A DNA stretch of 64,000 nt from Paludibacter propionicigenes WB4 (GTDB taxonomy: Bacteria; Bacteroidota; Bacteroidia; Bacteroidales; Paludibacteraceae): the NCBI RefSeq assembly GCF_000183135.1, contig NC_014734.1, forward strand, positions 3,162,001-3,226,000, given 5' to 3'. The stretch's first letter is position 1, and every line of letters starts with the position of its first letter. Below, in pieces: positions 1 through 64,000 of this stretch. Both the position numbers and the translations under genes were made by a program. Below the pieces are notes generated by a model. That model had not been told where the DNA came from. It saw nothing but the letters and a program-made list of their open reading frames with translations, and made no database searches.

Positions 1-833
1 AATATCACCCCGAAATAGGTTTGCTGCTTAATATTGATAAAGATCATCAGGAGATTGATGAGCTGATGGAGATTTTTGGGACTTTCCGCGATAATACGAA
101 AGAGATTTTTATCACCAACCGATCCAATAAACTTGCTGCGAAACTTTCAGTAGCAGCGGCCAATGATTTTGCAACAGCAGCGAGCGAAGGTGCAGGTTAC
201 ACGGGTACGGACTTTGTGCAGAATGGCTTGCATATTCAGTTTAGTATCAATGGCACTACAATAAAGATGAACACCGTGGGAGCGCATAATATGGAGAACG
301 CGTTGGCGGCACTGGCGGTAGTACACCGCTTGGGAGTGAGCTTTGATACGGCTGCCGAAGCGTTGACACAATACGAAGGAATTTATCGCCGCCACCAGAT
401 TATCGGCGAAAAGCATGGTGTGTTGCTAATTGACGACTACGCGCATAATCCGGCTAAATGTGCTGCTTCTATTGCGGCCTGTCAGCCGGTAGCGCCGAAG
501 TTAATCGCATGGTTTCAGCCGCATGGTTATAAACCTACCCGTTTTTTGCGCGATGATTTTGTACACGATATTGCTGCCGTTTTACGCCCTCAGGACGAAA
601 TATGGATGAGCGAAATCTTTTATGCAGGTGGTTCGGCTGTGAAAGATATTTCGGCTAATGACCTGATAGAAGACCTGAAAAAGCTTGGCAAAAATGCTTT
701 TTTTGTAGAAAACAGAAACAACCTGACAGAAGCCATAAAACCGCATCTCGAAGCGCAAACGGTTTTACTGCTTATGGGAGCCAGGGATCCTAGCCTGGAA
801 GTATTTGCCAAAGAGGTTTTCGATAAATTGTAG
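1..833 (+). CDS. MurC-like Mur ligase, C-terminal part (5' end outside window)
   Basis: The reading frame is already open at base 3, so the gene starts upstream of the window. The visible part covers the end of the ATP-binding central domain and the C-terminal ligase domain. Recognisable MurC-type motifs are NIDKDHQ near the beginning, IDDYAHNPAK (compare DDYGHHP of MurC), WFQPHGYKPTR (compare FQPHRYSRT) and LLLMGARDPSLE at the end. MurC-type enzymes join L-alanine to UDP-N-acetylmuramate in the cytoplasm with ATP. The H-to-N change in the DDY motif suggests a MurC/Mpl-like paralogue rather than orthodox MurC, so the exact substrate is uncertain. The stop codon lies 10 bp before the convergent gene that ends at 844. 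Confidence 0.8.
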   Translation, partial: YHPEIGLLLNIDKDHQEIDELMEIFGTFRDNTKEIFITNRSNKLAAKLSVAAANDFATAASEGAGYTGTDFVQNGLHIQFSINGTTIKMNTVGAHNMENALAALAVVHRLGVSFDTAAEALTQYEGIYRRHQIIGEKHGVLLIDDYAHNPAKCAASIAACQPVAPKLIAWFQPHGYKPTRFLRDDFVHDIAAVLRPQDEIWMSEIFYAGGSAVKDISANDLIEDLKKLGKNAFFVENRNNLTEAIKPHLEAQTVLLLMGARDPSLEVFAKEVFDKL

Positions 834-843
834 AAGCAATTAT

Positions 844-1473
844 TTAATGGTCAACGACTGTAAACCGAAGGATTGTTTTTAATTTTTCCGGGGCTGTCTT
901 TCGGGCATCTTTCAGGTAAATTTCCCGATGTATTTTACTTTTTCGGTTCAATCCGTTGGCTTCGGCATAAGCTTCCATGCGGGCAAAGCTCGCAGGCTCA
1001 TCGTCGAAACTTCCTGTATGAAGCATTTGCACACAATTGCCTTCGGTAATGGTTTCAAAATTTACGTTCGAGAACAGAGGATGCGGTTTCTTTTTAGCAA
1101 CGCGTTCAATGACTTCTGCTGCGAACTCGGGTGTGACAAATTCTGGCTGACGAATCATTAGGTTGAAAACCAGTGCATCTTTGTCCAGTATTTCCATTGA
1201 TTTTGCGCGGGCTTCCTCTTTCAAATCCCATACACCTTCGAGCGGATATATACTGTATTCAAAATATCCATCGGGAGCAAGGCCTTGTCTGGGGGACATT
1301 TTTACGCCATACGACAGCGCATATAAAACGCTGATATACTCTCCAAATTCAGGGCTGTTCGGATTTCCTTCACCCCGAATACTGAAAAAATTCATTGCCG
1401 GAATGCTTATCTTTTCAGGTTCACCTTTTGGAGCATAAAACTGTTTTTCTGATTTTTTCCAATCGTGTTTCAT
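844..1473 (-). CDS. GyrI-like small-molecule-binding domain protein
   Basis: This is a stand-alone GyrI-like domain of about 209 residues beginning MKHDWKKSEKQFY. The frame stays open upstream to 1566, but those extra 31 residues merely translate a palindrome (1489-1536), so the ATG at 1473 is preferred. Segments such as SIRGEGNPNSPEFGEYISVLYA and YSIYPLEGVWDL fit GyrI/SOUL-type ligand-binding folds. It follows an AraC regulator that carries its own GyrI-like domain, and the two probably form one transcription unit. Family members bind hydrophobic or toxic small molecules; the ligand here is unknown. Confidence 0.75.
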   Translation of the reverse strand: MKHDWKKSEKQFYAPKGEPEKISIPAMNFFSIRGEGNPNSPEFGEYISVLYALSYGVKMSPRQGLAPDGYFEYSIYPLEGVWDLKEEARAKSMEILDKDALVFNLMIRQPEFVTPEFAAEVIERVAKKKPHPLFSNVNFETITEGNCVQMLHTGSFDDEPASFARMEAYAEANGLNRKSKIHREIYLKDARKTAPEKLKTILRFTVVDH

Positions 1474-1488
1474 ACATAATAAATAAGA

Positions 1489-1536
1489 ATCCCTAGAGGG
1501 GAATATGATATTATAATCATTTTCCCCTCTAGGGAT
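1489..1536. repeat. Perfect 15-bp inverted repeat between the two GyrI genes
   Basis: ATCCCTAGAGGGGAA at 1489-1503 is matched exactly by its reverse complement at 1522-1536, with an 18-nt A+T-rich loop. It lies in the short gap before the 844-1473 gene. The arms resemble the core of the CCCCTAAAGGGG repeats at 22.6 kb and 42.8 kb. There is no T tract, so it is more likely a dispersed palindromic element or an mRNA structure than a terminator. Confidence 0.75.
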
Positions 1537-1541
1537 GGGTG

Positions 1542-2486
1542 TTACATACTTTTTACCGGTATACAAATGTCCAGCACAAATTTATGCTCGGGATGATTTT
1601 CAGGGTCGGCATAATAATACTCATACGGATTTCCTTCGCCGGGTTCGTAGCCGCTTTCGGTCATCCACACACACATGGTGTTCCATGCATTTTCAAATTC
1701 GGTTACGTCAATCTCGAAATGACCAACGGCATATCGTCCGCCTTTGATAGTTAGTTTAGCAATTTCTCCTTCTACAGCCACCTCTTTATCTACCACCAGA
1801 CAGGCGCTCTGGCGTACTTTTCCTATTTCTGTCACCGACGGATCGTCGTGATAAACGGTTGCCGTGTGCGAGTCTTTGCCTATCAATCCGCGTGGCCCGG
1901 CAAATTGCATTAGTTTGGTATACGCAAGGTGAATCTCATTAAATGCACCAGTGTGCCTACAATAAATAGCCTGCATATCAGGCAATTCTTTTACAATAAC
2001 ATTTGTTTCCATAATAACCATTTGTTTTAAATTTACGGAGCAAAGTTCGTTGTTTAGAGGCACATAGATTTGATTTTTCTTGCTGAGCGGTTGACCATTC
2101 TTGCTATAATAAATACCGTCTTTTACTATAATCGGTTGTTCTATTTTTCGGTAAGCGGTGGCACTCATGCCAAAATGCTTTCGGAACGTACGCGCAAACA
2201 GAGCCATGCTGCTGAATCCGCAGTCGAATACAATATCCGAAATACTTTTGCGAGGAGCATCTTTCAGTTGTTGAGCTGCTTTTTCTATCCGAATCCGCAG
2301 GCAAAAATCGGCAGGTGTTTCGCCGGTCAGCGCACAGAATATGCGATGAAAATGAAAAGGAGAGAAATGGGCGATTTGTGCTAACCTGTCAAGATTAACC
2401 TGTTCGTAATAATGGTTGTCGATGTATTCCATCACCCGATTGATACGTGAAATGTATTCCGTTCTGCTTTGTTGTTGAATATTCAT
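1542..2486 (-). CDS. AraC-family regulator with C-terminal GyrI-like effector domain
   Basis: The N-terminal AraC double helix-turn-helix covers about residues 10-110 (INRVMEYIDNHYYEQVNLDRLA, then HFHRIFCALTGETP and IVFDCGFSSMALFARTFRKHFG). A GyrI-like ligand-binding domain follows to the end (VIVKELPDMQAIYCRHTGAFNEI and later GGRYAVGHFEID). This Rob/SoxS-like layout lets a small molecule control DNA binding. The start at 2486 (MNIQQQSRTEYISRINR) is preferred; the open frame to 2567 adds an unconserved leader. The target is probably the downstream GyrI gene and other local genes. Confidence 0.88.
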   Translation of the reverse strand: MNIQQQSRTEYISRINRVMEYIDNHYYEQVNLDRLAQIAHFSPFHFHRIFCALTGETPADFCLRIRIEKAAQQLKDAPRKSISDIVFDCGFSSMALFARTFRKHFGMSATAYRKIEQPIIVKDGIYYSKNGQPLSKKNQIYVPLNNELCSVNLKQMVIMETNVIVKELPDMQAIYCRHTGAFNEIHLAYTKLMQFAGPRGLIGKDSHTATVYHDDPSVTEIGKVRQSACLVVDKEVAVEGEIAKLTIKGGRYAVGHFEIDVTEFENAWNTMCVWMTESGYEPGEGNPYEYYYADPENHPEHKFVLDICIPVKSM

Positions 2487-2730
2487 TTGTTCGGTTTTGC
2501 GTATGCAAACATAGTCAATTGTATGAAAACGGAATTGATTTTTCTTGCGAAATATAGCTGTATTCAATCTGTTTGTTTTCGTTTTTTGATGTTTATTGTT
2601 TTGTTGAGAATATTTAAAAGGGTGTCGAACCGAATTTTACTTACCTAATGCAGCTTTATTAATTTGTATAGCTTTAGATTCCAATTAAATCCATTGGAAC
2701 TGAGGAATTTTTTAATGTGTTGAAAACAGG

Positions 2731-2768
2731 AGTGCTTCATCAATTACTATGGTAGTTGATGAAGCACT
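2731..2768 (-). terminator. Strong hairpin downstream of the CsbD-region genes
   Basis: AGTGCTTCATCAA at 2731-2743 pairs perfectly with 2756-2768. Extension by four more pairs (one wobble) gives a 17-bp stem with a 4-nt loop. Minus-strand transcripts from the small gene ending at 2816 would read into it. The following minus-strand bases are only moderately T-rich (CCTGTTTTC), so it may also act as a 3' stabiliser. Confidence 0.6.
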
Positions 2769-2815
2769 ATAAAAATTTGATATTGAGAATTCGGAAATGA
2801 ATATCGGTCTCTTCT

Positions 2816-2962
2816 CTATTTTCCCCGTATCAATCGGAAAAGTATCGAAATGATGGCGATGACGAGTAGTATGTGAATAATTCCGCCCAAGCTGAATGCA
2901 AAGAAGCCGATAGCCCAGAGGATAATGAGTATTAATGCTATTGTATAAAGTAGATTGCTCAT
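2816..2962 (-). CDS. 48-residue two-helix membrane protein (lmo0937/DUF5670-like)
   Basis: This small gene encodes 48 residues beginning MSNLLYTIALILIILWAIGF and ending FRLIRGK. There are two hydrophobic helices (about residues 4-22 and 27-43) separated by SLGG, with a basic tail. This matches the very small lmo0937/DUF5670 family, which is widespread, of unknown function and often found near CsbD and other stress genes. It lies 73 bp downstream of the outer-membrane gene at 3035 and could be the last gene of the CsbD transcript. Confidence 0.75.
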   Translation of the reverse strand: MSNLLYTIALILIILWAIGFFAFSLGGIIHILLVIAIISILFRLIRGK

Positions 2963-3034
2963 AATGAATAATGTTTAAGTGTTTGTTGTCGTTTTTTATT
3001 GAAAGTGTGTTTTCTAAATCGGTATGCCCGTTTG

Positions 3035-3676
3035 TTACAAAACGGAGATGGACAAATAAAAACTAATGACTCCGTTGAGGGAATTGGGAATTGTGTAGTT
3101 GCCTGCTGGCGAAGTTCTCGTTTTTCCAATTCTGGTTAGTCCCAGGTTGTATCGCATACCCATTGTTATTGTGTTGATGTCAACACCTGTACCCACCGAA
3201 ATTCCGGCATCAATCCGGTTGAAATTGTCTTTGTTCATGTTCTGCTCAAAATCGAACAGGTTTACATTTGCTTTGTTGGTGACCTTGCTGTCAATTAAGC
3301 AAGCAACATACGGTCCGGCTTGTATATTCAACTGTTTACCGATATTTATTACACAGAGCAAGGGTATTTCCACATAGGTCAGGTTGAAATTGACAGAACC
3401 ATCTGCTTGCAAATTGTTGTAGGTAATGGTCGATCCTTTGCTGCTAAGGAGTAATTCCGGGCGGAAAGCAAAAATGGTACTCACCGGTATTTTGGCAAAC
3501 AAACCGGCGAAATAACCGGGTATGATATCCGATTTCAATGCGCCGGTGGTATAAAGACTTGATAGATTTACAGCTCCTGTAATGCCTATTTCCGCCGGGT
3601 TGGGTGCGTGTCCGCTACAGGGGAAAAATTCTCCTGAAGCGAATAAGAGACCGACAAGCAGAATGACTTTTTTCAT
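3035..3676 (-). CDS. PorT-like outer-membrane beta-barrel protein
   Basis: The protein has 213 residues. A signal peptide (MKKVILLVGLLFASGEFF) is followed by alternating hydrophobic strands (GITGAVNLSSLY, FAFRPELLLSSKGSTI, FNLTYVEIPLLCVIN, LNIQAGPYVACLID, IDAGISVGTGVDI, MGMRYNLGLTRI) and a C-terminal strand ending SFYLSISVL. This pattern, especially TYVEIPLL followed by AGPY, is typical of Bacteroidetes porin family/PorT-like barrels. It sits 14 bp behind csbD and should be cotranscribed from the promoter at 3915-3983. Its cargo or partner is unknown. Confidence 0.8.
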   Translation of the reverse strand: MKKVILLVGLLFASGEFFPCSGHAPNPAEIGITGAVNLSSLYTTGALKSDIIPGYFAGLFAKIPVSTIFAFRPELLLSSKGSTITYNNLQADGSVNFNLTYVEIPLLCVINIGKQLNIQAGPYVACLIDSKVTNKANVNLFDFEQNMNKDNFNRIDAGISVGTGVDINTITMGMRYNLGLTRIGKTRTSPAGNYTIPNSLNGVISFYLSISVL

Positions 3677-3690
3677 TTATTGCAGGAGTA

Positions 3691-3876
3691 TCAGAGTGCC
3701 GATATGATTTTGTGAAGTTCATCTTTCGTTTTGCCTAGTTTTATTTGCAGGCGCCCGAGCATTTCTTCTTTTTTTCCTTCGGAGAACATTACATCGTTGT
3801 CGGTGAGTGCCGCAAATTTCTGTTTAAGTTTTCCTTTTTGTTCGTCCCAGTTTCCTTTTATTTCGGTAGTATTCAT
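3691..3876 (-). CDS. CsbD family stress protein
   Basis: The product is 61 residues: MNTTEIKGNWDEQKGKLKQKFA, then DNDVMFSEGKKEEMLGRLQIKLGKTKDELHKII. This is the CsbD signature of an amphipathic, charged, helical small protein. CsbD proteins are induced by general stress in many bacteria, with no settled biochemical role. The frame runs upstream to 3978, but the ATG at 3876 matches the family start and lies about 30 nt after the predicted transcription start of the promoter at 3915-3983. It is the first gene of a probable csbD-porin operon. Confidence 0.9.
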   Translation of the reverse strand: MNTTEIKGNWDEQKGKLKQKFAALTDNDVMFSEGKKEEMLGRLQIKLGKTKDELHKIISAL

Positions 3877-3914
3877 GATAGTTTGTTTTATTTGTCGGAT
3901 GAATTTCCGCTGTA

Positions 3915-3983
3915 CAAAGGTGGGCAGTTTTGCGGCGGTTTCTCTTACACAATTTGCCGAAAGAGTTACAACATTCACACATT
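3915..3983 (-). promoter_or_regulatory. Regulon promoter copy 1 (csbD)
   Basis: Reading the minus strand: box 1 is AATGTGTGAATGTTGTAAC (3983-3965). Box 2 ends AATTGTGTAAG (to 3944), with its GTAA exactly 21 bp after the GTAA of box 1. Twenty bases after position 3943 comes a -7 box CACCTTTG (3922-3915). Copies 2, 4, 5 and 6 have identical distances; copy 3 is one base shorter. The proximal box covers the place of the -33 element, as expected for an activator-dependent promoter. Confidence 0.75.
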
Positions 3984-4108
3984 GCCTGCGGCTGTTTGTA
4001 CTTTTATTGGGAGTGTCATTATAATAGAAAGCGCTACCATTCGGGAAAACCGAACGATAACGCTAACTTCAGGTTTAGGGTTATTGGTTATAATAGCATT
4101 TTGCAACT

Positions 4109-4276
4109 TTACCGGAATATTATATCGTTATATTTCAAAAACGATATAATGGCTACAATCACAACTACTACACTTATGATTCTTCGGGCGTAGCTGCTTA
4201 TAGGCATAAGTGTATTGATAGCCCATAGGATAATGATAAACGCACTGACTGATATAAATATGTTTAGTTGTGACAT
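4109..4276 (-). CDS. 55-residue two-helix membrane protein, paralogue of the next gene upstream
   Basis: This small gene encodes MSQLNIFISVSAFIIILWAI, then NTLMPISSYARRIISVVVVIV and a tail NDIIFR. The layout (helix, WAINT.MPI, basic turn, VVVVIVAII helix) closely follows the product of 4329-4514 (WAVNTYIPMDHKIKNIFNIVVVVITVIWLL), so the two are likely paralogues of the Thivi_2564-type mini membrane family. It lies 52 bp downstream of that gene. The function is unknown; linkage to ompA and csbD suggests an envelope-stress role. Confidence 0.7.
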   Translation of the reverse strand: MSQLNIFISVSAFIIILWAINTLMPISSYARRIISVVVVIVAIISFLKYNDIIFR

Positions 4277-4328
4277 AATATTTGTTTTTTAGAGTTGAAT
4301 ATTAATATGTTCCGGTTTGTAATTATTT

Positions 4329-4514
4329 TTATACATGAACATTGGTCAGATAGCTAAAAAGCCCGAAAACCTTAAGAAGCCATATAACAGTAATAACTAC
4401 AACTACGATATTGAAGATGTTTTTAATTTTGTGATCCATGGGGATGTACGTATTGACTGCCCATAGAAGAACACCGACAATAATAATGACTAATAATATC
4501 GTTAATAGTGGCAT
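4329..4514 (-). CDS. 61-residue Thivi_2564-family membrane protein
   Basis: MPLLTILLVIIIVGVLLWAV forms the first helix, NTYIPMDHKIKNIFN the loop and IVVVVITVIWLLKVFGLF the second helix. The motif WAVN.YIPMD..IK.I.N..V is characteristic of the Thivi_2564 family, which is present in many Gram-negative genomes without known function. It is 75 bp downstream of the OmpA gene and probably shares its transcript. Confidence 0.8.
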   Translation of the reverse strand: MPLLTILLVIIIVGVLLWAVNTYIPMDHKIKNIFNIVVVVITVIWLLKVFGLFSYLTNVHV

Positions 4515-4589
4515 AATAAATGAATTTAAAGGATTAATAAATAGTTGAACTTTTCAATTACCAGGAACATATTAATAAAAAGCTATGTT

Positions 4590-5870
4590 CTATTTCGAAA
4601 TTTGAAATTCTACCCTACGATTTGCCTGACGACCTTTATCTGTATTATTGTTTGCTACAGGATCTTTCTCGCCATAACCGGTGATAGTAACACTTGAAGC
4701 TGGAACGCCTTTGTTCAATAAATAGATTCTAACCGAATTAGCACGTTTTACCGACAAGATTTGATTGTATTCTTCGGTTCCGATATAGTCGGTATAACCG
4801 GCTACGCTCAATCGTACTTTGGCCGATTTGTCTTTCAACGTTAAAGCGATTTGATCTAAAGTAGCATACGAATTTGTGGTAAGCTTATCAGAACCAAATT
4901 CAAATTCAATATTTTGAAAAGATGATTTTAGCACGCCCGGTTCATTGCTTCTACTGTTGGAAATAGAATCTAAATCATCGTTCATTTTTTTTATTTTTGC
5001 ATTGAGCGAGTCGTTTTTAGCTTCGAGAGCATTTAGTCGGTTGATTGTTTCGATGGTATTATCTTTCACAATCTTTTCGATGATTACCGGAGCTGGTTGA
5101 GGATAGTATTCACACATGCTTATGTTGCGTGCATGTTGTTTGCTTCCGGTAGCTCCGAATTTAAATTTCAGACCAATAGTAGCCGTTAATGCATCACTAT
5201 TTCCTTTTGACATGGTATAACCTCCTAAGTTTGTTCTGTCGTAATAACGATATTGAACTTCACCACCTAAAGCGATGGTTCTGCTTATGTTGTATTCCAG
5301 ATTTAAACCCAGTTTAGCCATAGGTGTTTCGGGTACGCCATCGCCTAAATCCCGTGAGTCAACAATCACATTGCCGGTGGCATCTGTTAGTTTGAACTGA
5401 TAGAAACCCAGCCCTACACCGGCATCGCCATAGATGTTCATTTTACTCCAGAAAGCAGTTCTGTTTGGAACTAATAAGTTCATCAGATTAATGGAAGCAT
5501 ACATCAACACATCGTGCGTACGACCTTCCAGATTTCCTGTTTGGGTTGCATTAAGCTGATAATCGTGTCCGTACGGATTGTACATGTATTCCACACCCAG
5601 TCCGATAAGCGGATTAATACTGTATTCAAGGTTTCCGCCGAGAATCAGATGAAATTGATCACCGCGGGTAAGAGCTCCGGGGGCTACACGGAAATAGTTG
5701 GTACCACCTTTGATTCCGAACGACCAGTGTGATACGGGTGTAAATTCGCACATCGTAGAGTTTTTGACTACCGACACTTGTGCAGGAACAGTTGTATTCA
5801 CGTCCTGAGCAGCACTGTAACCAACGGCAACAGTTGTAAGCAATAAGCTTAGAAAAAGTTTCTTCTTCAT
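4590..5870 (-). CDS. OmpA-family outer-membrane protein with peptidoglycan-binding domain
   Basis: The 426-residue protein starts with a signal peptide (MKKKLFLSLLLTTVAVGYSAAQ). An eight-strand-like beta-barrel follows (about 45-235: WSFGIKGGTNYF, NLEYSINPLIGLGVEYMYNPYG, MNIYGDAGVGLGFYQF, ALGGEVQYRYYDRTN, ATIGLKFKFG). Next come a short coiled coil (about 270-305, INRLNALEAKNDSLNAKIKK) and a C-terminal OmpA domain (about 318-426). The C-terminal domain carries the peptidoglycan-contacting motif AGYTDYIGTEEYNQILSVKRA and ends GRQANRRVEFQISK. It anchors the outer membrane to the wall. It is the first gene behind the promoter at 5965-6033, with a leader of about 90 nt. Confidence 0.92.
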   Translation of the reverse strand: MKKKLFLSLLLTTVAVGYSAAQDVNTTVPAQVSVVKNSTMCEFTPVSHWSFGIKGGTNYFRVAPGALTRGDQFHLILGGNLEYSINPLIGLGVEYMYNPYGHDYQLNATQTGNLEGRTHDVLMYASINLMNLLVPNRTAFWSKMNIYGDAGVGLGFYQFKLTDATGNVIVDSRDLGDGVPETPMAKLGLNLEYNISRTIALGGEVQYRYYDRTNLGGYTMSKGNSDALTATIGLKFKFGATGSKQHARNISMCEYYPQPAPVIIEKIVKDNTIETINRLNALEAKNDSLNAKIKKMNDDLDSISNSRSNEPGVLKSSFQNIEFEFGSDKLTTNSYATLDQIALTLKDKSAKVRLSVAGYTDYIGTEEYNQILSVKRANSVRIYLLNKGVPASSVTITGYGEKDPVANNNTDKGRQANRRVEFQISK

Positions 5871-5964
5871 TGTTTTTGTTTTTTATAATTGATTTCTTTC
5901 GGGATTTTACGGGTGCATTCAACAAAAATCGGATGTGGTATTACGACTTCGTTTTACTTAATGA

Positions 5965-6033
5965 CAAAGGTAGGGGATGCGTACAGGCTGAATCTTACAC
6001 AATTCAGGATAAGACTTGCAACATTCACACATT
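5965..6033 (-). promoter_or_regulatory. Regulon promoter copy 2 (ompA)
   Basis: On the minus strand, box 1 is AATGTGTGAATGTTGCAAG (6033-6015). Box 2 ends AATTGTGTAAG, spaced 21 bp core to core. A perfect TACCTTTG -7 box follows at 5972-5965 after 20 bp. Boxes 1 and 2 are nearly identical to the csbD copy, while the bases between and around them are not. This argues for selection on the boxes rather than a recent duplication. Confidence 0.78.
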
Positions 6034-6084
6034 ATCAGTGAACAGTGAACAGTGATCAGTGAACAGTGATCAGTTATCAGTGAA
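6034..6084. repeat. Heptamer microsatellite CAGTGAA/CAGTGAT
   Basis: This is a run of 7-bp units (CAGTGAA, CAGTGAT, CAGTTAT) that begins at the outer end of box 1 of the ompA promoter. Related blocks lie at 9949-10010, 10667-10738, 29277-29391 and 30481-30870. Confidence 0.8.
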
Positions 6085-6164
6085 CAGATTTTGAATATTG
6101 GGAAGGCAACAAATTCCTTTTAAAAGGCAACAAGGAGGGAAAGAAGGGTTGTTTTCTAGGACTT

Positions 6165-6620
6165 TAGACGGTTTTAATCGCTGCTCAGATGAGAATATTT
6201 ACTCCGCAGCTGACTTTTTTTGCTCCTCAGATTGGTATAATTTCATTTTAGATTGGATATATTGCTCCTCAGATTGCTTTTATTTTGTTTTAGTTGGGTT
6301 CTATTGCTTCTCAGATGGGTAAAATATTGTCTCAGATTGGTATTATTTCATTTTAGATTGGGTAAATTGCTTCTCAGATGGATAAAATATTGTCTCAGAT
6401 TACTTTTAATTTGTTTTAGTTTGGTTCTATTGCTTCTCAGATTCGTTTTATTTCAATTTAGATGACTTATATTGCTCCTCAGATGGAAAAATATTGTCTC
6501 AGATTGCTTTTATTTCATTTTAGATTGGGTAAATTGCTTCTCAGATTCTCAAAATATTAATTTAGATTGGTATAATTTCATTTTAGATTGGAAAAATTAC
6601 TCCTCAGATGAGTCTCAGAT
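6165..6620. repeat. Tandem array 1, 21-bp unit (CAGATTGGTATAATTTCATTT type)
   Basis: About 21 contiguous units begin with CAGAT or TAGAT. Unit starts at 6165, 6186, 6207, 6228, 6249, 6270, 6291, 6312, 6333, 6354, 6375, 6396, 6417, 6438, 6459 and 6480 are all exactly 21 bp apart. One unit then has a 1-bp deletion, and the phase continues from 6500 to 6605. Units vary inside but keep the CAG/TAGAT start and the TTGCTYCT or TTTCATTT end. The open frames through it only reflect the multiple-of-three period. It fills the gap between the ompA promoter and the terminator of the kinase operon. Confidence 0.9.
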
Positions 6621-6650
6621 TCGTTCTGTAGGGTGGTAGTTTTGGAATAT

Positions 6651-6686
6651 AAAAAAGCGTTGCCACACAATTAAGTGGACAACGCT
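6651..6686 (-). terminator. Rho-independent terminator of the kinase/response-regulator operon
   Basis: On the minus strand, AGCGTTG (6686-6680) and the adjacent CCAC pair with GTGG and CAACGCT to give an 11-bp stem with one bulge. A run of six T follows immediately (6656-6651). It lies downstream of the response regulator ending at 6763 and precedes array 1. Confidence 0.85.
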
Positions 6687-6724
6687 CCAAATCATAAAGT
6701 GCTTGTGCTTATTTTATAAATCAA

Positions 6725-6762
6725 TAGAACTATCAATTATCAACTATCAATTATCAACTAAC
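6725..6762. repeat. Heptamer microsatellite AACTATC/AATTATC
   Basis: Five to six 7-bp units (AACTATC, AATTATC, AACTATC, AATTATC, AACTAAC) lie directly behind the stop codon of the response regulator. They are a variant of the heptamer family; the same AACTATC unit recurs near 30800. Confidence 0.75.
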
Positions 6763-7194
6763 CTACATTCGGTCCATATACCAGCTCAGTTCCTTTTCCA
6801 GCTTTTGGTATTTAAAAATATTGGTAATGATTTTCTGCAAACGCATAAAGGCAGTCTCGCTTTTTACCACATAATCGAAAGCACTATGGTGCATACATTC
6901 GATGGCAACATCTATTTTATCCTGCTGCGACAGCATGATTACCGGAATATCCGGATTGATCGCTTTTATTCTATCGAGTGTCTCGATGCCGTTCATGGCG
7001 GTTTTATCGATGCTGTCAAAGAAATAGTCGAGCACAATAATATCCGGATTGTGCGACAGGTTTTCCAGACAAAGTTCACCTGTTACATAGGTTTCGATAC
7101 TGAAATCGGCTCGTTGCAAAAAGTCAATCTCCAACGATCTTAAGAAAAGGGCATCATCATCGACCAGAAAAAGTTTAATTTTTTCGCTTTTCAT
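6763..7194 (-). CDS. Single-domain CheY-like response regulator
   Basis: The 143-residue protein consists of one receiver domain. Acidic residues D12-D14 (LFLVDDDAL), phospho-acceptor D56 (IIVLDYFFD), a conserved Ser in VIMLSQQDK and Lys in DYVVKSE are visible. There is no output domain, so it probably relays or competes for phosphate. Its ATG overlaps the TGA of the hybrid kinase (ATGA), indicating translational coupling with that kinase. Confidence 0.88.
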   Translation of the reverse strand: MKSEKIKLFLVDDDALFLRSLEIDFLQRADFSIETYVTGELCLENLSHNPDIIVLDYFFDSIDKTAMNGIETLDRIKAINPDIPVIMLSQQDKIDVAIECMHHSAFDYVVKSETAFMRLQKIITNIFKYQKLEKELSWYMDRM

Positions 7195-9932
7195 CAGTTT
7201 TTACTTTTTATCATATTATATTCTTCTTCCAATTCTTTACAGGCCTGACTGCAAATATCTCCAAGCTTCATCACCAACTCTTGTATGCCGTCGGCTTGTT
7301 GCTCGGCAATGGCGTAATCCTGTATTTTTCGTGCCATATTCTCAAAATCGGCATTGATACCCATAATGGAAAAGGATGGAATCATTTTGTGCACTGCTAA
7401 ATGCAGGCTGTTCCAGTCTTTTTCTTCCAGACTTTTTTTCATGGCGCTGATAAGCGGCGGTGTTTGTTCCAGATACAGCGAAATCATTTCCATCATCAAT
7501 GTGGGATTTGATTTGGTTCGGGTATTGAGGTACCTCAAATCGATACATCGTATTATTTTCAGATTGCTCACTACTTCTTCCACTTCTTTTTCCAGAGTTT
7601 CGATTACCACGGTTTTCTTAACCAATCCTATTATTTTAGAATAGAGTATCCGCTCATCTACCGGTTTAGCTATATAATCGTTCATCCCCACGTACTTGCA
7701 TTTATCCAGATCTACCGTAGTAACATCGGCCGTCAGAGCAATAATTGGAATATCCGAATGCATTGTATTTCGGATATAATCCGTAGCTTCGAAGCCGTTC
7801 ATTTCGGGCATCTGCAAGTCCATCAGAATTATGTCGTAGTTTTTGTTTTTCATTTTCTCAATGGCTATTCGTCCATTGTCGGCAATATCACGTTCAAAAC
7901 CAAAATCATCCAACAGCGTTTTCATTAAAAGTTGATTGAGTGGTATATCTTCCACCACTAACACCTTCAAGTCTTTAATTTCATCGTCGGGTTCTTCAGC
8001 AATGATTTCTTCTGTAGCTTGTTGGCTTGTTCTCTGAAAATTCAGCGTAAAACTGAAAGTTGAGCCTTCGTTGATTTCACTCGTTACGTGTATGGATCCG
8101 CCCTGCGATTCTACCAATTGCTTAACAATGGCAAGTCCCAGCCCGGTGCCGCCGTACAAACGGGAGGTACCACTGGAAGCCTGTTGGAAATTTTCAAAAA
8201 TTTTACCGATTTTTTCTTCCGAAATACCAATTCCGGTGTCTTTGATAGAAAATTGAACGCTGGCACTGTCATCGTTATTGGACAGTAAGCGTACGCTCAC
8301 ATATATTTTACCTTTTCCTGTGAATTTTACGGCATTGCTCATCAGGTTCAGAATGATCTGGTGCAAACGAACAGGATCGCCAACCAATACGTCCGGAATT
8401 GTTTTATCGTAATCAACCACCAGTTTCAGATTCTTTTCCAGAATTTTAGTTTCAAACAAATGGAGCATAGCCGAAATGGATAGTTCCATTTTAAACGGAA
8501 TTTTTTCAAATACCATTTTACCTGCATCTACTTTGGCCAGGTCGAGTATATCGTTAATCAGTACAATCAACGCATCGCCGCTCATTTTTATGGCAGACAA
8601 GTATTCCTTTTGCTTAGCTGTGAGTTCAGATTTCAGCAATACCTTTGTGAAACCAACGATGGCATTCATGGGGGTACGAATCTCGTGACTCATGTTGGAC
8701 AGAAACTGTTGTTTGGCTTTCACAGCCGTTTCGGCTATCTGGGTAGAGCTCTCGGCTTTGGTTTTAGCTATCTCGGCTATTTCGGTGGCCATTTCGGCAA
8801 ACACGATGGCTTCGTTCAACTGTGTTTCTATTTTTTTCTGATCGGTGATATCGCGCGCTACTACCACCACGCCCTGTACATTTCCTCTATCATCTTTATA
8901 CACCGAACCGTTGAATAAAACATCGGTCAGTTTTCCATCGCGTATAGTGAGTGGAAAATCAGTGACAAAACCATTGGCAAAAACGTCTTTATACACTTCT
9001 TTGGCTTTATCCGGTTCAGTGAAATAATCGAAAAAATCGGTTCCGATTATCTCTTCCCTGCTCATGCCCGTAATTTTTACCGAAGCGTTGTTTAAATCGG
9101 TAATTTTTCCTTCCAGGTTGATGGTAAACAACGGGTCGCGACTGGCTTCGATTAGGCTTCGTGAGTATTGCGAGGCCAGTTTCAGCGAATAGCTGAAAGC
9201 TTCAAGCTCTTTGGCGGCAGTTTCGCGTTTTTCTTTTTCTTCGGTCTGAAATACGAGTTCTTTGTCGGCGATAATTAATTCGGCGGCGCGCTTTTCCTTT
9301 TCTCCGGTCTGAAATACCAATTCTTTATCGGCAATTTTCAGTTCGGCGGCACGTTTCATTTTCTCGCCTGCCTGATAGGCTAATTCTTTGTCGGCTATAA
9401 TTAACTCGGCAGCACGTTTTTCTTTTTCTTTGTTCTGAAATACCAGTTCTTTGTTGGCCAGAATTAATTCTGCCGCACGCTTTTCCTTTTCGTTATTTAG
9501 AAATAACAGTTCTTTGTTGGCAATCACCAGTTCTTTGTTGGCATTACGCAGCTCTATAGCCCATTTTTGCTCCTCTACGTCTCTTGCCACCAATAGCGCT
9601 CCCAATACGTTTCCTTCCGCATCCGTGTAAACAGAGCCATTGAAAAGTACATCGGTCAGTTTTTTGTCGACACTGCAGAATGTCAGTGGGCAGTCTTTCA
9701 CAGAACCTTTGGCAAACACCCTCTTATAGACAGCTTTTGCTTTATTCGGTTCTGTGAAATAATCGAAGAAATTGCTGCCGATAAGTTTATCGCGGTCAAC
9801 CCCCGTAATAGTAACTTTTGCCTGGTTCATATCCGTTATTTTTCCATCAATATCGATGGTTATAAGCGGATCCAGGCTTGCTTCTATTAAGCTGCTGGCA
9901 TATTGAGATTCATGTTTGTTTGTTCTTTGCAT
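7194..9932 (-). CDS. Soluble hybrid histidine kinase: PAS-PAS-HisKA-HATPase-REC-Hpt
   Basis: The 912-residue protein has no membrane segment. Domains are PAS 1 (about 13-122), a long coiled coil (123-250), PAS 2 (256-363), HisKA (about 405-470, H416 in FLSNMSHEIRTPMN), HATPase (about 515-632; N-box NLMSNAVKF, DTGIGI, GGTGLGL), receiver (about 654-772, D705 in IILMDLQMPEMNG) and Hpt (about 810-905, H848 in LHLAVHKMIPS). It is a complete phosphorelay in one chain. The coiled coil is built from five near-identical 21-residue units (KEKRAAELIIADKELVFQ type). It lies between the AraC gene and the response regulator, so the three genes probably form one autoregulated operon. The signal is likely cytoplasmic. 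Confidence 0.92.
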   Translation of the reverse strand: MQRTNKHESQYASSLIEASLDPLITIDIDGKITDMNQAKVTITGVDRDKLIGSNFFDYFTEPNKAKAVYKRVFAKGSVKDCPLTFCSVDKKLTDVLFNGSVYTDAEGNVLGALLVARDVEEQKWAIELRNANKELVIANKELLFLNNEKEKRAAELILANKELVFQNKEKEKRAAELIIADKELAYQAGEKMKRAAELKIADKELVFQTGEKEKRAAELIIADKELVFQTEEKEKRETAAKELEAFSYSLKLASQYSRSLIEASRDPLFTINLEGKITDLNNASVKITGMSREEIIGTDFFDYFTEPDKAKEVYKDVFANGFVTDFPLTIRDGKLTDVLFNGSVYKDDRGNVQGVVVVARDITDQKKIETQLNEAIVFAEMATEIAEIAKTKAESSTQIAETAVKAKQQFLSNMSHEIRTPMNAIVGFTKVLLKSELTAKQKEYLSAIKMSGDALIVLINDILDLAKVDAGKMVFEKIPFKMELSISAMLHLFETKILEKNLKLVVDYDKTIPDVLVGDPVRLHQIILNLMSNAVKFTGKGKIYVSVRLLSNNDDSASVQFSIKDTGIGISEEKIGKIFENFQQASSGTSRLYGGTGLGLAIVKQLVESQGGSIHVTSEINEGSTFSFTLNFQRTSQQATEEIIAEEPDDEIKDLKVLVVEDIPLNQLLMKTLLDDFGFERDIADNGRIAIEKMKNKNYDIILMDLQMPEMNGFEATDYIRNTMHSDIPIIALTADVTTVDLDKCKYVGMNDYIAKPVDERILYSKIIGLVKKTVVIETLEKEVEEVVSNLKIIRCIDLRYLNTRTKSNPTLMMEMISLYLEQTPPLISAMKKSLEEKDWNSLHLAVHKMIPSFSIMGINADFENMARKIQDYAIAEQQADGIQELVMKLGDICSQACKELEEEYNMIKSKN

Positions 9933-9948
9933 ATTTTATTTATATCTG

Positions 9949-10010
9949 TAACCGATAACCGATAACTGTTCACTGATAACTGCTCACTGCTCACTGCTCA
10001 CTGTTCACTG
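9949..10010. repeat. Heptamer microsatellite TAACCGA/TAACTGT/TCACTGC
   Basis: About nine 7-bp units fill the gap between the AraC gene and the hybrid kinase gene and touch the stop codon of the AraC gene. They are the reverse complement of the CAGTGAA family upstream of several promoters. Confidence 0.8.
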
Positions 10011-10571
10011 TCAAATATCCTCTATCTGATTTCGTCGTTTTACTTTGAGTTGTTTAAAGTGCGAAGGTGAAAGTCCGGTGACCTTTTTAAACTGATTGGA
10101 AAGGTGCGCTACACTGCTGTAGTTCATCTTCCAGGCTATTTCCGTAATGTTAAGTTCGTCGTAAATGATCAGTTCTTTGATGCGTTCTATCTTATGATCA
10201 ATGATAAAATGCTCGATAGTACTTCCCTGTACTTCCGAGAACAAATTAGCCAGGTATGTGTAATCGTGTTTTAGTTTATCGCTGAGGTAGTCGGAAAAAT
10301 TGACCTTGATAGGCTCATCCGCGTAATGCACCATTTCCACGATTATATTTTTTATTTTTTCAATGAGAACAGCCCGTTTGTCGTCCATCAGCTCCAGTCC
10401 GGCATCCAGTAAGCCTGTTTTCAGTTTTTCGCGTTGGTCTACGGTAATGTTTTCCATCACCTCCACTTCGCCCAGTTCTACTACAATGAAGTGCAGTCCC
10501 AGTTTTTTCAGTTCCTCTTTCACCGCCATTTTACAGCGGGTACTCACCATATATTTGATATATAACTTCAA
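10011..10571 (-). CDS. AraC-family regulator with small N-terminal sensor-like domain; candidate master of the regulon
   Basis: The 186-residue protein has two parts. The N-terminal segment (about 1-60, MKLYIKYMVSTRCKMAVKEELKKLGL and VELGEVEVMENI) looks like the heavy-metal-associated-like fold seen in many short Bacteroidetes AraC proteins, but without the CxxC metal motif. The AraC DNA-binding domain (about 80-180) contains DYTYLANLFSEVQGSTIEHFI and NITEIAWKMNYSSVAHLSNQFKKVTGLSPSHFK. The ATG at 10571 lies about 25 nt after the start site predicted from its own two-box promoter (10599-10666). It is followed by the hybrid kinase. Autoregulation and the 21-bp AraC-like operator spacing make it the best candidate regulator of the six promoters; this is an inference. 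Confidence 0.88.
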   Translation of the reverse strand: MKLYIKYMVSTRCKMAVKEELKKLGLHFIVVELGEVEVMENITVDQREKLKTGLLDAGLELMDDKRAVLIEKIKNIIVEMVHYADEPIKVNFSDYLSDKLKHDYTYLANLFSEVQGSTIEHFIIDHKIERIKELIIYDELNITEIAWKMNYSSVAHLSNQFKKVTGLSPSHFKQLKVKRRNQIEDI

Positions 10572-10598
10572 GATAAATTGTTTTAAAAGATATTTTGG

Positions 10599-10666
10599 TA
10601 AAGGTACGTTAGTTTAATTCTAATCTATTACAAAACTTTGAAAATAAGTTACATAATTCACACATT
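10599..10666 (-). promoter_or_regulatory. Regulon promoter copy 3 (AraC-kinase operon)
   Basis: On the minus strand, box 1 is AATGTGTGAATTATGTAAC (10666-10648). Box 2 ends GTTTTGTAAT, 21 bp core to core. The -7 box TACCTTTA is at 10606-10599 after a 19-bp spacer, one base shorter than in the other copies, and its last base departs from TAnnTTTG. It drives the AraC gene and probably the kinase pair behind it. Confidence 0.72.
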
Positions 10667-10738
10667 TCAGTGAGCAGTTATCAGTGAACAGTTATCAGTG
10701 AACAGTTATCAGTGAACAGTTATCAGTGAACAGTCATC
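10667..10738. repeat. Heptamer microsatellite CAGTGAA-CAGTTAT
   Basis: About ten 7-bp units, strictly alternating CAGTGAA and CAGTTAT over most of the run, begin at the outer edge of box 1 of the AraC promoter. Confidence 0.85.
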
Positions 10739-10830
10739 AATCCGTTGTTTGGCTTGCACAGTTTTCTGCACAGTTTCATGTTACATTCTCAGATAAACTA
10801 ATTTCGATCATGCACTTAGCGTTACCTACA

Positions 10831-11145
10831 GTAATAACTATTGAAATAAAAGTATGCACTATTGGAATAACAGTGCGTACTATTAGAGTAACAGTGTATA
10901 CTGTTAGAGTAAAAGTATATACTAATGGAGTATCAGTGTACACTGTTGGAGTAACAGTATACACTATTAGAGTAACAGTGCGTACTATTAGAGTAATAGT
11001 ATACACTATTGGAGTAACAGTATGCACTACTAGAGTAACAGTGTATACTATTAAAGTAAAAGTATATACTAATAGAGTATCAGTGTACACTGTTGGAGTA
11101 ACAGTATACACTATTAGAGCAACAGTGTATACTATTGGAGTCCCC
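10831..11145. repeat. Tandem array 2, 21-bp unit (GTATACACTATTAGAGTAACA type)
   Basis: Fifteen contiguous units of exactly 21 bp run from 10831 to 11145 without any length change (for example starts at 10852, 10873, 10894, 10915 and 11104, 11125). Substitutions are concentrated at a few positions (GTATAC/GTGTAC/GTGCGT). A 13-bp direct repeat, GTTTTCTGCACAG, brackets the array at 10761-10773 and 11156-11168. Both strands stay open for over 100 codons only because the period is a multiple of three; no gene is proposed. Confidence 0.92.
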
Positions 11146-11168
11146 GCCCTTTAGGGTTTTCTGCACAG

Positions 11169-11469
11169 CGGGTCTATTCAATAAACTGTGTCAGAAAAGA
11201 TAATTCATTGATAGGCTATCTTTAGCCAAAAATTGACTCTATTCAAATTAATAGAATAAATACTGGTTAATGTGAAATAAAGTTTTTATCTTTGGCATGG
11301 AATTTTAATTAAAATCAAGAAGTGCCCATGATTACGATAGTTCGGTGCAAGTAAACAATTCCTAAATATATCTGTAAGATTAAAATAGTTTTTATAGTAT
11401 TTTCAGAACGATATAAGCACAATAAAAATATAAAGATAAATTTTGCAATCAGAGAAGAAGTAAATAATA
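11169..11469. other. Upstream region of the 11470 lipoprotein gene
   Basis: This A+T-rich stretch has no gene. The only recognisable signal is a possible -7 box TATCTTTG at 11287-11294 on the plus strand; no convincing -33 TTTG is seen at the right distance. If used, the leader of the lipoprotein mRNA would be about 165 nt. Confidence 0.4.
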
Positions 11470-13272
11470 ATGAGAACAAAAAAAGGAATGATATTAACTA
11501 TCTTGTTAATAAGTTGTCTTCAGTCGTGCATCTACGATACCAGCTTTATGTCGGAAGTAGATATAAAAAAGCCGAACACTTATCATCAATTAGATATTAC
11601 CTTGTCATCAACCAAAGATTCAATAGTAATATTTGGCCCCACTAACTTTAACTTTAACGTCAATACCTACGGTTTGAGGTTTAATGCCGGTGTACTGAAA
11701 TACTTGAATGTGAACCAACCTTTCGAACAATCTACGGGAAGTTTTACAATCAACCCAGATATTAAGAATGAAAACTGGTTTGATTTGACAATTGATTTTT
11801 ATGCTTGTACTGGATCTGGAAGTATTGCAGATAGACTGAAAGCTGAAAACTATTTGGGAAGTAGAACATGGAAAGTCAGATATTTAAATTTAAAGACCTT
11901 TGATTATCATTTTCAAAATAACATTACCGCCGATAGTATAGCTCAGGTTTTCTGGATTAAACCTAAGGAAGCCCCATCAACGATAGGTGTCGTGTATAAA
12001 GGGTATTCAACTAAACTGACTGTTACAAGGGTTTCGGGAGATACACTTTTTTATTCCGACAATGATTATTGTGGTGGATATCAGAATTATGAATTAAATG
12101 TGTCAGTAAATAGTAATGAACAAATAGAGTTTGGCACGAATATCAATTATCCATATCCAGAATTTATTATAACTCCGATTAGGTTTGATAGTTGTTTGGT
12201 AACTTGGACTCCAAGCCCTATAAAACGATATTACAAGTTATCGAACAAATATGCAGGATTTGGTAACTCGTTTAAAGATTTGGCTTTACCTGGAGTGGAT
12301 ATTAACTACAATTTGTCGACTTATCCAGCTAATTATACTTCCTCTTCTTCATATCGTGCATATATATGGACAACATATGTACAGGGTGTAAAAGCTGATT
12401 ATAATTGGGCTTATTCAAATGTAAAAGACAAGTTTGTATTGTCTAAAGCAATTCCTAAATATCCTGGACTAATATGGAGTGATTACTCGCTACCGCCTTA
12501 TGATAGAAAAGTAGATGGATTTGGGGTGGAGTATTTATTAGTGGGGAATAATGCTGGAACTCATTTTGTAGGGATTTTAAATAATGTACTGCATGTTTTT
12601 GATGAGAATCTGACAGATATTCGACAAATCACATTGGAGTCCAGACCTGAAACAGTATCCTTATATTACGTTCAAATGACCGACAACGGTTGTTTCGTGT
12701 GTTTTAATAATTACAGGGAATTCACAATGTACAATATTGGTTCGGATCCAACTTGGCAAAGATTTACATTTATGCCAAATTTAGATAATGCTAGTACAAT
12801 CACTATTCCTATGACAATCACAAGCCTCACTGCCGACGGGCATTATGCAGCTATATGTGGTGAAAAAAACTTATATATCTATGATGTGAGCGATCATCAA
12901 CATGCAACAATTGTATTTTCTACACCCCGTTCAAATGCGTATTCTGTATTAGCTAATCGACTCAATAAAAGTGAATTGATTGTCACCGCAAAGGATAAGA
13001 TTGAGGTGCGTTCATGTCCGGACTTTCAATTAAAGAAGCAACTTGTACTTAATGGAATGGGTGACTTTAATATAATGAATGTTGATAGCTACAGTAATAT
13101 ATTATTAGTAAGTTCTTCGAGCTATTATCACTTTATTGATCTGGGAACTATGAAAGAAATATTTCGATTTACGTTAGGTGGAAATCCATACTATGGATAT
13201 GATGGGCGATTGTACAGAAAACAATTTTTTATGGGTGGCACTAAAACGGATATGACTCCTTATTTGAAATAA
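11470..13272 (+). CDS. Large lipoprotein of unknown function
   Basis: The 600-residue protein begins MRTKKGMILTILLISCLQSCIYD, a lipoprotein signal peptide with lipobox LQSC. The body is rich in aromatic, beta-type repeats (for example YNIGSDPTWQRFTFMPNLDN, GHYAAICGEKNLYIYDVSD and SELIVTAKDKIEVRSCPDF). The C-terminal half looks like a WD40/propeller-type fold, but I do not recognise a family. Its stop is 2 bp before the next gene, an outer-membrane barrel, so the pair are probably partners at the outer membrane. A+T-rich codon use and surrounding repeats fit an accessory region. Confidence 0.75.
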   Translation: MRTKKGMILTILLISCLQSCIYDTSFMSEVDIKKPNTYHQLDITLSSTKDSIVIFGPTNFNFNVNTYGLRFNAGVLKYLNVNQPFEQSTGSFTINPDIKNENWFDLTIDFYACTGSGSIADRLKAENYLGSRTWKVRYLNLKTFDYHFQNNITADSIAQVFWIKPKEAPSTIGVVYKGYSTKLTVTRVSGDTLFYSDNDYCGGYQNYELNVSVNSNEQIEFGTNINYPYPEFIITPIRFDSCLVTWTPSPIKRYYKLSNKYAGFGNSFKDLALPGVDINYNLSTYPANYTSSSSYRAYIWTTYVQGVKADYNWAYSNVKDKFVLSKAIPKYPGLIWSDYSLPPYDRKVDGFGVEYLLVGNNAGTHFVGILNNVLHVFDENLTDIRQITLESRPETVSLYYVQMTDNGCFVCFNNYREFTMYNIGSDPTWQRFTFMPNLDNASTITIPMTITSLTADGHYAAICGEKNLYIYDVSDHQHATIVFSTPRSNAYSVLANRLNKSELIVTAKDKIEVRSCPDFQLKKQLVLNGMGDFNIMNVDSYSNILLVSSSSYYHFIDLGTMKEIFRFTLGGNPYYGYDGRLYRKQFFMGGTKTDMTPYLK

Positions 13273-13274
13273 TT

Positions 13275-14015
13275 ATGAAAAAAGTTATCTTTAGTATCAT
13301 TATGATATTACCATTTTTATTGTTTGCTCAAACAAATAGAAACTCTTATTCAAATCAGGATAGTAATACTTATGAATTGTCGATTGAATCCGGTTTCGGA
13401 AGTTACTTAATGTCAAATCTTAAGGATCTTCAAAGCACCATCATTAGCAAAAGTGAAATACCCATACTGAGAACTACTTCATTTCCTTCTTATTTTAATT
13501 ATTCAATAAGATTTGGACGCTTAATTAATAATAGTTATTTGGGTTTAACAGGAGGATTAATGTCAACCGGTTCCAGATCATCTTTATCTGATTACTCAGG
13601 GTATTATGCTTCGGATATCAATTGTAAAGCTTTTAATATTGGAGCTTACACTCGCAAAGCATTTGCAAATTATCAGTTATTTAAACGTCCTCTTGAGATA
13701 GGGTATGTCCTAAATACCTCCTTTCTCTATTCATTTGTAAAAATGAAAGATAATTTACAATTATATGGTTACGATGCACTTATTAATGATAGCTACACAT
13801 TTAATTCAATAGGCTTATATATTGAGCCAATGCTTTATGCTGCATATATGTTTAACCAGCACATAGGGATTGAAGTAAATGCCGGCGGAGCACTAAGTAT
13901 AAGCTCTCCATTATATTATCAAAAAATAAAAAATGAATTTGTAATTTATGAGAAAAAAAGATTCGCAAATTGGAGCGGATATAGACTTAGCATTGGTTTA
14001 ATATCAAGGTTTTGA
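13275..14015 (+). CDS. Outer-membrane beta-barrel protein paired with the 600-residue lipoprotein
   Basis: The 246-residue protein has a signal peptide (MKKVIFSIIMILPFLLFAQ). Strand-like segments follow (YELSIESGFGSYLM, FNYSIRFGRLINN, YLGLTGGLMSTGS, FNIGAYTRKAFANYQ, LEIGYVLNTSFLYSF, IGLYIEPMLYAAYMF, IGIEVNAGGALSI), ending in YRLSIGLISRF with a terminal Phe as in barrel proteins. It is translationally close to the lipoprotein gene (2 bp gap). Specific function unknown. Confidence 0.75.
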   Translation: MKKVIFSIIMILPFLLFAQTNRNSYSNQDSNTYELSIESGFGSYLMSNLKDLQSTIISKSEIPILRTTSFPSYFNYSIRFGRLINNSYLGLTGGLMSTGSRSSLSDYSGYYASDINCKAFNIGAYTRKAFANYQLFKRPLEIGYVLNTSFLYSFVKMKDNLQLYGYDALINDSYTFNSIGLYIEPMLYAAYMFNQHIGIEVNAGGALSISSPLYYQKIKNEFVIYEKKRFANWSGYRLSIGLISRF

Positions 14016-14403
14016 AAATTAAAAAGAATCAAATCTATAAATGACGTCTAACATATAACATATGGTTATGTTCATTGGCTGACTGATGTGATATGTATTC
14101 AGGTAGTTTTGCTCCTGCCATTAGCAGGCAAGGGTGTTGGGCGCAACGTAGTTCGGCAAAGTGTCTTCGGCTTGTCGTGGTAGGAAGCAGTATTATTTAC
14201 GCTACGACAAACAGAGTTACAGATAAACGTTGACGTAATAAGCTTACAATATAAACTGATCTTTAATCAGAATCTTTAATTCTGGATATTCTATAATTCT
14301 GTACGCTCGGCTTTGCCGCTTGGCTTGCCAAGAATCCTGATTCTGACAACAATATGTAATGCGAGGAGAGGTCAATAGTAGTAAATGAAAAAAAGGAAGA
14401 ATC
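14016..14403. repeat. Intergenic region with partial copies of dispersed repeats
   Basis: No gene is seen. At 14141-14170 there is a fragment of the CTTCGGCAAAGTGTCTTCG repeat (complete copies at 15683 and 17672). At 14257-14352 there is a copy of a second element, TTTAATCAGAATCTTTAATT ... GGCTTGCCAAGAATCCTGATT. Its ends can pair imperfectly, and it recurs at 20115-20192. Confidence 0.65.
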
Positions 14404-14730
14404 ATGCTAAAACTCACGCTACATTGGGAGTATTTTAAAAGTACCTTAGTTTTAAATCTGTCTAGCTCGGTATTACTTGCTTTTATTGTACACTTTACAT
14501 TAATGACATTGCCTGAGCCTCCACCATTTTATATCGTATACATTCGCTGTTGTATGTTTGGTGGTCCGTTATTGTGTCTGTTATACAAAGAGATGTCAAG
14601 GAAAAATGAATATTATTTCTATTATAATCGGGGAATTTCAAAGTTGAGTCTTTTTATTACTACTTTGTCTACTTATGTCCTGACAGGTTACTTACTAATA
14701 GCCATTTTACATTATGCCAAACTTGCTTGA
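14404..14730 (+). CDS. Small membrane protein of an ABC transporter pair
   Basis: The 108-residue protein has three hydrophobic helices (about 15-36, 43-62 and 78-104). A cytoplasmic loop MSRKNEYYFYYNRGISKLSLF joins the second and third. The last 17 nt overlap the start of the ABC ATPase gene, which indicates translational coupling. The RGISK loop resembles coupling segments that contact an ATPase. It is probably the reduced permease or accessory membrane subunit of the transporter. Confidence 0.7.
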   Translation: MLKLTLHWEYFKSTLVLNLSSSVLLAFIVHFTLMTLPEPPPFYIVYIRCCMFGGPLLCLLYKEMSRKNEYYFYYNRGISKLSLFITTLSTYVLTGYLLIAILHYAKLA

Positions 14731-15385
14731 AATTGACAGCGTTGTCAAATCATTCTATATGCACGATGTCCTGACTGACATTTATCTGAAATGTCAAACA
14801 GGTGATATTATTGGCATGCTCGGACGAAACGGGACGGGCAAATCGACACTAATGAAGATCCTTTTTGGAACTTTACAAGCTGACAGAAAATTTATCAGAA
14901 TTGATGGAGTGGTTTATGATCAACCTTATAAGACCGTAAATGAAATATGTTATCTTCCTCAGGATTCATTTCTGCCCAAACATATGAGTATAGAAAAGGC
15001 AGTAAAATTGTATTTGGATAAAAATCAAGTACAAGATTTTATGGAAGACCCGATATTGCAAAAACTGGATGCAAGTAAAATAGCACATTTATCCGGTGGA
15101 GAATTAAGATACCTTGAAATCAAATTATTGTTGAATACGGCTTGTAAATTCATATTACTCGATGAACCGTTTAATGGAGTCTCACCAATTTTGGTTGGAG
15201 AAATAAAGAAACTAATTCTGAAAACGTCTGAATTTAAAGGAATCATATTGACCGACCATGACTATCGGAATGTTTTGGACGTTGCAAATCAATTTTGTTT
15301 GATTTATGATGGAGGAATAAAGAGAATTGATGACAAACAGGAACTTGTGCGATGGGGATACATTCCCGAATCAAGACTTGAATAA
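14714..15385 (+). CDS. ABC transporter ATP-binding protein
   Basis: The 223-residue protein is a standard ABC ATPase: Walker A GRNGTGKST (37-45), Q-loop LPQDS, signature LSGGELRYLE, Walker B FILLDEPFNGV and switch His in ILTDHDYRNV. It starts at 14714 inside the end of the upstream membrane gene. Exporter-type ATPases of this size serve lipid, antibiotic or peptide transport; the single small membrane partner does not reveal the substrate. Confidence 0.9.
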   Translation: MPNLLEIDSVVKSFYMHDVLTDIYLKCQTGDIIGMLGRNGTGKSTLMKILFGTLQADRKFIRIDGVVYDQPYKTVNEICYLPQDSFLPKHMSIEKAVKLYLDKNQVQDFMEDPILQKLDASKIAHLSGGELRYLEIKLLLNTACKFILLDEPFNGVSPILVGEIKKLILKTSEFKGIILTDHDYRNVLDVANQFCLIYDGGIKRIDDKQELVRWGYIPESRLE

Positions 15386-15420
15386 AAATAAATACAGCCA
15401 ACAGACTAACACGAGTCTGC

Positions 15421-15680
15421 TACCCGAAAACAAAAAAATATATCGGTGCGCTGCACCTCATGACTCAACAATAATTAGGTTTCTACAAATATCTTGGAAC
15501 GCTGTTCCTTAGAGTTCGTCCAATAAGGTGCGGAGCACCGAAACCTTAGTAGAATAAAGAAGAACAGAAATAAAATAGGTGCAGCGCACCGACATATAAT
15601 TGCCTTTAATCAGAATCTATAAAACCTGCCTAAAGAGATAGGACGGACAAATGTAGAGAAAATAGAATGAGCTGCTTATG
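15421..15680. repeat. Dispersed repeat R1, copy A (260 bp)
   Basis: This 260-bp block is nearly identical and equal in length to 17832-18091, in the same orientation. It contains a series of micro-hairpins with 5-bp stems and 3-nt loops: GGTGC-GCT-GCACC, GGAAC-GCT-GTTCC (15496-15508), GGTGC-GGA-GCACC and GGTGC-AGC-GCACC. It ends with TTGCCTTTAATCAGAATCTA, shared with other repeats in this region. No coding potential is apparent. Confidence 0.88.
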
Positions 15681-15682
15681 GT

Positions 15683-15837
15683 CTTGTTGAGCTTAACGTA
15701 CTTCGGCAAAGTGTCTTCGCTTTGTCGTGTTAGAAGGAAAGCTCCTGCTTTCCATATTGAAAAGAATTTAATTGGATTTATAAGTCAGAGCCTTGTTTCT
15801 AATACGACGTAGTCTGGAGACTACGCCGAACGTGGGG
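15683..15837. repeat. Dispersed repeat R2, copy A (155 bp)
   Basis: The block runs from CTTGTTGAGCTTAACG through CTTCGGCAAAGTGTCTTCG to CGCCGAACGTGGGG. It matches 17672-17825. Here it follows R1, whereas in the second locus it precedes R1. Confidence 0.85.
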
Positions 15838-15864
15838 AAAGTACGAATTTCTGACGCAGTCTTT

Positions 15865-17337
15865 TTATCTTTCTAACTTGAAATTTGTGACTAAAGCAGG
15901 TCTTTTTTTCTCATTCGCCAAAATCCAGCTGGTACGATATATCCAGTCGGTCATCTTCTTTAATTTTAAGTAGTTGATGTTTTCCGATTTATCCATGGGC
16001 GTGTGATATTGATTGTGAAGCATGCTGGTAAAAAAGATGGCAGGAATTCCTGTTTTTGCGTAAGGCAGATGATCACTTCGAAAATAGAAGTACTCCACAT
16101 GTTCCGGTTTATCCCAGTCCTTATTCAACCTAAACTTCGGACCTTCTTCATTAGCTCTCAGCGTTATCTTTACCAAATCATCCGAATTTTTATGCGGATC
16201 ATTAGCCCCTAATATGGTTGCTTCATTTACATCGTTTCGGCCTATCATATCTCCGTTGAGAACAGCAATGATAGAAGACTTATCAACAACAGGATGAGCA
16301 GCATGATATTTTGAACCGAGCAAACCCCGTTCTTCAGAACCATGAAAAACGAACAACAGGGAGCGTTTAGCAGGTTGTATCTTATAAGCACGAGCCATAG
16401 CAAGCATAGCAACGCAAACACTTGCATTATCGTCAGCTCCGTTATAAATTGAATCCTCACCGTATTTTTGTCGGATACCTTCATGGTCGTGATGACCACT
16501 GATAAGCACGTGTTCTTTTTTCAGTTCAGGATCAGTACCGGCAATTTTTCCAATCACATTGACCGAAGGATAACAGAATGTTTCGGTTATAATATTCGTT
16601 GTCAATCTACTGCCTGCTTTTTTCAATGCATCAAGTTCTTTTTCATGAACCCATATAACCGGAGCTTTAGGAGATATTTTTTCATTAATTCCTCCTGCAA
16701 TATCATAAAGACCTCTTGTCATTTGAGGAACTACTGCCGGCCAGGACTCTTCACCTAATTTATCTGCTATAAAAATAATAGCTACTGCTCCTTTAGCTGT
16801 CAGCTTCTCATAAAATTTATTGCGGACAAAAACCGGATAACGTCGTTCGGGTAATGACATATTGAGATTCAAACCTTCGTTGGAAGCCATAATGGCTACT
16901 GCTTTTCCTTTAAGGTCTGCTTTTTCCAAATCTTCCGCTCTGCCTTTATCAATAAATACGATAGGAGCATCTACAATTGCTTCGTTCGGTTGTGCAATGA
17001 GCACATCCGACCACAAAGCCAATCCTCTTCCGTTTATACTTATGGTACTTCTATCCGATGGTCGATGGCGAATTAAATCAAAAAACTGGAAAAAAGTGCC
17101 ATCATCACCCGCGGGTTGCATGCCTGCCTTTTTAGCTTCGTCAGCAAGCCATACAGCCGCTTTCAATTCATCCAAAGTTCCGGCTTCACGACCCCGAAAG
17201 TGGTTGTCAGCCATTGCATACAAATCTTTTTTTAAATCAGATTCTTTAATGGCGGAAGTTAATGGTGATTTATATGTTTGTTGAGCCTGAACTAAAGAGC
17301 CAATAAACGCGGCGGACAAAAGGAGTTTCTTTAACAT
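15865..17337 (-). CDS. Secreted M28-family metallopeptidase with PA insert
   Basis: The 490-residue protein has a signal peptide (MLKKLLLSAAFIGSLVQAQQ). An N-terminal cap and PA-like region (about 80-240) precede the zinc peptidase core. Metal-binding and catalytic motifs are ISGHHDHEG, GADDNASV, FHGSEERGLLGS, LNGDMIGRN and, near the end, LHNQYHTPMD. Together these supply the two-zinc set and the Glu base of M28 aminopeptidases. It likely acts in the periplasm or outside the cell on peptides. It is bracketed by R1/R2 repeat blocks and may be mobile with them. Confidence 0.92.
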   Translation of the reverse strand: MLKKLLLSAAFIGSLVQAQQTYKSPLTSAIKESDLKKDLYAMADNHFRGREAGTLDELKAAVWLADEAKKAGMQPAGDDGTFFQFFDLIRHRPSDRSTISINGRGLALWSDVLIAQPNEAIVDAPIVFIDKGRAEDLEKADLKGKAVAIMASNEGLNLNMSLPERRYPVFVRNKFYEKLTAKGAVAIIFIADKLGEESWPAVVPQMTRGLYDIAGGINEKISPKAPVIWVHEKELDALKKAGSRLTTNIITETFCYPSVNVIGKIAGTDPELKKEHVLISGHHDHEGIRQKYGEDSIYNGADDNASVCVAMLAMARAYKIQPAKRSLLFVFHGSEERGLLGSKYHAAHPVVDKSSIIAVLNGDMIGRNDVNEATILGANDPHKNSDDLVKITLRANEEGPKFRLNKDWDKPEHVEYFYFRSDHLPYAKTGIPAIFFTSMLHNQYHTPMDKSENINYLKLKKMTDWIYRTSWILANEKKRPALVTNFKLER

Positions 17338-17671
17338 GGTCTATTAAATTGTTATATGTATATTTGTTGTGCATTTTAGCAAAATAAACAGATTCTTTAT
17401 CTTGCATTTTATGATTGAATCCTTCAAATATAATTATTTTTGGAGAAACAAAGATAATCATTAATTTTAATTAGAAGATCAGATACCACCATACAGTATT
17501 TTCTTACTTAATATAGCACCAATGGAAAAGAGGACAGAATAAAAATATATGAAACCTTCCGGCGTTATTACAGTAATTTTATTCCCAATTTAAAACAACA
17601 ATAAAACTGAAGAAAAAAAACAAACTTCTGTTAGTTATTATAGCAACAGGTATTATTTTACCGGCCTATTC
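17338..17671. other. Gene-free A+T-rich stretch upstream of the M28 gene
   Basis: I see no gene or clear repeat here. Short minus-strand frames in it are unsupported. It probably carries the M28 promoter, but no convincing TAnnTTTG box was identified. Confidence 0.4.
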
Positions 17672-17825
17672 CTTGTTGAACGTAGCGTAGTTCGGCAAAG
17701 TGTCTTCGCTTTGTCGTGTTAGAAGGAAAGCTTCTGCTTTCCATATTGAAAAGAATTTAATTAGATTTACAAGTCAGAGTATTGTTTCTAATGCGACGTA
17801 ATCTGAATTCTATGCCGAATGTGGG
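17672..17825. repeat. Dispersed repeat R2, copy B
   Basis: This is a near-identical copy of 15683-15837 in the same orientation. It carries small differences such as ATTGTTTCTAATGCGACG in place of CTTGTTTCTAATACGACG. Confidence 0.85.
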
Positions 17826-17831
17826 CATATT

Positions 17832-18091
17832 TACCCGAGAACAAAAAAATATATCGGTGCGCTGCACCTCATGACTCAACAATAATTAGGTTTCTACAAA
17901 TAGCACGGGACGCTGTCCCTTAGAGTTCGTCCAATAAGGTGCAGCGCACCGAAACCTTAGTAGAATAAAGAAGAACAGAAATAAAGGAGGTGCAGCGCAC
18001 CGACATATACTTGCCTTTAATCAGAATCTATAAAACCCGCTTAAAGAGATAGAACGGACAAATGTAGAGAAAACAGAATAACCTGCTTATA
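17832..18091. repeat. Dispersed repeat R1, copy B (260 bp)
   Basis: This is the second full copy of R1. Compared with copy A, the second micro-hairpin is GGGAC-GCT-GTCCC (17907-17919) instead of GGAAC-GCT-GTTCC, with both stem sides changed in step. The third is GGTGC-AGC-GCACC instead of GGTGC-GGA-GCACC, a loop-only change. This looks like conservation of structure rather than sequence. Confidence 0.88.
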
Positions 18092-18210
18092 GCCTCGGTG
18101 TTTACTCATAATTACACTCTAAATATGCAACGTTTAGCACGGATTTATCGTCTATTGATAAATAGAAGTCGTTTTGACTTTCTGAATAAACCAAAATAGA
18201 CAATACCGGA

Positions 18211-18861
18211 ATGAGAAAGCTAAATTTATTCGTAGGAATTATTATTTTAAGTACGTCTTTGGGAAGTTGTACCAATGAAGAAGTAAACCGTGAGAAAACC
18301 GTTGAAATGACCATATATCCGGAAACAGGATATGGTGCAAGTATACTAAGTGATGTGGTGACACAACCAATTCAATTTTCAGACAACGATGAAAATAGAA
18401 AGCATTTGTTGACAGATATTATTACAGAAGGTTTCGATTTCAACTATGAAAGAGGTTATGAATATACTTTAAAAGTAAAAAAAATATGGATGCAAAACCC
18501 ACCTCAAGACGTTTCTTCTGTCAAATATGTGTTTATTAAGCTTCTCTCTAAGAAGAAAGTTATAACGCAAGACAGCGAACAAAATATCGTACTTTTTGTG
18601 GCCTCTCAGACCGTTAAGTTTACTCCGAAGTATCCGGGCGAATACGAAAAAGTGGCGGGAGGTGAAGCGCCAAAGATTTATGATGCTTTACGTGTAAGAG
18701 AAAACGGTACTGACAATTGGATGGCTTTGACTAAGATTGAGGGTTTTGATTTTACAAAAGGCTACGAGTATGTATTAAACGCAAAAAAAATAACTAAGGC
18801 AGACCCATACTCAGTTAGATATGTTCTTGTTGATATTGTTTCGAAGAGAGAAAAAAAATAA
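18211..18861 (+). CDS. Lipoprotein with two DUF4377-like repeats
   Basis: The 216-residue protein has a lipoprotein signal (MRKLNLFVGIIILSTSLGSC). Two homologous halves follow: FNYERGYEYTLKVKKIWM, ending VKYVFIKLLSKK, and FTKGYEYVLNAKKITKADPY, ending VRYVLVDIVSKRE. The pattern (GYEY.L.VKK..., then a V.Y.L...SK strand) is that of DUF4377, found in lipoproteins of the HslJ/META neighbourhood. No function is established. It is isolated between repeat elements. Confidence 0.78.
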   Translation: MRKLNLFVGIIILSTSLGSCTNEEVNREKTVEMTIYPETGYGASILSDVVTQPIQFSDNDENRKHLLTDIITEGFDFNYERGYEYTLKVKKIWMQNPPQDVSSVKYVFIKLLSKKKVITQDSEQNIVLFVASQTVKFTPKYPGEYEKVAGGEAPKIYDALRVRENGTDNWMALTKIEGFDFTKGYEYVLNAKKITKADPYSVRYVLVDIVSKREKK

Positions 18862-18950
18862 AAGCGCCTCACGCACTCTTTCATTGGCTGACGTACATTT
18901 CAGCAGAATTATTCCCGCATTTTAAGACCAGACATTATATCCAATTCGGC

Positions 18951-18972
18951 ATCTGATAATCATTAAAACGGA
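18951..18972. repeat. 22-bp direct repeat, left copy
   Basis: The sequence ATCTGATAATCATTAAAACG plus GA matches 20232-20253 with one mismatch. The right copy forms the 3' end and stop region of tamL. The two copies bracket the gene at 19046-20095. Confidence 0.75.
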
Positions 18973-19045
18973 AGCAAGGTCGTTATTGCCCATTCGTTGA
19001 AACGAAACAGCAACAAATTGCATCTAATATATAAAGACAAAGTAT

Positions 19046-20095
19046 ATGACAAAGACTTTAATACTGCTATTCGTTATATTCTTTATTGCATGCGAAAAGA
19101 ATACTGTTGAATACAGCGACTTAAAAACTGTTCTAAGTGGTTGGGAAATTTCAAAGACAAATTATAGTTTAGATATAATTGCGCGAGACATGTTTTTTGT
19201 TGATTCAGAAATCGGATTTATAGTTGGATTTAATGGGAGTATTTATAAAACGATAAATGCAGGAAAATTATGGACGAAACAAAATTCGGGTACAACATTG
19301 CATCTGTATTCTGTCTTTTTCATTAATAAAAATGTGGGATTTGCATCAGGAGGAGCAATGAGTGGATGTCTTGATGAAGATTGTGGAAAAGGAAGTGTAG
19401 TATTGAAAACCTCAAATGGAGGAGAAACATGGACTAAACTGTTTTTTAAGGACTACACAAACATTTTTTCTTTAAAATTTTTCAATGAAACTAAAGGTGT
19501 CGCAATTATTGAGACACCTGATATTCCAAATGCCAGAAATTGTTACTTAGCAACAACCTCTGATGGTGGAAATACATGGAAATTTAAAGACTTAGCGATT
19601 TTTTCTTCAACGAGTAAAATTGAATGTGTGGACAACATTTTATATATTGCTGGAGACAACCAAAAAATATTTAAAAGTAAAGATTATGGTGATAGTTGGC
19701 AAACTATAAATACACCCATTCTTGTCTCAAACAATGTGCAGGATATTTACTTTTATAATGAGAACATTGGATTTATTGTTGGAGGTACAAGTATTTACAA
19801 AACTTCTGATGGAGGTTTGAACTGGAAATCAGCAAATTTCCCATTTTCAACCTTTGGAACATTCCATTTTTATAATGAAACTGAAGGATTCAATTTTAAT
19901 ATTATCTGTGAATATGCTGGAGGAGATTTTCCAACTTTCAAAGGTAGTATTGTATACAAAACTTCTAACGGTGGAATAAGTTGGAATAAATCAGAACTAA
20001 TAGATTCTTTATATCTTGGAATGACTTATTTTCCTCAAAAAGATTTAGGATATGGAATTAATGGTTCGGAATTTTATACCATTAAACGGAAATGA
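19046..20095 (+). CDS. Ycf48/BNR-repeat lipoprotein
   Basis: The 349-residue protein has a signal and lipobox (MTKTLILLFVIFFIAC). Its repeated blades are of the type VGFNGSIYKTINAGKLWTKQ, VVLKTSNGGETWTKL, YLATTSDGGNTWKFK, KIFKSKDYGDSWQTI, SIYKTSDGGLNWKS and IVYKTSNGGISWNKS. The S.DGG..W signature marks BNR/Ycf48-like beta-propellers, which in Bacteroidetes are mostly surface lipoproteins of unknown binding role. It is flanked by a 22-bp direct repeat and looks like a recent insertion behind tamL. Confidence 0.85.
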   Translation: MTKTLILLFVIFFIACEKNTVEYSDLKTVLSGWEISKTNYSLDIIARDMFFVDSEIGFIVGFNGSIYKTINAGKLWTKQNSGTTLHLYSVFFINKNVGFASGGAMSGCLDEDCGKGSVVLKTSNGGETWTKLFFKDYTNIFSLKFFNETKGVAIIETPDIPNARNCYLATTSDGGNTWKFKDLAIFSSTSKIECVDNILYIAGDNQKIFKSKDYGDSWQTINTPILVSNNVQDIYFYNENIGFIVGGTSIYKTSDGGLNWKSANFPFSTFGTFHFYNETEGFNFNIICEYAGGDFPTFKGSIVYKTSNGGISWNKSELIDSLYLGMTYFPQKDLGYGINGSEFYTIKRK

Positions 20096-20192
20096 ATTGA
20101 AAAGAAACGAACGAGGGCATGTTGCCTTTAATCAGAATCTATAATTCTGTGCACTCGGCTTGCCAAGAATTTTGATTCAGACAATAATATGC
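20096..20192. repeat. Dispersed element with TTTAATCAGAATCTATAATT ... CAAGAATTTTGATTCAGAC
   Basis: This is a second copy of the element at 14257-14352. Its left end (GTTGCCTTTAATCAGAATCTA) is also shared with the right end of R1. Its ends can pair as AATCAGAATCTATAATTCT with AGAATTTTGATT. The preceding GAACGAGGGCAT also resembles the cassette-boundary sequence at 32482-32513 on the opposite strand. Confidence 0.6.
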
Positions 20193-20231
20193 GCATTGCT
20201 TAAGTGCATTCCGGCAGTTTTGTTTTCTGAT

Positions 20232-20253
20232 ATCAGATAATCATTAAAACGGA
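20232..20253. repeat. 22-bp direct repeat, right copy, at the 3' end of tamL
   Basis: This is the right-hand partner of 18951-18972. It overlaps the last codons and stop of tamL (ending IGYPF). Confidence 0.75.
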
Positions 20254-22613
20254 TATCCGATGGCGATATTCAATATCAGGTTATTGCTTCTCCAGGCTCC
20301 GCTTCCAACGTTTATTTCGTTGATTACCCAACGGTGATCTGTCAGCCAGGGTTTCCGTAAAGGCATGGCTAAATCAAAACGGAGAACGAAAAACGAAACA
20401 TCGGCTCGCAAACCAAAACCTGCGCCTACTGCCAGTTCATTCATAAAAGTGGAGAAAGCAAACGGAGTACCCTGTCCGGAAGAGTTAGACTTCTGTAACC
20501 ACACATTGCCGGCATCAACAAACAAAGCTCCTTTCAGAAACTTATAAATGCCAAAGCGATACTCGCTATTCATTTCCAACTTTATATCCCCGCCCAACTG
20601 AAGAAAATCATTGGTATTGGTCGTCTGAAGATAGGTTCCGGGTCCGAGTGAATTAATCCGGAATGCACGGATGCTGTTGGGACCACCGCTAAAGAACTGT
20701 TTGTTGTAAGGTAAAACCGATGAATTGCCATACGCATCGGCCACTCCGGCAAAGAGACGAAAAACGAGTTTCTCATTTTTGCTGAAATTGAGGTATACGC
20801 GGTTATCGACACTGAATTTGGCATATTGCGAATATACCGAACCTATTATTTTAGACGGGTTATTGGCTGTTGGTTTCTGTCCGGCAATGAATTCGGCCAG
20901 CGAAAACACATTTCCTGCTGTCTCGGCAAAGAAGTGGAAATAATACTGTAGCCGCTTTCCCTGTACAGACTGTTCGTTGTACGTAAATGCATAATTGGCA
21001 CCCACAATAAACTGTTCTTCGTAGCTCTTTTTCAGAAAACTATTGCTATCCAATAAAGCCGTAAAGGCACCAGACTTATTGGTAACCGATGTGTAACTTA
21101 TATTCACGGGGTTGAATTCATGCTCTACCCTGAAACTATTTTTCCACTTAAAACCATACGTAAACTGAAGCGTATTCATATTAAAGTAGCCTACCCTTTT
21201 CAGAAAATTATAGGAGAGTGCGAAATTTGTTTTCGGGATATAGACACTATTTGAGGGTGTAATCTTGAATGGAACCAGAAATTTAGGAAACGTAAGTTCC
21301 ACCTGCGGATTGAACGCATAGGAAAACGCGTTTTTGTTTTCGCCACTTAATTGCGCCTCGAACGATCCGGCTGCGGTTAGCTTTAATAACTCTGCACCTT
21401 TGAAAGCGTTGCGGTTTGCCAGACTCAGATTCATACGCGGACCGAGATAATTGTTAGACTTACTTACCAAATCCAGTTCCGCCTGAAAATTATGGACAGG
21501 CATGGGAGTGAGTAATATATTCGCATCAAAATAACCCGAAGCCGTAGTATCACTCTCGGAAAACTTCACCTGCACAAATTTAAAGTTGCCCATCGACATA
21601 AGCCGGTTCAGGGTAATGTTATGATTCTCGCGTGAGTAGACTTCGTTTTTACGCAAATAAACCGATCGCAGAATTACTTCGGGGTGAATATTCATATCCG
21701 ATGGCTTGCCCCTGAAAATAGTATGGCGAATCATCAGCGTGTCTTTTGTACTATCCCGTACAGCATCGCGCAGGGAGTAATTCTGATCAACAAATACATT
21801 CCGTATCCGGTAAGCTTTCATGGCATTATCCGGAATACTGTCTTTTAATGTCACTCTAAACGATATGGTTTGATTTATATTCGAAGTATCGGCTTTGAAC
21901 AACAGGTAATCGGGATTAAAGTAAAAGTAACCCCTGTTTTTCAACATCGCGTCTATGCGGATGCGTTCTGCTTTCAGTCTGTCCAGGCTATAATCCTGTC
22001 CGGAATTGATCAGTGCATTATTCTTGTCCGACAGAATTAAGCGACTCAGGCTGTCATCCGCAATATTGTAAGTTACCTCATTAATTTTATAAGGTGCGTG
22101 AATGTGTGTTGTATAAATAATGCTGGCAGTACGCTTTTTTTCAATGATTTTGAATTCCGTATGACTGTTGAAAATGCCCATATTAAACAGTTTGGCATCA
22201 ATGGCAGCGGCAGTAACTCCGGGATTGGTGTTGGTCATGAGTACCGGAGCTTCTCCGTTCTTCTTCAACCACTTTTTAAATTTACTTTTGGGATTTTCGC
22301 CGACAGACTGATAAAGCCACAATTGCGGATGCATACCAAAAAAGCTGCTGTTAGGTTTTGGACGGATAGTAGCCAGTGCTGCTGTTTTAATGCTTTTAGA
22401 GTTTACTTTCTCTGTTGATACAAGTTTGAGCTGCGCACCTTTATAGAGTCGGGCTCCTTCGGGTAAATGCCGTGTGCTGCTGCATGAAAAAAGAAACATA
22501 CTAATCAGGAGCATGAAAAAAGACCCCCTGATTCCTAAAGGAGGATTTGAGAAAACCCCTAACCCCCGAAGGGGAACTGAGTTACTTTTGTCTGATATGT
22601 TGTTCTTATTCAT
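20244..22613 (-). CDS. tamL: TamL: Omp85-family outer-membrane lipoprotein (TamA-like)
   Basis: The protein has 789 residues. The segment GSFFMLLISMFLFSCSSTRHLPEG is a lipoprotein signal with lipobox LFSC, as in TamL of Bacteroidetes. POTRA-like regions follow (about 60-400, including GYFYFNPDYLL and MSMGNFKFVQVKFSE). The C-terminal Omp85 barrel contains RFFAGVADAYG, FFSGGPNSIRAFRINSLGPGTY and GAGFGLRADVSFFVLRFDLAMPLRKPW and ends IAIGYPF. With TamB it moves lipids or proteins to the outer membrane. The first ~33 residues are encoded by dispersed repeats (VPLRG and NPPLGIRG), so the true start is uncertain; an internal ATG is at 22514. It starts 15 bp after the tamB stop. Confidence 0.9.
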   Translation of the reverse strand: MNKNNISDKSNSVPLRGLGVFSNPPLGIRGSFFMLLISMFLFSCSSTRHLPEGARLYKGAQLKLVSTEKVNSKSIKTAALATIRPKPNSSFFGMHPQLWLYQSVGENPKSKFKKWLKKNGEAPVLMTNTNPGVTAAAIDAKLFNMGIFNSHTEFKIIEKKRTASIIYTTHIHAPYKINEVTYNIADDSLSRLILSDKNNALINSGQDYSLDRLKAERIRIDAMLKNRGYFYFNPDYLLFKADTSNINQTISFRVTLKDSIPDNAMKAYRIRNVFVDQNYSLRDAVRDSTKDTLMIRHTIFRGKPSDMNIHPEVILRSVYLRKNEVYSRENHNITLNRLMSMGNFKFVQVKFSESDTTASGYFDANILLTPMPVHNFQAELDLVSKSNNYLGPRMNLSLANRNAFKGAELLKLTAAGSFEAQLSGENKNAFSYAFNPQVELTFPKFLVPFKITPSNSVYIPKTNFALSYNFLKRVGYFNMNTLQFTYGFKWKNSFRVEHEFNPVNISYTSVTNKSGAFTALLDSNSFLKKSYEEQFIVGANYAFTYNEQSVQGKRLQYYFHFFAETAGNVFSLAEFIAGQKPTANNPSKIIGSVYSQYAKFSVDNRVYLNFSKNEKLVFRLFAGVADAYGNSSVLPYNKQFFSGGPNSIRAFRINSLGPGTYLQTTNTNDFLQLGGDIKLEMNSEYRFGIYKFLKGALFVDAGNVWLQKSNSSGQGTPFAFSTFMNELAVGAGFGLRADVSFFVLRFDLAMPLRKPWLTDHRWVINEINVGSGAWRSNNLILNIAIGYPF

Positions 22614-22644
22614 TGCTTTTATTTCCCTTTAGGGGTTAGGGGTC
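22521..22644. repeat. PLGVRG-type repeats across the tamB-tamL junction
   Basis: AACCCCTAACCCCCGAAGGGG (22553-22573) is inverted relative to TTCCCTTTAGGGGTTAGGGG (22623-22642). A degenerate third copy lies at 22521-22550. The right arm encodes the last residues of TamB (KTPNP and stop). The left arm and the degenerate copy encode VPLRGLG and NPPLGIRG at the start of TamL. The same pair occurs at 42806-42942. Confidence 0.8.
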
Positions 22645-25600
22645 TTTTTAGTTCTCTTTTTGGGCGCTCTGAAAAACTCTTTCCATTTATTGAAATCGCG
22701 CACGTAAATCACACCACCACCCGTTTCAACGATTTGTCCCTCAATAGCCCCATCGTATAAGTTATGTCTGAATCCCTTAAACCGATAACGCCCATCTTTG
22801 GTGAGTTTATATTCTATGTTGACATCGCTGGTAATTTCGCTTGTCGAATTCTGTTTGGCTTTTTCGCCTTCCACATCCACTGTGCCGCCAACCTGAACCG
22901 TGAGACGTTGATTGAAAAGTTCTTTTTTTAATCCAATCTCTACTTGCGTTCTGCCCTGCGCCTGTCCCGATTGATAGTCATTGTAAGATTGAACATCAAA
23001 ATTCAACGACATGCCGGGTATTATTTTTGAACTCAACTGATTTAATTGTGCAGATAACAGATTGCCTATGGTAGAACGCACCAGCGTAGAAGTAGGATCT
23101 ATCTCTGTTTGCAGCGGATTTTCCTGTACAAATCTGCCAAGTACCAACAACGCAAATACCTGTTTGTTTAATGCTGACGGATCATCATTGAGCATAATCA
23201 GTTTCTGATTTACCGCGCCGCTCATAATTCCTTTATCTTCCGGACGAAGTTGTATCTCAAAGCTGATTTCAGGTTTTAATATCGGACCACGCAGTTTAAG
23301 CAATACCGTAAACGCATACATTTGTTTGTATCCTCCCTGATCAGCAGCACTTAGCCCCACCATCTGATCGGCTACCAAATCATACGGAGCTGCCCGAACG
23401 GTATAACCGGCATTTATATTGATATCGGCATCCAGCGGATCGCCATTCCACACAATGGTACTGCCCGAAATGATATTGAACTTTCGTTTAATAACCGATT
23501 CTATCGAAATCAGATAACTTCCGTTATCCAGATTATAAGCTCCGGTCAGACTCATTTTTCCGCTCTTGTCCATAGCAAAGCTCAAAGCAGCATCGCCTCT
23601 TACTACCAGCGAATCGGACGAAGTAGGATCCATCAACAACCGTAGTGTAGCTTCTTTGTCTACTTGCAGAATGGAGGAAAGATCAAATCCCGTGAAACCG
23701 GATTTTTTAATGACTTTTTTATCGGTATGGTATAATATCGAATTGAGATTTTGTTTGGTGTTGAATTCCACTACATCCTCGCCTTTATCGGTGGTGACTT
23801 TGTCTTCGGGAACGGCAAAGGTAAAGTTAGAGCCTTTTTTCATTTTTACGCTGGCATTCACTACCGGTAAATTCATGGTTCCGCTTAAGTCTATCTTACT
23901 GTCAATAACCATGCGTCCGTAAAATTCTTTATTATCCTGAACCGTGGTGTTGAATAACAAAAAGTCTCTGGTATTGACTTGCAGACCAAAAACATAATCG
24001 GTAAAACGCTTCATCTTAATGTTCCCGTCAATCACCGCTTTGTGTTGATTGACATCTGCCAGGGTAAATTTATCGAAATAGATTCCATCTTTTTCCAGGC
24101 GGAGAGTTTCGTGTTTCAGCTCATAGCGGTTATTAAAGTAAGACGGATTTAAAAATGCATTATTGAATGTCAACTGTCCGGTAATGTCCGGCGCAGCAGT
24201 ATTACCGGCTATCAGGAAATTACCGCTCAACGTTCCCGATGCCTGTTTTATCTGTCCCATGGAGAAAGCTTCCAGCGTTTTCATCGAAAGTGATTGAATG
24301 TCAGCTTTGATATTGAGCGAATTGTTTCCGGCATTCGGTAAAAAGTAACCGTTAGCAGTCAGGTTATTGTCTTTGCCCGACAGATTGGCTTTAATGTCAA
24401 ATCGTTGTGTGCTGGGATTTTCGCCTTTGAGTGCCAGGTTGCCAATAAGAACATTCCTGACGAAAAGATCAGTGATGTTAGCGTCGGCAATAATTCCATA
24501 AGATTTATTCACCCTTTTCAGCAGCACGTTTCCGTCCACATTCCCTTTGATCAGGCTACTGTCTTTTTCCACTATACCGGAAATATCCTCCAGTTTAAAA
24601 TTTTTGATACCGATATTCAAATCGTCGTCAAACTTATCGTGCACCGAGGCTATATTCAGCTGACTCCGGTCATTGTTCATAAACAGATTATGTGCTCTGA
24701 AACCCTGCTTGCCAAATTCCACGAAATTATCGGGGGCAATCTTCCAGCGATTATTCATCAGATAAAATCCCGTGGAATCGATAGACAGTTTGTAGTTGGC
24801 TTTATCTCTGGTCAGTTGCGATTTAATGGCCAACTTTTTGATTTTATTCTGATCTATCGAAGATAAATTGGCCGACAACCTATTATTGGCCAGTTGTCCT
24901 TCAAACAGCAGGTTGGCAAAGTTGATCTGAGAGTTGGCAATGCCCGTACCTGACAGACGATAATTCAATGCGGTAGAATCGGAGTTCACATCCAGTACCA
25001 GATTATTTACCTCCGTCGAACCATACAGCATTCGTTTTATCGAAGCATTGAGGTTCAGACTGTTCTTTTTACTATCAAAACTACCGGTAATCAACCCGGG
25101 TTCGAACTCTTTCATATCAGGTACAAGTACTTCCGACAGAATAGGATGATTATAAAGCTGCATTTGAAATTTAAAATCGGAAGGTTTCGTGTCCTTGCTT
25201 TCCGTTTTGACGTCGCTTAAAGGGAAATAATGATTTACAAAGCGCGTCAACTGAGCAGGAAGAGCCGTTAGTGCAACAGCTCCCTGATACCTGAAATCAA
25301 GCAAAGCACTTTTCAGATTAAACTCACTTTGCTCAGGGGTATTGACCGATGTCATTGAAACAGAATCGAGCGAGTATTTCTTTCCGTTTTGTGTCATAAT
25401 AAGGTTGCTTATTCCTGCTTTCCCATTCAGATTATTTATAGTATTTCCCGTTAAGTCGGCCGTAGCATCCAGTCCTATGCGCATATCTTTTTTGCTGAAA
25501 TTGAGCTTTTGAAGGTCTGCTCCCTGCACGTTCAGATGAAACTTATATTTTTCCTGATTGGGTGTCAGGTTAACCAGTCCGTCAAAATCCAACACAGCAT

Positions 25601-27605
25601 TCTTATCGTTGAGGTTTACCTTTCCGGCAAATTCACGCCCGCGAGCTGTTCCATCAACATGCAGATTATGGTACAAATACTCATTCAGGTAAATTTCCGA
25701 TACATTGGCTTTGATTTGTGCGGTCATCGTTTCAGCTTTCAGTCCGTGTCCATCCACGTGAGCGGTCATTGTTACCGGACCGTACATGGTTTTGTTTTTC
25801 AATAGACTCCCCATATCAAAATCACTGATATCTACACTCCCGCTGAAATTTTCATTAGTCTCCAATGTGGCAAGCATACTGATATTACCAAAACTACTGC
25901 TCAGCCCCAACCCTGCCTGAAACGCTTTTAGCTTTCCTTCAAAGTTCAGTATTAAAACCATTTCTTCGGGAAGGCTCAGGGTGGATGGAATAGCTTTACC
26001 TGCCATCATCAGGATGTCTTGTCTCCCTGAAGTCAGTTTCAGATTGGGAAAAGCATAATATGCATTTCGGGCGTCGGGCAATCCACGTATGCTAAAATCG
26101 GTTTCCAGCAGGGTACTCACACCGGTTTCAATTTCGATATTTTTTCCGTTCAGGTTGTTGACCCTTCCGTGTATTCTGCCGGAGGCGGTGGTTATGGTAT
26201 TCTTGTTTTGAAAGAAAGCTTGTGTACCAAGTTGCGGACTGAAATACAGTATATCAGAATTTTTGAGAATAAGTTTTTTCAGATTGACATCCAACATCAA
26301 CATTGGGAATGAGGTTTTCAATGCTTGCAATGAAGAAAATTTCAGACTAACATCGCCTGTTACGGAAGAACCTGCTGTATTGGCTTTAAGCTTTTTGACT
26401 GCTATGGCATGAGGATTCATGCTGAAATCCGTCTCGAAATGATTGATACGGAAATTGTTTTGATCCATAGCGCTGAATTTTTCAATTCTTACCTTGGTCT
26501 GAGTAGTGGAGTAATATAGGTCTTTCGCTACCAGTTTGACATGCTTATAATGCAGGTGCGAAGCATCAAATGTATTTTTCAGGTAAGGTTTATTTCTGAT
26601 ATCGTACGCCAGCGAATTATTCTCCAGATTAAGTTGTTTCACGCTTACTTTCCAGTCGGAGGGAGTGCCTGGTTCTGTTGTGTTGGGTGTTGCGTCTTGT
26701 GTTGCGGTATTTTTATCGGTAGTGAAGTAATGAATGTTACTCCCCGACAAACTTATTCTATCCGAATATATCAGTTCTTTTTGTAAGTCCACCGAGCCGG
26801 CTTTTAATTCAAACTGACGGATATCGGCATAAACAGATTGTCCGTTCACAGCATCTTCCAGTGTAAAGCTTGAATTGTTTATCCGTATGCCCGAAGCTTT
26901 AATTTGGGGTAAGATGCCTTCCGATTTCTGGGTGGATGTTTTTTTAGATTGCGTCAGTCCTACTTTGACCCGTAGTTTCTCCACCAACAGTTCATTTATT
27001 CCGTATGCAGCACCGGGTATGTCCAGTTTATCAACTTTTAGTCTGAGTTTTCCGAGTGAAGCCGATACGCGCATTCCACTGTATGCATCGTCGTATCTGA
27101 GCCTGATATCTTTCAGGTTTACTTTGTCGATGTTGAATGTGCTCTTGGAAGATGTTGCCGGTTTATTTTCCTGACGTATGGTGGAATCGGCAAAAGCGGT
27201 TATCAGAAAATTGTAATTGAAGACTGAGTCTGTATTGGTATTGTAAGCATTTAGGTTCAGATTTTCTATCGTTATTGAGTTGATATTAATCTTGCTAAAC
27301 AGCAGATTGTAAAGAGAAACATTGGCTTTTATCTTTCCTGCATAAATGAGCGTGTCTTTTTTCAGGTCTTCCAGATAGAGTCCTTCTACAACCACCGATT
27401 TTGGGAAAGAGATACTTACATTTTTTATTTCAACGCGGGTGTGGGTTTTGTCGCTTACAAAACTGGTGGCTGAATGAACGATTTTATTCTGAACTGCCGG
27501 AATCTGTATAATAAGTGCCAAAATCACGAATAGGAGCACAAGCACGCCGGCCATCCAGAGGATGACTTTCAGCATTTTCTTTAAAACAGGAAGCGCTTTA
27601 TTCAT
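22629..27605 (-). CDS. tamB: TamB: translocation and assembly module protein
   Basis: The 1658-residue protein has an N-terminal membrane anchor (about 10-32, VILWAGVLVLLFVILALII-like). A very long beta-rich AsmA/DUF490 body follows, with alternating segments such as INSITIENLNLNAYN, RIHGRVNNLNGKNIEIETG and GNVLLKRVNKSYGIIADANI. The C-terminal DUF490 domain includes GAYNLDNGSYLISIESVIKRKFNIISGSTIVWNGDPLDADININAGY and QKLIMLNDDPSALNKQVFALLVLGRFV. TamB spans the periplasm as a hydrophobic groove and works with TamL. The final residues TPNP come from a dispersed repeat. It is immediately upstream of tamL on the same transcript. Confidence 0.95.
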   Translation of the reverse strand: MNKALPVLKKMLKVILWMAGVLVLLFVILALIIQIPAVQNKIVHSATSFVSDKTHTRVEIKNVSISFPKSVVVEGLYLEDLKKDTLIYAGKIKANVSLYNLLFSKININSITIENLNLNAYNTNTDSVFNYNFLITAFADSTIRQENKPATSSKSTFNIDKVNLKDIRLRYDDAYSGMRVSASLGKLRLKVDKLDIPGAAYGINELLVEKLRVKVGLTQSKKTSTQKSEGILPQIKASGIRINNSSFTLEDAVNGQSVYADIRQFELKAGSVDLQKELIYSDRISLSGSNIHYFTTDKNTATQDATPNTTEPGTPSDWKVSVKQLNLENNSLAYDIRNKPYLKNTFDASHLHYKHVKLVAKDLYYSTTQTKVRIEKFSAMDQNNFRINHFETDFSMNPHAIAVKKLKANTAGSSVTGDVSLKFSSLQALKTSFPMLMLDVNLKKLILKNSDILYFSPQLGTQAFFQNKNTITTASGRIHGRVNNLNGKNIEIETGVSTLLETDFSIRGLPDARNAYYAFPNLKLTSGRQDILMMAGKAIPSTLSLPEEMVLILNFEGKLKAFQAGLGLSSSFGNISMLATLETNENFSGSVDISDFDMGSLLKNKTMYGPVTMTAHVDGHGLKAETMTAQIKANVSEIYLNEYLYHNLHVDGTARGREFAGKVNLNDKNAVLDFDGLVNLTPNQEKYKFHLNVQGADLQKLNFSKKDMRIGLDATADLTGNTINNLNGKAGISNLIMTQNGKKYSLDSVSMTSVNTPEQSEFNLKSALLDFRYQGAVALTALPAQLTRFVNHYFPLSDVKTESKDTKPSDFKFQMQLYNHPILSEVLVPDMKEFEPGLITGSFDSKKNSLNLNASIKRMLYGSTEVNNLVLDVNSDSTALNYRLSGTGIANSQINFANLLFEGQLANNRLSANLSSIDQNKIKKLAIKSQLTRDKANYKLSIDSTGFYLMNNRWKIAPDNFVEFGKQGFRAHNLFMNNDRSQLNIASVHDKFDDDLNIGIKNFKLEDISGIVEKDSSLIKGNVDGNVLLKRVNKSYGIIADANITDLFVRNVLIGNLALKGENPSTQRFDIKANLSGKDNNLTANGYFLPNAGNNSLNIKADIQSLSMKTLEAFSMGQIKQASGTLSGNFLIAGNTAAPDITGQLTFNNAFLNPSYFNNRYELKHETLRLEKDGIYFDKFTLADVNQHKAVIDGNIKMKRFTDYVFGLQVNTRDFLLFNTTVQDNKEFYGRMVIDSKIDLSGTMNLPVVNASVKMKKGSNFTFAVPEDKVTTDKGEDVVEFNTKQNLNSILYHTDKKVIKKSGFTGFDLSSILQVDKEATLRLLMDPTSSDSLVVRGDAALSFAMDKSGKMSLTGAYNLDNGSYLISIESVIKRKFNIISGSTIVWNGDPLDADININAGYTVRAAPYDLVADQMVGLSAADQGGYKQMYAFTVLLKLRGPILKPEISFEIQLRPEDKGIMSGAVNQKLIMLNDDPSALNKQVFALLVLGRFVQENPLQTEIDPTSTLVRSTIGNLLSAQLNQLSSKIIPGMSLNFDVQSYNDYQSGQAQGRTQVEIGLKKELFNQRLTVQVGGTVDVEGEKAKQNSTSEITSDVNIEYKLTKDGRYRFKGFRHNLYDGAIEGQIVETGGGVIYVRDFNKWKEFFRAPKKRTKKTPNP

Positions 27606-27635
27606 GTATCAAAATGTTGGTTTTTCAGCATAAGG

Positions 27636-27848
27636 TTACCGGAGGCAAAGCCCCGACTCATTATAACTTTTTCTTCTCAGACTTACTCCGGTGCTATACA
27701 GGACTAAGCCCAGTATATAGTGAATTACTATTTTAATGGCAGAGTGGGTATTACCGGGCAGGTTTATTAATATAACTGCGGTATATGCTATACTGCTAAT
27801 GCAGGATAAAGCCAGGAGAACTCCAAGAATTTTTCCGGAAGTTATCAT
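27636..27848 (-). CDS. Small two-helix membrane protein, unknown
   Basis: The protein has 70 residues. MITSGKILGVLLALSCISSI gives a first helix that continues to LINL; IVIHYILGLVLYSTGVSL gives a second, with a basic tail RRKSYNESGLCLR. I recognise no family. It lies 30 bp upstream of tamB in the same direction and may share its transcript. It is small, so coding status is moderately certain. Confidence 0.5.
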   Translation of the reverse strand: MITSGKILGVLLALSCISSIAYTAVILINLPGNTHSAIKIVIHYILGLVLYSTGVSLRRKSYNESGLCLR

Positions 27849-27871
27849 CTCTTCTGGCTTTTATATATTTA

Positions 27872-27906
27872 AACGTAACACGACAGAATATAGTGTCGTG
27901 TCACGT
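27872..27906 (-). terminator. Hairpin between the Old Yellow Enzyme gene and the tamB region
   Basis: AACGTAACACGACA pairs with TGTCGTGTCACGTT (14-bp stem with one mismatch, 7-nt loop). Plus-strand reading is followed by TTTTATTTTT, minus-strand reading by TTAAATATAT. It probably ends the transcript of the gene stopping at 27915. Confidence 0.6.
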
Positions 27907-27914
27907 TTTTATTT

Positions 27915-29003
27915 TTACGATTTATATTCAGGATAATCGGTATAACCTTTTTCGCCCGGTGTATAAAACAAATCCATTATCAGGGTTTGGGATAAAGGAC
28001 AATCGTTTTTAAGTCTTGCCACCAAATCAGGATTATTGATAAACGGACGACCAATAGCAATCAGATCGGCTCTGCCACTTTCAATATCAGCTTCAGCCCG
28101 TTTTTTGTCGTATCCTCCCGAGAGTATCAGTGTATTTTTGAATCGGGTACGGATAATACCTTTTATTTCCGACGGTACTTCGGGCGCTCCCATAGCCGAA
28201 TGATCCACCAGATGCAGATAGACAAGTCCCAGTTTATTGAGCTCTTCTGCCAGGTAAGTATAAGTTTCTTCTATCTCAGGGTAATGCGGCATATCACTGG
28301 CAACGCCGTAAGGCGAAAGACGAATGCCTGTTTTTTCTTTTCCGATAGCTTCTACTACGGCAGCAGCTACTTCGAGCACAAACCTACAGCGGTTTTCAAT
28401 ACTTCCACCGTATTTATCTGTTCGGGTATTGCTTACCGGAGACAAAAACTGTTCAAGTAAATATCCATTGGCAGCATGAAGCTCCACTCCATCAAAACCT
28501 GCTTCGATAGCATGACTGGATGAAGCAACAAATTCAGTGAGTGTAAGCAATAAATCATTATCATCCATTTGTTTTGGAATAGGGAAGTCCTGCATCTGTT
28601 CCGTATCAGTCCAAATCTGTCCGGCAGGCTTTACAGCTGAAGGTGCTATTATCTGAGCGCCTTCGGGTAAGTTGAGCGAATGACTTATTCTTCCGGTATG
28701 CATAAGCTGGATAAATATCTTTCCACCGGCTTTGTGAACAGCTTCAGTGGTTTTCTGCCATCCTTCCACCTGTTCTTTACTGAAACAGCCGGGGATGCGC
28801 GAATAACCCAATCCATTGGGCGAAGGAGATGTTCCCTCGGTAATAATTAATCCGGCACTTGCCCGTTGAGCATAATACTCCGCCATCAAATCGTTGGGGA
28901 CATTGCCTATAGCACGACTTCGGGTCATGGGTGCCATCACTATTTTGTTTTTCAACTCCAGGTTACCTAACTTCGTAGGTTCAAATAATTTATACTCTTC
29001 CAT
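27915..29003 (-). CDS. Old Yellow Enzyme-family NADH:flavin oxidoreductase (NemA-like)
   Basis: The 362-residue protein is a full-length FMN TIM barrel. Motifs include KNKIVMAPMTRSRA, EYYAQRASAGLIITEG, IQLMHTGRISH, ELHAANGYLLEQFLSPVSN (with the substrate-binding His and Asn), DKYGGSIENRCRF, and LIAIGRPFINNPDLV near the phosphate-binding end. NemA-type enzymes reduce electrophilic alkenes, quinones and nitro compounds and are commonly part of electrophile-stress responses. It has its own regulon promoter at 29209-29277, which leaves a long leader of about 200 nt, so extra post-transcriptional control is possible. Confidence 0.93.
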   Translation of the reverse strand: MEEYKLFEPTKLGNLELKNKIVMAPMTRSRAIGNVPNDLMAEYYAQRASAGLIITEGTSPSPNGLGYSRIPGCFSKEQVEGWQKTTEAVHKAGGKIFIQLMHTGRISHSLNLPEGAQIIAPSAVKPAGQIWTDTEQMQDFPIPKQMDDNDLLLTLTEFVASSSHAIEAGFDGVELHAANGYLLEQFLSPVSNTRTDKYGGSIENRCRFVLEVAAAVVEAIGKEKTGIRLSPYGVASDMPHYPEIEETYTYLAEELNKLGLVYLHLVDHSAMGAPEVPSEIKGIIRTRFKNTLILSGGYDKKRAEADIESGRADLIAIGRPFINNPDLVARLKNDCPLSQTLIMDLFYTPGEKGYTDYPEYKS

Positions 29004-29208
29004 AAATGTAATTTGTTTTGAATTTATATGTAGTTATATGCTTCGACAAGCTTAGCATACATGTTTGTTTATTCGAATCTTGTTTTCAGACAGCGGATGA
29101 TTCAATATTATTGCATACTTACAAACAATAACAAAATTTGGAGAGAAAAGATTATTGCAGTTGTTGAAAAGGATTTTCGGAGCAGCTAAAGTACTTAGCT
29201 TTAGGAAA

Positions 29209-29277
29209 CAAAGGTAAGCGGTAGGCAGGCTCAGGTAGTTACACAACTTTGAAAATAAGTTACATGATTCACAGGTT
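29209..29277 (-). promoter_or_regulatory. Regulon promoter copy 4 (Old Yellow Enzyme gene)
   Basis: On the minus strand, box 1 is AACCTGTGAATCATGTAAC (29277-29259). Box 2 ends GTTGTGTAAC, 21 bp core to core. Twenty bases later comes a perfect TACCTTTG -7 box (29216-29209). Start of transcription is expected near 29202. Confidence 0.75.
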
Positions 29278-29391
29278 ACAGTGAGCAGTGAACAGTGAAC
29301 AGTGATCAGTGAACAGTGATCAGTGAACAGTGAACAGTGATCAGTGATCAGTGATCAGTAAGTAGTAAGTAGTAAGTGGTAAGTAGTCATT
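29277..29391. repeat. Heptamer microsatellite (CAGTGAA/CAGTGAT then AAGTAGT units)
   Basis: About sixteen 7-bp units run from the outer edge of box 1. The first part uses CAGTGAA and CAGTGAT; the end switches to AAGTAGT and AAGTGGT without losing the 7-bp phase. Confidence 0.85.
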
Positions 29392-29402
29392 ATAGTTGGC
29401 AA

Positions 29403-29485
29403 AACTCAAAGGGACAGCGTCCCGAGATATTTGTAGAAATGTAATGAATGTTGAATTCCGAGGTGCAGCGCACCGACATATTTAT
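29403..29485. repeat. Partial, inverted copy of dispersed repeat R1
   Basis: The block contains GGGAC-AGC-GTCCC (29411-29423), then GAGATATTTGTAGAAA, then GGTGC-AGC-GCACC and GACATAT. This is the reverse complement of the left third of R1 with a diverged middle. The micro-hairpin stems are intact. Confidence 0.75.
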
Positions 29486-29539
29486 TGTTCTCAGGTAATT
29501 TTAATGTTTCAGGTTAAACCCTAAGCACACAAACAAACG

Positions 29540-29571
29540 AATGCAATTACCGTTTAACCGATAATTGCATT
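29540..29571 (-). terminator. Hairpin downstream of the 29629 gene
   Basis: AATGCAATTA (29540-29549) pairs perfectly with 29562-29571 around a 12-nt loop containing CCG...CGG. It lies 58 bp after the stop of the minus-strand gene. The T tract on that strand is interrupted (CGTTTGTTTG), so termination is plausible but not certain. Confidence 0.5.
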
Positions 29572-29628
29572 ATTTTGTTATTAGTTCCCTTTTTCCAAGA
29601 CAAGAATGGTTCTTTTGTCTTTCGTCTT

Positions 29629-30342
29629 CTACACAATCATAGTAGTTTGTAATTCACTCCAGGGTCCTGACAATTCGGGATGCTTGGTACTGTACCAACG
29701 GAAGAAAATATAAAGATACTTTCCTTTAAATTCAGGATTCAATTCCAGATTAAACGATCCTTTTGTAGAAAGACCTGATCTTAATCCGTCTTCATTGGTC
29801 GATGTGGGAGGAACGGTACCTGTTTTAAAAAGATATTGCACACTGTCAGCTTCGCCATATATAGCTGCCCGTGCGCCGGAAGTACTGTAACATTTTATGG
29901 CTATAATGGCTCCACCCAGTTGTTGGAAAGTTACTGAAACCGGTTCCTTGATCACTGTAATAGATCTGGTGCGGGTAGTTTTAGGTGATACACCGCCATT
30001 GATATTAAAGGCACCCCAGTCGTACACTGTAGCGTTGGGAGATGCTGCAATACGGTCTAAAATATGATTGGTCTGATCGTACGCAATTGTTTTATCAATA
30101 ATCTCAATCAGATTGTTCCGAATAGCCCGTGTACGGCTATTGGTTGCATCGTTGTACATCAAAAGCAATGGAGAGAATTCTGTTTCAAATCCTTTCCATT
30201 GTGTTATTTCTTCAGGTGTAATTCCAAGTCTTTCGCCATTGGTTACCGGAGTTCCACTGCTGAAATAAATATTGGTGGAACCAATATAAGTGCCGAATTC
30301 ATTAATACTGCGGGGGATTCTTGTTGTTGCGCCCATACTCAT
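29629..30342 (-). CDS. Conserved hypothetical protein, 237 residues
   Basis: There is no signal peptide or membrane segment. The N-terminal half is helical (ITPEEITQWKGFETEFSPLLLMYND, RAIRNNLIEIIDKTIAYDQT). The C-terminal half is beta-rich and ends FKGKYLYIFFRWYSTKHPELSGPWSELQTTMIV. That last part looks like a fibronectin/Ig-like strand set with a PWSE-type ending, as in Bacteroidetes proteins that package small domains. I do not recognise a named family. It stands alone between repeats. Confidence 0.6.
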   Translation of the reverse strand: MSMGATTRIPRSINEFGTYIGSTNIYFSSGTPVTNGERLGITPEEITQWKGFETEFSPLLLMYNDATNSRTRAIRNNLIEIIDKTIAYDQTNHILDRIAASPNATVYDWGAFNINGGVSPKTTRTRSITVIKEPVSVTFQQLGGAIIAIKCYSTSGARAAIYGEADSVQYLFKTGTVPPTSTNEDGLRSGLSTKGSFNLELNPEFKGKYLYIFFRWYSTKHPELSGPWSELQTTMIV

Positions 30343-30480
30343 TTCTTTTTGGTTATATAATTGAAAATCATGTAGTCTCTTATCGACGGCTCAAAGATAC
30401 TATCTGAATTTTCTGCTTCATACTGAGCTAAGGACACTTTCCCGATTTTCGGGACACTTTTCGGTAAAATAAGGACGGAA

Positions 30481-30870
30481 CAGTTGTCAGTGAGCAGTTA
30501 TCAGTGAACAGTGAACAGGGAGGAGTGAGGGGTAAGAGGTGAGGAGTAAGAGGTGAGAGGTAAGGAGTGAGGGGTAAGAGGTAAGGGGTAAGGAGTGAGA
30601 GGTAAGGAGTAAGGAGAAAGAGTAAGTAGTAAGTAGAAAGAGGTAAGGGGTAAGAGGTAAGGGGTAAGAGGTAAGGAGTGAGGAGAAAGGAGTAAGGAGA
30701 AAGAGTAAGTAGTAAGTAGAAAGAGGTAAGGGGTAAGAGGTAAGGAGTGAGGAGTAAGAGGTAAGGAGTAAGAGGTAAGGAGTAAGTAACGAATTATAAA
30801 CTATCAACTATCAACTATCAACTACTTACTGTTCACTGATAACTGATCACTGTTCACTGTTTACTGATCT
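30481..30870. repeat. Long composite heptamer microsatellite
   Basis: About 390 bp of 7-bp phased units run through several motif families: CAGTGAA/CAGTTAT, then GGGGTAA/GAGGTAA/GGAGTGA/AAGTAGT, then AACTATC, then TTCACTG/ATAACTG. It overlaps the end of the LytTR gene, so that protein's last residues (EISKQ and stop) are repeat-encoded. The 106-codon open frame inside it is only the repeat translated. Confidence 0.85.
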
Positions 30871-31783
30871 CTGTTCTTCGTTCATCTACTATGTCTTTAA
30901 AACAGGGGGTGTATGTATCCGAGACCGGAACGTGGTGATTGCAATCTTTTAGGTAGAGTATCATTTTGGACAATGTGCCGCTCCACATTTCTATTTGGTT
31001 TATATTGACTATATATGAAATATTGCAACGTTTCATATACGGATATCCGCTCACAAGTTCTGCAAAGGCTTTCAGCGTCATAATCTTTTTTAGCTCCCTT
31101 ACTTTTCCACGCTGAAGTCTGTAAACGTGTAATGTGTTACGTCGTGATTCGGCAAAGAGTATGGTGCTTACATCGATCTGTTCTCTTTTAATCGTAATGT
31201 ATCCGGTGGTTTCGGGTGGAGTAGGGGGCAGGTGTGTCAGATGTTCGGTTAGCTCCGACGTATTTTTGTAGTTTGTCACACTTCCCGAAGCCCCAACTGT
31301 AGCCGGACTTAGTTGTTTGTCTGGTTTTAGCTTCGTGGAAACAAAATAGCCAAAGCCCAGAACGGTACCAATACTTATAACGCAATTATAACACTGTAAG
31401 GAAACAAAGGAACCGAGGCTAAAATCTATTTCTTCTACATATATATCGGTGAGAATCCAACTGCTGAAAGCTGACAGGGGAATGTAAATGCTCAGGATAT
31501 GCAGTTCTCTGAGGATAGTCCAGCTTTCGCGACGAAAATAAGCCGGGCGCAACGAGGAATAAACAATATACACTGCGGCGTAGCTTCCAATATAAATCAG
31601 ACTGTAGGCGTTCAGGAACAAACTCTTGTGAAAGGCATGCCAGTTGGTAAGACCAAAAGGCTGAAACACATTCAGGAAAATTGCAAAGAGGATGATCAGT
31701 ACAATAAAATAGATTCTCCCTTGTCGGTACGATAAAAACAACGGGAACGGTCGGTTCAGGTAGTTCTTTATTCTTTCTTGCAT
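30854..31783 (-). CDS. Membrane-anchored LytTR transcriptional regulator
   Basis: The 309-residue protein has four hydrophobic helices in the first half (FIVLIILFAIFLNVFQPFG, LIYIGSYAAVYIVYS, LHILSIYIPLSAFSSWIL and CYNCVISIGTVLGFGYFV). A linker and a C-terminal LytTR DNA-binding domain follow (about 195-300, ITIKREQIDVSTILFAESRRNTLHVY, MTLKAFAELV, YMKRCNISYIVNINQIEMW). Such regulators sense through the membrane domain without a kinase. Its targets are unknown. The heptamer array overlaps its stop codon. Confidence 0.9.
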   Translation of the reverse strand: MQERIKNYLNRPFPLFLSYRQGRIYFIVLIILFAIFLNVFQPFGLTNWHAFHKSLFLNAYSLIYIGSYAAVYIVYSSLRPAYFRRESWTILRELHILSIYIPLSAFSSWILTDIYVEEIDFSLGSFVSLQCYNCVISIGTVLGFGYFVSTKLKPDKQLSPATVGASGSVTNYKNTSELTEHLTHLPPTPPETTGYITIKREQIDVSTILFAESRRNTLHVYRLQRGKVRELKKIMTLKAFAELVSGYPYMKRCNISYIVNINQIEMWSGTLSKMILYLKDCNHHVPVSDTYTPCFKDIVDERRTEISKQ

Positions 31784-32021
31784 AGCGGGTTAGCTCTATG
31801 TCTTCGTAAACTTTCAGACGGGTTTTACATTCGGTTAATTTCTAATGCAAACATAATTATTTACATAATTCCTTCCAAATTTTCAGTAAATTTATTTTGG
31901 ACATCCGGTATTTTTAATTCTCTGTTTTTCAATACTTTGAAAGTGTGATTAAATTAATTTTTGGACATCGCCCTTTTTTGTATACTAACTTGTATAAATA
32001 TGTACTGTAGTAGAGTAAAAA
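31784..32021. other. Gene-free upstream region of the LytTR gene
   Basis: A+T-rich, with no gene. No convincing promoter box was identified; a TTTG at 31853-31850 on the minus strand could be a -33 element but has no good -7 partner. Confidence 0.35.
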
Positions 32022-32186
32022 AACACGAGGCTGTCCAATAAGAGTTTTTTTTGAACACAAATTACGCAAATGGCACAAATTTACGCAAATGTTATTTTTT
32101 TATAGATATCACTATATAAGTAATCTTTGTCTTGCGTCTATTTGCGTAATTTGCGTTCTTTTTTTCTTTTGAGACACCCTCGTGTT
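32022..32186. mobile_element. MITE-like element with 14-bp terminal inverted repeats
   Basis: The 165-bp element begins AACACGAGGCTGTC and ends with the reverse complement of AACACGAGGGTGTC (13 of 14 bases match). The arms continue to pair imperfectly inward, including ACAAATTACGCAAAT against GCAAATTACGCAAAT, so nearly the whole element can fold as one hairpin. GAGGGTGTCTCAAAA-type ends recall insertion-sequence termini in Bacteroidetes. No transposase is present. Confidence 0.65.
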
Positions 32187-32561
32187 GTACTTTGTTGAAA
32201 CTGACTGTTACTGTCTGAACCACGATTGTATCAGATAAAAGGATGTATCAGATTTCAGAGTGTTCAGTTTTTATATGATTCATTAGCTAAATCCTAGTTC
32301 AGACGATTTCCCTACGCCAAACATTATACGCTACGCTTAACAGGGTCTTATACCTATGGTGAATTATATTCACGTGTGTTACTAGTTTACCCTTTCAGCC
32401 GGTTAATTCCTTGCTTTTTTACAACAAAAGTATAGAAATCAACCTCGACTTTCAAAATTCTAATTTCAGTGCAAACCTAAGAGCGTGTGTTATGCCCTCG
32501 TTCTTTATTTTTGTTATCTAATGTCGTTTTTACTTCATAGCCACGAATTTTTATGACGTTT
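32187..32561. other. Gene-free region downstream of the cassette-like array
   Basis: No gene is evident. The stretch 32482-32513 (minus strand GAACGAGGGCATAACACACG followed by CTCT) is the outer boundary box of the cassette-like array; the same AACACACGCTC occurs at 33510-33520 on the minus strand. Confidence 0.5.
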
Positions 32562-33410
32562 TTAGTTGGAACATAATTGATAATGACATACATATCTTGA
32601 GAACTTTTTATAAGAAGTGTTCCATTCTAAAATGCTATTATTTTTACTCAGTTTAGGTATACATTCTTTTTCTAAAATGTCAGTTTTTTTGCCAATATAA
32701 TCTTCAATATAAGACCGTATAATTACAAATTTATATTTCTTGGGTGCAATGACTGTTAAACTAATGTCTTGAGTAAAATTTCCTTGTTCCAAAATTAAGA
32801 AGTCACCTTGATTTGTAAAGGCATCTTTGATTTCATTTGGCATTTCATATTCATAAGTGTATTCAACAATATCCCCTTTTTTTGTCAATGGAGGATTAAT
32901 CTCATATTTCCATTCATGCCGAATAACATCTGTATTATTAATTGTTTCTTCAGTCAACAGTGTGTTCTTTAGTGTAACAATGGCATTATTTGTTGATTTG
33001 TTTGTTGTTTTAAGTGTCGAAGGTAATTGTTCTAATTTATGTTCTGAAAACATTACTTCAGATGTTGATTTAATTATATTCTCTTTAAATAATTCTATTA
33101 ATTGATTCTTTGTTACATGTAAATCTCCTTCTTGATTCTCAATTCTAACGAAAAGAGAAGCATGTGTTTTTGTTGAAGTGATAAAATCTAACTCATCTTT
33201 TATATGATTAAACTTTGATTTAGAATTATAGATGCTTAATACGAGTTGCTTTAACGAAATAACAAGAATAACAAAAAATAATGGTGTTATTGGAATTAGA
33301 TACTTCCAAGTTTCAGTATAAGGACCTTGGGCAATAAAAATTGAAACTGATGTGAGAACTCCTATAACCAATGAGATTATATCAAAATTCATCTTTGATT
33401 TACCTTCCAT
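32562..33410 (-). CDS. Two-TM membrane protein of unknown function in the cassette-like array
   Basis: The 282-residue protein has two N-terminal helices (FDIISLVIGVLTSVSIFIAQ and WKYLIPITPLFFVILVISLK) and a cytoplasmic or periplasmic domain of about 215 residues. That domain has beta-type segments (GDIVEYTYEYEMPNEIKD, FTQDISLTVIAPKKYKFVII). No family is recognised. N-terminal membrane anchors beside SIR2 and OLD genes could indicate an effector, but this is speculation. Low GC matches its neighbours. The start at 33410 or the Met six residues later are both possible. Confidence 0.65.
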   Translation of the reverse strand: MEGKSKMNFDIISLVIGVLTSVSIFIAQGPYTETWKYLIPITPLFFVILVISLKQLVLSIYNSKSKFNHIKDELDFITSTKTHASLFVRIENQEGDLHVTKNQLIELFKENIIKSTSEVMFSEHKLEQLPSTLKTTNKSTNNAIVTLKNTLLTEETINNTDVIRHEWKYEINPPLTKKGDIVEYTYEYEMPNEIKDAFTNQGDFLILEQGNFTQDISLTVIAPKKYKFVIIRSYIEDYIGKKTDILEKECIPKLSKNNSILEWNTSYKKFSRYVCHYQLCSN

Positions 33411-33496
33411 AATTCTAGAATCGTTTTAAATTGTTATTGTTGATAATTTTTTTTAGTTTAAAGCACACTTGTCTTGTTCTCTTCTTTTTTCAGAAT

Positions 33497-33525
33497 AGGC
33501 ATAACGACTGAGCGTGTGTTCTGCT
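33497..33525 (-). repeat. Short attC-like cassette boundary
   Basis: The minus strand reads GCAGAACACACGCTCAGTCG then TTATGCC. It begins with GCAGAAC (compare RYYYAAC) and ends with GTTATGC (compare GTTRRRY), with AACACACGCTC shared with 32482-32513. Confidence 0.45.
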
Positions 33526-33547
33526 TTCATTCTTTTTTCTTTTTCTG

Positions 33548-34729
33548 TCAATCAAAATCTGTCAGCGCTAAAGATTCTAATTGTTTTTTGATAATTTTGG
33601 CGTTAATTTCTTTCGCGAATTTTTCAACTGTGTCGCCAGCATAAGGGTCTACAATGAATGTTTTTTTATTTTTGAAATCAAAATTATCGACAATCATCTT
33701 GTTTACTTCAGAGTCTTTTGCACCATAACCTACAATTATTAATTTGTCGGCATTTTTCAAATTGGCTTTAAAAATGTCAAATAATTTATTGTATAATAAT
33801 GGTTCTTCGTATCGTTTTATTTTTGAAGTTGTTCCTGTCAAAAAATCGGCGTGGTAATTCACAAAACATCTTTCATAAGAAAGTATTCCGTTCTTATCCT
33901 TTACTTCTTTTAGAATATTTGAAACGCCAATACCATATCTTGATTTAATATAGTTTTCAGCAACTAAAGATATTCCTTCGTTTCTATAATAGACACAATA
34001 GTCGAGACTTCCATGAAGTTTAAAAAGCCTGTATTTTTTTGAATAATTCCCTGTATAATGTTGTAGTCGGCAATTATAAGAGCGATTATCTGTAGATAAA
34101 GTTCCATAGTATTGAGAACCTAATTCTTCAAAACCATCACAAAGCTCACCAGATAAAAAATCTGTTTTATTTAACGATTCAAAGAATAAATCATGATTTA
34201 AAGTATGGATATTTACTATTTTTGTTTCTCCAATGTGCTTTAAGTATTTCAAAAATCCAGTATAACCTGTATATGTATTTCCAATTTGATATGGTTCATT
34301 GTCATACCAGTTTGCACCTATTCCGTCCTTAAGAAAATGCGCAACTAATTGGTTATAGATATTTCTTAGTGCAAATATGATTTGGGAATAGTCTTTGTCT
34401 TTTATGTATCCAGTAGCTAAACTCTCAGCTTCTTTGTCATTAACAGCCTCTTCTAATAAATAATCATAGAATTCCTCATAGTCAAAGTTTCCCTTTTTCT
34501 TATTATAATGTTTGATTAGTTCAAGACAAAATTCAAATTCTACTTCATAGCTTGTTTTATATCCAAAATCAGGTTTCTTTCCATCTATTGAAACTGTCAA
34601 TCTTCCATCAGGTGAGAATGAAATTTCACTTGTGTCTAGTTTTGTAAGACTTTCGTTAAGCGTATTACCTACAGGGTAACCTTTAGGGGCTGAAAAGCCA
34701 GCTGCTAATAGTATTGATATTGTCTCCAT
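33548..34729 (-). CDS. SIR2-like (putative NAD+-consuming) protein
   Basis: The 393-residue protein has SIR2-fold signatures: NAD-binding LLAAGFSAPKGYPVGN (8-22), HTLNHDLFFES (175-185), the catalytic-His motif RLFKLHGSLDY (His239) and KLIIVGYGAKDSEVNKMI near 350. Bacterial SIR2-like proteins of this type are usually immune effectors that deplete NAD+ during phage infection. An upstream frame extends to 34915 but runs through a palindrome, so METISILLAAG at 34729 is taken as the start. The neighbouring gene is an OLD-type ATPase-TOPRIM. Confidence in the fold is good; function as an NADase is an inference. Confidence 0.8.
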   Translation of the reverse strand: METISILLAAGFSAPKGYPVGNTLNESLTKLDTSEISFSPDGRLTVSIDGKKPDFGYKTSYEVEFEFCLELIKHYNKKKGNFDYEEFYDYLLEEAVNDKEAESLATGYIKDKDYSQIIFALRNIYNQLVAHFLKDGIGANWYDNEPYQIGNTYTGYTGFLKYLKHIGETKIVNIHTLNHDLFFESLNKTDFLSGELCDGFEELGSQYYGTLSTDNRSYNCRLQHYTGNYSKKYRLFKLHGSLDYCVYYRNEGISLVAENYIKSRYGIGVSNILKEVKDKNGILSYERCFVNYHADFLTGTTSKIKRYEEPLLYNKLFDIFKANLKNADKLIIVGYGAKDSEVNKMIVDNFDFKNKKTFIVDPYAGDTVEKFAKEINAKIIKKQLESLALTDFD

Positions 34730-34786
34730 TTTGGTTTTTCTGTTCTTAAATATGCACATGTTTTTATTTTTTTTAGAATGGGGCAT

Positions 34787-34915
34787 AACGGACGGAACTA
34801 TATGCAGTTGGGGATTGCGGGTTGCTTTCCTGTCGAACCCCGATGCCGTTGTTGCGGGCTGCGAACTTTGTTGTCCGCACCGAAGCCCCAATTGACATAT
34901 AGTTTTTGTTACCAA
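34787..34915. repeat. Long attC-like palindrome between the SIR2 and OLD genes
   Basis: The ends pair imperfectly over more than 30 bases: AACTATATGCAGTTGGGG near the left (34805-34822) against CCCCAATTGACATATAGTT near the right. Flanking TAAC/GTTA and inner GCGGG/CCGC also pair. The left end on the minus strand is GTTATGCC, the same as in the 33497-33525 site. Its size (about 130 bp) and AAC...GTT ends recall integron attC sites. Confidence 0.55.
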
Positions 34916-34921
34916 ACGTTT

Positions 34922-36628
34922 TTATTTGAATGCTTTATTGATTTTTTTTGTTAACACATAAAAGTCCTTGTGCAATTCATCACTTATAGCCAATGTTTTA
35001 AATTCATCAAGCAATTTTTTCTTCAATTCGTTTTTAGCAGATTTTTGAGGTTTACCATTACCCATTGTTGCTCTTCGAACAGTTTCAGCCTCTCGCCCAT
35101 AAACATTTGTACATACAATTGTAGGTATTAGTCCTTCGATTGATTCTTTGCCTACCTCTTTTTTCCCAATTGGGAATAGGTCAAGATTTTCCTTAAATCC
35201 AATTGCAATTACTGAGCTCTTTATACTTTCAAATCTGTCTAAATCAACAGTCACTACTACATTTTTGAATTTGCTTTTTATGAAATTCATCAAAATATTG
35301 TTTTTTAGATTATCTGCTCCATCGTAAGCAAATATTTCGATATCATTCCTTAATGCATTTTCACCATGAATACTTTCTTGAAGATAATTCATATATTCCT
35401 TGTCGATAATACCTTCAACTAGTAGTATTTTTGCATTCCCACTAAAAATCACATCTTTCATTGGACCAAAGTCAGATTGATTTATTCCCAATGCAAATGC
35501 AAAAGGTTCATACCAGTATTCACTATCCGTTTTTACAACATAAGAACTTGAATCTTTACATTTCGGTTTTGTATCTCTGTCAATAAGAATATTTGCTGCA
35601 GGTTCTTTAAAGCTCAATAAATAAGGACTATGAGTTGTTGTTATTACTTGAATTTGAAGCTTTGTAGCCAAGTCTTGTAATATTCGACCAAATTCAGCTT
35701 GAGCTTGTGGATGCAAGAAGCATTCAGGTTCTTCAATTATTACGATAGGTGTTATCCTATCTGATTCAGCCGAAGAGTTTTGTGCGCGTTTAGCATTTAG
35801 AAGATTGAGAAAAATAAGTGTTCTGTTTTTAGTTCCACTTCCCCAATCATCCAATGAAACGTCAGCGTCTTTTTCTTTTAGAGATATATCGATTGTTTCT
35901 CTTTCAAAATTCAGGCCTTGAGTTGATAAACTTACTTCATATTTTTCCTCTAAATTACCCAAAAGGTTGGTAAGCTCGTCTTGATGATGTTTAAGTGATT
36001 TCTGTACAATTTTCACCAATTCTTCCTTCTTCTTATTTATTGCTTCTAATTCAGCGGTTCCAATAAAATTTGTCACCTTATCGATACTATCACCAAACGG
36101 ATTAAAACTCTCATTTCTTGTTGAATTATGGAAAATCAAACATTGAGTTCCTCGTAAACGTTTCAATACTTCTTGCTTTTGATAATCTTCTTTTACTTCA
36201 TTATTTCCAAAAAGTACAATAAACTTTGTTTCATTTTTAAATGTTTTTGTAAGCTTAATTTGAAGATTTTCTTTATCCGAAATGTCAATATTTGCAGCAT
36301 CCTTAAAAATTAAGTCCGTGAGAAACTTATAAATTGCTGAATCGCTATTTTTATCTATTTCAAGAGTCAAATCAACAATAACATCTTCTTTTGTTTCTTT
36401 TTTCCAACTTGTAATCTCATCTTTCCAATCAAAAGCGTCAATACCCATAATTGAATTACCAGTAAATCGGAATCTTATTCCTTGATTAAGAATTCCTCGA
36501 ATAGCTCTAATAATATTAGATTTACCAGCATTATTTCTTCCACTAATGGCGGTATAAAACCCTTTGAATTCAACCTCAATATTTTCAAGTGTCCGATAGT
36601 TTTTTGCAGTTATTCGTTTAATTATCAT
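34922..36628 (-). CDS. OLD-family ATPase with TOPRIM nuclease domain
   Basis: The 568-residue protein has an N-terminal ABC-type ATPase: Walker A SGRNNAGKSN (29-38), a coiled insertion (about 190-230), signature-like region DDWGSGTKNRTL, Walker B VIIEEPECFLHPQ (296-308) and switch HSPYLLSF. A C-terminal TOPRIM domain follows, with LLVEGIIDKEY (Glu405) and VVTVDLDRFE (Asp462, Asp464). This is the OLD/GajA layout: DNA-activated nuclease ATPases in anti-phage defence. No UvrD-type GajB helicase is adjacent, so it is not Gabija; the neighbour is a SIR2-like protein. Confidence 0.9.
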   Translation of the reverse strand: MIIKRITAKNYRTLENIEVEFKGFYTAISGRNNAGKSNIIRAIRGILNQGIRFRFTGNSIMGIDAFDWKDEITSWKKETKEDVIVDLTLEIDKNSDSAIYKFLTDLIFKDAANIDISDKENLQIKLTKTFKNETKFIVLFGNNEVKEDYQKQEVLKRLRGTQCLIFHNSTRNESFNPFGDSIDKVTNFIGTAELEAINKKKEELVKIVQKSLKHHQDELTNLLGNLEEKYEVSLSTQGLNFERETIDISLKEKDADVSLDDWGSGTKNRTLIFLNLLNAKRAQNSSAESDRITPIVIIEEPECFLHPQAQAEFGRILQDLATKLQIQVITTTHSPYLLSFKEPAANILIDRDTKPKCKDSSSYVVKTDSEYWYEPFAFALGINQSDFGPMKDVIFSGNAKILLVEGIIDKEYMNYLQESIHGENALRNDIEIFAYDGADNLKNNILMNFIKSKFKNVVVTVDLDRFESIKSSVIAIGFKENLDLFPIGKKEVGKESIEGLIPTIVCTNVYGREAETVRRATMGNGKPQKSAKNELKKKLLDEFKTLAISDELHKDFYVLTKKINKAFK

Positions 36629-36652
36629 ATGCAGTCAGTTTTTTTTTAAATG

Positions 36653-36785
36653 TTTGGTAACGTTAAGTGTATGGTGTCGTAAGGGATTGCGGGCTTCAAA
36701 CCTGTCAAATCACCACCCAAAATTGATGCGGGAGACACGGCTCGAAAACCTCTGAAACCCTTATGCACTATACACATTGTTGTGT
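36653..36785. repeat. Long attC-like palindrome between the OLD gene and the 36794 gene
   Basis: AACGTTAAGTGTATGGTGTC and GTAAGGG on the left pair with CCCTTATGCACTATACAC and ATTGTTGTG on the right. The loop contains the GGGATTGCGGG stretch also seen in the 34787-34915 site, which supports one repeat family. The right end leads into GTTGTGTGTTGTTATTT. An inverted match, AATAACACACAACAC, lies at the upstream border of the next gene (37604-37620). Confidence 0.55.
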
Positions 36786-36793
36786 GTTGTTAT

Positions 36794-37573
36794 TTAGTAT
36801 CTTTCATTGTCCCAATTTTCAATTCCTGTTAATTCTTCAAATATTTTTTCATCACGTTTGACAACTTTTAAGACATTTAAATCAGTCTTAATAATTGAGT
36901 CTGTGTCATGTGGGAAATAATTATCGTCGAAATAGAACGCAGTCATTCTTTTGCTTAATTCTGGGTATATGTCAAGTTCACTTATTTTTATAGAAGTAAA
37001 TACTATACAAGGAGTTCCAATAGTTTTTAATTCCTGATTGTCTTTTATGTAGGCATATAATGATTCACCGCCCCACAACCCCAAAAGTCTATTAAGCCCA
37101 CTCTCAAAAGTTAACGTCTCTAAACAATGAAAAACCCAAACGTATCCTTTTCTATTTGATTCGCTAAATTCTTTTTTATCAATCAATTTGTCACTTAATA
37201 CCTTTGATAGAGCTCCTTCTTTTACAGCCTTCTCAATTCTCCTATTTGCAAAGTCTCTATCTAATGGTTTTAATCCATTGTTTTCAATGTCTTTAATTTC
37301 CCAATCTAAAAGTTTAGAACAATGAATTCCGATTATTGAATGTTGTTTTAGTAAAGTTTCAATTTCACTGATTATTTCGTCCCACTTTTCACGATAAATA
37401 TTTTCAGGTCTGTTATACCTTAGCTCGACATCTTCTCTGGCCAATTTACCAATACGATGTTCTTCTTCTAAAAATCCTTTCAGTGAATCTTCATTTTCTC
37501 TAATTAGGTCTAGCATTGCACTTGGCCAAGATTCTATGTCATCAAATATTATATGATTTTCGAACTTAATCAT
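36794..37573 (-). CDS. Hypothetical protein of the cassette-like array
   Basis: The protein has 259 residues and no signal or membrane segment. The middle contains IIGIHCSKLLDWEIKDIENNGLKPLDRDFANRRIEKAVKEG and GYVWVFHCLETLTFESGLNRLLGLWGGESLYAYI. The H.S.L...E...I...GL.PL followed by WGGE..Y pattern faintly recalls ADP-ribosyltransferase-like folds, but no known family can be asserted. Its gene borders carry matching inverted sequences (AATAACACACAACAC at 37604 and its counterpart near 36780), as expected of a mobile cassette. Confidence 0.7.
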   Translation of the reverse strand: MIKFENHIIFDDIESWPSAMLDLIRENEDSLKGFLEEEHRIGKLAREDVELRYNRPENIYREKWDEIISEIETLLKQHSIIGIHCSKLLDWEIKDIENNGLKPLDRDFANRRIEKAVKEGALSKVLSDKLIDKKEFSESNRKGYVWVFHCLETLTFESGLNRLLGLWGGESLYAYIKDNQELKTIGTPCIVFTSIKISELDIYPELSKRMTAFYFDDNYFPHDTDSIIKTDLNVLKVVKRDEKIFEELTGIENWDNERY

Positions 37574-37940
37574 CTTTGTAGGTTTTGTAAATACTAGGAG
37601 TCGGTCTTAATAACACACAACACAAATATATGTATACCTGAGTTCCACATATATCTCCATATAGCCGGATATGCGGAACTGAGTTCTACGTATTTCCACT
37701 TTAGAGGTTACATTTTATTTTTTTAGCCCTCCCAAAAATACAAACTATAATTAACTTACGCAAGTGTAATTATGTTTATTTTGAAATTTCAATTAAAAAT
37801 GCTTATTTATCTTAGATTTTAGTATGTTTTAAAGTTATGAAGACGTATAGCTCTGTTACTGTAGTGGATAGATGTTTCGTGCGGGTACATAGCTGCTGTT
37901 ACACTACGCAAGGATAGGATGTACTAGTGTATTTTCAGCG
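37574..37940. other. Gene-free region upstream of array 3
   Basis: A+T-rich, with no gene. The 37604-37620 border sequence of the cassette-like array lies at its start. A degenerate extra unit of array 3 can be seen from about 37920. Confidence 0.4.
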
Positions 37941-38211
37941 CTACATAGTACATTTTTGAATCTACATAGTACATTTTCAAACCTACATAGTGGCTTGACG
38001 TTTCTTCGAGGTAGCTTGACAAAATGAAAATGTAGCTTGACGTTTCTTCAAGGTGGCTTGACGGATTGAAAATGTAGCTTGACGTTTCTTCGAGGTGGCT
38101 TGACGAATTGAAAATGTAGCTTGAAGAACCTTCAAGGTAGCTTGACGAATTGAAAATGTGGCTTGAAGAACCTTCAAGGTGGCTTGAAGAAATGAAAATA
38201 TACTATGTAGC
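37941..38211. repeat. Tandem array 3, 21-bp unit, with inverted ends
   Basis: Three CTACATAGTACATTTT-type starts (37941, 37962, 37983) lead into ten units of the type GTGGCTTGACGTTTCTTCGAG alternating with GTAGCTTGACGAATTGAAAAT. Unit starts at 37990, 38011, 38032, 38053, 38074, 38095, 38116, 38137, 38158 and 38179 are all 21 bp apart. GCTACATAGTA at the left end (37940-37950) is exactly inverted at the right end (TACTATGTAGC, 38201-38211). The 64-codon minus-strand frame inside is only repeat translation. Confidence 0.92.
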
Positions 38212-38257
38212 TCTGTCGGCTAATTGTCAAGTCTTTTATTATCAATGTTTTATGATG

Positions 38258-38281
38258 AAAGTCTGCTATAGCAGGCTTTTT
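38258..38281 (+). terminator. Plus-strand intrinsic terminator behind array 3
   Basis: AAAGTCTGC-TATA-GCAGGCTTT forms a 9-bp stem (one G-T pair) with a 4-nt loop, followed by TTT. No plus-strand gene lies upstream other than array 3, so either the array is transcribed or this belongs to a lost gene. Confidence 0.6.
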
Positions 38282-38618
38282 CATTTGCAAACTGACACTT
38301 CTGTCCTCCTGGATATACTAAGCTGTCGCTATATTCATTCATCCTGAAATTTTATTGATTGGAAATTTGTTTATTTGTCAACTGGTTTTTGGTAACCAAT
38401 CCTCTGTCTACATGTTTACTTGTCTACTCGTTTACTGTTTTCTTGTAACTCGCAACTCGTAACTATTTGTAAATGAGCCGTATTTTTTTCTTTATAAAAT
38501 CCTTATATCTCACCCTGCATTTTTGATTTTATGCTTATACCTTCCATTGTATTTTTGCATCGGATAAACAGGGAGCTTAAACAACAATATTTTAAGCGGT
38601 TTTAAATCAACAAACAGA
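38282..38618. promoter_or_regulatory. Upstream region of the kdp operon
   Basis: No gene. It holds weak 7-8-bp repeats around 38405-38470 (TCTAC/TTTAC and TTGTAAC/TCGTAAC units). A good -7 box TATTTTTG lies at 38550-38557, about 60 bp before the first gene of the operon; no clear -33 box at standard distance. A KdpE binding site is expected here but not recognised by eye. Confidence 0.5.
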
Positions 38619-38816
38619 ATGGACGCAATAATTAGTTTTCTTGAATTAGCCGGAGGGGTGATTCTCTCCTTTGCAGCCGGATGGTTATTTGCTCGCATTA
38701 GCGGCTATGGTGAATTTTACGACAAAATGTTATACGACGACGAATCGGATGCATATATAACAATTAAAGAAAGTAAGGATAATGACGATGATATTATTCA
38801 TCAATTTTACATTTAA
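38619..38816 (+). CDS. 65-residue single-helix membrane protein leading the kdp operon
   Basis: MDAIISFLELAGGVILSFAA gives a helix that ends at WLFARISGYG. An acidic tail of about 35 residues (KMLYDDESDAYITIKESKDNDDD) follows. It starts about 60 nt after the candidate kdp promoter and is 12 bp upstream of kdpF. I do not know a family. Its place suggests an accessory or regulatory subunit of the K+ pump. Confidence 0.7.
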   Translation: MDAIISFLELAGGVILSFAAGWLFARISGYGEFYDKMLYDDESDAYITIKESKDNDDDIIHQFYI

Positions 38817-38828
38817 ACAACTACTGAG

Positions 38829-38960
38829 ATGGAAACAAAACTTTTAATGGTTACAGCTACTGAAACAAGCAGCACAACAGGCTATATTATCGGAGCAATA
38901 ATAGCCGTGGTTATACTTGGTTATTTGATTTATTCATTGATTAAACCGGAGAAATTCTAA
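38829..38960 (+). CDS. kdpF: KdpF subunit of the K+-transporting ATPase
   Basis: The 43-residue protein has one transmembrane helix (YIIGAIIAVVILGYLIYSLI) followed by KPEKF, the hallmark of KdpF. KdpF stabilises the KdpABC complex in the inner membrane. It precedes kdpA by 31 bp. Confidence 0.88.
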   Translation: METKLLMVTATETSSTTGYIIGAIIAVVILGYLIYSLIKPEKF

Positions 38961-38991
38961 CAACGGATCATTCTCATAATAACAAAATAAT

Positions 38992-40686
38992 ATGTTTACA
39001 ACGTACGATTTTTTACAGATTATCATTTTTCTCGGGCTACTGATAGGCTTAACGCCTGTGCTTGGAAATTACATGTACAAAGTTTTTACCGGCGAAAAGC
39101 ATCTAATGTCGGCTCCGCTTGGTTGGCTCGAACGATTGACATATAAACTTGTCGGTGTTGATGCTACCGAAGAAACAAACTGGAAGACTTATACATTTGG
39201 GTTGTTGCTGTTCAACTTCATCGGATTTCTGTTTGTATTCCTGCTTCAACTCACGCAGGCCTATCTTCCATTAAATCCGGCAAATTTACCCAATGTGTCG
39301 TGGCATTCGGCCTTCAACACAGCCGTTAGTTTTATGACCAACACCAACTGGCAAGGCTACGGCGGTGAAACCACACTGAGCTATTTAGTGCAAATGCTGG
39401 CGCTTACCGTTCAAAACTTTGTGAGTGCAGCCACCGGAATAGCCGTTTTACTGGCTCTAACCAAAGGGCTTTCGCGCAGAACAACTGACAAGCTGGGCAA
39501 TTTCTGGGTGGATTTAACCCGTTCTACCTTGTATGTGCTTTTACCACTTTCAATAATATTTGCTGTTTTTCTGGTGGGACAAGGAGTTATCCAAAACTTT
39601 GAAACCTATCAAACTGCTCACACATTACAAGGCGCACAACAAGTAATCCCAATGGGTCCGGTAGCTTCACAGGAAGCGATTAAACAACTCGGGACAAACG
39701 GCGGTGGTTTCTTTAATGCCAACAGTGCTCACCCATTCGAAAACCCAACTCCATTAAGCAATCTGCTTGAAATGCTTGCTATTCTGTTGATTCCTGCCGG
39801 ATTGACTTTCACCTATGGTAAAATGGTTGGTTCTAAACGTCAGGGTTGGACAATTTTCATTGTAATGATGATTTTATTACTTGGTGGTTTAGCGATATCC
39901 TTGTATGGTGAGTATTCAGCCAATCCTATTTTCGGTCATTCAGCATTGATGGAAGGGAAGGAAACCCGGTTTGGAATAACTAACAGCGTACTATGGTCAA
40001 CCTCCACATCGGCAGCTTCCAATGGATCTGTAAACGCTATGCACGACAGTCTATCGCCATTGGCAGGAATGGTTGCCATGATTAATATCATGCTTGGCGA
40101 AATTGTCTTCGGAGGAGTGGGAGCTGGTATCTACGGTATGGTTGTGTTCATTATTCTCACGGTATTTATTGCAGGATTAATGGTAGGTCGTTCGCCTGAA
40201 TACCTTGGTAAAAAAGTGGAAGCATTTGAAGTGACCATGGCAATCATAGCCAATCTGGCAACCTCTTTTGTTATTTTGCTATTCACGGCATGGGCGGCGG
40301 TAAGTACCTTGGGCTTATCCAGCCTGAACAATGCCGGACCGCACGGATTTTCCGAAATTCTGTACGCTTTCAGTTCAGCAGCCGGAAACAACGGTAGTGC
40401 TTTTGCCGGGCTCAATGCCAATACAGTTTTCTATAACCTGCTTTTGGGAATAGGAATGCTGATTGGGCGATTTGGAGTAATTATCCCGATACTGGCTATT
40501 GCAGGAAATATGGCAAAAAAGAAAATTACCCCCGTGTCAACAGGAACTTTCCAAACGGATAACTGGCTGTTTGTTTCTTTACTAATCGGCGTAATCATTA
40601 TTGTCGGAGGGTTGACTTATTTCCCGGCCTTATCATTAGGTCCGATAGTAGAACATTTATTAATGAATAACGGAATTACTTTTTAA
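38992..40686 (+). CDS. kdpA: KdpA, K+-channel-like subunit
   Basis: The 564-residue protein has about ten membrane helices and four degenerate selectivity-filter loops, visible as AFNTAVSFMTNTNWQGYGGE, LGTNGGGFFNANSAHPFENP, ITNSVLWSTSTSAASNGSV and FSSAAGNNGSAFAGL. KdpA selects K+ and passes it to KdpB. Length and order are standard for the family. Confidence 0.97.
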   Translation: MFTTYDFLQIIIFLGLLIGLTPVLGNYMYKVFTGEKHLMSAPLGWLERLTYKLVGVDATEETNWKTYTFGLLLFNFIGFLFVFLLQLTQAYLPLNPANLPNVSWHSAFNTAVSFMTNTNWQGYGGETTLSYLVQMLALTVQNFVSAATGIAVLLALTKGLSRRTTDKLGNFWVDLTRSTLYVLLPLSIIFAVFLVGQGVIQNFETYQTAHTLQGAQQVIPMGPVASQEAIKQLGTNGGGFFNANSAHPFENPTPLSNLLEMLAILLIPAGLTFTYGKMVGSKRQGWTIFIVMMILLLGGLAISLYGEYSANPIFGHSALMEGKETRFGITNSVLWSTSTSAASNGSVNAMHDSLSPLAGMVAMINIMLGEIVFGGVGAGIYGMVVFIILTVFIAGLMVGRSPEYLGKKVEAFEVTMAIIANLATSFVILLFTAWAAVSTLGLSSLNNAGPHGFSEILYAFSSAAGNNGSAFAGLNANTVFYNLLLGIGMLIGRFGVIIPILAIAGNMAKKKITPVSTGTFQTDNWLFVSLLIGVIIIVGGLTYFPALSLGPIVEHLLMNNGITF

Positions 40687-40726
40687 ACTCCTCTATCCTT
40701 AACAGGGACAGAAAATAATTAGCATT

Positions 40727-42805
40727 ATGACAACAAAATCAAATAAAAGTATCTTCAATAAAAAGCTACTTGCGAGGGCTGCGAAAGACAGCGTAATAAA
40801 ATTAAGTCCTGCTGTTTTGATAAAAAATCCGGTTATATTTATAGTTGGTATCGGAGCAGTACTAACAACTATCATTGTTTTTCTGGGAATTTTTCAGGGA
40901 GGATATTCGTCTTTCAATTTACAAATTGCCATTTGGCTCTGGTTTACGGTGCTTTTTGCCAATTTTTCAGAAGCAATAGCCGAAGGACGTGGAAAAGCAC
41001 AAGCTGAAAGTCTGCGTAAAAACCGCACGCAAACCGTTGCCCGTAAAATGGTTGGTGACAAAGAAACCGAAGTGTTAGCTCCCGATTTACGCAAAGGTGA
41101 CATTGTGGTTTGCGAAGTGAATGATGTAATTCCTTCGGATGGAGAAGTAATTGAGGGAATTGCCAGTGTCGATGAGTCAGCCATAACGGGCGAGTCGGCA
41201 CCGGTAATTCGCGAAAGCGGTGGCGACCGCTCAGCCGTAACCGGTGGAACCAAAGTTTTGAGTGACCGCATTCTGATTCGTATTTCAGCCGATGCAGGCG
41301 ATACTTTTATAGACCGCATGATTGCCTTGGTGGAAGGTGCCAAACGTCAGAAAACACCAAACGAAATAGCCCTGACGATTTTGCTTTCGGGCTTATCCAT
41401 TATCTTCCTTTTGGCAGTAGTTACGCTTCCGGCATTTTTCGGATACAGTCTAAATGCTTCGGGAATTCCGCAGTCACACAACTTGTCTATTCCGGTATTG
41501 ATTGCCCTGCTGGTTTGTCTTATCCCAACCACCATTGGCGGATTGTTGAGTGCTATCGGTATCAGCGGAATGGATCGGTTGATTCAACGAAACGTTATAG
41601 CTACCAGCGGTCGTGCCATTGAAGCAGCAGGTGATGTGGATGTGCTTTTACTCGACAAAACAGGAACCATTACACTCGGAAACCGTATGGCAACCAACTT
41701 TGTTCCGGCCGAAAATGTAACCGTGGAAGAACTTGCCGATGCAGCTCAACTCTCGTCTCTTTCCGACGAAACGCCCGAAGGACGTTCGATTGTGGTATTG
41801 GCTAAGGAAAAATTCAATATCCGTGGACGTGACATTACCCATTTGCATGCAACCTTTATTCCTTTTACGGCACAGTCGCGTATGAGTGGGGTGGATTTGA
41901 AAACACCCGAAGGAAAAGTACATCAGATTCGCAAAGGATCGTCGCAGGCCATTCAGGCTTTTGTAGAGGCAAATAATGGTGTGTATTCTCAAAAAGTAAT
42001 TGATATAGTATCCGATTTGGCACGTCAGGGAGCAACACCCTTGGTGGTGGCCGAAGACAATAAAGTATTGGGGGTAATTCACCTGAAAGATATTGTAAAA
42101 GGGGGAATCAAACAGCGGTTTGCTGAACTTCGTCAAATGGGAATCCGCACCGTGATGATTACCGGCGATAACTCGCTGACCGCTGCTGCCATTGCTGCCG
42201 AAGCCGGTGTGGATGATTTTATGGCCGAAGCAAAACCCGAAGATAAACTGCGCCGTATCCGCGAAGAACAGGAAAAAGGACACTTGGTGGGAATGATTGG
42301 TGATGGAACCAACGATGCGCCTGCTTTGGCACAAGCTGATGTTGGTATCGCTATGAACTCAGGAACACAAGCTGCCCGCGAAGCCGGTAACATGGTGGAT
42401 TTGGATAGTAATCCTACCAAACTGATTGAAGTGGTGGAAGTAGGTAAACAGCTGCTTATGACCCGTGGTGCGCTGACCACCTTCAGTATTGCCAATGATG
42501 TGGCCAAGTACTTCGCCATTATACCGGCCATTTCTATTGCACTGTATGCCGGAAGCAACGGACAAGGACCTCTGTCAGCACTAAACATCATGCGACTTGG
42601 TTCGCCCGAAAGCGCGATTCTAAGTGCTATCATTTTCAATGCACTTATTATCATCGCACTCATTCCATTGGCACTGAAAGGAGTAACGTATAAACCAATA
42701 TCAGCCAATAGAGCACTGACAAAAAACCTGCTGATTTATGGATTCGGCGGTTTGGTGGCACCGTTTATCGGGATTAAAATTATTGATTTATTGATAAATT
42801 TATAA
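40727..42805 (+). CDS. kdpB: KdpB, P-type ATPase subunit
   Basis: The 692-residue protein shows the P-type motifs: [25 protein letters not shown] (actuator domain), [14 protein letters not shown] with phospho-acceptor Asp310, a KGSSQAI nucleotide-binding segment and [21 protein letters not shown]. It powers K+ uptake at low external K+. Its stop codon directly touches the repeat at 42806. Confidence 0.98.
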
Positions 42806-42942
42806 GACCCCTAACCCCTAAAGGGGAACTTAATTACAACTGATTAAAAAAATACAGATATGAAACAGATAAAAAATTCATTGGAAACTTCTGATAATAG
42901 AAGTAATGAGACTCTTAATTCCCCTTTAGGGGTTAGGGGTTC
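42806..42942. repeat. PLGVRG-type inverted repeat pair around the kdpC start
   Basis: GACCCCTAACCCCTAAAGGG (from 42806) is inverted at TTCCCCTTTAGGGGTTAGGG (from 42919). The right arm, read in frame, encodes NSPLGVRG in the N-terminal extension of KdpC. The same pair spans tamB-tamL. Confidence 0.85.
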
Positions 42943-43516
42943 TATGAAAACATTTGGTATCGCTTTAAAAATATTTCTGGTATTTACCATTCTTACCGGA
43001 ATTGTATACCCGCTTTTAGTTACGGGAATCGCGCAGGTAGTTTTTCCACATCAAGCTAATGGTAGCCTGATTTTAAAAGGCAACAAAATAATCGGAAGTG
43101 AACTTATCGGACAACAATCCGACAGCACAATTTATTTTACGTCTCGTCCATCGGCAATTGGAAATAATCCATTACCTTCGGGTGGTAGTAACTATGGTCT
43201 GACAGCTAAAAAACTAAAAGATCAGTTTGTTGAACGGAAAAATAAATTTATAGCATTCAATCAATTGGATAAAGATGTAGAAGTTCCGTCCGAAATGCTT
43301 TTCGCTTCGGCAAGCGGTCTTGATCCGCATATTTCGCCGGAGGCTGCTCTGCTGCAAATTAATCGTATTGCAAAGGCCAGGTATTTTAACAATACTCAAA
43401 AGCAAAGACTGAAAGCACTTGTTGCAGAAATGACCGAAGCACCACAATTGGGCTGTTTGGGTGAAAGTAGGGTGAATGTATTATTACTGAATATTGCTTT
43501 AGACAAGCTTCAATAG
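42860..43516 (+). CDS. kdpC: KdpC subunit of the K+-transporting ATPase
   Basis: From MKTFGIALKIFLVFTILTGI (Met29, base 42944) the protein follows the KdpC family: one N-terminal helix, YPLLVTGIAQVVFPHQANGS, FTSRPSAIGNNPLPSGGSNYGLT and SASGLDPHISPEAA. The first 28 residues are encoded partly by a dispersed repeat (SPLGVRG) and are absent from normal KdpC, so 42944 is probably the original start. KdpC assists K+ occlusion and ATP binding by KdpB. Confidence 0.93.
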   Translation: MKQIKNSLETSDNRSNETLNSPLGVRGSMKTFGIALKIFLVFTILTGIVYPLLVTGIAQVVFPHQANGSLILKGNKIIGSELIGQQSDSTIYFTSRPSAIGNNPLPSGGSNYGLTAKKLKDQFVERKNKFIAFNQLDKDVEVPSEMLFASASGLDPHISPEAALLQINRIAKARYFNNTQKQRLKALVAEMTEAPQLGCLGESRVNVLLLNIALDKLQ

Positions 43517-43637
43517 TTACAAGTAGATAGTTACGAGTTACAAGACGCATAGCACTTTGAAAGAAACAGAAAAAATGATTCGTTAGTGTTTCTCTGTGTT
43601 CTCTGTGACTTAGTGGTTACTCTTAATCTTGATTAAA

Positions 43638-46298
43638 ATGAACGATTTCGAAATTGACAGACCAAATCCCGACGAGCTTCTGGCAGCATTGGCCAAAGAA
43701 GAAGAAAAAAACAAACGGGGAAAGCTGAAGATTTTCTTTGGCATGTGTGCCGGTGTGGGGAAAACTTACACCATGCTTCAGGCGGCACACGTTGAGAAAA
43801 AGAAAGGAAATGACATTGTCATTGGTTATGTGGAAACGCATAAGCGGAAAGAGACAGAAGCATTGGTGCATGGTTTTGAGATCATCCCCCGCAAAGCCAT
43901 TGAGTATAAATCCACTTCCGTTGAGGAGATGGATTTAGACGCTATTATAGCTCGTCATCCCCAGATTGTGTTGGTGGATGAATTGGCACATACCAATGCA
44001 CCCGGGAGCCGCCACAATAAACGCTATCAGGATGTGCAGGAGTTGTTGGAAAATGGCATTAATGTTTTCACTACACTTAATGTGCAGCATTTGGAAAGTC
44101 GCACCGACACGGTGGCACAAATCACCGGTGTTATCATCCGCGAAACTTTGCCGGACTTTATTTTTGAAACTTCGGATGATATTGAACTTGTTGACATTAC
44201 GCCCGACGAACTGCTTCAACGACTTTCGGATGGAAAAGTGTATACCCCCGAACGCTCGAAAGAAGCCGTCAATAACTTCTTCCGCAAAGGAAATATTACC
44301 GCCCTGCGCGAAATGTCGTTGCGCATTGTTGCCGATCGTGTCGATAATCAGTTGCACGATTACATGCAGGACAAGCGCATTCGTGGTCCGTGGAAATCGG
44401 GTTTGCATTTTCTGGTGGCTATTGGCGTCAGTCCATCTTCGCAAGGGTTACTGAAATGGGCCAAAAATCTGGCATACACCATGGGTGCCAATGTGGAAGC
44501 ACTTTATGTAGAAACTAGTCAACGATTAACCCCACGCGACCACGAGCAGCTGGATGCCAACATTGAACTGGCCAAGGAACTGGGATTCAAAGTGCGCATT
44601 GTCACTAATGACGACCTGGTAAAAGCCATTATAAACTATGCTCAAAAAGAAAACATTACGCATATTATCGTTGGGAAATCGCGGTTTAGTAGTCTGAAAT
44701 CGCTACTGAAGCTCGGTAATTTTGTGAACCGACTGATAAAATACAGCGGTAATATTGATGTGTATATTCTCGGCTCCGATACTCCGGTGGAAGACAAAAT
44801 CAATATAAAATCAACCATTCCAACCTTTACGTCACGCAGTCGTCAGTACCTCACCGTTTCGCTGATTGTGGCCCTGACTTCGGTGTTGAGTTACTTAGTC
44901 AGAGATATTGTAGGCTATCAGGTGGTGTCGGTTATTTTGCTGTTTATGGTTTCATTGCTGGCTTTGTTTTATGGCACCGGTCCGGTGTTGTTTGCCGCCA
45001 CTGCCAGCGCATTAATCTGGGATTATTTCTTTATTCCGCCTCAATTTACATTTCTTATTCAAAAGCCGCTTGATATTCTGTTGTTGGTTATGTTTTTCAT
45101 TGTGGCACTGGTCAATGGCACATTAACTTCGCGTGTTCGTCGTCAGGAAAAAAAGATACGTGTGCGCGAAGAACGTACCCATGCCCTTTATCAACTTACC
45201 AAGGATTTAAACTCAGTTTCGGGCTTCGACGAGGTGATTAAGATTGCTTACGATTTTATCAACCGTTATTTCAAACTGGAATGCAGCATTGTCGTCAAAA
45301 ATGATGTGAATCAACTGGAGGTGATGCCGAAAGAGAATTCTACCATTCAATTGACCGAAAGCGAAATGAGTATCATTCATTGGGTAGAGAAAAACTCCAT
45401 GAAAGCCGGAAATCTCACCAGTACGCTTCCTTCCAACGAATTTACTTATTATCCGTTGATCGGCAGTAACAGCACGTTGGGTGTAATCGTGGTAAAGCAA
45501 ACCAAAGTATTCACGCACGGTGAAGAACAGTTTTGGGAATCGTCACTCTCGCAAATTATTGGTAAGTACGAACGGGAGCTGTTGCGCAATGCCACCCGCA
45601 AAACCTATATGATCAGCGAATCGGAAAAGCTGTATAAGACACTGTTTAATTCCATTTCGCACGAACTTCGCATCCCGATTGCAGCCATTATGGGCTCGTC
45701 GGAGACTTTGCTGGAACAGCAACTTCCGGAGCAAATTCAACAGGAACTTTATTCCGAAATCAATACAGCTTCTATTCGCTTGAATCGATTGGTGGAAAAT
45801 TTATTGAATATGTCTCGGTTGGAATCAGGACGTATTACGCCGCACCCCGATTGGTGCGACGCTCACGATTTAGTGAACTCGGTTTCAGAATCGCTTCAGA
45901 ATGAACTTGAATCGTTTACGTTTAAAATTGATATCCCCGACGATCTTCCATTGATTTATGTGGATTTCGGATTAATAGAACAAGTACTGCACAACCTTGT
46001 TCTGAACGCCACGCAGCATTCTCCTAAAGGAAGCGCTATTGAACTAAAAATCGAACTTGCCGATGATAATTTGTTTATCAAAGTAACCGATCGTGGACAT
46101 GGATTTCCTGAAGATGAATTGTCATCGGTTTTTGATAAATTCTATCGGGGAAAAGATGCCAAGGCCGGAGGCACCGGACTTGGTTTGTCTATCGTAAAAG
46201 GATTTGTGGAAGCACACAATGGATCTGTATCTGCTGCTAATGGAGTAAATGGCGGTGCTGTTTTCACGCTGAAAATACCTAAAAAGGAAAAGAAATAA
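43638..46298 (+). CDS. kdpD: KdpD sensor histidine kinase
   Basis: The 886-residue protein (from ATG 43638; a TTG three codons earlier is in frame) has an N-terminal KdpD domain with Walker A FGMCAGVGKTYTM (about 34-46) and VDELAHTNAPGSRHNKRYQDV. A Usp-like domain (about 250-370), a DUF4118 four-helix membrane domain (about 400-500), a GAF-like region (about 520-640), HisKA with His675 (FNSISHELRIPIA) and HATPase (LVLNATQHSP, TDRGHGFPEDE, GGTGLGLSIVKGF) follow. It senses K+ limitation or ion stress. It lies 121 bp after kdpC. Confidence 0.96.
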   Translation: MNDFEIDRPNPDELLAALAKEEEKNKRGKLKIFFGMCAGVGKTYTMLQAAHVEKKKGNDIVIGYVETHKRKETEALVHGFEIIPRKAIEYKSTSVEEMDLDAIIARHPQIVLVDELAHTNAPGSRHNKRYQDVQELLENGINVFTTLNVQHLESRTDTVAQITGVIIRETLPDFIFETSDDIELVDITPDELLQRLSDGKVYTPERSKEAVNNFFRKGNITALREMSLRIVADRVDNQLHDYMQDKRIRGPWKSGLHFLVAIGVSPSSQGLLKWAKNLAYTMGANVEALYVETSQRLTPRDHEQLDANIELAKELGFKVRIVTNDDLVKAIINYAQKENITHIIVGKSRFSSLKSLLKLGNFVNRLIKYSGNIDVYILGSDTPVEDKINIKSTIPTFTSRSRQYLTVSLIVALTSVLSYLVRDIVGYQVVSVILLFMVSLLALFYGTGPVLFAATASALIWDYFFIPPQFTFLIQKPLDILLLVMFFIVALVNGTLTSRVRRQEKKIRVREERTHALYQLTKDLNSVSGFDEVIKIAYDFINRYFKLECSIVVKNDVNQLEVMPKENSTIQLTESEMSIIHWVEKNSMKAGNLTSTLPSNEFTYYPLIGSNSTLGVIVVKQTKVFTHGEEQFWESSLSQIIGKYERELLRNATRKTYMISESEKLYKTLFNSISHELRIPIAAIMGSSETLLEQQLPEQIQQELYSEINTASIRLNRLVENLLNMSRLESGRITPHPDWCDAHDLVNSVSESLQNELESFTFKIDIPDDLPLIYVDFGLIEQVLHNLVLNATQHSPKGSAIELKIELADDNLFIKVTDRGHGFPEDELSSVFDKFYRGKDAKAGGTGLGLSIVKGFVEAHNGSVSAANGVNGGAVFTLKIPKKEKK

Positions 46299-46339
46299 CC
46301 TTTCCCTACTATGAGTTTACTTCTCAACTCATGTTTGTT

Positions 46340-46375
46340 ATAGTCCGTAACTTCCTCTGTGGGGTTACGGACTAT
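46340..46375. terminator. Bidirectional terminator between kdpD and kdpE
   Basis: ATAGTCCGTAAC (46340-46351) pairs perfectly with GTTACGGACTAT (46364-46375), a 12-bp stem with a 12-nt loop. It lies between the convergent stops of kdpD (46298) and kdpE (46376). The flanks are A+T-rich in both directions. Confidence 0.75.
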
Positions 46376-47059
46376 TTATATTCCACTAAACCTGTATCCA
46401 ATGCCCGATTCGGTAATCAGTAATTTAGGCTTAGTGGGATCGTCTTCTATTTTTTTACGTAATTGTGCAACAAAAACCCGTAGGTATTGGGTTTGTTCGG
46501 TATAGCCATAACCCCAGATTTCCTGGAGAATATACACGTGAGTGAGCACTCTTCCTTCATTTTTGGCCATCAATGCCAACAACGAAAACTCTGTGGTAGT
46601 TAGTTTAATGATTTCACCATTTTTAGTGGCCACGTGTTTACTAAGATCAATGGTCAGGTTATCAAATACCATGGCTGCATCCTGTTGACGAATAACTTGA
46701 TGTGTAGCCACACGTATCCTTGCCAGCAACTCACGGGTACGAAATGGTTTGGTCAGATAGTCGTTAGCCCCGTTGTCCAATGCCCATACAATGTCCTCTT
46801 CGGAATTGCGGGCAGAAAGAATAATGATGGGACCTGTGTACCAATCGCGCAGTTTTTTCAACACTTCCAATCCATCCATATCGGGTAATCCCAAATCCAG
46901 AATAATCAGAGCCGGATTTACAGAAGCCGCTAACAAACAGCCGTCTTTCCCCGTTTCGGCTTCAACAGCCCGATAACCGTTGGCAGAAAGATTTATTTCG
47001 AGAAGTCTCCTTATCTGGATTTCGTCATCTATTATCAGAATAGTTAGCTTTGAGTCCAT
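46376..47059 (-). CDS. kdpE: KdpE response regulator
   Basis: The 227-residue OmpR/PhoB-type regulator has a receiver (1-118) with acidic residues in LTILIIDDEIQ, phospho-acceptor Asp55 (LIILDLGLPDMDG) and Lys in NDYLTKPF. A winged-helix domain follows (about 128-225, IKLTTTEFSLLALMAKNEGRVLTH, YLRVFVAQLRKKIEDDPTKPKLLITESGIGYRF). The RIRVATHQ and TESGIGYR wording is typical of KdpE. It is encoded opposite to kdpD instead of behind it, so kinase and regulator are on separate transcripts. Confidence 0.93.
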   Translation of the reverse strand: MDSKLTILIIDDEIQIRRLLEINLSANGYRAVEAETGKDGCLLAASVNPALIILDLGLPDMDGLEVLKKLRDWYTGPIIILSARNSEEDIVWALDNGANDYLTKPFRTRELLARIRVATHQVIRQQDAAMVFDNLTIDLSKHVATKNGEIIKLTTTEFSLLALMAKNEGRVLTHVYILQEIWGYGYTEQTQYLRVFVAQLRKKIEDDPTKPKLLITESGIGYRFSGI

Positions 47060-47235
47060 ATCATTGAGCGTTTTTAGTCCATTTTCAATAATACAAAGAT
47101 ATAAGCTTTATTATAAAGATAATATAAAGAATTATAGCTGAACCATAACTTTTATATAATGCAAAACCTAAAGTAAGTTTTCAGATGCTTTTATTTGCTT
47201 GATGTTCTACTTTCATAAATGTGTGTTACGCATCG
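47060..47235. other. Upstream region of kdpE
   Basis: A+T-rich gap between two minus-strand genes, with no feature recognised. It must hold the kdpE promoter. Confidence 0.35.
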
Positions 47236-47325
47236 TTATTCAAGTATTGTACCTCCTGCCCAAAGCGTCTCATCGTCCGGATGTGCAACGATGAGTGCGA
47301 TTGACTTTCTGTTTTTACTCTTCAT
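47236..47325 (-). pseudogene. Remnant of a PIG-L/LmbE-family deacetylase
   Basis: A 29-codon reading frame starts with an ATG inside the last codons of the glycosyltransferase gene. It reads MKSKNRKSIALIVAHPDDET followed by LWAGGTILE and a stop. AHPDDETLWAGG is the metal-binding N-terminal signature of PIG-L/LmbE deacetylases, which normally run beyond 200 residues. Nothing recognisable continues downstream in any frame. The position, coupled to the glycosyltransferase, indicates that the operon once ended with a deacetylase that has been truncated. Confidence 0.8.
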
Positions 47326-49657
47326 TTTTATATTTCTCTACGGTTAAGCGTGCCATCAAATAGCTTACAGTGGACTCTGCACCCTGATTCAGGTTTACGT
47401 GAGTTTCTTCCAATCCGTCATAACACCCGCCAGTACAAGGGTTATAGATAATCTGATGCAGACGGTTATCGCCCAGAAACCAGTTAAAAGCGATATCCAT
47501 TTTTTTGTGGTATTCTTCGTCCATAAATACATCGTAAAATTTACTCAGGGTCATGATGGTATAGGCCACATCAATGGGTTGTTCTCCGAATTGTCCGGCT
47601 TCCTGCCCTTTTTGCAGCCAACCTTTATTCGAAATTACTTCTATTCCGTTTTTATTGAAAATCAGCGAAAGCAAGAAATTGAAAGAACTCCGGGCTATGT
47701 CTTTGTAAATATTCTCGCCTGTCATAAGCCATGCATACAGCATTGCTTCAGGTAAAATACTGTTGGCGTAGGTCATATAGCCCTCGAACCATTCCCATAT
47801 AATATTTGATTCATACTTATACATCTCAAGCAGTCGGTTGGCGTAAACATGTACTATGTTGAGGTAGTCGTTAGATTTTTTGCCTTTATGAAAGTAGAAA
47901 ATGCCTTTCATGGCAAAGGACATGGCTCGCGGAGATTTTATGGTTGCCAAATGTTCCATAGCCAACTCAAAAATACTAACGGCATTGGCAATAACAGATG
48001 TAGGCAGAATGTCTTTCAACGATACCACATAGCCTAAAGCCCAAACAGCTCGTCCGTTGGAGTCGTCTAAGTTGACATCATTGTTCTGACCGGTGAATTT
48101 CTTTTGCTGATCGACGTAGTTCAGAAAATTACCGGTCGGTTGTTGACAAAACTTGATGAAAGCCAGGTATTTTCGGATTTCAGTGATGCTGTCTTTATCT
48201 CCTGAGGTTTTAAAATACATACACGTAGCAACTAATGCGCGGGCATTATCATCGAGTGTATAGCCCGATTTTAAATTTGGTTGATTAATCTTCGAAAACT
48301 GGATCATTCCGAATTCGGTTGTCATGGCCTGGAAATGGTTCAGATTAATTTCGGGCAAATTATACTGAAGTTGGATTCTATTACCCGACATATATTGGAA
48401 TAACATGGCATGCGCTACAGCCGAATTTTCCCAGGCGGTTGATACAATTTTTTGCAATGTGTTGGTAATAATGTTTTTACGCAGCGAATAGTCGTTTAGC
48501 AAAAGATTGACACCTTTGGCCAGCTGAACGGAATTTTTGAAATCGAAAATGATACCTGTATCTTTTCCCAAAAATTCTTTGGCGTGCGGTATAGGAGTAG
48601 AGATAATGGGGCAGCCACAACTCATGGCATACGCAAAGGTACCACTGACAGCCTGATTCGGGTCATTGGTAGTAAACAGGTAAATATCGGTAAGCTGTAG
48701 GTATTCAAGCAGCGTGGGTAAATCCAGGTACTTGTTTATAAATTTGACATGATTTTTTATCCCGAGAGTTTTTACTTTTTCTATCAGGCTTTCCCGGTAG
48801 ACTTCTCCATCATTTTTTACCACTTCAGGATGTGTTTTCCCTATGATCAGAAAAATAACTTCCGGACATTGTTTTATTATGGCTGGCAATGCATTCAGAG
48901 TCGTTTCAATACTTTTTCCGGAACTAAGCAGCCCGAATGTAGTCAGCACTTTGCGCCCGACTAAATCGTATTTCTCCTTTAAAAACTTCTCGCTCAGGTG
49001 AGGCACCAGGTGAGTACCGTGAGCTATAATATTTATTTTTCTTGTAGATATTCCATAATCATCCATCAGGATGGCTGCCGACGTTTTGGTCATAACAACG
49101 ATTGATTTACAGGCGGCTACAATGTTTTTTACTTCTAGCTTTAAACGTGCATCGGGCTGGGGGAGTACCGTGTGAAATACAACCACAATTGGCTTGGATA
49201 TTTCATATAACAATTGCAGAAAAGCTTGTTCCTGATCTTTGTAAAAACCAAACTCGTGCTGAATAAGAACGAGCTGGATGCGATCATCTTCATTGATTTC
49301 TTCGGCCAGATTAAGGTACGAAGTCACCTGCGATGTATCCAACCGGTATTTGACTTCGTCAGGATAATTGTAACTGGTTTTGCCATTCTCCAGCGCGCAG
49401 ATTTTAATTGACAACGAGTTGTTGAATTTGTTATTGAGCGCCGTAATCAGGTCTTGCGAGTAAGTGGCAATTCCGCATTCGCGGGGCGGATATGATGTTA
49501 TGAATAGAATTTCGGCCTTATCAATCGTTTTGTCTGTATGAGAATGGTGTATACTTTTTCGTATGGTATTGGCGGACAGCGTAGTGCTGTTATTGCTAAA
49601 TATAGCTTCCTGACTGATAAGTCGGTCTATCTTTTCGGGAATATTTTCATTTTTCAT
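47315..49657 (-). CDS. GT4-type glycosyltransferase fused to an alpha/alpha-barrel domain
   Basis: The protein has 780 residues. The first 60 are variable. Residues about 50-420 form a GT-B glycosyltransferase (ILFITSYPPRECGIATYSQDL, LVLIQHEFGFYKDQ, LTTFGLLSSGKSIETTLNALP, AVSGTFAYAMSCGCPIISTPIPHAKE). The C-terminal half (about 440-775) is an all-helical toroid-like domain (GYTLDDNARALVATCMYF, LDDSNGRAVWALGYVVSL, IIWEWFEGYMTYANSILPEAMLYAWL, YNPCTGGCYDGLEE). Such fusions occur with GH130 enzymes in Bacteroidetes. The start overlaps the GH130 stop (ATGA). The product is possibly a mannoside or a cell-surface glycan. Confidence 0.88.
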   Translation of the reverse strand: MKNENIPEKIDRLISQEAIFSNNSTTLSANTIRKSIHHSHTDKTIDKAEILFITSYPPRECGIATYSQDLITALNNKFNNSLSIKICALENGKTSYNYPDEVKYRLDTSQVTSYLNLAEEINEDDRIQLVLIQHEFGFYKDQEQAFLQLLYEISKPIVVVFHTVLPQPDARLKLEVKNIVAACKSIVVMTKTSAAILMDDYGISTRKINIIAHGTHLVPHLSEKFLKEKYDLVGRKVLTTFGLLSSGKSIETTLNALPAIIKQCPEVIFLIIGKTHPEVVKNDGEVYRESLIEKVKTLGIKNHVKFINKYLDLPTLLEYLQLTDIYLFTTNDPNQAVSGTFAYAMSCGCPIISTPIPHAKEFLGKDTGIIFDFKNSVQLAKGVNLLLNDYSLRKNIITNTLQKIVSTAWENSAVAHAMLFQYMSGNRIQLQYNLPEINLNHFQAMTTEFGMIQFSKINQPNLKSGYTLDDNARALVATCMYFKTSGDKDSITEIRKYLAFIKFCQQPTGNFLNYVDQQKKFTGQNNDVNLDDSNGRAVWALGYVVSLKDILPTSVIANAVSIFELAMEHLATIKSPRAMSFAMKGIFYFHKGKKSNDYLNIVHVYANRLLEMYKYESNIIWEWFEGYMTYANSILPEAMLYAWLMTGENIYKDIARSSFNFLLSLIFNKNGIEVISNKGWLQKGQEAGQFGEQPIDVAYTIMTLSKFYDVFMDEEYHKKMDIAFNWFLGDNRLHQIIYNPCTGGCYDGLEETHVNLNQGAESTVSYLMARLTVEKYKNEE

Positions 49658-50772
49658 TTTTTCGGTTTTTTAGTTGTTTTCTTTAGCTTGTGTGCGCCTG
49701 GCGATTTATCTTTTTTGTCGACAATGCTACTTTCTTCAGTATTCTTCATGTTGGCAAGCAATTCATTCACCAGATCGGTCAATTTCAAAGATGCACAGGC
49801 AATATATGAATCGGCTGCCCCATAGTAAATGAATAAAGTATTTCCAAACAAAGCAGCTCCCGTAGGAAAGCACACGTTATTCACTGCACCCAGCAGTTCC
49901 CATTCATGTTCTGGTTTAAATAGTACCTCGGGTAGTCTGGCCAGCTCCATGGATGGATTATTTAAATCCAGCAAAGCAGCGCAGGCTGAATACACCAGTC
50001 CGTTATCTGTTTCTTCCACACCATGATATATCAGCACCCAGCCGTGTTCGGTTTCGATGGGTGGACACCCGCTGCCAATGTAGTTTGATTCGTGTTGATG
50101 GATAGGATCCATCACGATATGGCTTTGAAAATTGAGAAAGTAATCTTGCCAGAATTCAGGAGTCAGATCCTTGATTTCTTTTACGGATACTATTTGGATA
50201 CCGGGTCTGATGCGATGCAGAAATACAAGATTTCCATTAATCCGTCGGGGAAAGAATACAACGTTTTTATCCCACAGCAGAATTTTTTCATCCGGATCGG
50301 ATTCCTGATAGTAAAATTTGTGGTTGTGATAATAATTCTCATTTACCTTTCCGGCCGATTCTACCAGATATACAAAATGAGCGTAGGAGATGGGAGGAAC
50401 TATCAGACCTTGTTTTGTAAAAGTCACTAAATCTTTCGAAGTAGCCAGCGCACCACGCGCATTCACCCCGTCGTATCCGGTGTAGGACATATAATACGTA
50501 TCATCAATCTTTACGATACGTGGATCTTCAACACCTTGCGACTCATAATCAAATTCCGGGAAAATAATGGGTTTATCGCATCTTTCGGCTATATTAAGTG
50601 GTCCGTCTAACCGGCAATAACCAATTGTGGACTGATTCCAGAGTTGAACAGCACGGTAAAATATATGAACACTATCTCCATCGCGAATTACTGCAGGATT
50701 TAAAATACCTTCATTTTCAAATTCTAATTCAGATTGGGATAATAATATCCCTTCTTTTTTTACTTCTATCAT
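49654..50772 (-). CDS. GH130-family glycoside phosphorylase/hydrolase
   Basis: The 372-residue five-bladed propeller shows GH130 signatures: NEGILNPAVIRDGDSVHIFYRAV, SQGVEDPRIVKIDDTYYMSYTGYDG, GSGCPPIETEHGWVLIYHGVEE and VCFPTGAALFGNTLFIYYGAADS. GH130 enzymes mostly act on beta-mannosides by phosphorolysis. The last 35 residues are a lysine-rich tail (KKDKSPGAHKLKKTTKKPKK). It is translationally coupled to the glycosyltransferase, so the two likely act on the same oligosaccharide. Confidence 0.92.
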   Translation of the reverse strand: MIEVKKEGILLSQSELEFENEGILNPAVIRDGDSVHIFYRAVQLWNQSTIGYCRLDGPLNIAERCDKPIIFPEFDYESQGVEDPRIVKIDDTYYMSYTGYDGVNARGALATSKDLVTFTKQGLIVPPISYAHFVYLVESAGKVNENYYHNHKFYYQESDPDEKILLWDKNVVFFPRRINGNLVFLHRIRPGIQIVSVKEIKDLTPEFWQDYFLNFQSHIVMDPIHQHESNYIGSGCPPIETEHGWVLIYHGVEETDNGLVYSACAALLDLNNPSMELARLPEVLFKPEHEWELLGAVNNVCFPTGAALFGNTLFIYYGAADSYIACASLKLTDLVNELLANMKNTEESSIVDKKDKSPGAHKLKKTTKKPKK

Positions 50773-50817
50773 GATTATTTATTTTACCGTGAGTAATTGT
50801 TTGAGTTTTTTAGTGTG

Positions 50818-51903
50818 TCAATGCATGCTTTTGAGTTTTTTTAGAGCAGGCATAGTATCGCCCAATAGATATCCCCAGGGTTTTGTGGATTCTATATGAT
50901 CGAAAATGACTTTTACAATAGCCAAAAGTGGTAACGAGAGAAACATTCCGGGAACTCCCCAAAGTGCGTTGCCTACCAGTACCACCACTATGGAGAATAA
51001 GGCATTTATTTTTACTTTCGAAGCCACTATTTTTGGGACAATATAGTCATTGTCAATTATCTGTATAAAGGTGTGAACTCCAAAAACATAAAGAGCAAAC
51101 CACGACGATTCTTTGGTTACCAGTGCCACCATCATAAATAATCCAACGGCAATAATTCCTCCTATGTATGGAATAAGATTAAGCAAAGCCCCCAGCACTC
51201 CAAGCAAAATGGCATATTGAATTCCAAGCAGCAGAAGGCCGACAGTATTGAGAATTCCTACAATAATTGCTTCGATAATCAATCCCAGCAGATAATGCTG
51301 AATAACCGATTTGGTTTTGGTAGTGATGGAACGCACCTGATTTTGATGTGCTTCGTCGAAAAGGCGATGGACAAACTCTATCAGTAGCGGTTGATAATAC
51401 AGAATCACAAAGATGTAAACAGGAACCAAGAGCATAGTGGCTACACTACTGCCTACAGTGACAAGGGTCTGGCCAATTAAAGTACTGTTTATTGTAACAA
51501 GCTCATGCTGAGTTTTTGTAATCCAGGTATGAATGAGTGCCGGTCTGATATTGAAATATTGCGAAGTGTACTGTATAGTATCGTCCAGAATGGCTGTGAA
51601 CTTCTTAACCAGCAAAGGCCATGAATCACTGAAGCTTACAGCCTCCTTGTAGATAAGTGCTATAAATGCTACTATAATCAGAGCCATTAGCAGGAGTGTG
51701 ATAATGATAGCCATGATCCTGTTTATCCGGATACTGACAAGAAATTTCACCACAGGATGCAGTAGAATAGCTATGATGAAGGCAAACACCAGTGGAACAA
51801 TAATGCCCTGTGCTATGTATAAAATGGCCAACAGGGCAGAAAGGCCGACAAAGAAAATGCCGGCTTTAGCGTAGAATGGTAATATGGATTTGCTTGTTAT
51901 CAC
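50818..51903 (-). CDS. AI-2E family transporter
   Basis: The 361-residue membrane protein has about eight helices. Typical family motifs are FVFAFIIAILLHPVVKFLV, LLVPVYIFVILYYQP, LLGVLGALLNLIPYIGGIIAV, DNDYIVPKIVASKVKINALFSIVVVLVGNALWGVPGMFLSLPLLAIVKVIFD. AI-2E proteins export small solutes or act as Na+/H+ antiporters; the substrate is not evident. Its start overlaps the stop of the previous gene by 4 bp (51900-51903), so it is part of the ytxH operon. Confidence 0.92.
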   Translation of the reverse strand: MITSKSILPFYAKAGIFFVGLSALLAILYIAQGIIVPLVFAFIIAILLHPVVKFLVSIRINRIMAIIITLLLMALIIVAFIALIYKEAVSFSDSWPLLVKKFTAILDDTIQYTSQYFNIRPALIHTWITKTQHELVTINSTLIGQTLVTVGSSVATMLLVPVYIFVILYYQPLLIEFVHRLFDEAHQNQVRSITTKTKSVIQHYLLGLIIEAIIVGILNTVGLLLLGIQYAILLGVLGALLNLIPYIGGIIAVGLFMMVALVTKESSWFALYVFGVHTFIQIIDNDYIVPKIVASKVKINALFSIVVVLVGNALWGVPGMFLSLPLLAIVKVIFDHIESTKPWGYLLGDTMPALKKLKSMH

Positions 51904-52298
51904 AGGTTTTCTGTTTTATCTTCATTTTTTTTAAATAGATGCTGAATGACAAAATTACCCAGTGCTTTTAGTGCGTCCGGATTCTGTGCCACAATGTTTG
52001 TAACTCCAAACTGAAGCACTGTACCCATTATTTTTCGGAACAGATTGTGCGACGTGCCTATTGCAATTTTTTTTGAAACATAACCGCTTAGTAATCCTGT
52101 TAATGCACTCAGCATATTGTCAATCAGGTAAGGCGATGAGGTTATTTCACTCAACGTATTCTTTATCAAGTTTGCGGGTTTCAGATTTTCGTATGCTATA
52201 AAGAAGTCTTCTTGCAGCAGTTTACCCTGAATGTTTTGCTGGAATTCCAGTTCAATAATCGCAATTTTAAGTTCGGCTGCACAGGTTATATTTTCCAT
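51900..52298 (-). CDS. Small hypothetical protein of the ytxH operon
   Basis: From the ATG at 52298 the protein is 132 residues, beginning MENITCAAELKIAIIELEFQ. It is mostly helical, with a hydrophobic stretch YLIDNMLSALTGLLSGYVSKKIAIGTSHNLFRKIMGTVLQFGVTNIV, and ends NEDKTENL. An upstream frame to 52358 overlaps the previous gene and is unlikely. The pattern (LKPANLIKNTLSEI) is common next to phage-holin-like and YtxH genes in Bacteroidetes. No function known. Confidence 0.75.
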   Translation of the reverse strand: MENITCAAELKIAIIELEFQQNIQGKLLQEDFFIAYENLKPANLIKNTLSEITSSPYLIDNMLSALTGLLSGYVSKKIAIGTSHNLFRKIMGTVLQFGVTNIVAQNPDALKALGNFVIQHLFKKNEDKTENL

Positions 52299-52303
52299 GT
52301 GGA

Positions 52304-52648
52304 TTATTTTTTTAATACTTGTTTTATCATGTAATCGTATAAAATTCTCTTTAGCCACTTGCGCATAAAAAGATGCATGACAAAAGCTATCAATGCATAA
52401 AAAGCTGCTACAATAAAGAATCCGTAGAAGAGCTCACCCAAGATTTTTCCGAGCCAGAGAGCTAACCCTAAATTCGCAAACAAAAGAAAGGAGCAAAGAA
52501 TAGCAGCTATTACCGTATTGGGTAGAAATGATGAAAGACCATCAGTGGTCTTATCTATTACCCGCAATTTTGTCAGTTCATAGCTTGTTTTACCGTAGTC
52601 TGTAATTTTTCCGAGCAATGATTCTATCATTTTTGTGTTGTCTTCCAT
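52304..52648 (-). CDS. Holin-superfamily-like (DUF1469-type) membrane protein
   Basis: The 114-residue protein has an amphipathic N-terminus (MIESLLGKITDYGKTSYELTKLRVIDKTTDGLSS) followed by two helices (VIAAILCSFLLFANLGLALWLG and FFIVAAFYALIAFVMHLFM) and a basic tail. This is the layout of the phage-holin III/DUF1469 family, usually found with YtxH/YqjK-type stress genes. It is second in the operon behind ytxH. Confidence 0.75.
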   Translation of the reverse strand: MEDNTKMIESLLGKITDYGKTSYELTKLRVIDKTTDGLSSFLPNTVIAAILCSFLLFANLGLALWLGKILGELFYGFFIVAAFYALIAFVMHLFMRKWLKRILYDYMIKQVLKK

Positions 52649-52714
52649 AATTATGGTTTTCTTTTTAGAAGGCGGTTTTTTGATTACTCTGTAAAAAGGG
52701 ATGATATCATTGAA

Positions 52715-52776
52715 GTCTGCTCCAAAAGAACCTAAGGCAGGCTAATTCTGGTGTAAATTATTTTTTTGGAGCAGAC
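52715..52776. repeat. 13-bp inverted repeat between ytxH and the next gene
   Basis: GTCTGCTCCAAAA (52715-52727) is exactly inverted at 52764-52776, with a 36-nt loop. It lies in the 149-bp gap inside the operon. There is no T tract on the minus strand, so it may be an mRNA processing or stability element or a weak attenuator. Confidence 0.6.
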
Positions 52777-52797
52777 TCCTTTGAACAGATTTCAGAA

Positions 52798-53076
52798 TCA
52801 CTTTTTTGAAGCTTTCTGCTCTTTCTCTACCTCTTCAACTTTTGACTCTACGTCGTCAATCAAATCAGTAACATCATCTTTCACTTTCTCGAATCGTTCG
52901 GTGATGCTGTCAACAAAATCACTGAATTTGTCTTTCAATGCATCCACTTCGCGTTCACCTTTACGGAGAATTGACCTACGTGTTACTGCACCTTTTGCAG
53001 GGGCAAATAAGATTCCTAATAAAGCTCCGGTGGCTGCGCCGGCAATTACGCCTAATACTACTTTTCCTGTACTCAT
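52798..53076 (-). CDS. YtxH domain stress protein
   Basis: The 92-residue protein starts MSTGKVVLGVIAGAATGALLG, the glycine-rich membrane helix of YtxH, followed by ILFAPAKGAVTRRSIL and a long charged helix (KDKFSDFVDSITERFEKVKDD). YtxH proteins are general-stress proteins with no firm biochemical role. It is first behind the promoter at 53120-53188, with a leader of about 37 nt. Confidence 0.9.
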   Translation of the reverse strand: MSTGKVVLGVIAGAATGALLGILFAPAKGAVTRRSILRKGEREVDALKDKFSDFVDSITERFEKVKDDVTDLIDDVESKVEEVEKEQKASKK

Positions 53077-53119
53077 AATGTTTTAATTTTATATTGATTT
53101 ATAGCTTGTTTGAATAGTA

Positions 53120-53188
53120 CAAATGTATGCCTTTCAGACCTTTCTGAAGTTACACTATTATTGGTAATGCTTACATAATTCACACCTG
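53120..53188 (-). promoter_or_regulatory. Regulon promoter copy 5 (ytxH operon)
   Basis: On the minus strand, box 1 is CAGGTGTGAATTATGTAAG (53188-53170). Box 2 ends AATAGTGTAAC, 21 bp core to core. Twenty bases later comes a perfect TACATTTG -7 box (53127-53120). This copy is not next to a heptamer microsatellite, so the boxes do not depend on the repeat. Confidence 0.78.
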
Positions 53189-53207
53189 AAGTCAGCTCGT
53201 TGGGAAG

Positions 53208-53252
53208 CAAAAAAATAACCCTTCTCTGTGTCTGACGACTAGAGAAGGGTTA
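53208..53252 (-). terminator. Intrinsic terminator of the outer-membrane operon
   Basis: TAACCCTTCTCT (53216-53227) pairs perfectly with AGAGAAGGGTTA (53241-53252), a 12-bp stem with a 13-nt loop. On the minus strand it is followed by a T run (53215-53209). It lies 49 bp after the gene ending at 53301 and insulates the ytxH promoter. Confidence 0.88.
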
Positions 53253-53300
53253 TAGAATTAGTTATCGAATTATACTAAATGTATTATCGATAAAGATTGG

Positions 53301-53933
53301 TTATAATCTGAAACCAACGGTAGCTTGAGCCCAAACGTTTTTGTAACGTGGAGTTGTTGAAGTTCCATCTCCATTGTTGTTGTACATATCCATCCCAATT
53401 CTGGCTCCCAGCACTAAATTATTGAGATTAAAATCTAATCCGCCTACCAGACACAAGGTATTCTTACGAACATTATCTGTGTCAAAATCCTGATTAACTT
53501 CAATGTTTGTAATCGGATTGGTGAGCTTGTCATTTTGTTTGATCAGGTACGAGTACTGTGGTCCCACAAGAATGGTTATCATTTCGCTTGGTTTAATGGC
53601 CAAAAATATCGGAACATCGATATAGTTTGTGGTACGTGTCAACTTAACATCAGCGCCCAACACACTACTTGTTGCTGTAAATCCTTTTTGCGAAAACAAT
53701 ACTTCAGGTTGAATACCCAGGTATGTACCGATTGGGATACTAAGGAAGACACCTGTTGCAAGGCCTATTTTGCCATCGGCATTGTATTTCTCGCCTTTTG
53801 TGTCATATATGTTTGAGTAATTACCACCGGCTTTTAACCCAATGTGTATTTGATCGCTCGAATTTGTATCCTGAGCATTCATTGTATTAGCCATGAAAAT
53901 GCATGCTAATATTGTAAAAAGATTCTTTTTCAT
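53301..53933 (-). CDS. PorT-like outer-membrane beta-barrel protein
   Basis: The 210-residue protein has a signal peptide (MKKNLFTILACIFMANTMNAQ). Segments HIGLKAGGNYSNIYD, IGLATGVFLSIPIG, LGIQPEVLFSQKGFTAT, RTTNYIDVPIFLAIKP, TILVGPQYSYLI, CLVGGLDFNLNNLVLGARIGMDM and WAQATVGFRL form the usual PorT-type barrel. GLKAGGN, QPEVLFSQKG and YIDVPIF are diagnostic. It is the last gene of the four-gene operon. Confidence 0.85.
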   Translation of the reverse strand: MKKNLFTILACIFMANTMNAQDTNSSDQIHIGLKAGGNYSNIYDTKGEKYNADGKIGLATGVFLSIPIGTYLGIQPEVLFSQKGFTATSSVLGADVKLTRTTNYIDVPIFLAIKPSEMITILVGPQYSYLIKQNDKLTNPITNIEVNQDFDTDNVRKNTLCLVGGLDFNLNNLVLGARIGMDMYNNNGDGTSTTPRYKNVWAQATVGFRL

Positions 53934-53958
53934 TTTGTTTTGTTTTTATTGTTTAATT

Positions 53959-54354
53959 CTAAAACTTTATGCGTGATATTTCTTCACCGGCAGGATACAG
54001 TACATCAGCCTGATCTTCGGCTGTGATAAAGATTTCTGTAAACTTAAACGGAGTTAATGTTTTAATTTCTGCTACTTTAGCATTTTTGTTTTTCAACTGT
54101 CCGATGTTTCTTGTTTCATTGTTTTCTAATACAATCCAGGCAACATACATTTTTCTGGGTGGACTTAGTCTTTCGGCAGAAGCTAAATTCTTTGCTTCTA
54201 TTGTCAGAATTGTATTTCCGTTTCGGTCATGTTGTTTTTTTACTTCTATATTCGCAGCGGGTGTTACACTCGAAACTGGAAATTTAGAGACATTGGCGCA
54301 TGACGACAGTACTAATACCATCGTTAAGAACATTACTTTTGATAGATTTTTCAT
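53959..54354 (-). CDS. Small lipoprotein
   Basis: The 131-residue protein has a lipoprotein signal (MKNLSKVMFLTMVLVLSSCA). The mature domain is beta-rich with segments ANIEVKKQHDRNGNTILTIEAKNLA, KMYVAWIVLENNETRNIGQL and KFTEIFITAEDQADV. This is reminiscent of anti-sigma-factor-like or Ig-like DUF lipoproteins of Bacteroidetes, but no name is secure. It is third in the operon. Confidence 0.75.
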   Translation of the reverse strand: MKNLSKVMFLTMVLVLSSCANVSKFPVSSVTPAANIEVKKQHDRNGNTILTIEAKNLASAERLSPPRKMYVAWIVLENNETRNIGQLKNKNAKVAEIKTLTPFKFTEIFITAEDQADVLYPAGEEISRIKF

Positions 54355-54414
54355 TGTTTTTGTTTTTAATTTTTATTCATATTATGGTTTATTTATCGTT
54401 CACAGTTTCCTGTT

Positions 54415-54954
54415 TTAATGTATCGCTATACCAATGGTTGAAATCCCGGTTGATAAATCCAGAAATGCACCAATGTTTTTATTGAAATGATATTCTGCTC
54501 CTAAATGAAGGTCAAGATACAAAGGATCAACAGAATGATAATATGCTCTGTCACCCTTATAATTAGCATCCCAGCTTGTGTTCACAATGGATACTCCCAG
54601 TGATCCTGCTGTATAGAAATCCCAGTTTCTTCCGGCATGTAACAACTGATCTAAGTAGAGCGTACCCTTCAAACCAACCGGTGTAACTAATGCTCTGTAA
54701 TTGTCGTCCGAGTAAGAATAGACGGTTATGAATGGAGCTAATGTGAAATTCTTAGCAACTCCAAATTCGTAATTGATATCAAAAACCGGTAATGTATGCC
54801 CATAATAGCCGTAATATCCGGAGTAACCGCCAATACCCAACCCGATGTTTAATGCGTGACCATATTCATCCGAATATGAAGTACGACGTTGAGCTGATAG
54901 ATTAGTTGCTACAGTAAGTAGAACCAATGCGATAATAAGAGTTATTGTTTTCAT
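54415..54954 (-). CDS. Outer-membrane beta-barrel protein, 179 residues
   Basis: A signal peptide (MKTITLIIALVLLTVATNLSAQ) precedes a Gly/Tyr-rich stretch (GIGGYSGYYGYYGHT). Strands follow (FDINYEFGVAKNFTLAPFITVYSY, VGLKGTLYLDQLL, FYTAGSLGVSIVN, LYLDLHLGAEYHF, GAFLDLSTGISTIGIAI). It is a small barrel of the Bacteroidetes type and the second gene of the operon. Confidence 0.78.
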   Translation of the reverse strand: MKTITLIIALVLLTVATNLSAQRRTSYSDEYGHALNIGLGIGGYSGYYGYYGHTLPVFDINYEFGVAKNFTLAPFITVYSYSDDNYRALVTPVGLKGTLYLDQLLHAGRNWDFYTAGSLGVSIVNTSWDANYKGDRAYYHSVDPLYLDLHLGAEYHFNKNIGAFLDLSTGISTIGIAIH

Positions 54955-54989
54955 TTCTATGTGTATTAATTGTTCGTTCTCTATGATTT

Positions 54990-55559
54990 TTATTTACGAT
55001 TTCCGTTATCATGACCATCTCTCTTGTCATTACCACGTTCTTGTTTTTTTTCATTCCCATGTCCGCGACCTTTGTCGTTTCCCCGTTCCTGATTATTTTC
55101 TTTCATCCGGCTGTGTTCATTTCTTCTGCCATCGTATCTGTCTGGTTGAAAGTCATTATGTCTTTCATGACCATTGTTTCGTATACCAATATTCCGTTGT
55201 GGATTTCCACGGTAGCCACGAGCGTATTTCATCCGATGTTCCCTGAAATGAGAATAAGGTGAGTTGCCGCGATAGTCGTTCATAACTACTTTGTATCCTC
55301 CATACAAATCGTAATTTCGGTAGCGACCCGGTAAATGAGATCTATGAACCCATCTATTGCCCGATATGTAGATAAACATAGACGACCGAACATCATAATA
55401 GGCCTCTACATCAGGTAAATAATAATAGCGAACATCATTATATCCGGCTGGGCCCCATGCCGGTGGTGTGCCAATATGCAAGTTGACAGATAATTGGGCT
55501 TGAGTTGAGCCAACAAACATCAACAAAACTCCAAAGGCAAATAATTTTAATTGTTTCAT
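54990..55559 (-). CDS. Secreted basic protein with PAWGP motif and Arg/Asn-rich tail
   Basis: The 189-residue protein has a signal peptide (MKQLKLFAFGVLLMFVGSTQAQ). A core reads LSVNLHIGTPPAWGPAGY and RYYYLPDVEAYYDVRSSMFIYISGNRWVHRSHLP, typical of Bacteroidetes proteins with a PAWGPxGY start. From about residue 118 the tail is low-complexity and very hydrophilic (ERHNDFQPDRYDGRRNEH, RGNDKGRGHGNEKK). It is the first gene after the promoter at 55597-55665. The role is unknown; the basic tail could bind polyanions such as LPS, peptidoglycan or nucleic acid. Confidence 0.8.
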   Translation of the reverse strand: MKQLKLFAFGVLLMFVGSTQAQLSVNLHIGTPPAWGPAGYNDVRYYYLPDVEAYYDVRSSMFIYISGNRWVHRSHLPGRYRNYDLYGGYKVVMNDYRGNSPYSHFREHRMKYARGYRGNPQRNIGIRNNGHERHNDFQPDRYDGRRNEHSRMKENNQERGNDKGRGHGNEKKQERGNDKRDGHDNGNRK

Positions 55560-55596
55560 TTTATTTTTGCTTTAAATATTGATTAATTTCTGTGTA

Positions 55597-55665
55597 CAAA
55601 GGTGAGGTTTTAAAAAAACGAATGCGTTACATAATTATTGCCAAGAGTTGCAAGATTCACACATA
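55597..55665 (-). promoter_or_regulatory. Regulon promoter copy 6 (outer-membrane operon)
   Basis: On the minus strand, box 1 is TATGTGTGAATCTTGCAAC (55665-55647). Box 2 ends AATTATGTAAC, 21 bp core to core. Twenty bases later comes the -7 box CACCTTTG (55604-55597), the same C-variant as the csbD copy. The leader to the first gene is about 30 nt. Confidence 0.75.
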
Positions 55666-55883
55666 GGCGGATTTTGAGGGTAATTGATATCCCTGTAGTA
55701 TCATATTTTGTGCGGGAAGTATAGGAAAACTGAGAGATGTGATTTTAGGAATACGTTTTCGCAGTAATAAGGAATGTCAGTCATATACATTTTACTTACA
55801 TTAGCAAGCTGGATGTAATTGGCTTTATAATAATCATTTATGTTATATGTCTGGAGAATGGTTTGCGAAATTATATGATGAAA

Positions 55884-55914
55884 AAACCCTGCAAAGTAAA
55901 ACTTTGCAGGGTTT
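55884..55914 (-). terminator. Intrinsic terminator of ssrA
   Basis: AAACCCTGCAAAGT pairs with ACTTTGCAGGGTTT (14-bp perfect stem, 3-nt loop). On the minus strand it runs into TTTTTT when the A bases from 55881 are counted. It lies 26 bp downstream of the mature tmRNA 3' end. Confidence 0.9.
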
Positions 55915-55940
55915 CATCTTTATGAATGATTTTTTTTATT

Positions 55941-56336
55941 TGGTGGAGCTGGAGGGAGTCGAACCCTCGTCCAAACAAGGAAATAATAAGCTTTCTACAT
56001 GTTTATCTTCGCTTAGGTTTTCGTGCGTGGGCAAGACCGAAGCCACCAACCCGCGCCTTATCCTTTTTGTTTCATCACGCCTCCAAGGCTAAGCGTGACT
56101 ATCCCCGATTTAGCTGCATTTCCATATCTTTAGCCTCGGAGCGACGGCCTTGGGGAAATGTCTCGTTCTGGTACCTTGTACCTGAATTAAGCTTATCTAC
56201 TATGATTCGATTAAGCAGCAAGAGCGTAGTTATTTTCGCCAGTTATAATTTTGAGACCCTGGATTTACGAGCTGTTTTCTCAAAGCTCGACATGCTTACA
56301 TATCAGTTCTACCTGCTGTCAAAACCAAACAGCCCC
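55941..56336 (-). ncRNA. ssrA: Transfer-messenger RNA (tmRNA)
   Basis: The 396-nt RNA rescues stalled ribosomes. The 5' end GGGGCTG (from 56336) pairs with CAGCTCC just before an encoded ACCA 3' end (55941-55944). The T-arm GGGTTCGACTCCC is intact. The tag frame 56240-56211 reads GENNYALAA and a TAA stop, with a GGC resume codon. This tag is typical of Bacteroidales. Plus-strand and other open frames across this region are artefacts. Confidence 0.97.
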
Positions 56337-56388
56337 GGTTTTCATACAATACAATTTTAGATTATAAGTTGTATGCACAACTTCTGTG

Positions 56389-56396
56389 CAAAAGTA
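56389..56396 (-). promoter_or_regulatory. Candidate -7 box for ssrA
   Basis: TACTTTTG on the minus strand fits TAnnTTTG. It would start transcription about 45 nt before the mature tmRNA 5' end, allowing for RNase P processing. No clear -33 TTTG was found. Confidence 0.5.
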
Positions 56397-56508
56397 CTAC
56401 ATTTTTAGCGATTTATCCGCATTTAAAGTGTAATTATCTTTAATTGGAGCAATGCTAAGCCAGTCATTAAACCCATACAGGCTCATAACCAATTTTTTAA
56501 ATAGCTGA

Positions 56509-57375
56509 TTATTCCTGTGCTCCATTGCTTTTGGCAATATCTATCCAGTGGCTTATCAGTGAACGCGGTTCTGCACCCACGGCAATAGCCAATAGTAAAG
56601 CAAGTGCCATGACCTGTATCGCAGCTTCCTGAAGTTCCTTCATGGTTTGAGCATTCCCGAATGTGGCTTGCAACTCTTCCTGAAGCAATATAATATGTTG
56701 CTCACAAAAGAGTTGTGGCCGCAGAATGTCGGGTTGTAAATTGGGGATAGTCAATAAATCGAGCCACTTTTCTCCCATTCTTTCGGCTAATTGTTCAGGC
56801 GTTTCATTCGCCATAACTCGCCATTGTTGTAAAGTCTTTTTATCGCCTGATGCTGCCAAGCCACTATCCAACAGCAACTCAAAAGCGATATCGGCCAATT
56901 GTTGCACTAACTCCAGATAAGTATTCTGAGCCACTTCCCATCTTTCTGTTTGTTGTCCAACCAGATATTCAGTTACACTGCAATAGGGTAAATTCAACAC
57001 CTCATTGCATCCTTCCAAACAAGGAAACGTTCCACCCTGATGCATATAAACTGTTTCGCCGTTTTGAATTTGTCGTCCCAACGGGAAAAGACGACATGCA
57101 AGAGGACGGGCAATATGAATGCTACAGCCTGTTCCCTCTGCATACTGGGCACAAGCCTGTTTTCCGTTATATCCCACTGCACCATTAAACAACAACCGTA
57201 CGCCACACCATTCAGTATAAGAGTTTCTGAATTCGCTGGCACTGATTTTCTTTTCGTAGGCCAGACAAGCTAGCTCCCATGGATTGAGCAATACCTTATT
57301 ACCATGGCAGCAATTTCCAGCACGCGAACAGGTTAGTGGTAGTTCGTCGGATAGTTTTAGTATGGTGTTTTGCAT
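56509..57375 (-). CDS. YkgJ-type cysteine-cluster protein
   Basis: The 288-residue protein starts with the YkgJ/CxxxCC zinc- or iron-binding cluster: LTCSRAGNCCHGNKVLLNPWELACLA, CAQYAEGTGCSIHIARPLACRLFPLG and FPCLEGCNEVLNLPYCSV. The remainder is helical. Members of the YkgJ family (UPF0153) are often linked to protein modification or Fe-S/Zn handling, without a set reaction. The frame is clean and stands alone between ssrA and rny. Confidence 0.85.
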   Translation of the reverse strand: MQNTILKLSDELPLTCSRAGNCCHGNKVLLNPWELACLAYEKKISASEFRNSYTEWCGVRLLFNGAVGYNGKQACAQYAEGTGCSIHIARPLACRLFPLGRQIQNGETVYMHQGGTFPCLEGCNEVLNLPYCSVTEYLVGQQTERWEVAQNTYLELVQQLADIAFELLLDSGLAASGDKKTLQQWRVMANETPEQLAERMGEKWLDLLTIPNLQPDILRPQLFCEQHIILLQEELQATFGNAQTMKELQEAAIQVMALALLLAIAVGAEPRSLISHWIDIAKSNGAQE

Positions 57376-57477
57376 TATATTTTGAATGATATTGATAAAT
57401 GCCTGCTTAAATAAAAATCCGCAAAACAGATTGTATACTGTTTTACGGATTCTAAATTAATAGCGAGCGACTTGAAA

Positions 57478-58998
57478 CTATTTTGCGTAACTTACTGCAC
57501 GGGTTTCACGGATCACCGTGATTTTTACCTGACCCGGATAAGTCATTTCGTCTTGTATTTTCTTTGCTATGTCGAACGACAATAATTCGGTTTCTTTATC
57601 GTCAATCTTGTCAGCACCCACAATCACGCGCAATTCGCGACCTGCCTGAATAGCATAGGTTTTCAAAACGCCAGGATAAGACAATGCCAGATTTTCCAAA
57701 TCATTCAGACGTTTGATATAGGCTTCTACGATTTCTCGACGTGCTCCCGGACGCGCTCCTGAGATAGCATCACACACCTGAACTATCGGTGCAATAAGCG
57801 TTTCCATTTCCACTTCGTCGTGGTGCGCACCTACTGCGTTACAAATGTCCGGTTTTTCTTTGTATTTTTCACACAAGCGCATACCAAGTATTGCGTGTGG
57901 CAATTCCGGTTCATCATCCGGCACTTTACCAATATCGTGTAAAAGTCCTGCTCTTTTAGCCTTTTTAGGATTTAAGCCTAGTTCAGAAGCCATAGTGGCA
58001 CAAAGATTGGCTGTTTCACGAGCATGTTGCAGTAAATTCTGTCCGTACGATGAGCGGTATTTCATTTTACCAACCATACGAATCAATTCAGGGTGCAACC
58101 CGTGGATTCCCAGATCGATAGTAGTACGTTTTCCTATCTCCACTATTTCTTCTTCCACCTGCTTACGCACTTTGTTTACTACTTCTTCGATACGGGCAGG
58201 GTGAATGCGTCCATCGGTTACTAACTGGTGAAGTGATAATCGTGCAATCTCGCGACGAACAGGATCAAAGGCAGAAAGTACAATAGCTTCGGGGGTATCA
58301 TCAACAATGATTTCAACACCTGTGGCAGCTTCCAAGGCGCGGATGTTACGTCCTTCACGACCAATAATGCGTCCTTTTATTTCATCAGATTCAATGTGGA
58401 ATACGGTAACCGAGTTTTCTATAGCCGTTTCGGTAGCTACGCGCTGAATACTTTGAACAATGATTTTCTTAGCTTCTTTGTTGGCTGTCATTTTAGCTTC
58501 TTCCATGATGTCGTTTACATACGACATGGCTTCGGTTTTAGCTTCTTCTTTCAATGCCTCAATCAATCGTTCTTTGGCTTGATCGGCAGATAAACCGGAG
58601 ATAGCTTCAAGTTCAGCTTGTGCTTGGTGTTGAAGGTGTTCCAGCTCTTTTTTCTTGTTTTCTATAGTTCCAAGTTGTAACTCAAAGTGTTCTTTTTGAG
58701 CTTCAACTTCATTTATTTTCCGTTGAACATCGCCTTGCTTTTGGTTCAGTTGCATTTCTTTTTGTTGAAGTCTTACTTCTACAGCCTGAATTTTGGCATT
58801 TCGCTCCTGAACTTGCTGTTCGTGTTCTACTTTTAGCGCTATGAATTTTTCTTTAGCTTCTATAAGTTTATTTTTCTTGAGCAGTTCAGCCTCTGCTGCT
58901 GCTTCCTGAATTGCTCGTTTATTGATAAAGCGAAACAGGACAAATGTCCCGCCGGCTCCGGCAATTAAAGCAATCAATCCGATTATTATGTTTTCCAT
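57478..58998 (-). CDS. rny: Ribonuclease Y
   Basis: The 506-residue protein has an N-terminal membrane anchor ([21 protein letters not shown]), a long coiled coil (about 25-190), a KH domain ([41 protein letters not shown]) and an HD domain ([31 protein letters not shown]). This is standard RNase Y, the endonuclease that starts mRNA decay at the membrane. Confidence 0.97.
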
Positions 58999-59162
58999 TT
59001 TGAAAGTTTAATGTAAGTAATTTATTTGTAGTTAGTTTTATTAATTAGTTGATTTAGTTTACGGATACAAAAAACGCATTGACATTGAATCTGAATAATA
59101 TCAATGATTTTGAAATTATCCCTAAACAACGTAATGCGGTAAAGTGTGTTTAAAAAAACGGT

Positions 59163-59456
59163 TTACTCTTTCGATAGTAGTGCTTCTAACTCTTTATCAA
59201 GAGCTTGAATCTTTTCGGCTAAAGGAACTATGTCATCTGCAAATTCTTGCTTTGATACCAAAACAGCTAATTGATACGCAACTAAAATGAGAATTTCTTC
59301 TGTCGGTCTTTGGCTGAATTTTTGCTGATATTCAGCAAGGTATTTTACCAGTAATTTTTCAGCTTTACGGTACAATTCCTCGTCTTTACGAGCAATACGT
59401 AGAGGTAGTCTTAAACCACCTACTTGCACATTTATTAAAAAAATATCGTCTTTCAT
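59163..59456 (-). CDS. zapA: ZapA-like cell-division protein
   Basis: The 97-residue protein has an N-terminal beta-strand region (INVQVGGLRLPLRIARKDEELYRKAEKLLVKYLAEYQ) and a helical tail with ILVAYQLAVLVSKQE, matching ZapA. ZapA bundles FtsZ filaments. It follows a small coiled-coil gene by 5 bp. Confidence 0.88.
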   Translation of the reverse strand: MKDDIFLINVQVGGLRLPLRIARKDEELYRKAEKLLVKYLAEYQQKFSQRPTEEILILVAYQLAVLVSKQEFADDIVPLAEKIQALDKELEALLSKE

Positions 59457-59461
59457 AAGCT

Positions 59462-59755
59462 CTATTCATCTAAAAGAGCTAAACATTTATCAATTTCCCG
59501 CACCATTTTGGCTATTTTTTGCTTGGATTCTGTCTTCTCATTTTCAGATACACCCAAGTTTCTTGCCATTTTTAAATGGTCGTAATTTTTTCGAAGTTCT
59601 AAAACTTCCTGATGAGCAATCATTAAATCGGTTTGTTTTCGGTCTAAATCTGCTTTCAGTTGGGTATTTTGAATTTGCAATGACTTGTACTCCGAAATCA
59701 ATTTTCGCAGTTTTATTTCAAATGCGTGTATAAGTTCTTCGTAACGGTTAGTCAT
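59462..59755 (-). CDS. Small coiled-coil protein upstream of zapA
   Basis: The 97-residue protein is almost entirely heptad-patterned (IHAFEIKLRKLISEYKSLQIQNTQLKADLDRKQTDLMIAHQEVLELRKNY) and ends IAKMVREIDKCLALLDE. It resembles the short coiled-coil partner found ahead of zapA in Bacteroidetes and could be a ZapB-like factor; no firm family name. A -7 box TATTTTTG lies at 59781-59774 just upstream. Confidence 0.75.
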   Translation of the reverse strand: MTNRYEELIHAFEIKLRKLISEYKSLQIQNTQLKADLDRKQTDLMIAHQEVLELRKNYDHLKMARNLGVSENEKTESKQKIAKMVREIDKCLALLDE

Positions 59756-59773
59756 TTTTCAAAAAAATCTATA

Positions 59774-59781
59774 CAAAAATA
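59774..59781 (-). promoter_or_regulatory. -7 promoter box of the zapA operon
   Basis: The minus strand reads TATTTTTG, fitting TAnnTTTG, with TTTT about 20 bp upstream as a weak -33 element. It lies 19 bp before the coiled-coil gene. Confidence 0.55.
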
Positions 59782-59858
59782 CGCTTTTGCTTTGAATTAG
59801 GAAAATAATTTACAATCTTTTTTAATAAGTTGGTTCTGCTGCGTATTATTCAGGTAGT

Positions 59859-61541
59859 TCAAATTTTATTATTTTTTACAATTTCATCGGCGCGCATCAA
59901 TGCAGCATTGATATTACTGCATATATTTTCAGAGCCTAACAGTTTTTCTATGTTGTTTTTTATCAACACGGCATGCACATTTTCGTTTACACCAGATAAC
60001 AAAACATGAATCTTATCTTTTTGTGCCGATTTTATTAAACTTTGCAGATTATGAGCTCCGGTTGAGTCCATAAACGGAACTTTTCGCATTCTGATAATCT
60101 GAACTTTCGGGCGGTCGCCAATGGTTTTCATTGTTTCTTCAAATTTATTGGCTACTCCAAAAAAGAATGGACCTTCAATTTCGTAAACTTCCACACCTTT
60201 GGGCAATGTTAGTTTTTCGGTGTCGGTACTGCCTTCTATAAAATCAGCTTCATGCACTTTTTCTTTAAAAATGGATATGGATGAAGTCTCTGAAATACGG
60301 CGAATGAATAAAACTGCTGCCATGAGCAAACCGATTTCGATGGCTATAGTCAAATCAAAAATCACGGTCAAACTGAAAGTTGTGATTAATACCAGTATTT
60401 CAGATTTGGTGTTCTTCAATAATCCTTTGAAAGTGCGCCATTCGCTCATATTATAAGCTACAATCACTAATACACCAGCCAGACAGGACATAGGGATATG
60501 CTTGGTGAGTCCACCCAAAAATAATAGTATCAGAGCCAGGACAACAGCATGAATAATGCCTGCTACTGGGGTTCTTCCGCCGTTGTTGATGTTTGTCATA
60601 GTTCGTGCTATAGCTCCGGTAGCCGGAATTCCGCCAAAGATAGGACTTACGATATTGGCAATTCCCTGAGCTATCAGCTCGGTGTTTGAATGATGTTTAT
60701 CGCCAATTACACCATCGGCAACTGTGGCGGATAGCAACGATTCAATGGCTCCAAGCATGGCTATGGTAAATGCTGTGGGAAGTAAAGTCTGGATAGCTGC
60801 AAAATCTATTTTAGGTGCAGCAGGTCTTGGAAGTGATGGGTCTATCGTGAAACGGTCGCCAATGGTTTCTATCCCTGTAATGCCAAATTTGTTTTTCAAA
60901 AAATACACAATCAAAGTCATCAGCACTATGGCGATAAGTGAACCCGGTATTTTTTTTGAAAATCTGGGAGTGATAGCGATAATGACGATAGAGATTATTC
61001 CTACTCCCAGTGCCCAAAAGTTAATACTGTCGAAATGGTGCGAGTAGGTAATCCATTTGCCAATAAAGTCTCCCGGCACTTTGTCTATATGCAAGCCAAA
61101 AAGATCTTTTATTTGTGTGGCAAAAATAGTAAGAGCAATACCGCTGGTGAAACCTACTACCACGGGATATGGAATAAATTTTATTACGGTTCCTAATCTG
61201 AATATTCCCATGAGCACCAACATAACCCCGGCTATCATAGTGGCAATAGCTAATCCGGCGACACCAAACTGCTGAACAATGCCGTAAACAATAACGATAA
61301 AAGCTCCGGTAGGGCCGCCAATTTGCACTTTACTGCCGCCAAAGAAAGAGATAATGAATCCGGCAATTATAGCTGTAAATAGACCTTTTTCAGGGGTAAC
61401 TCCCGATGCTATTCCGAAAGCAATAGCCAGTGGCAGTGCCACTATACCGACAATGACGCCGGCCATTAAATCAGCATAGAATTGTTCCTTTGAGTAATTC
61501 CTTAATGTGCTGAATAGTTTGGGTTGGAAAGAAATATTCAT
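59859..61541 (-). CDS. SulP-family anion transporter with STAS domain
   Basis: The 560-residue protein has about 12-14 helices with SulP motifs (DLMAGVIVGIVALPLAIAFGIASG, GGSKVQIGGPTGAFIVIVYGIV, GIANIVSPIFGGIPATGAIARTMTNINNGGRTPVAGI). A cytoplasmic STAS domain follows (about 440-550, GVEVYEIEGPFFFGVANKFEE, VPFMDSTGAHNL with the conserved DSTG). SulP proteins import sulfate, bicarbonate or dicarboxylates; the substrate cannot be told. A -7 box TACCTTTG at 61574-61567 is its likely promoter. Confidence 0.93.
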   Translation of the reverse strand: MNISFQPKLFSTLRNYSKEQFYADLMAGVIVGIVALPLAIAFGIASGVTPEKGLFTAIIAGFIISFFGGSKVQIGGPTGAFIVIVYGIVQQFGVAGLAIATMIAGVMLVLMGIFRLGTVIKFIPYPVVVGFTSGIALTIFATQIKDLFGLHIDKVPGDFIGKWITYSHHFDSINFWALGVGIISIVIIAITPRFSKKIPGSLIAIVLMTLIVYFLKNKFGITGIETIGDRFTIDPSLPRPAAPKIDFAAIQTLLPTAFTIAMLGAIESLLSATVADGVIGDKHHSNTELIAQGIANIVSPIFGGIPATGAIARTMTNINNGGRTPVAGIIHAVVLALILLFLGGLTKHIPMSCLAGVLVIVAYNMSEWRTFKGLLKNTKSEILVLITTFSLTVIFDLTIAIEIGLLMAAVLFIRRISETSSISIFKEKVHEADFIEGSTDTEKLTLPKGVEVYEIEGPFFFGVANKFEETMKTIGDRPKVQIIRMRKVPFMDSTGAHNLQSLIKSAQKDKIHVLLSGVNENVHAVLIKNNIEKLLGSENICSNINAALMRADEIVKNNKI

Positions 61542-61566
61542 TCTCGTAGAATTTTTAAATCGCTTG

Positions 61567-61574
61567 CAAAGGTA
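61567..61574 (-). promoter_or_regulatory. -7 promoter box of the SulP gene
   Basis: The minus strand reads TACCTTTG, about 25 bp before the SulP start. No two-box element lies upstream, so it is not a member of the six-promoter group. Confidence 0.55.
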
Positions 61575-61751
61575 CTGCTTTTTAGCTAAAAGTGTGTTTG
61601 AAAATTGAACATCCGGACATTTTCAACTCAATTTTTCAACTTTTTGAATCTGTATGCGTTTCTATCTGCAAAAAGAGTAATTTTGTACTCATAAACTTTT
61701 CACTTTATAAATTACAAATCTGTTCGCTATGGGCGAACCTTATAAACATAG

Positions 61752-63539
61752 ATGATGTGGAAAATCGATCAATTTAATTATAGTCGTCGTCCGTCGGACA
61801 CGATTCAGATAGGAAAACTTTTGTTAGGTGGAAATCAGCCTGTGCGTGTACAATCTATGGCTAATACCGACACCAACGATGTTGAAAATTCGGTAGCGCA
61901 ATGTTTGAGAATAGTAGAAGCCGGTGGTGAGATGGTTCGTTTCACAACTCAAGGCGTTCGTGAAGCGGAGAGTATTGGCAAAATTCACGAAGCTCTCCGT
62001 GATAAGGGTTGCGAAGTGCCTTTGGTGGCAGATATACATTTTAATGCCAATGCGGCTGATGTGGCTGCAACTAATGTAGAGAAAGTTCGTATTAATCCGG
62101 GTAATTATGTAGGAAGTATCAAGATTGGTGATACTTCAGATTATACTGCTGAGGAATTTGAGCTTGAATATCAGAAGATACGTGCCAGATTTATTCCTTT
62201 TCTGAATATCTGCAAAGCGAACAATACAGCCATTCGTATAGGAGTAAATCACGGTTCGTTGAGCGAGAGAATGATGAACAAATACGGAGATACTTCGCTT
62301 GGAATGGTGGAGTCTTGTATGGAATTCCTGAAGATATGCAACGAGGAGAACTTTAGTAATGTTGTGATTTCAATGAAAACATCGAACACCGTCATGATGG
62401 TGCACACTGTCCGATTGCTTGTTGATAGGATGGAGAAAGAAGGACTTCATTTCCCGTTGCATTTGGGTGTGACCGAGGCCGGCGATGGAGAAGACGGTCG
62501 TATTAAATCGGCGGTTGGTATTGGCGGTTTACTGGCCGATGGTATCGGAGATACGATTCGTGTTTCGCTGAGCGAAGAGCCTGAAGCTGAAATTCCTGTA
62601 GGACGATTATTGGTTTCGTACGTGGCAGGTAGAGGTAAGCAACAACCCATAGTGGCTACCGAGCATGTTTTGCATTCGCGTTTTGAATACAGCAGAAGAA
62701 AAACTCATGCTGTTGGAAATATCGGTGGTGATAATGTGCCGGTGGTAATAGCTCCGGCTAAAGGTGATTTTGTTACTGTGCCGGATTATATCTTGTCAGA
62801 GGGTAAAGTAGTAAGTGCCAATGGAGACCAATACTCGATTTATTCGCCCGAAACTATTGAAGAATTAAAAAAAGACACTGCCGATATAAAATTCCTCAAA
62901 CTTACTTTTGGAGATCTTACTCCTAAAGTTATAGGTCTGATTACTGAAAAGCGCGATATTGTGATTTTGCTTCAAACCCAGCATACAAATGGCGTAGGTG
63001 AACAGCGGGCATTTTTTCATACTTTGCTAAATGCAGCATGCACTGTTCCTGTGGTTCTATGCCGAAATTATACCGAGGAAACCTTGCAATATCTTCAGAT
63101 TAAATCAGCAGCCGATTTAGGTGTGTTGTTTATTGATGGATTTGGCGATGGTATTTTACTCGAAAATACCGGTGCGATTTCTGTTGAAGCTGTCAACTCA
63201 GTTGCCTTTGGTATTTTACAGGCTTCGCGGGTGCGCGTTACCAAAACCGAGTTTATTTCTTGCCCGGGTTGCGGACGTACCATGTTTAAGCTACAACACG
63301 TAATAGCCCGGGTCAAAGCTCAAACTTCGCATCTGAAAGGATTGAAAATCGGAATCATGGGATGTGTGGTAAATGGACCGGGTGAAATGGCTGATGCAGA
63401 CTATGGTTACGTAGGTGCGGGGCGTGGAAAAGTTAGTCTTTACAAGAAAAAAGAATGCCTTGAACGCAATATACCCGAAGATGATGCCGTTAATAAATTG
63501 GTGGAACTAATAAAAGTAAATGGAGACTGGCATGATTAA
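61752..63539 (+). CDS. ispG: IspG, (E)-4-hydroxy-3-methylbut-2-enyl-diphosphate synthase (long form)
   Basis: The 595-residue protein is the long form found in Bacteroidetes, plants and Chlamydiae, with an extra central domain between the TIM barrel (GGNQPVRVQSMANTDTND, RINPGNYVG, RIGVNHGSLSERM) and the C-terminal Fe-S domain. The [4Fe-4S] ligands are in SCPGCGRTMF and GCVVNGPGEM. It catalyses the penultimate reductive step of the MEP isoprenoid pathway. The start could be the second ATG (61755), one codon later. Confidence 0.97.
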   Translation: MMWKIDQFNYSRRPSDTIQIGKLLLGGNQPVRVQSMANTDTNDVENSVAQCLRIVEAGGEMVRFTTQGVREAESIGKIHEALRDKGCEVPLVADIHFNANAADVAATNVEKVRINPGNYVGSIKIGDTSDYTAEEFELEYQKIRARFIPFLNICKANNTAIRIGVNHGSLSERMMNKYGDTSLGMVESCMEFLKICNEENFSNVVISMKTSNTVMMVHTVRLLVDRMEKEGLHFPLHLGVTEAGDGEDGRIKSAVGIGGLLADGIGDTIRVSLSEEPEAEIPVGRLLVSYVAGRGKQQPIVATEHVLHSRFEYSRRKTHAVGNIGGDNVPVVIAPAKGDFVTVPDYILSEGKVVSANGDQYSIYSPETIEELKKDTADIKFLKLTFGDLTPKVIGLITEKRDIVILLQTQHTNGVGEQRAFFHTLLNAACTVPVVLCRNYTEETLQYLQIKSAADLGVLFIDGFGDGILLENTGAISVEAVNSVAFGILQASRVRVTKTEFISCPGCGRTMFKLQHVIARVKAQTSHLKGLKIGIMGCVVNGPGEMADADYGYVGAGRGKVSLYKKKECLERNIPEDDAVNKLVELIKVNGDWHD

Positions 63540-63575
63540 TGTCGTGTTTTGATAATAATTAAATAAATAATAAGT

Positions 63576-64000
63576 ATGAAAAAAATGTTTTTTGCGCTAG
63601 CATTAGTGATGAGTACCGTAGGCACTTCATTTGGTCAAACAAATGGACAAACACTAGGACTCAGATTGGGTTACCCAACAGAGTTATCTTTCCAAACAGG
63701 TTTAACTAAATCCACCCGCTTAGAGTTAGGGTTAGGTATTCGTGATTATAGTTACGGTACCAATTTCTCTTTTTCAGGTGTACATCAATGGGTTTGGGAT
63801 TTGTCATCATTATCTCCTGGTTTTAATTGGTATGCAGGCGTAGGTGGTCAGTTGGGTGTTTACTCTAATTCGAATAAATCTTATTATCCTCTTGCACTTT
63901 TAGGACAGATCGGTATTGAATACAATTTCAGAATTCCTTTGACTTTGTCGTTAGATTACAGACCTGCATTTCAACTTACAGGTATTTATGGTAGCGAGAA
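63576..64000 (+). CDS. Outer-membrane beta-barrel protein (3' end outside window)
   Basis: At least 141 residues are visible. A signal peptide (MKKMFFALALVMSTVGTSFG) is followed by barrel-like strands (LGLRLGYPTELSFQTGL, RLELGLGIRDYS, WYAGVGGQLGVYS, ALLGQIGIEYNFRIPLTLSLDYRPAFQLTG). It begins 36 bp after ispG in the same direction. The gene continues past base 64000. Confidence 0.8.
   Translation, partial: MKKMFFALALVMSTVGTSFGQTNGQTLGLRLGYPTELSFQTGLTKSTRLELGLGIRDYSYGTNFSFSGVHQWVWDLSSLSPGFNWYAGVGGQLGVYSNSNKSYYPLALLGQIGIEYNFRIPLTLSLDYRPAFQLTGIYGSE

Follow-up and report, generated by a model that had tools for sequence, protein, structure and literature searches.

At araI1-araI2, the element bound by E. 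coli AraC, half-sites are arranged as a 21-bp direct repeat. In Bacteroides, HTCS regulators combine a periplasmic sensor, a kinase, a receiver and an AraC domain in a single polypeptide, and their targets are polysaccharide loci. To our knowledge, no counterpart of RpoS, sigma-B or PhyR-EcfG has been described in Bacteroidota. A search of open papers, which left many journals uncovered, found no general stress master regulator described for this phylum and no earlier description of the AraC regulator or the two-box motif presented here; a paper on the transcriptome of F. psychrophilum reports sigma motifs and leaves AraC unmentioned (PMC9723704). We describe a locus of Paludibacter propionicigenes WB4 that, in our judgement, quite probably encodes an AraC-type activator of its own operon and of stress promoters, set by a PAS phosphorelay and carrying a repurposed HMA fold as its N-terminus, a reading for which there are no binding or expression data.

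Within the window, by which we mean the whole stretch of 64,000 nucleotides that was analyzed, a long match links the sequence upstream of the AraC gene to five further intergenic regions. The complete genome (3,685,504 bases, one contig) holds exactly six two-box sites at up to 2 mismatches, all of them within 52 kb of the window and on one strand (Table 1), and a whole-genome scan at 3 mismatches added a sole match, which lacks a -7 box. As the initial annotation had claimed, one of the six promoters precedes the AraC gene itself, and none of the other AraC genes in the genome has such a site. A matrix trained without AraC promoters nevertheless recovers such promoters: this site, which precedes the AraC start by 26 nt, reached 44.4 against a background maximum of -6.4. 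It ranks with the weaker sites, and its -7 box is nearer by one base. The protein had also been put forward as a candidate master regulator, an interpretation that the analysis supports, but with only six promoters in 52 kb here the case for "master" depends on relatives, which have as many as 28 sites.

Table 1. Two-box sites, regulator genes and putative target genes in the window (positions counted from its first nucleotide)
Feature	Position	Strand	Remarks
Outer-membrane beta-barrel protein	3035..3676	(-)	adjoins csbD
CsbD-family stress protein	3691..3876	(-)	61 aa; first gene of its unit
Two-box site before csbD	3945..3979	(-)	
OmpA-family outer-membrane protein	4590..5870	(-)	
Two-box site before OmpA-family gene	5995..6029	(-)	
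REC-only response regulator	6763..7194	(-)	143 aa; phosphoacceptor D56
Hybrid histidine kinase, soluble-looking	7194..9932	(-)	912 aa; PAS, coiled coil, PAS, HisKA (SHEIRTP at 415), HATPase, REC, weak Hpt-like (H848)
AraC-family regulator	10011..10571	(-)	186 aa; TTG start; HMA-like bab-bab in residues 1-62 with MVSTRC; AraC double HTH in residues ~92-184
-7 box of AraC promoter	10599..10606	(-)	TACCTTTA; one base nearer the boxes than in most sites
Two-box site before AraC gene	10628..10662	(-)	autoregulation (putative)
NADH:flavin oxidoreductase / old yellow enzyme family	27915..29003	(-)	
Two-box site before flavin oxidoreductase gene	29239..29273	(-)	
Holin-X-like, unknown and AI-2E-transporter-family genes	50818..52648	(-)	3' of ytxH
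YtxH-like stress protein	52798..53076	(-)	first gene of its unit
Two-box site before ytxH operon	53150..53184	(-)	
Operon of exported protein, outer-membrane proteins and lipoprotein	53301..55559	(-)	
Two-box site before envelope-protein operon	55627..55661	(-)	

The window contains further repeats. Arrays of 7- or 14-bp units (CAGTGAA, TCAGTGAACAGTTA) flank the AraC gene (9951-10010 and 10667-10739) and occur in other intergenic places (6020-6087, 29278-29387 and 30478-30876). Intergenic tandem arrays of 21 bp and 42 bp, which differ in sequence and have a period that is a multiple of the helical repeat, lie at 10828-11141, 6226-6609 and 37941-38199. Another AraC gene, encoding a GyrI-like effector domain and without a two-box site, is located at 1542-2567.

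In related genomes, 134 sites yielded the matrix ATGTGTGAATNATGTAACT..TT.....A.RTTRTGTAACAC, followed by ~20 weakly conserved bases and then TACCTTTG. TGTAAC is repeated within it in direct orientation at 21 bp, equal to two helical turns, and in the 134 sites the -7 box TACCTTTG keeps a fixed spacing from this repeat. The sigma-A consensus of Bacteroidota consists of a -7 box, TAnnTTTG, and of TTTG at -33 (PMC7366714). The former is met by the TAcCTTTG of the 134 sites, whereas the -33 TTTG is not conserved in their matrix, and the half-site RTGTAACA occupies that region. Because a conserved half-site replaces the absent -33 TTTG, we infer that these promoters have the look of activator-dependent ones. 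The full promoter matrix found 241 sites across 1.24 Mb of related loci and none once that sequence was reversed, which is more than chance would give; 223 of the 241 share the orientation of the AraC gene (223:18), and the distance from an upstream site to the AraC start is at most 120 nt in 48 of 78 loci and at most 500 nt in 54. A pattern with spacing off by one base matched once in 395 genomes, which suggests a rigid spacing.

The hybrid kinase and the response regulator had been noted to follow the AraC gene on the same strand, which we confirmed; the REC-only gene overlaps the kinase gene by one base. Conservation of the AraC-HK-RR order together with the two-box promoter in other genomes had been named as a check on their relationship. 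We compared the window with 77 named loci (78 loci in total), all with a high-scoring AraC and drawn from hosts that include Flavobacterium, Mucilaginibacter, Emticicia, Sunxiuqinia, Lutibacter and Paludibacter records. The arrangement is conserved, with the order AraC-HK-RR in 59 of the 78 loci and AraC-HK in a further 14, several of which are cut by contig ends. Conservation extends to the SHEIRTP motif of HisKA, to the receiver Asp of the kinase (in MDlqMP), to the Hpt-like vHKmipsfsimG and, in the REC-only protein, to D12-D14 and D56, the last of these being kept in all 59 REC-only orthologues. The Hpt region of the kinase scores only 18.9 in Pfam against a cut-off of 24.6; its HKMIPSF motif is conserved nonetheless. 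With the HisKA His, the receiver Asp, the Hpt His and the second receiver Asp all present and conserved, the proteins qualify as a His-Asp-His-Asp phosphorelay, and the earlier description of the relay as complete holds for all four phosphoacceptors. In three loci, AraC and kinase are joined in one continuous protein of 871-1092 aa (L091:368-3565, L176:757-3372 and L184:1720-4998). These fusions, possibly from one event, make a shared function of AraC and kinase likely; the link from the phosphorelay to AraC is an inference from synteny and fusion only.

Other observations concern the same operon. The response regulator was considered as a binder of the boxes and ruled out, having no output domain. 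Tandem repeats of 63 bp (21 aa) at 9229-9521 of the kinase gene encode the coiled coil between the PAS domains, and the length of the kinase differs among relatives. In nine loci (L149, L152, L162, L163, L178, L183, L203, L211 and L219) a second AraC paralogue is located immediately upstream of the AraC-HK-RR operon, and in several of these a two-box site lies at the stop codon of that upstream paralogue.

We then computed the co-occurrence of sites and regulator, taking E<=1e-66 as the threshold for a close AraC relative and without correcting the statistics for genome relatedness. In an order set of 295 genomes, at least 2 sites were present in 43 of the 55 genomes with a close AraC versus 6 of the 240 others (Fisher p ~4e-34); in a class-wide set the corresponding figures were 20 of 43 and 9 of 203 (p ~3e-11). 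Reversed-pattern controls gave 9 matches versus 397, and 9 versus 224, and genomes having only a distant paralogue resembled those without any. Only 12 of the 43 AraC-carrying genomes of the class set have at least 3 strict sites, so that in this set either the motif has drifted or the regulon has few members.

Genomes that keep the sites and lack the AraC gene would, according to the initial annotation, refute the connection. AraC is present in 39 of the 44 order-set genomes with at least 3 sites, but some exceptions remain unexplained. G863 (10 sites), G046, G150 and G241 have at least 3 sites and no detected AraC, and G200 has a distant AraC only; all are multi-contig drafts, and another regulator in them is possible. 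Five further genomes (G718, G754, G775, G780 and G795), with 3-6 sites, are likewise without a close AraC. G834 has 21 sites and no AraC, and carries an orthologue of the response regulator (C36:21648-22076, on a contig of 24421 nt) 2.3 kb from the contig end, so that kinase and AraC would extend past it. On another contig of this genome, C10, a possible slot for AraC was ruled out as an unrelated membrane-anchored kinase. G107 has only an N-terminal AraC fragment, consistent with truncation at a contig edge. These observations suggest that in G834 and G107 contig ends cut the AraC gene; such breaks in assembly are likely, we infer, because of the 63-bp repeats inside the kinase gene.

The first genes below 374 sites were examined as a guide to the regulon. 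AraC itself is the commonest (78, or 78 of 363 in one tally), followed by ice-binding-like (PF11999) lipoproteins (56), CsbD (41), OmpA (18), lmo0937-like (12), cupin (10), Thivi_2564-like (8), BON (7), YtxH (5) and ferritin/Dps-like genes (3); universal stress proteins (USP) also occur, and additional stress families are represented by single cases. Typical targets of sigma-B, RpoS and EcfG are found among them (CsbD, YtxH, BON, ferritin/Dps-like, lmo0937-like and USP), and in other phyla control of CsbD lies with sigma-B, RpoS or EcfG (PMC10294668, PMC7083833, PMC5437024). Judged by gene families alone, in the absence of expression data, the predicted content of the two-box regulon is that of a general or envelope stress regulon. 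Apart from AraC, no target of the two-box promoter is commoner than the ice-binding-like lipoproteins, which occur at L095 and 34 further loci.

The AraC protein belongs to the AraC/XylS family by its double helix-turn-helix, which is matched by HTH_18 above the Pfam cut-off (E=4e-15, 56.3 bits) and by Foldseek to AraC-family domains including MarA, SoxS and AdpA. Residues 1-70 are without any Pfam match at the curated cut-off, HMA (PF00403) included, and even the best paralogue reaches only 19.0 bits against PF00403, for which the cut-off is 24.8. Membership of Pfam HMA was dropped for the AraC protein, since the curated cut-off was missed. The initial annotation had nonetheless described the N-terminus as HMA-like without a CxxC and suggested structure prediction of residues 1-65; the absence of CxxC was confirmed, and the predicted fold supports the HMA-like assignment. 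AlphaFold2 (pLDDT 88) predicts a strand at residues 2-6, a helix at 11-23, strands at 28-32 and 35-38, a helix at 44-56 and a strand at 60-62, and this E-H-E-E-H-E order is that of the bab-bab ferredoxin-like fold found in copper chaperones. Below many AraC-domain matches, Foldseek retrieved the metallochaperones TTHA1718 and Atx1 (probability ~1, TMt 0.65-0.69, E 0.04-0.2); a sequence profile reached CopZ at only E=0.86. The HMA metal motif MxCxxC is not met, the AraC protein having S-x-R-C within MVSTRC versus MVCxRC in its paralogues. MVSxRC is MxCxxC in which Ser has taken the place of the first Cys; Cys13 is kept in all of 71 sequences.

On a quick, midpoint-rooted tree of the family, the 99 Ser-type AraC sequences group in a single clade (SH-aLRT 97) that lies within the Cys-type ones, and the Ser/Cys label requires two changes. 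The telling evidence is the family itself, with its MVCxRC paralogues and its MVSxRC clade, and we therefore infer that a regulator resembling a copper sensor moved to the two-box regulon and in doing so gave up its first metal ligand, the direction of change being an inference on a midpoint-rooted tree. Among the MVCxRC paralogues sampled, 14 of 20 have as a neighbor a P-type ATPase bearing HMA/CPC hallmarks, and several of the rest lie beside an RND efflux gene, these neighbors being recognized by motif and by eye. At L113-L132, such MVCxRC HMA-AraC paralogues next to P-type ATPases or RND efflux genes are likely to be copper regulators of Bacteroidales. The TTG start at 10571 is common to 42 of 70 orthologue and paralogue sequences, which may suggest that the level of the AraC regulator is held low.

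We propose a model in which the AraC protein would bind the 21-bp direct repeat (half-site AATNATGTAAC), probably as a dimer. With the downstream half-site overlapping the -33 region of the sigma-A promoter, RNA polymerase would read mainly the -7 box and would need the activator. By inference, the protein would activate its own operon (AraC, cytoplasmic hybrid kinase and REC-only regulator) as well as nearby promoters of stress and envelope-protection genes. The kinase is presumed to sense a signal via its PAS domains, and phosphate would pass from His to Asp to His and on to Asp56 of the REC-only protein, through which the relay may set AraC activity by direct contact; this contact, the direction of the signal and the nature of the stress are all inferred. 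The N-terminal HMA copper-sensor fold, minus its first metal cysteine, may now act as a contact or signal-receiving domain, a role that is likewise inferred.

Several other explanations have to be weighed against this model. It is quite improbable, in our estimate, that a different transcription factor binds the two-box site and that the AraC gene is merely one member of the regulon. A few genomes do have sites with no AraC of the clade detected, and in P. propionicigenes the AraC promoter site is weaker than most others, but the adjoining response regulator lacks a domain for DNA binding, no first gene of the regulon is more frequent than AraC, and the sites are clustered about the AraC gene. 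A 21-bp direct repeat also suits an AraC dimer, and G041, G151 and G245, genomes of the same family without the AraC clade, have no sites. It is conceivable, if unlikely, that AraC acts as a repressor at the sites or as a constitutive activator, with the phosphorelay an unrelated occupant of the same operon. Half-site 2 over the -33 region could also block polymerase, and no direct link joins AraC to the stand-alone REC protein, which has no output domain; the presence of a conserved half-site in place of the -33 TTTG, however, points to activator dependence, and a single functional unit is favored by the AraC-HK fusions and by conservation of the gene order.

The alternative that we take most seriously, while still doubting it, concerns the breadth of the response: the regulon might be a narrow envelope or cold/osmotic one (OmpA, ice-binding-like and AI-2E-type genes) and not a general stress response. 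The frequency of ice-binding-like lipoproteins and OmpA among first genes (56 and 18 sites) would fit this, as would the targets in the P. propionicigenes genome, mostly envelope proteins. CsbD (41 sites), BON, YtxH, lmo0937-like, ferritin/Dps-like and universal stress proteins are, on the other hand, broad-stress families, and the control of CsbD by sigma-B, RpoS or EcfG elsewhere, cited above, also speaks against a narrow response. Finally, we see little prospect that the N-terminal domain has kept the ability to bind copper or some other metal via its single Cys, perhaps with a partner chain, and that the regulon is a metal response. The fold, the copper-linked sister branch and the invariant Cys13 would allow it, but the first Cys is Ser throughout the 99-member clade, and the recurrent genes of the regulon are not metal-homeostasis genes.

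Returning to the relay-controlled AraC activator, its combination with the relay and the two-box promoter appears, as far as genome sequences can tell, to recur widely in environmental Bacteroidota. A further-reaching proposal, which we advance tentatively and consider slightly more doubtful than not, is that it constitutes a phylum-wide general stress response of free-living Bacteroidota, in which the part of an alternative sigma factor falls to an AraC activator that arose from a copper sensor when one metal cysteine was lost and that came to be controlled by a cytoplasmic PAS phosphorelay. With a defined regulator, kinase, receiver, motif and set of targets, from Flavobacterium to Mucilaginibacter and Paludibacter, a general stress response in the phylum becomes directly testable. 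The N-terminal domain would also provide a clear case of a metal-sensor domain reused after loss of a metal ligand.

The system resembles each of several known or related ones in part. The CxRC HMA-AraC paralogues of Bacteroidota, apparently unnamed, share with the AraC protein its length, the HMA-like N-terminus and the AraC HTH, at 40-55% identity, but they keep MVCxRC, have copper-type efflux neighbors, and are without an upstream two-box site and without an adjoining HK-RR. Like E. coli AraC at araI1-araI2, the regulator has an AraC-type HTH and a 21-bp direct repeat whose downstream half lies next to or in the -35 region, whereas its N-terminus is HMA-like instead of a sugar-binding domain and the sigma-A is of the Bacteroidota type. 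As in the HTCS of Bacteroides, a histidine kinase, a receiver and an AraC-type output would be coupled, and three relatives fuse AraC to the kinase; these AraC-hybrid kinase fusions look like an inverted relative of HTCS. The single-polypeptide definition is not met, the genes being separate in the window and the fusions elsewhere AraC-first, and the system differs also in the N-terminal side on which AraC is placed, in having no periplasmic sensor that we could see, in its extra Hpt and stand-alone REC, and in its stress targets. With sigma-B (RsbKY), RpoS and PhyR-EcfG it would share a regulon of CsbD, BON/osmotic, Dps-type and membrane stress proteins and an input through kinase and receiver, but its output is predicted to be an AraC activator at housekeeping promoters, with no alternative sigma factor.
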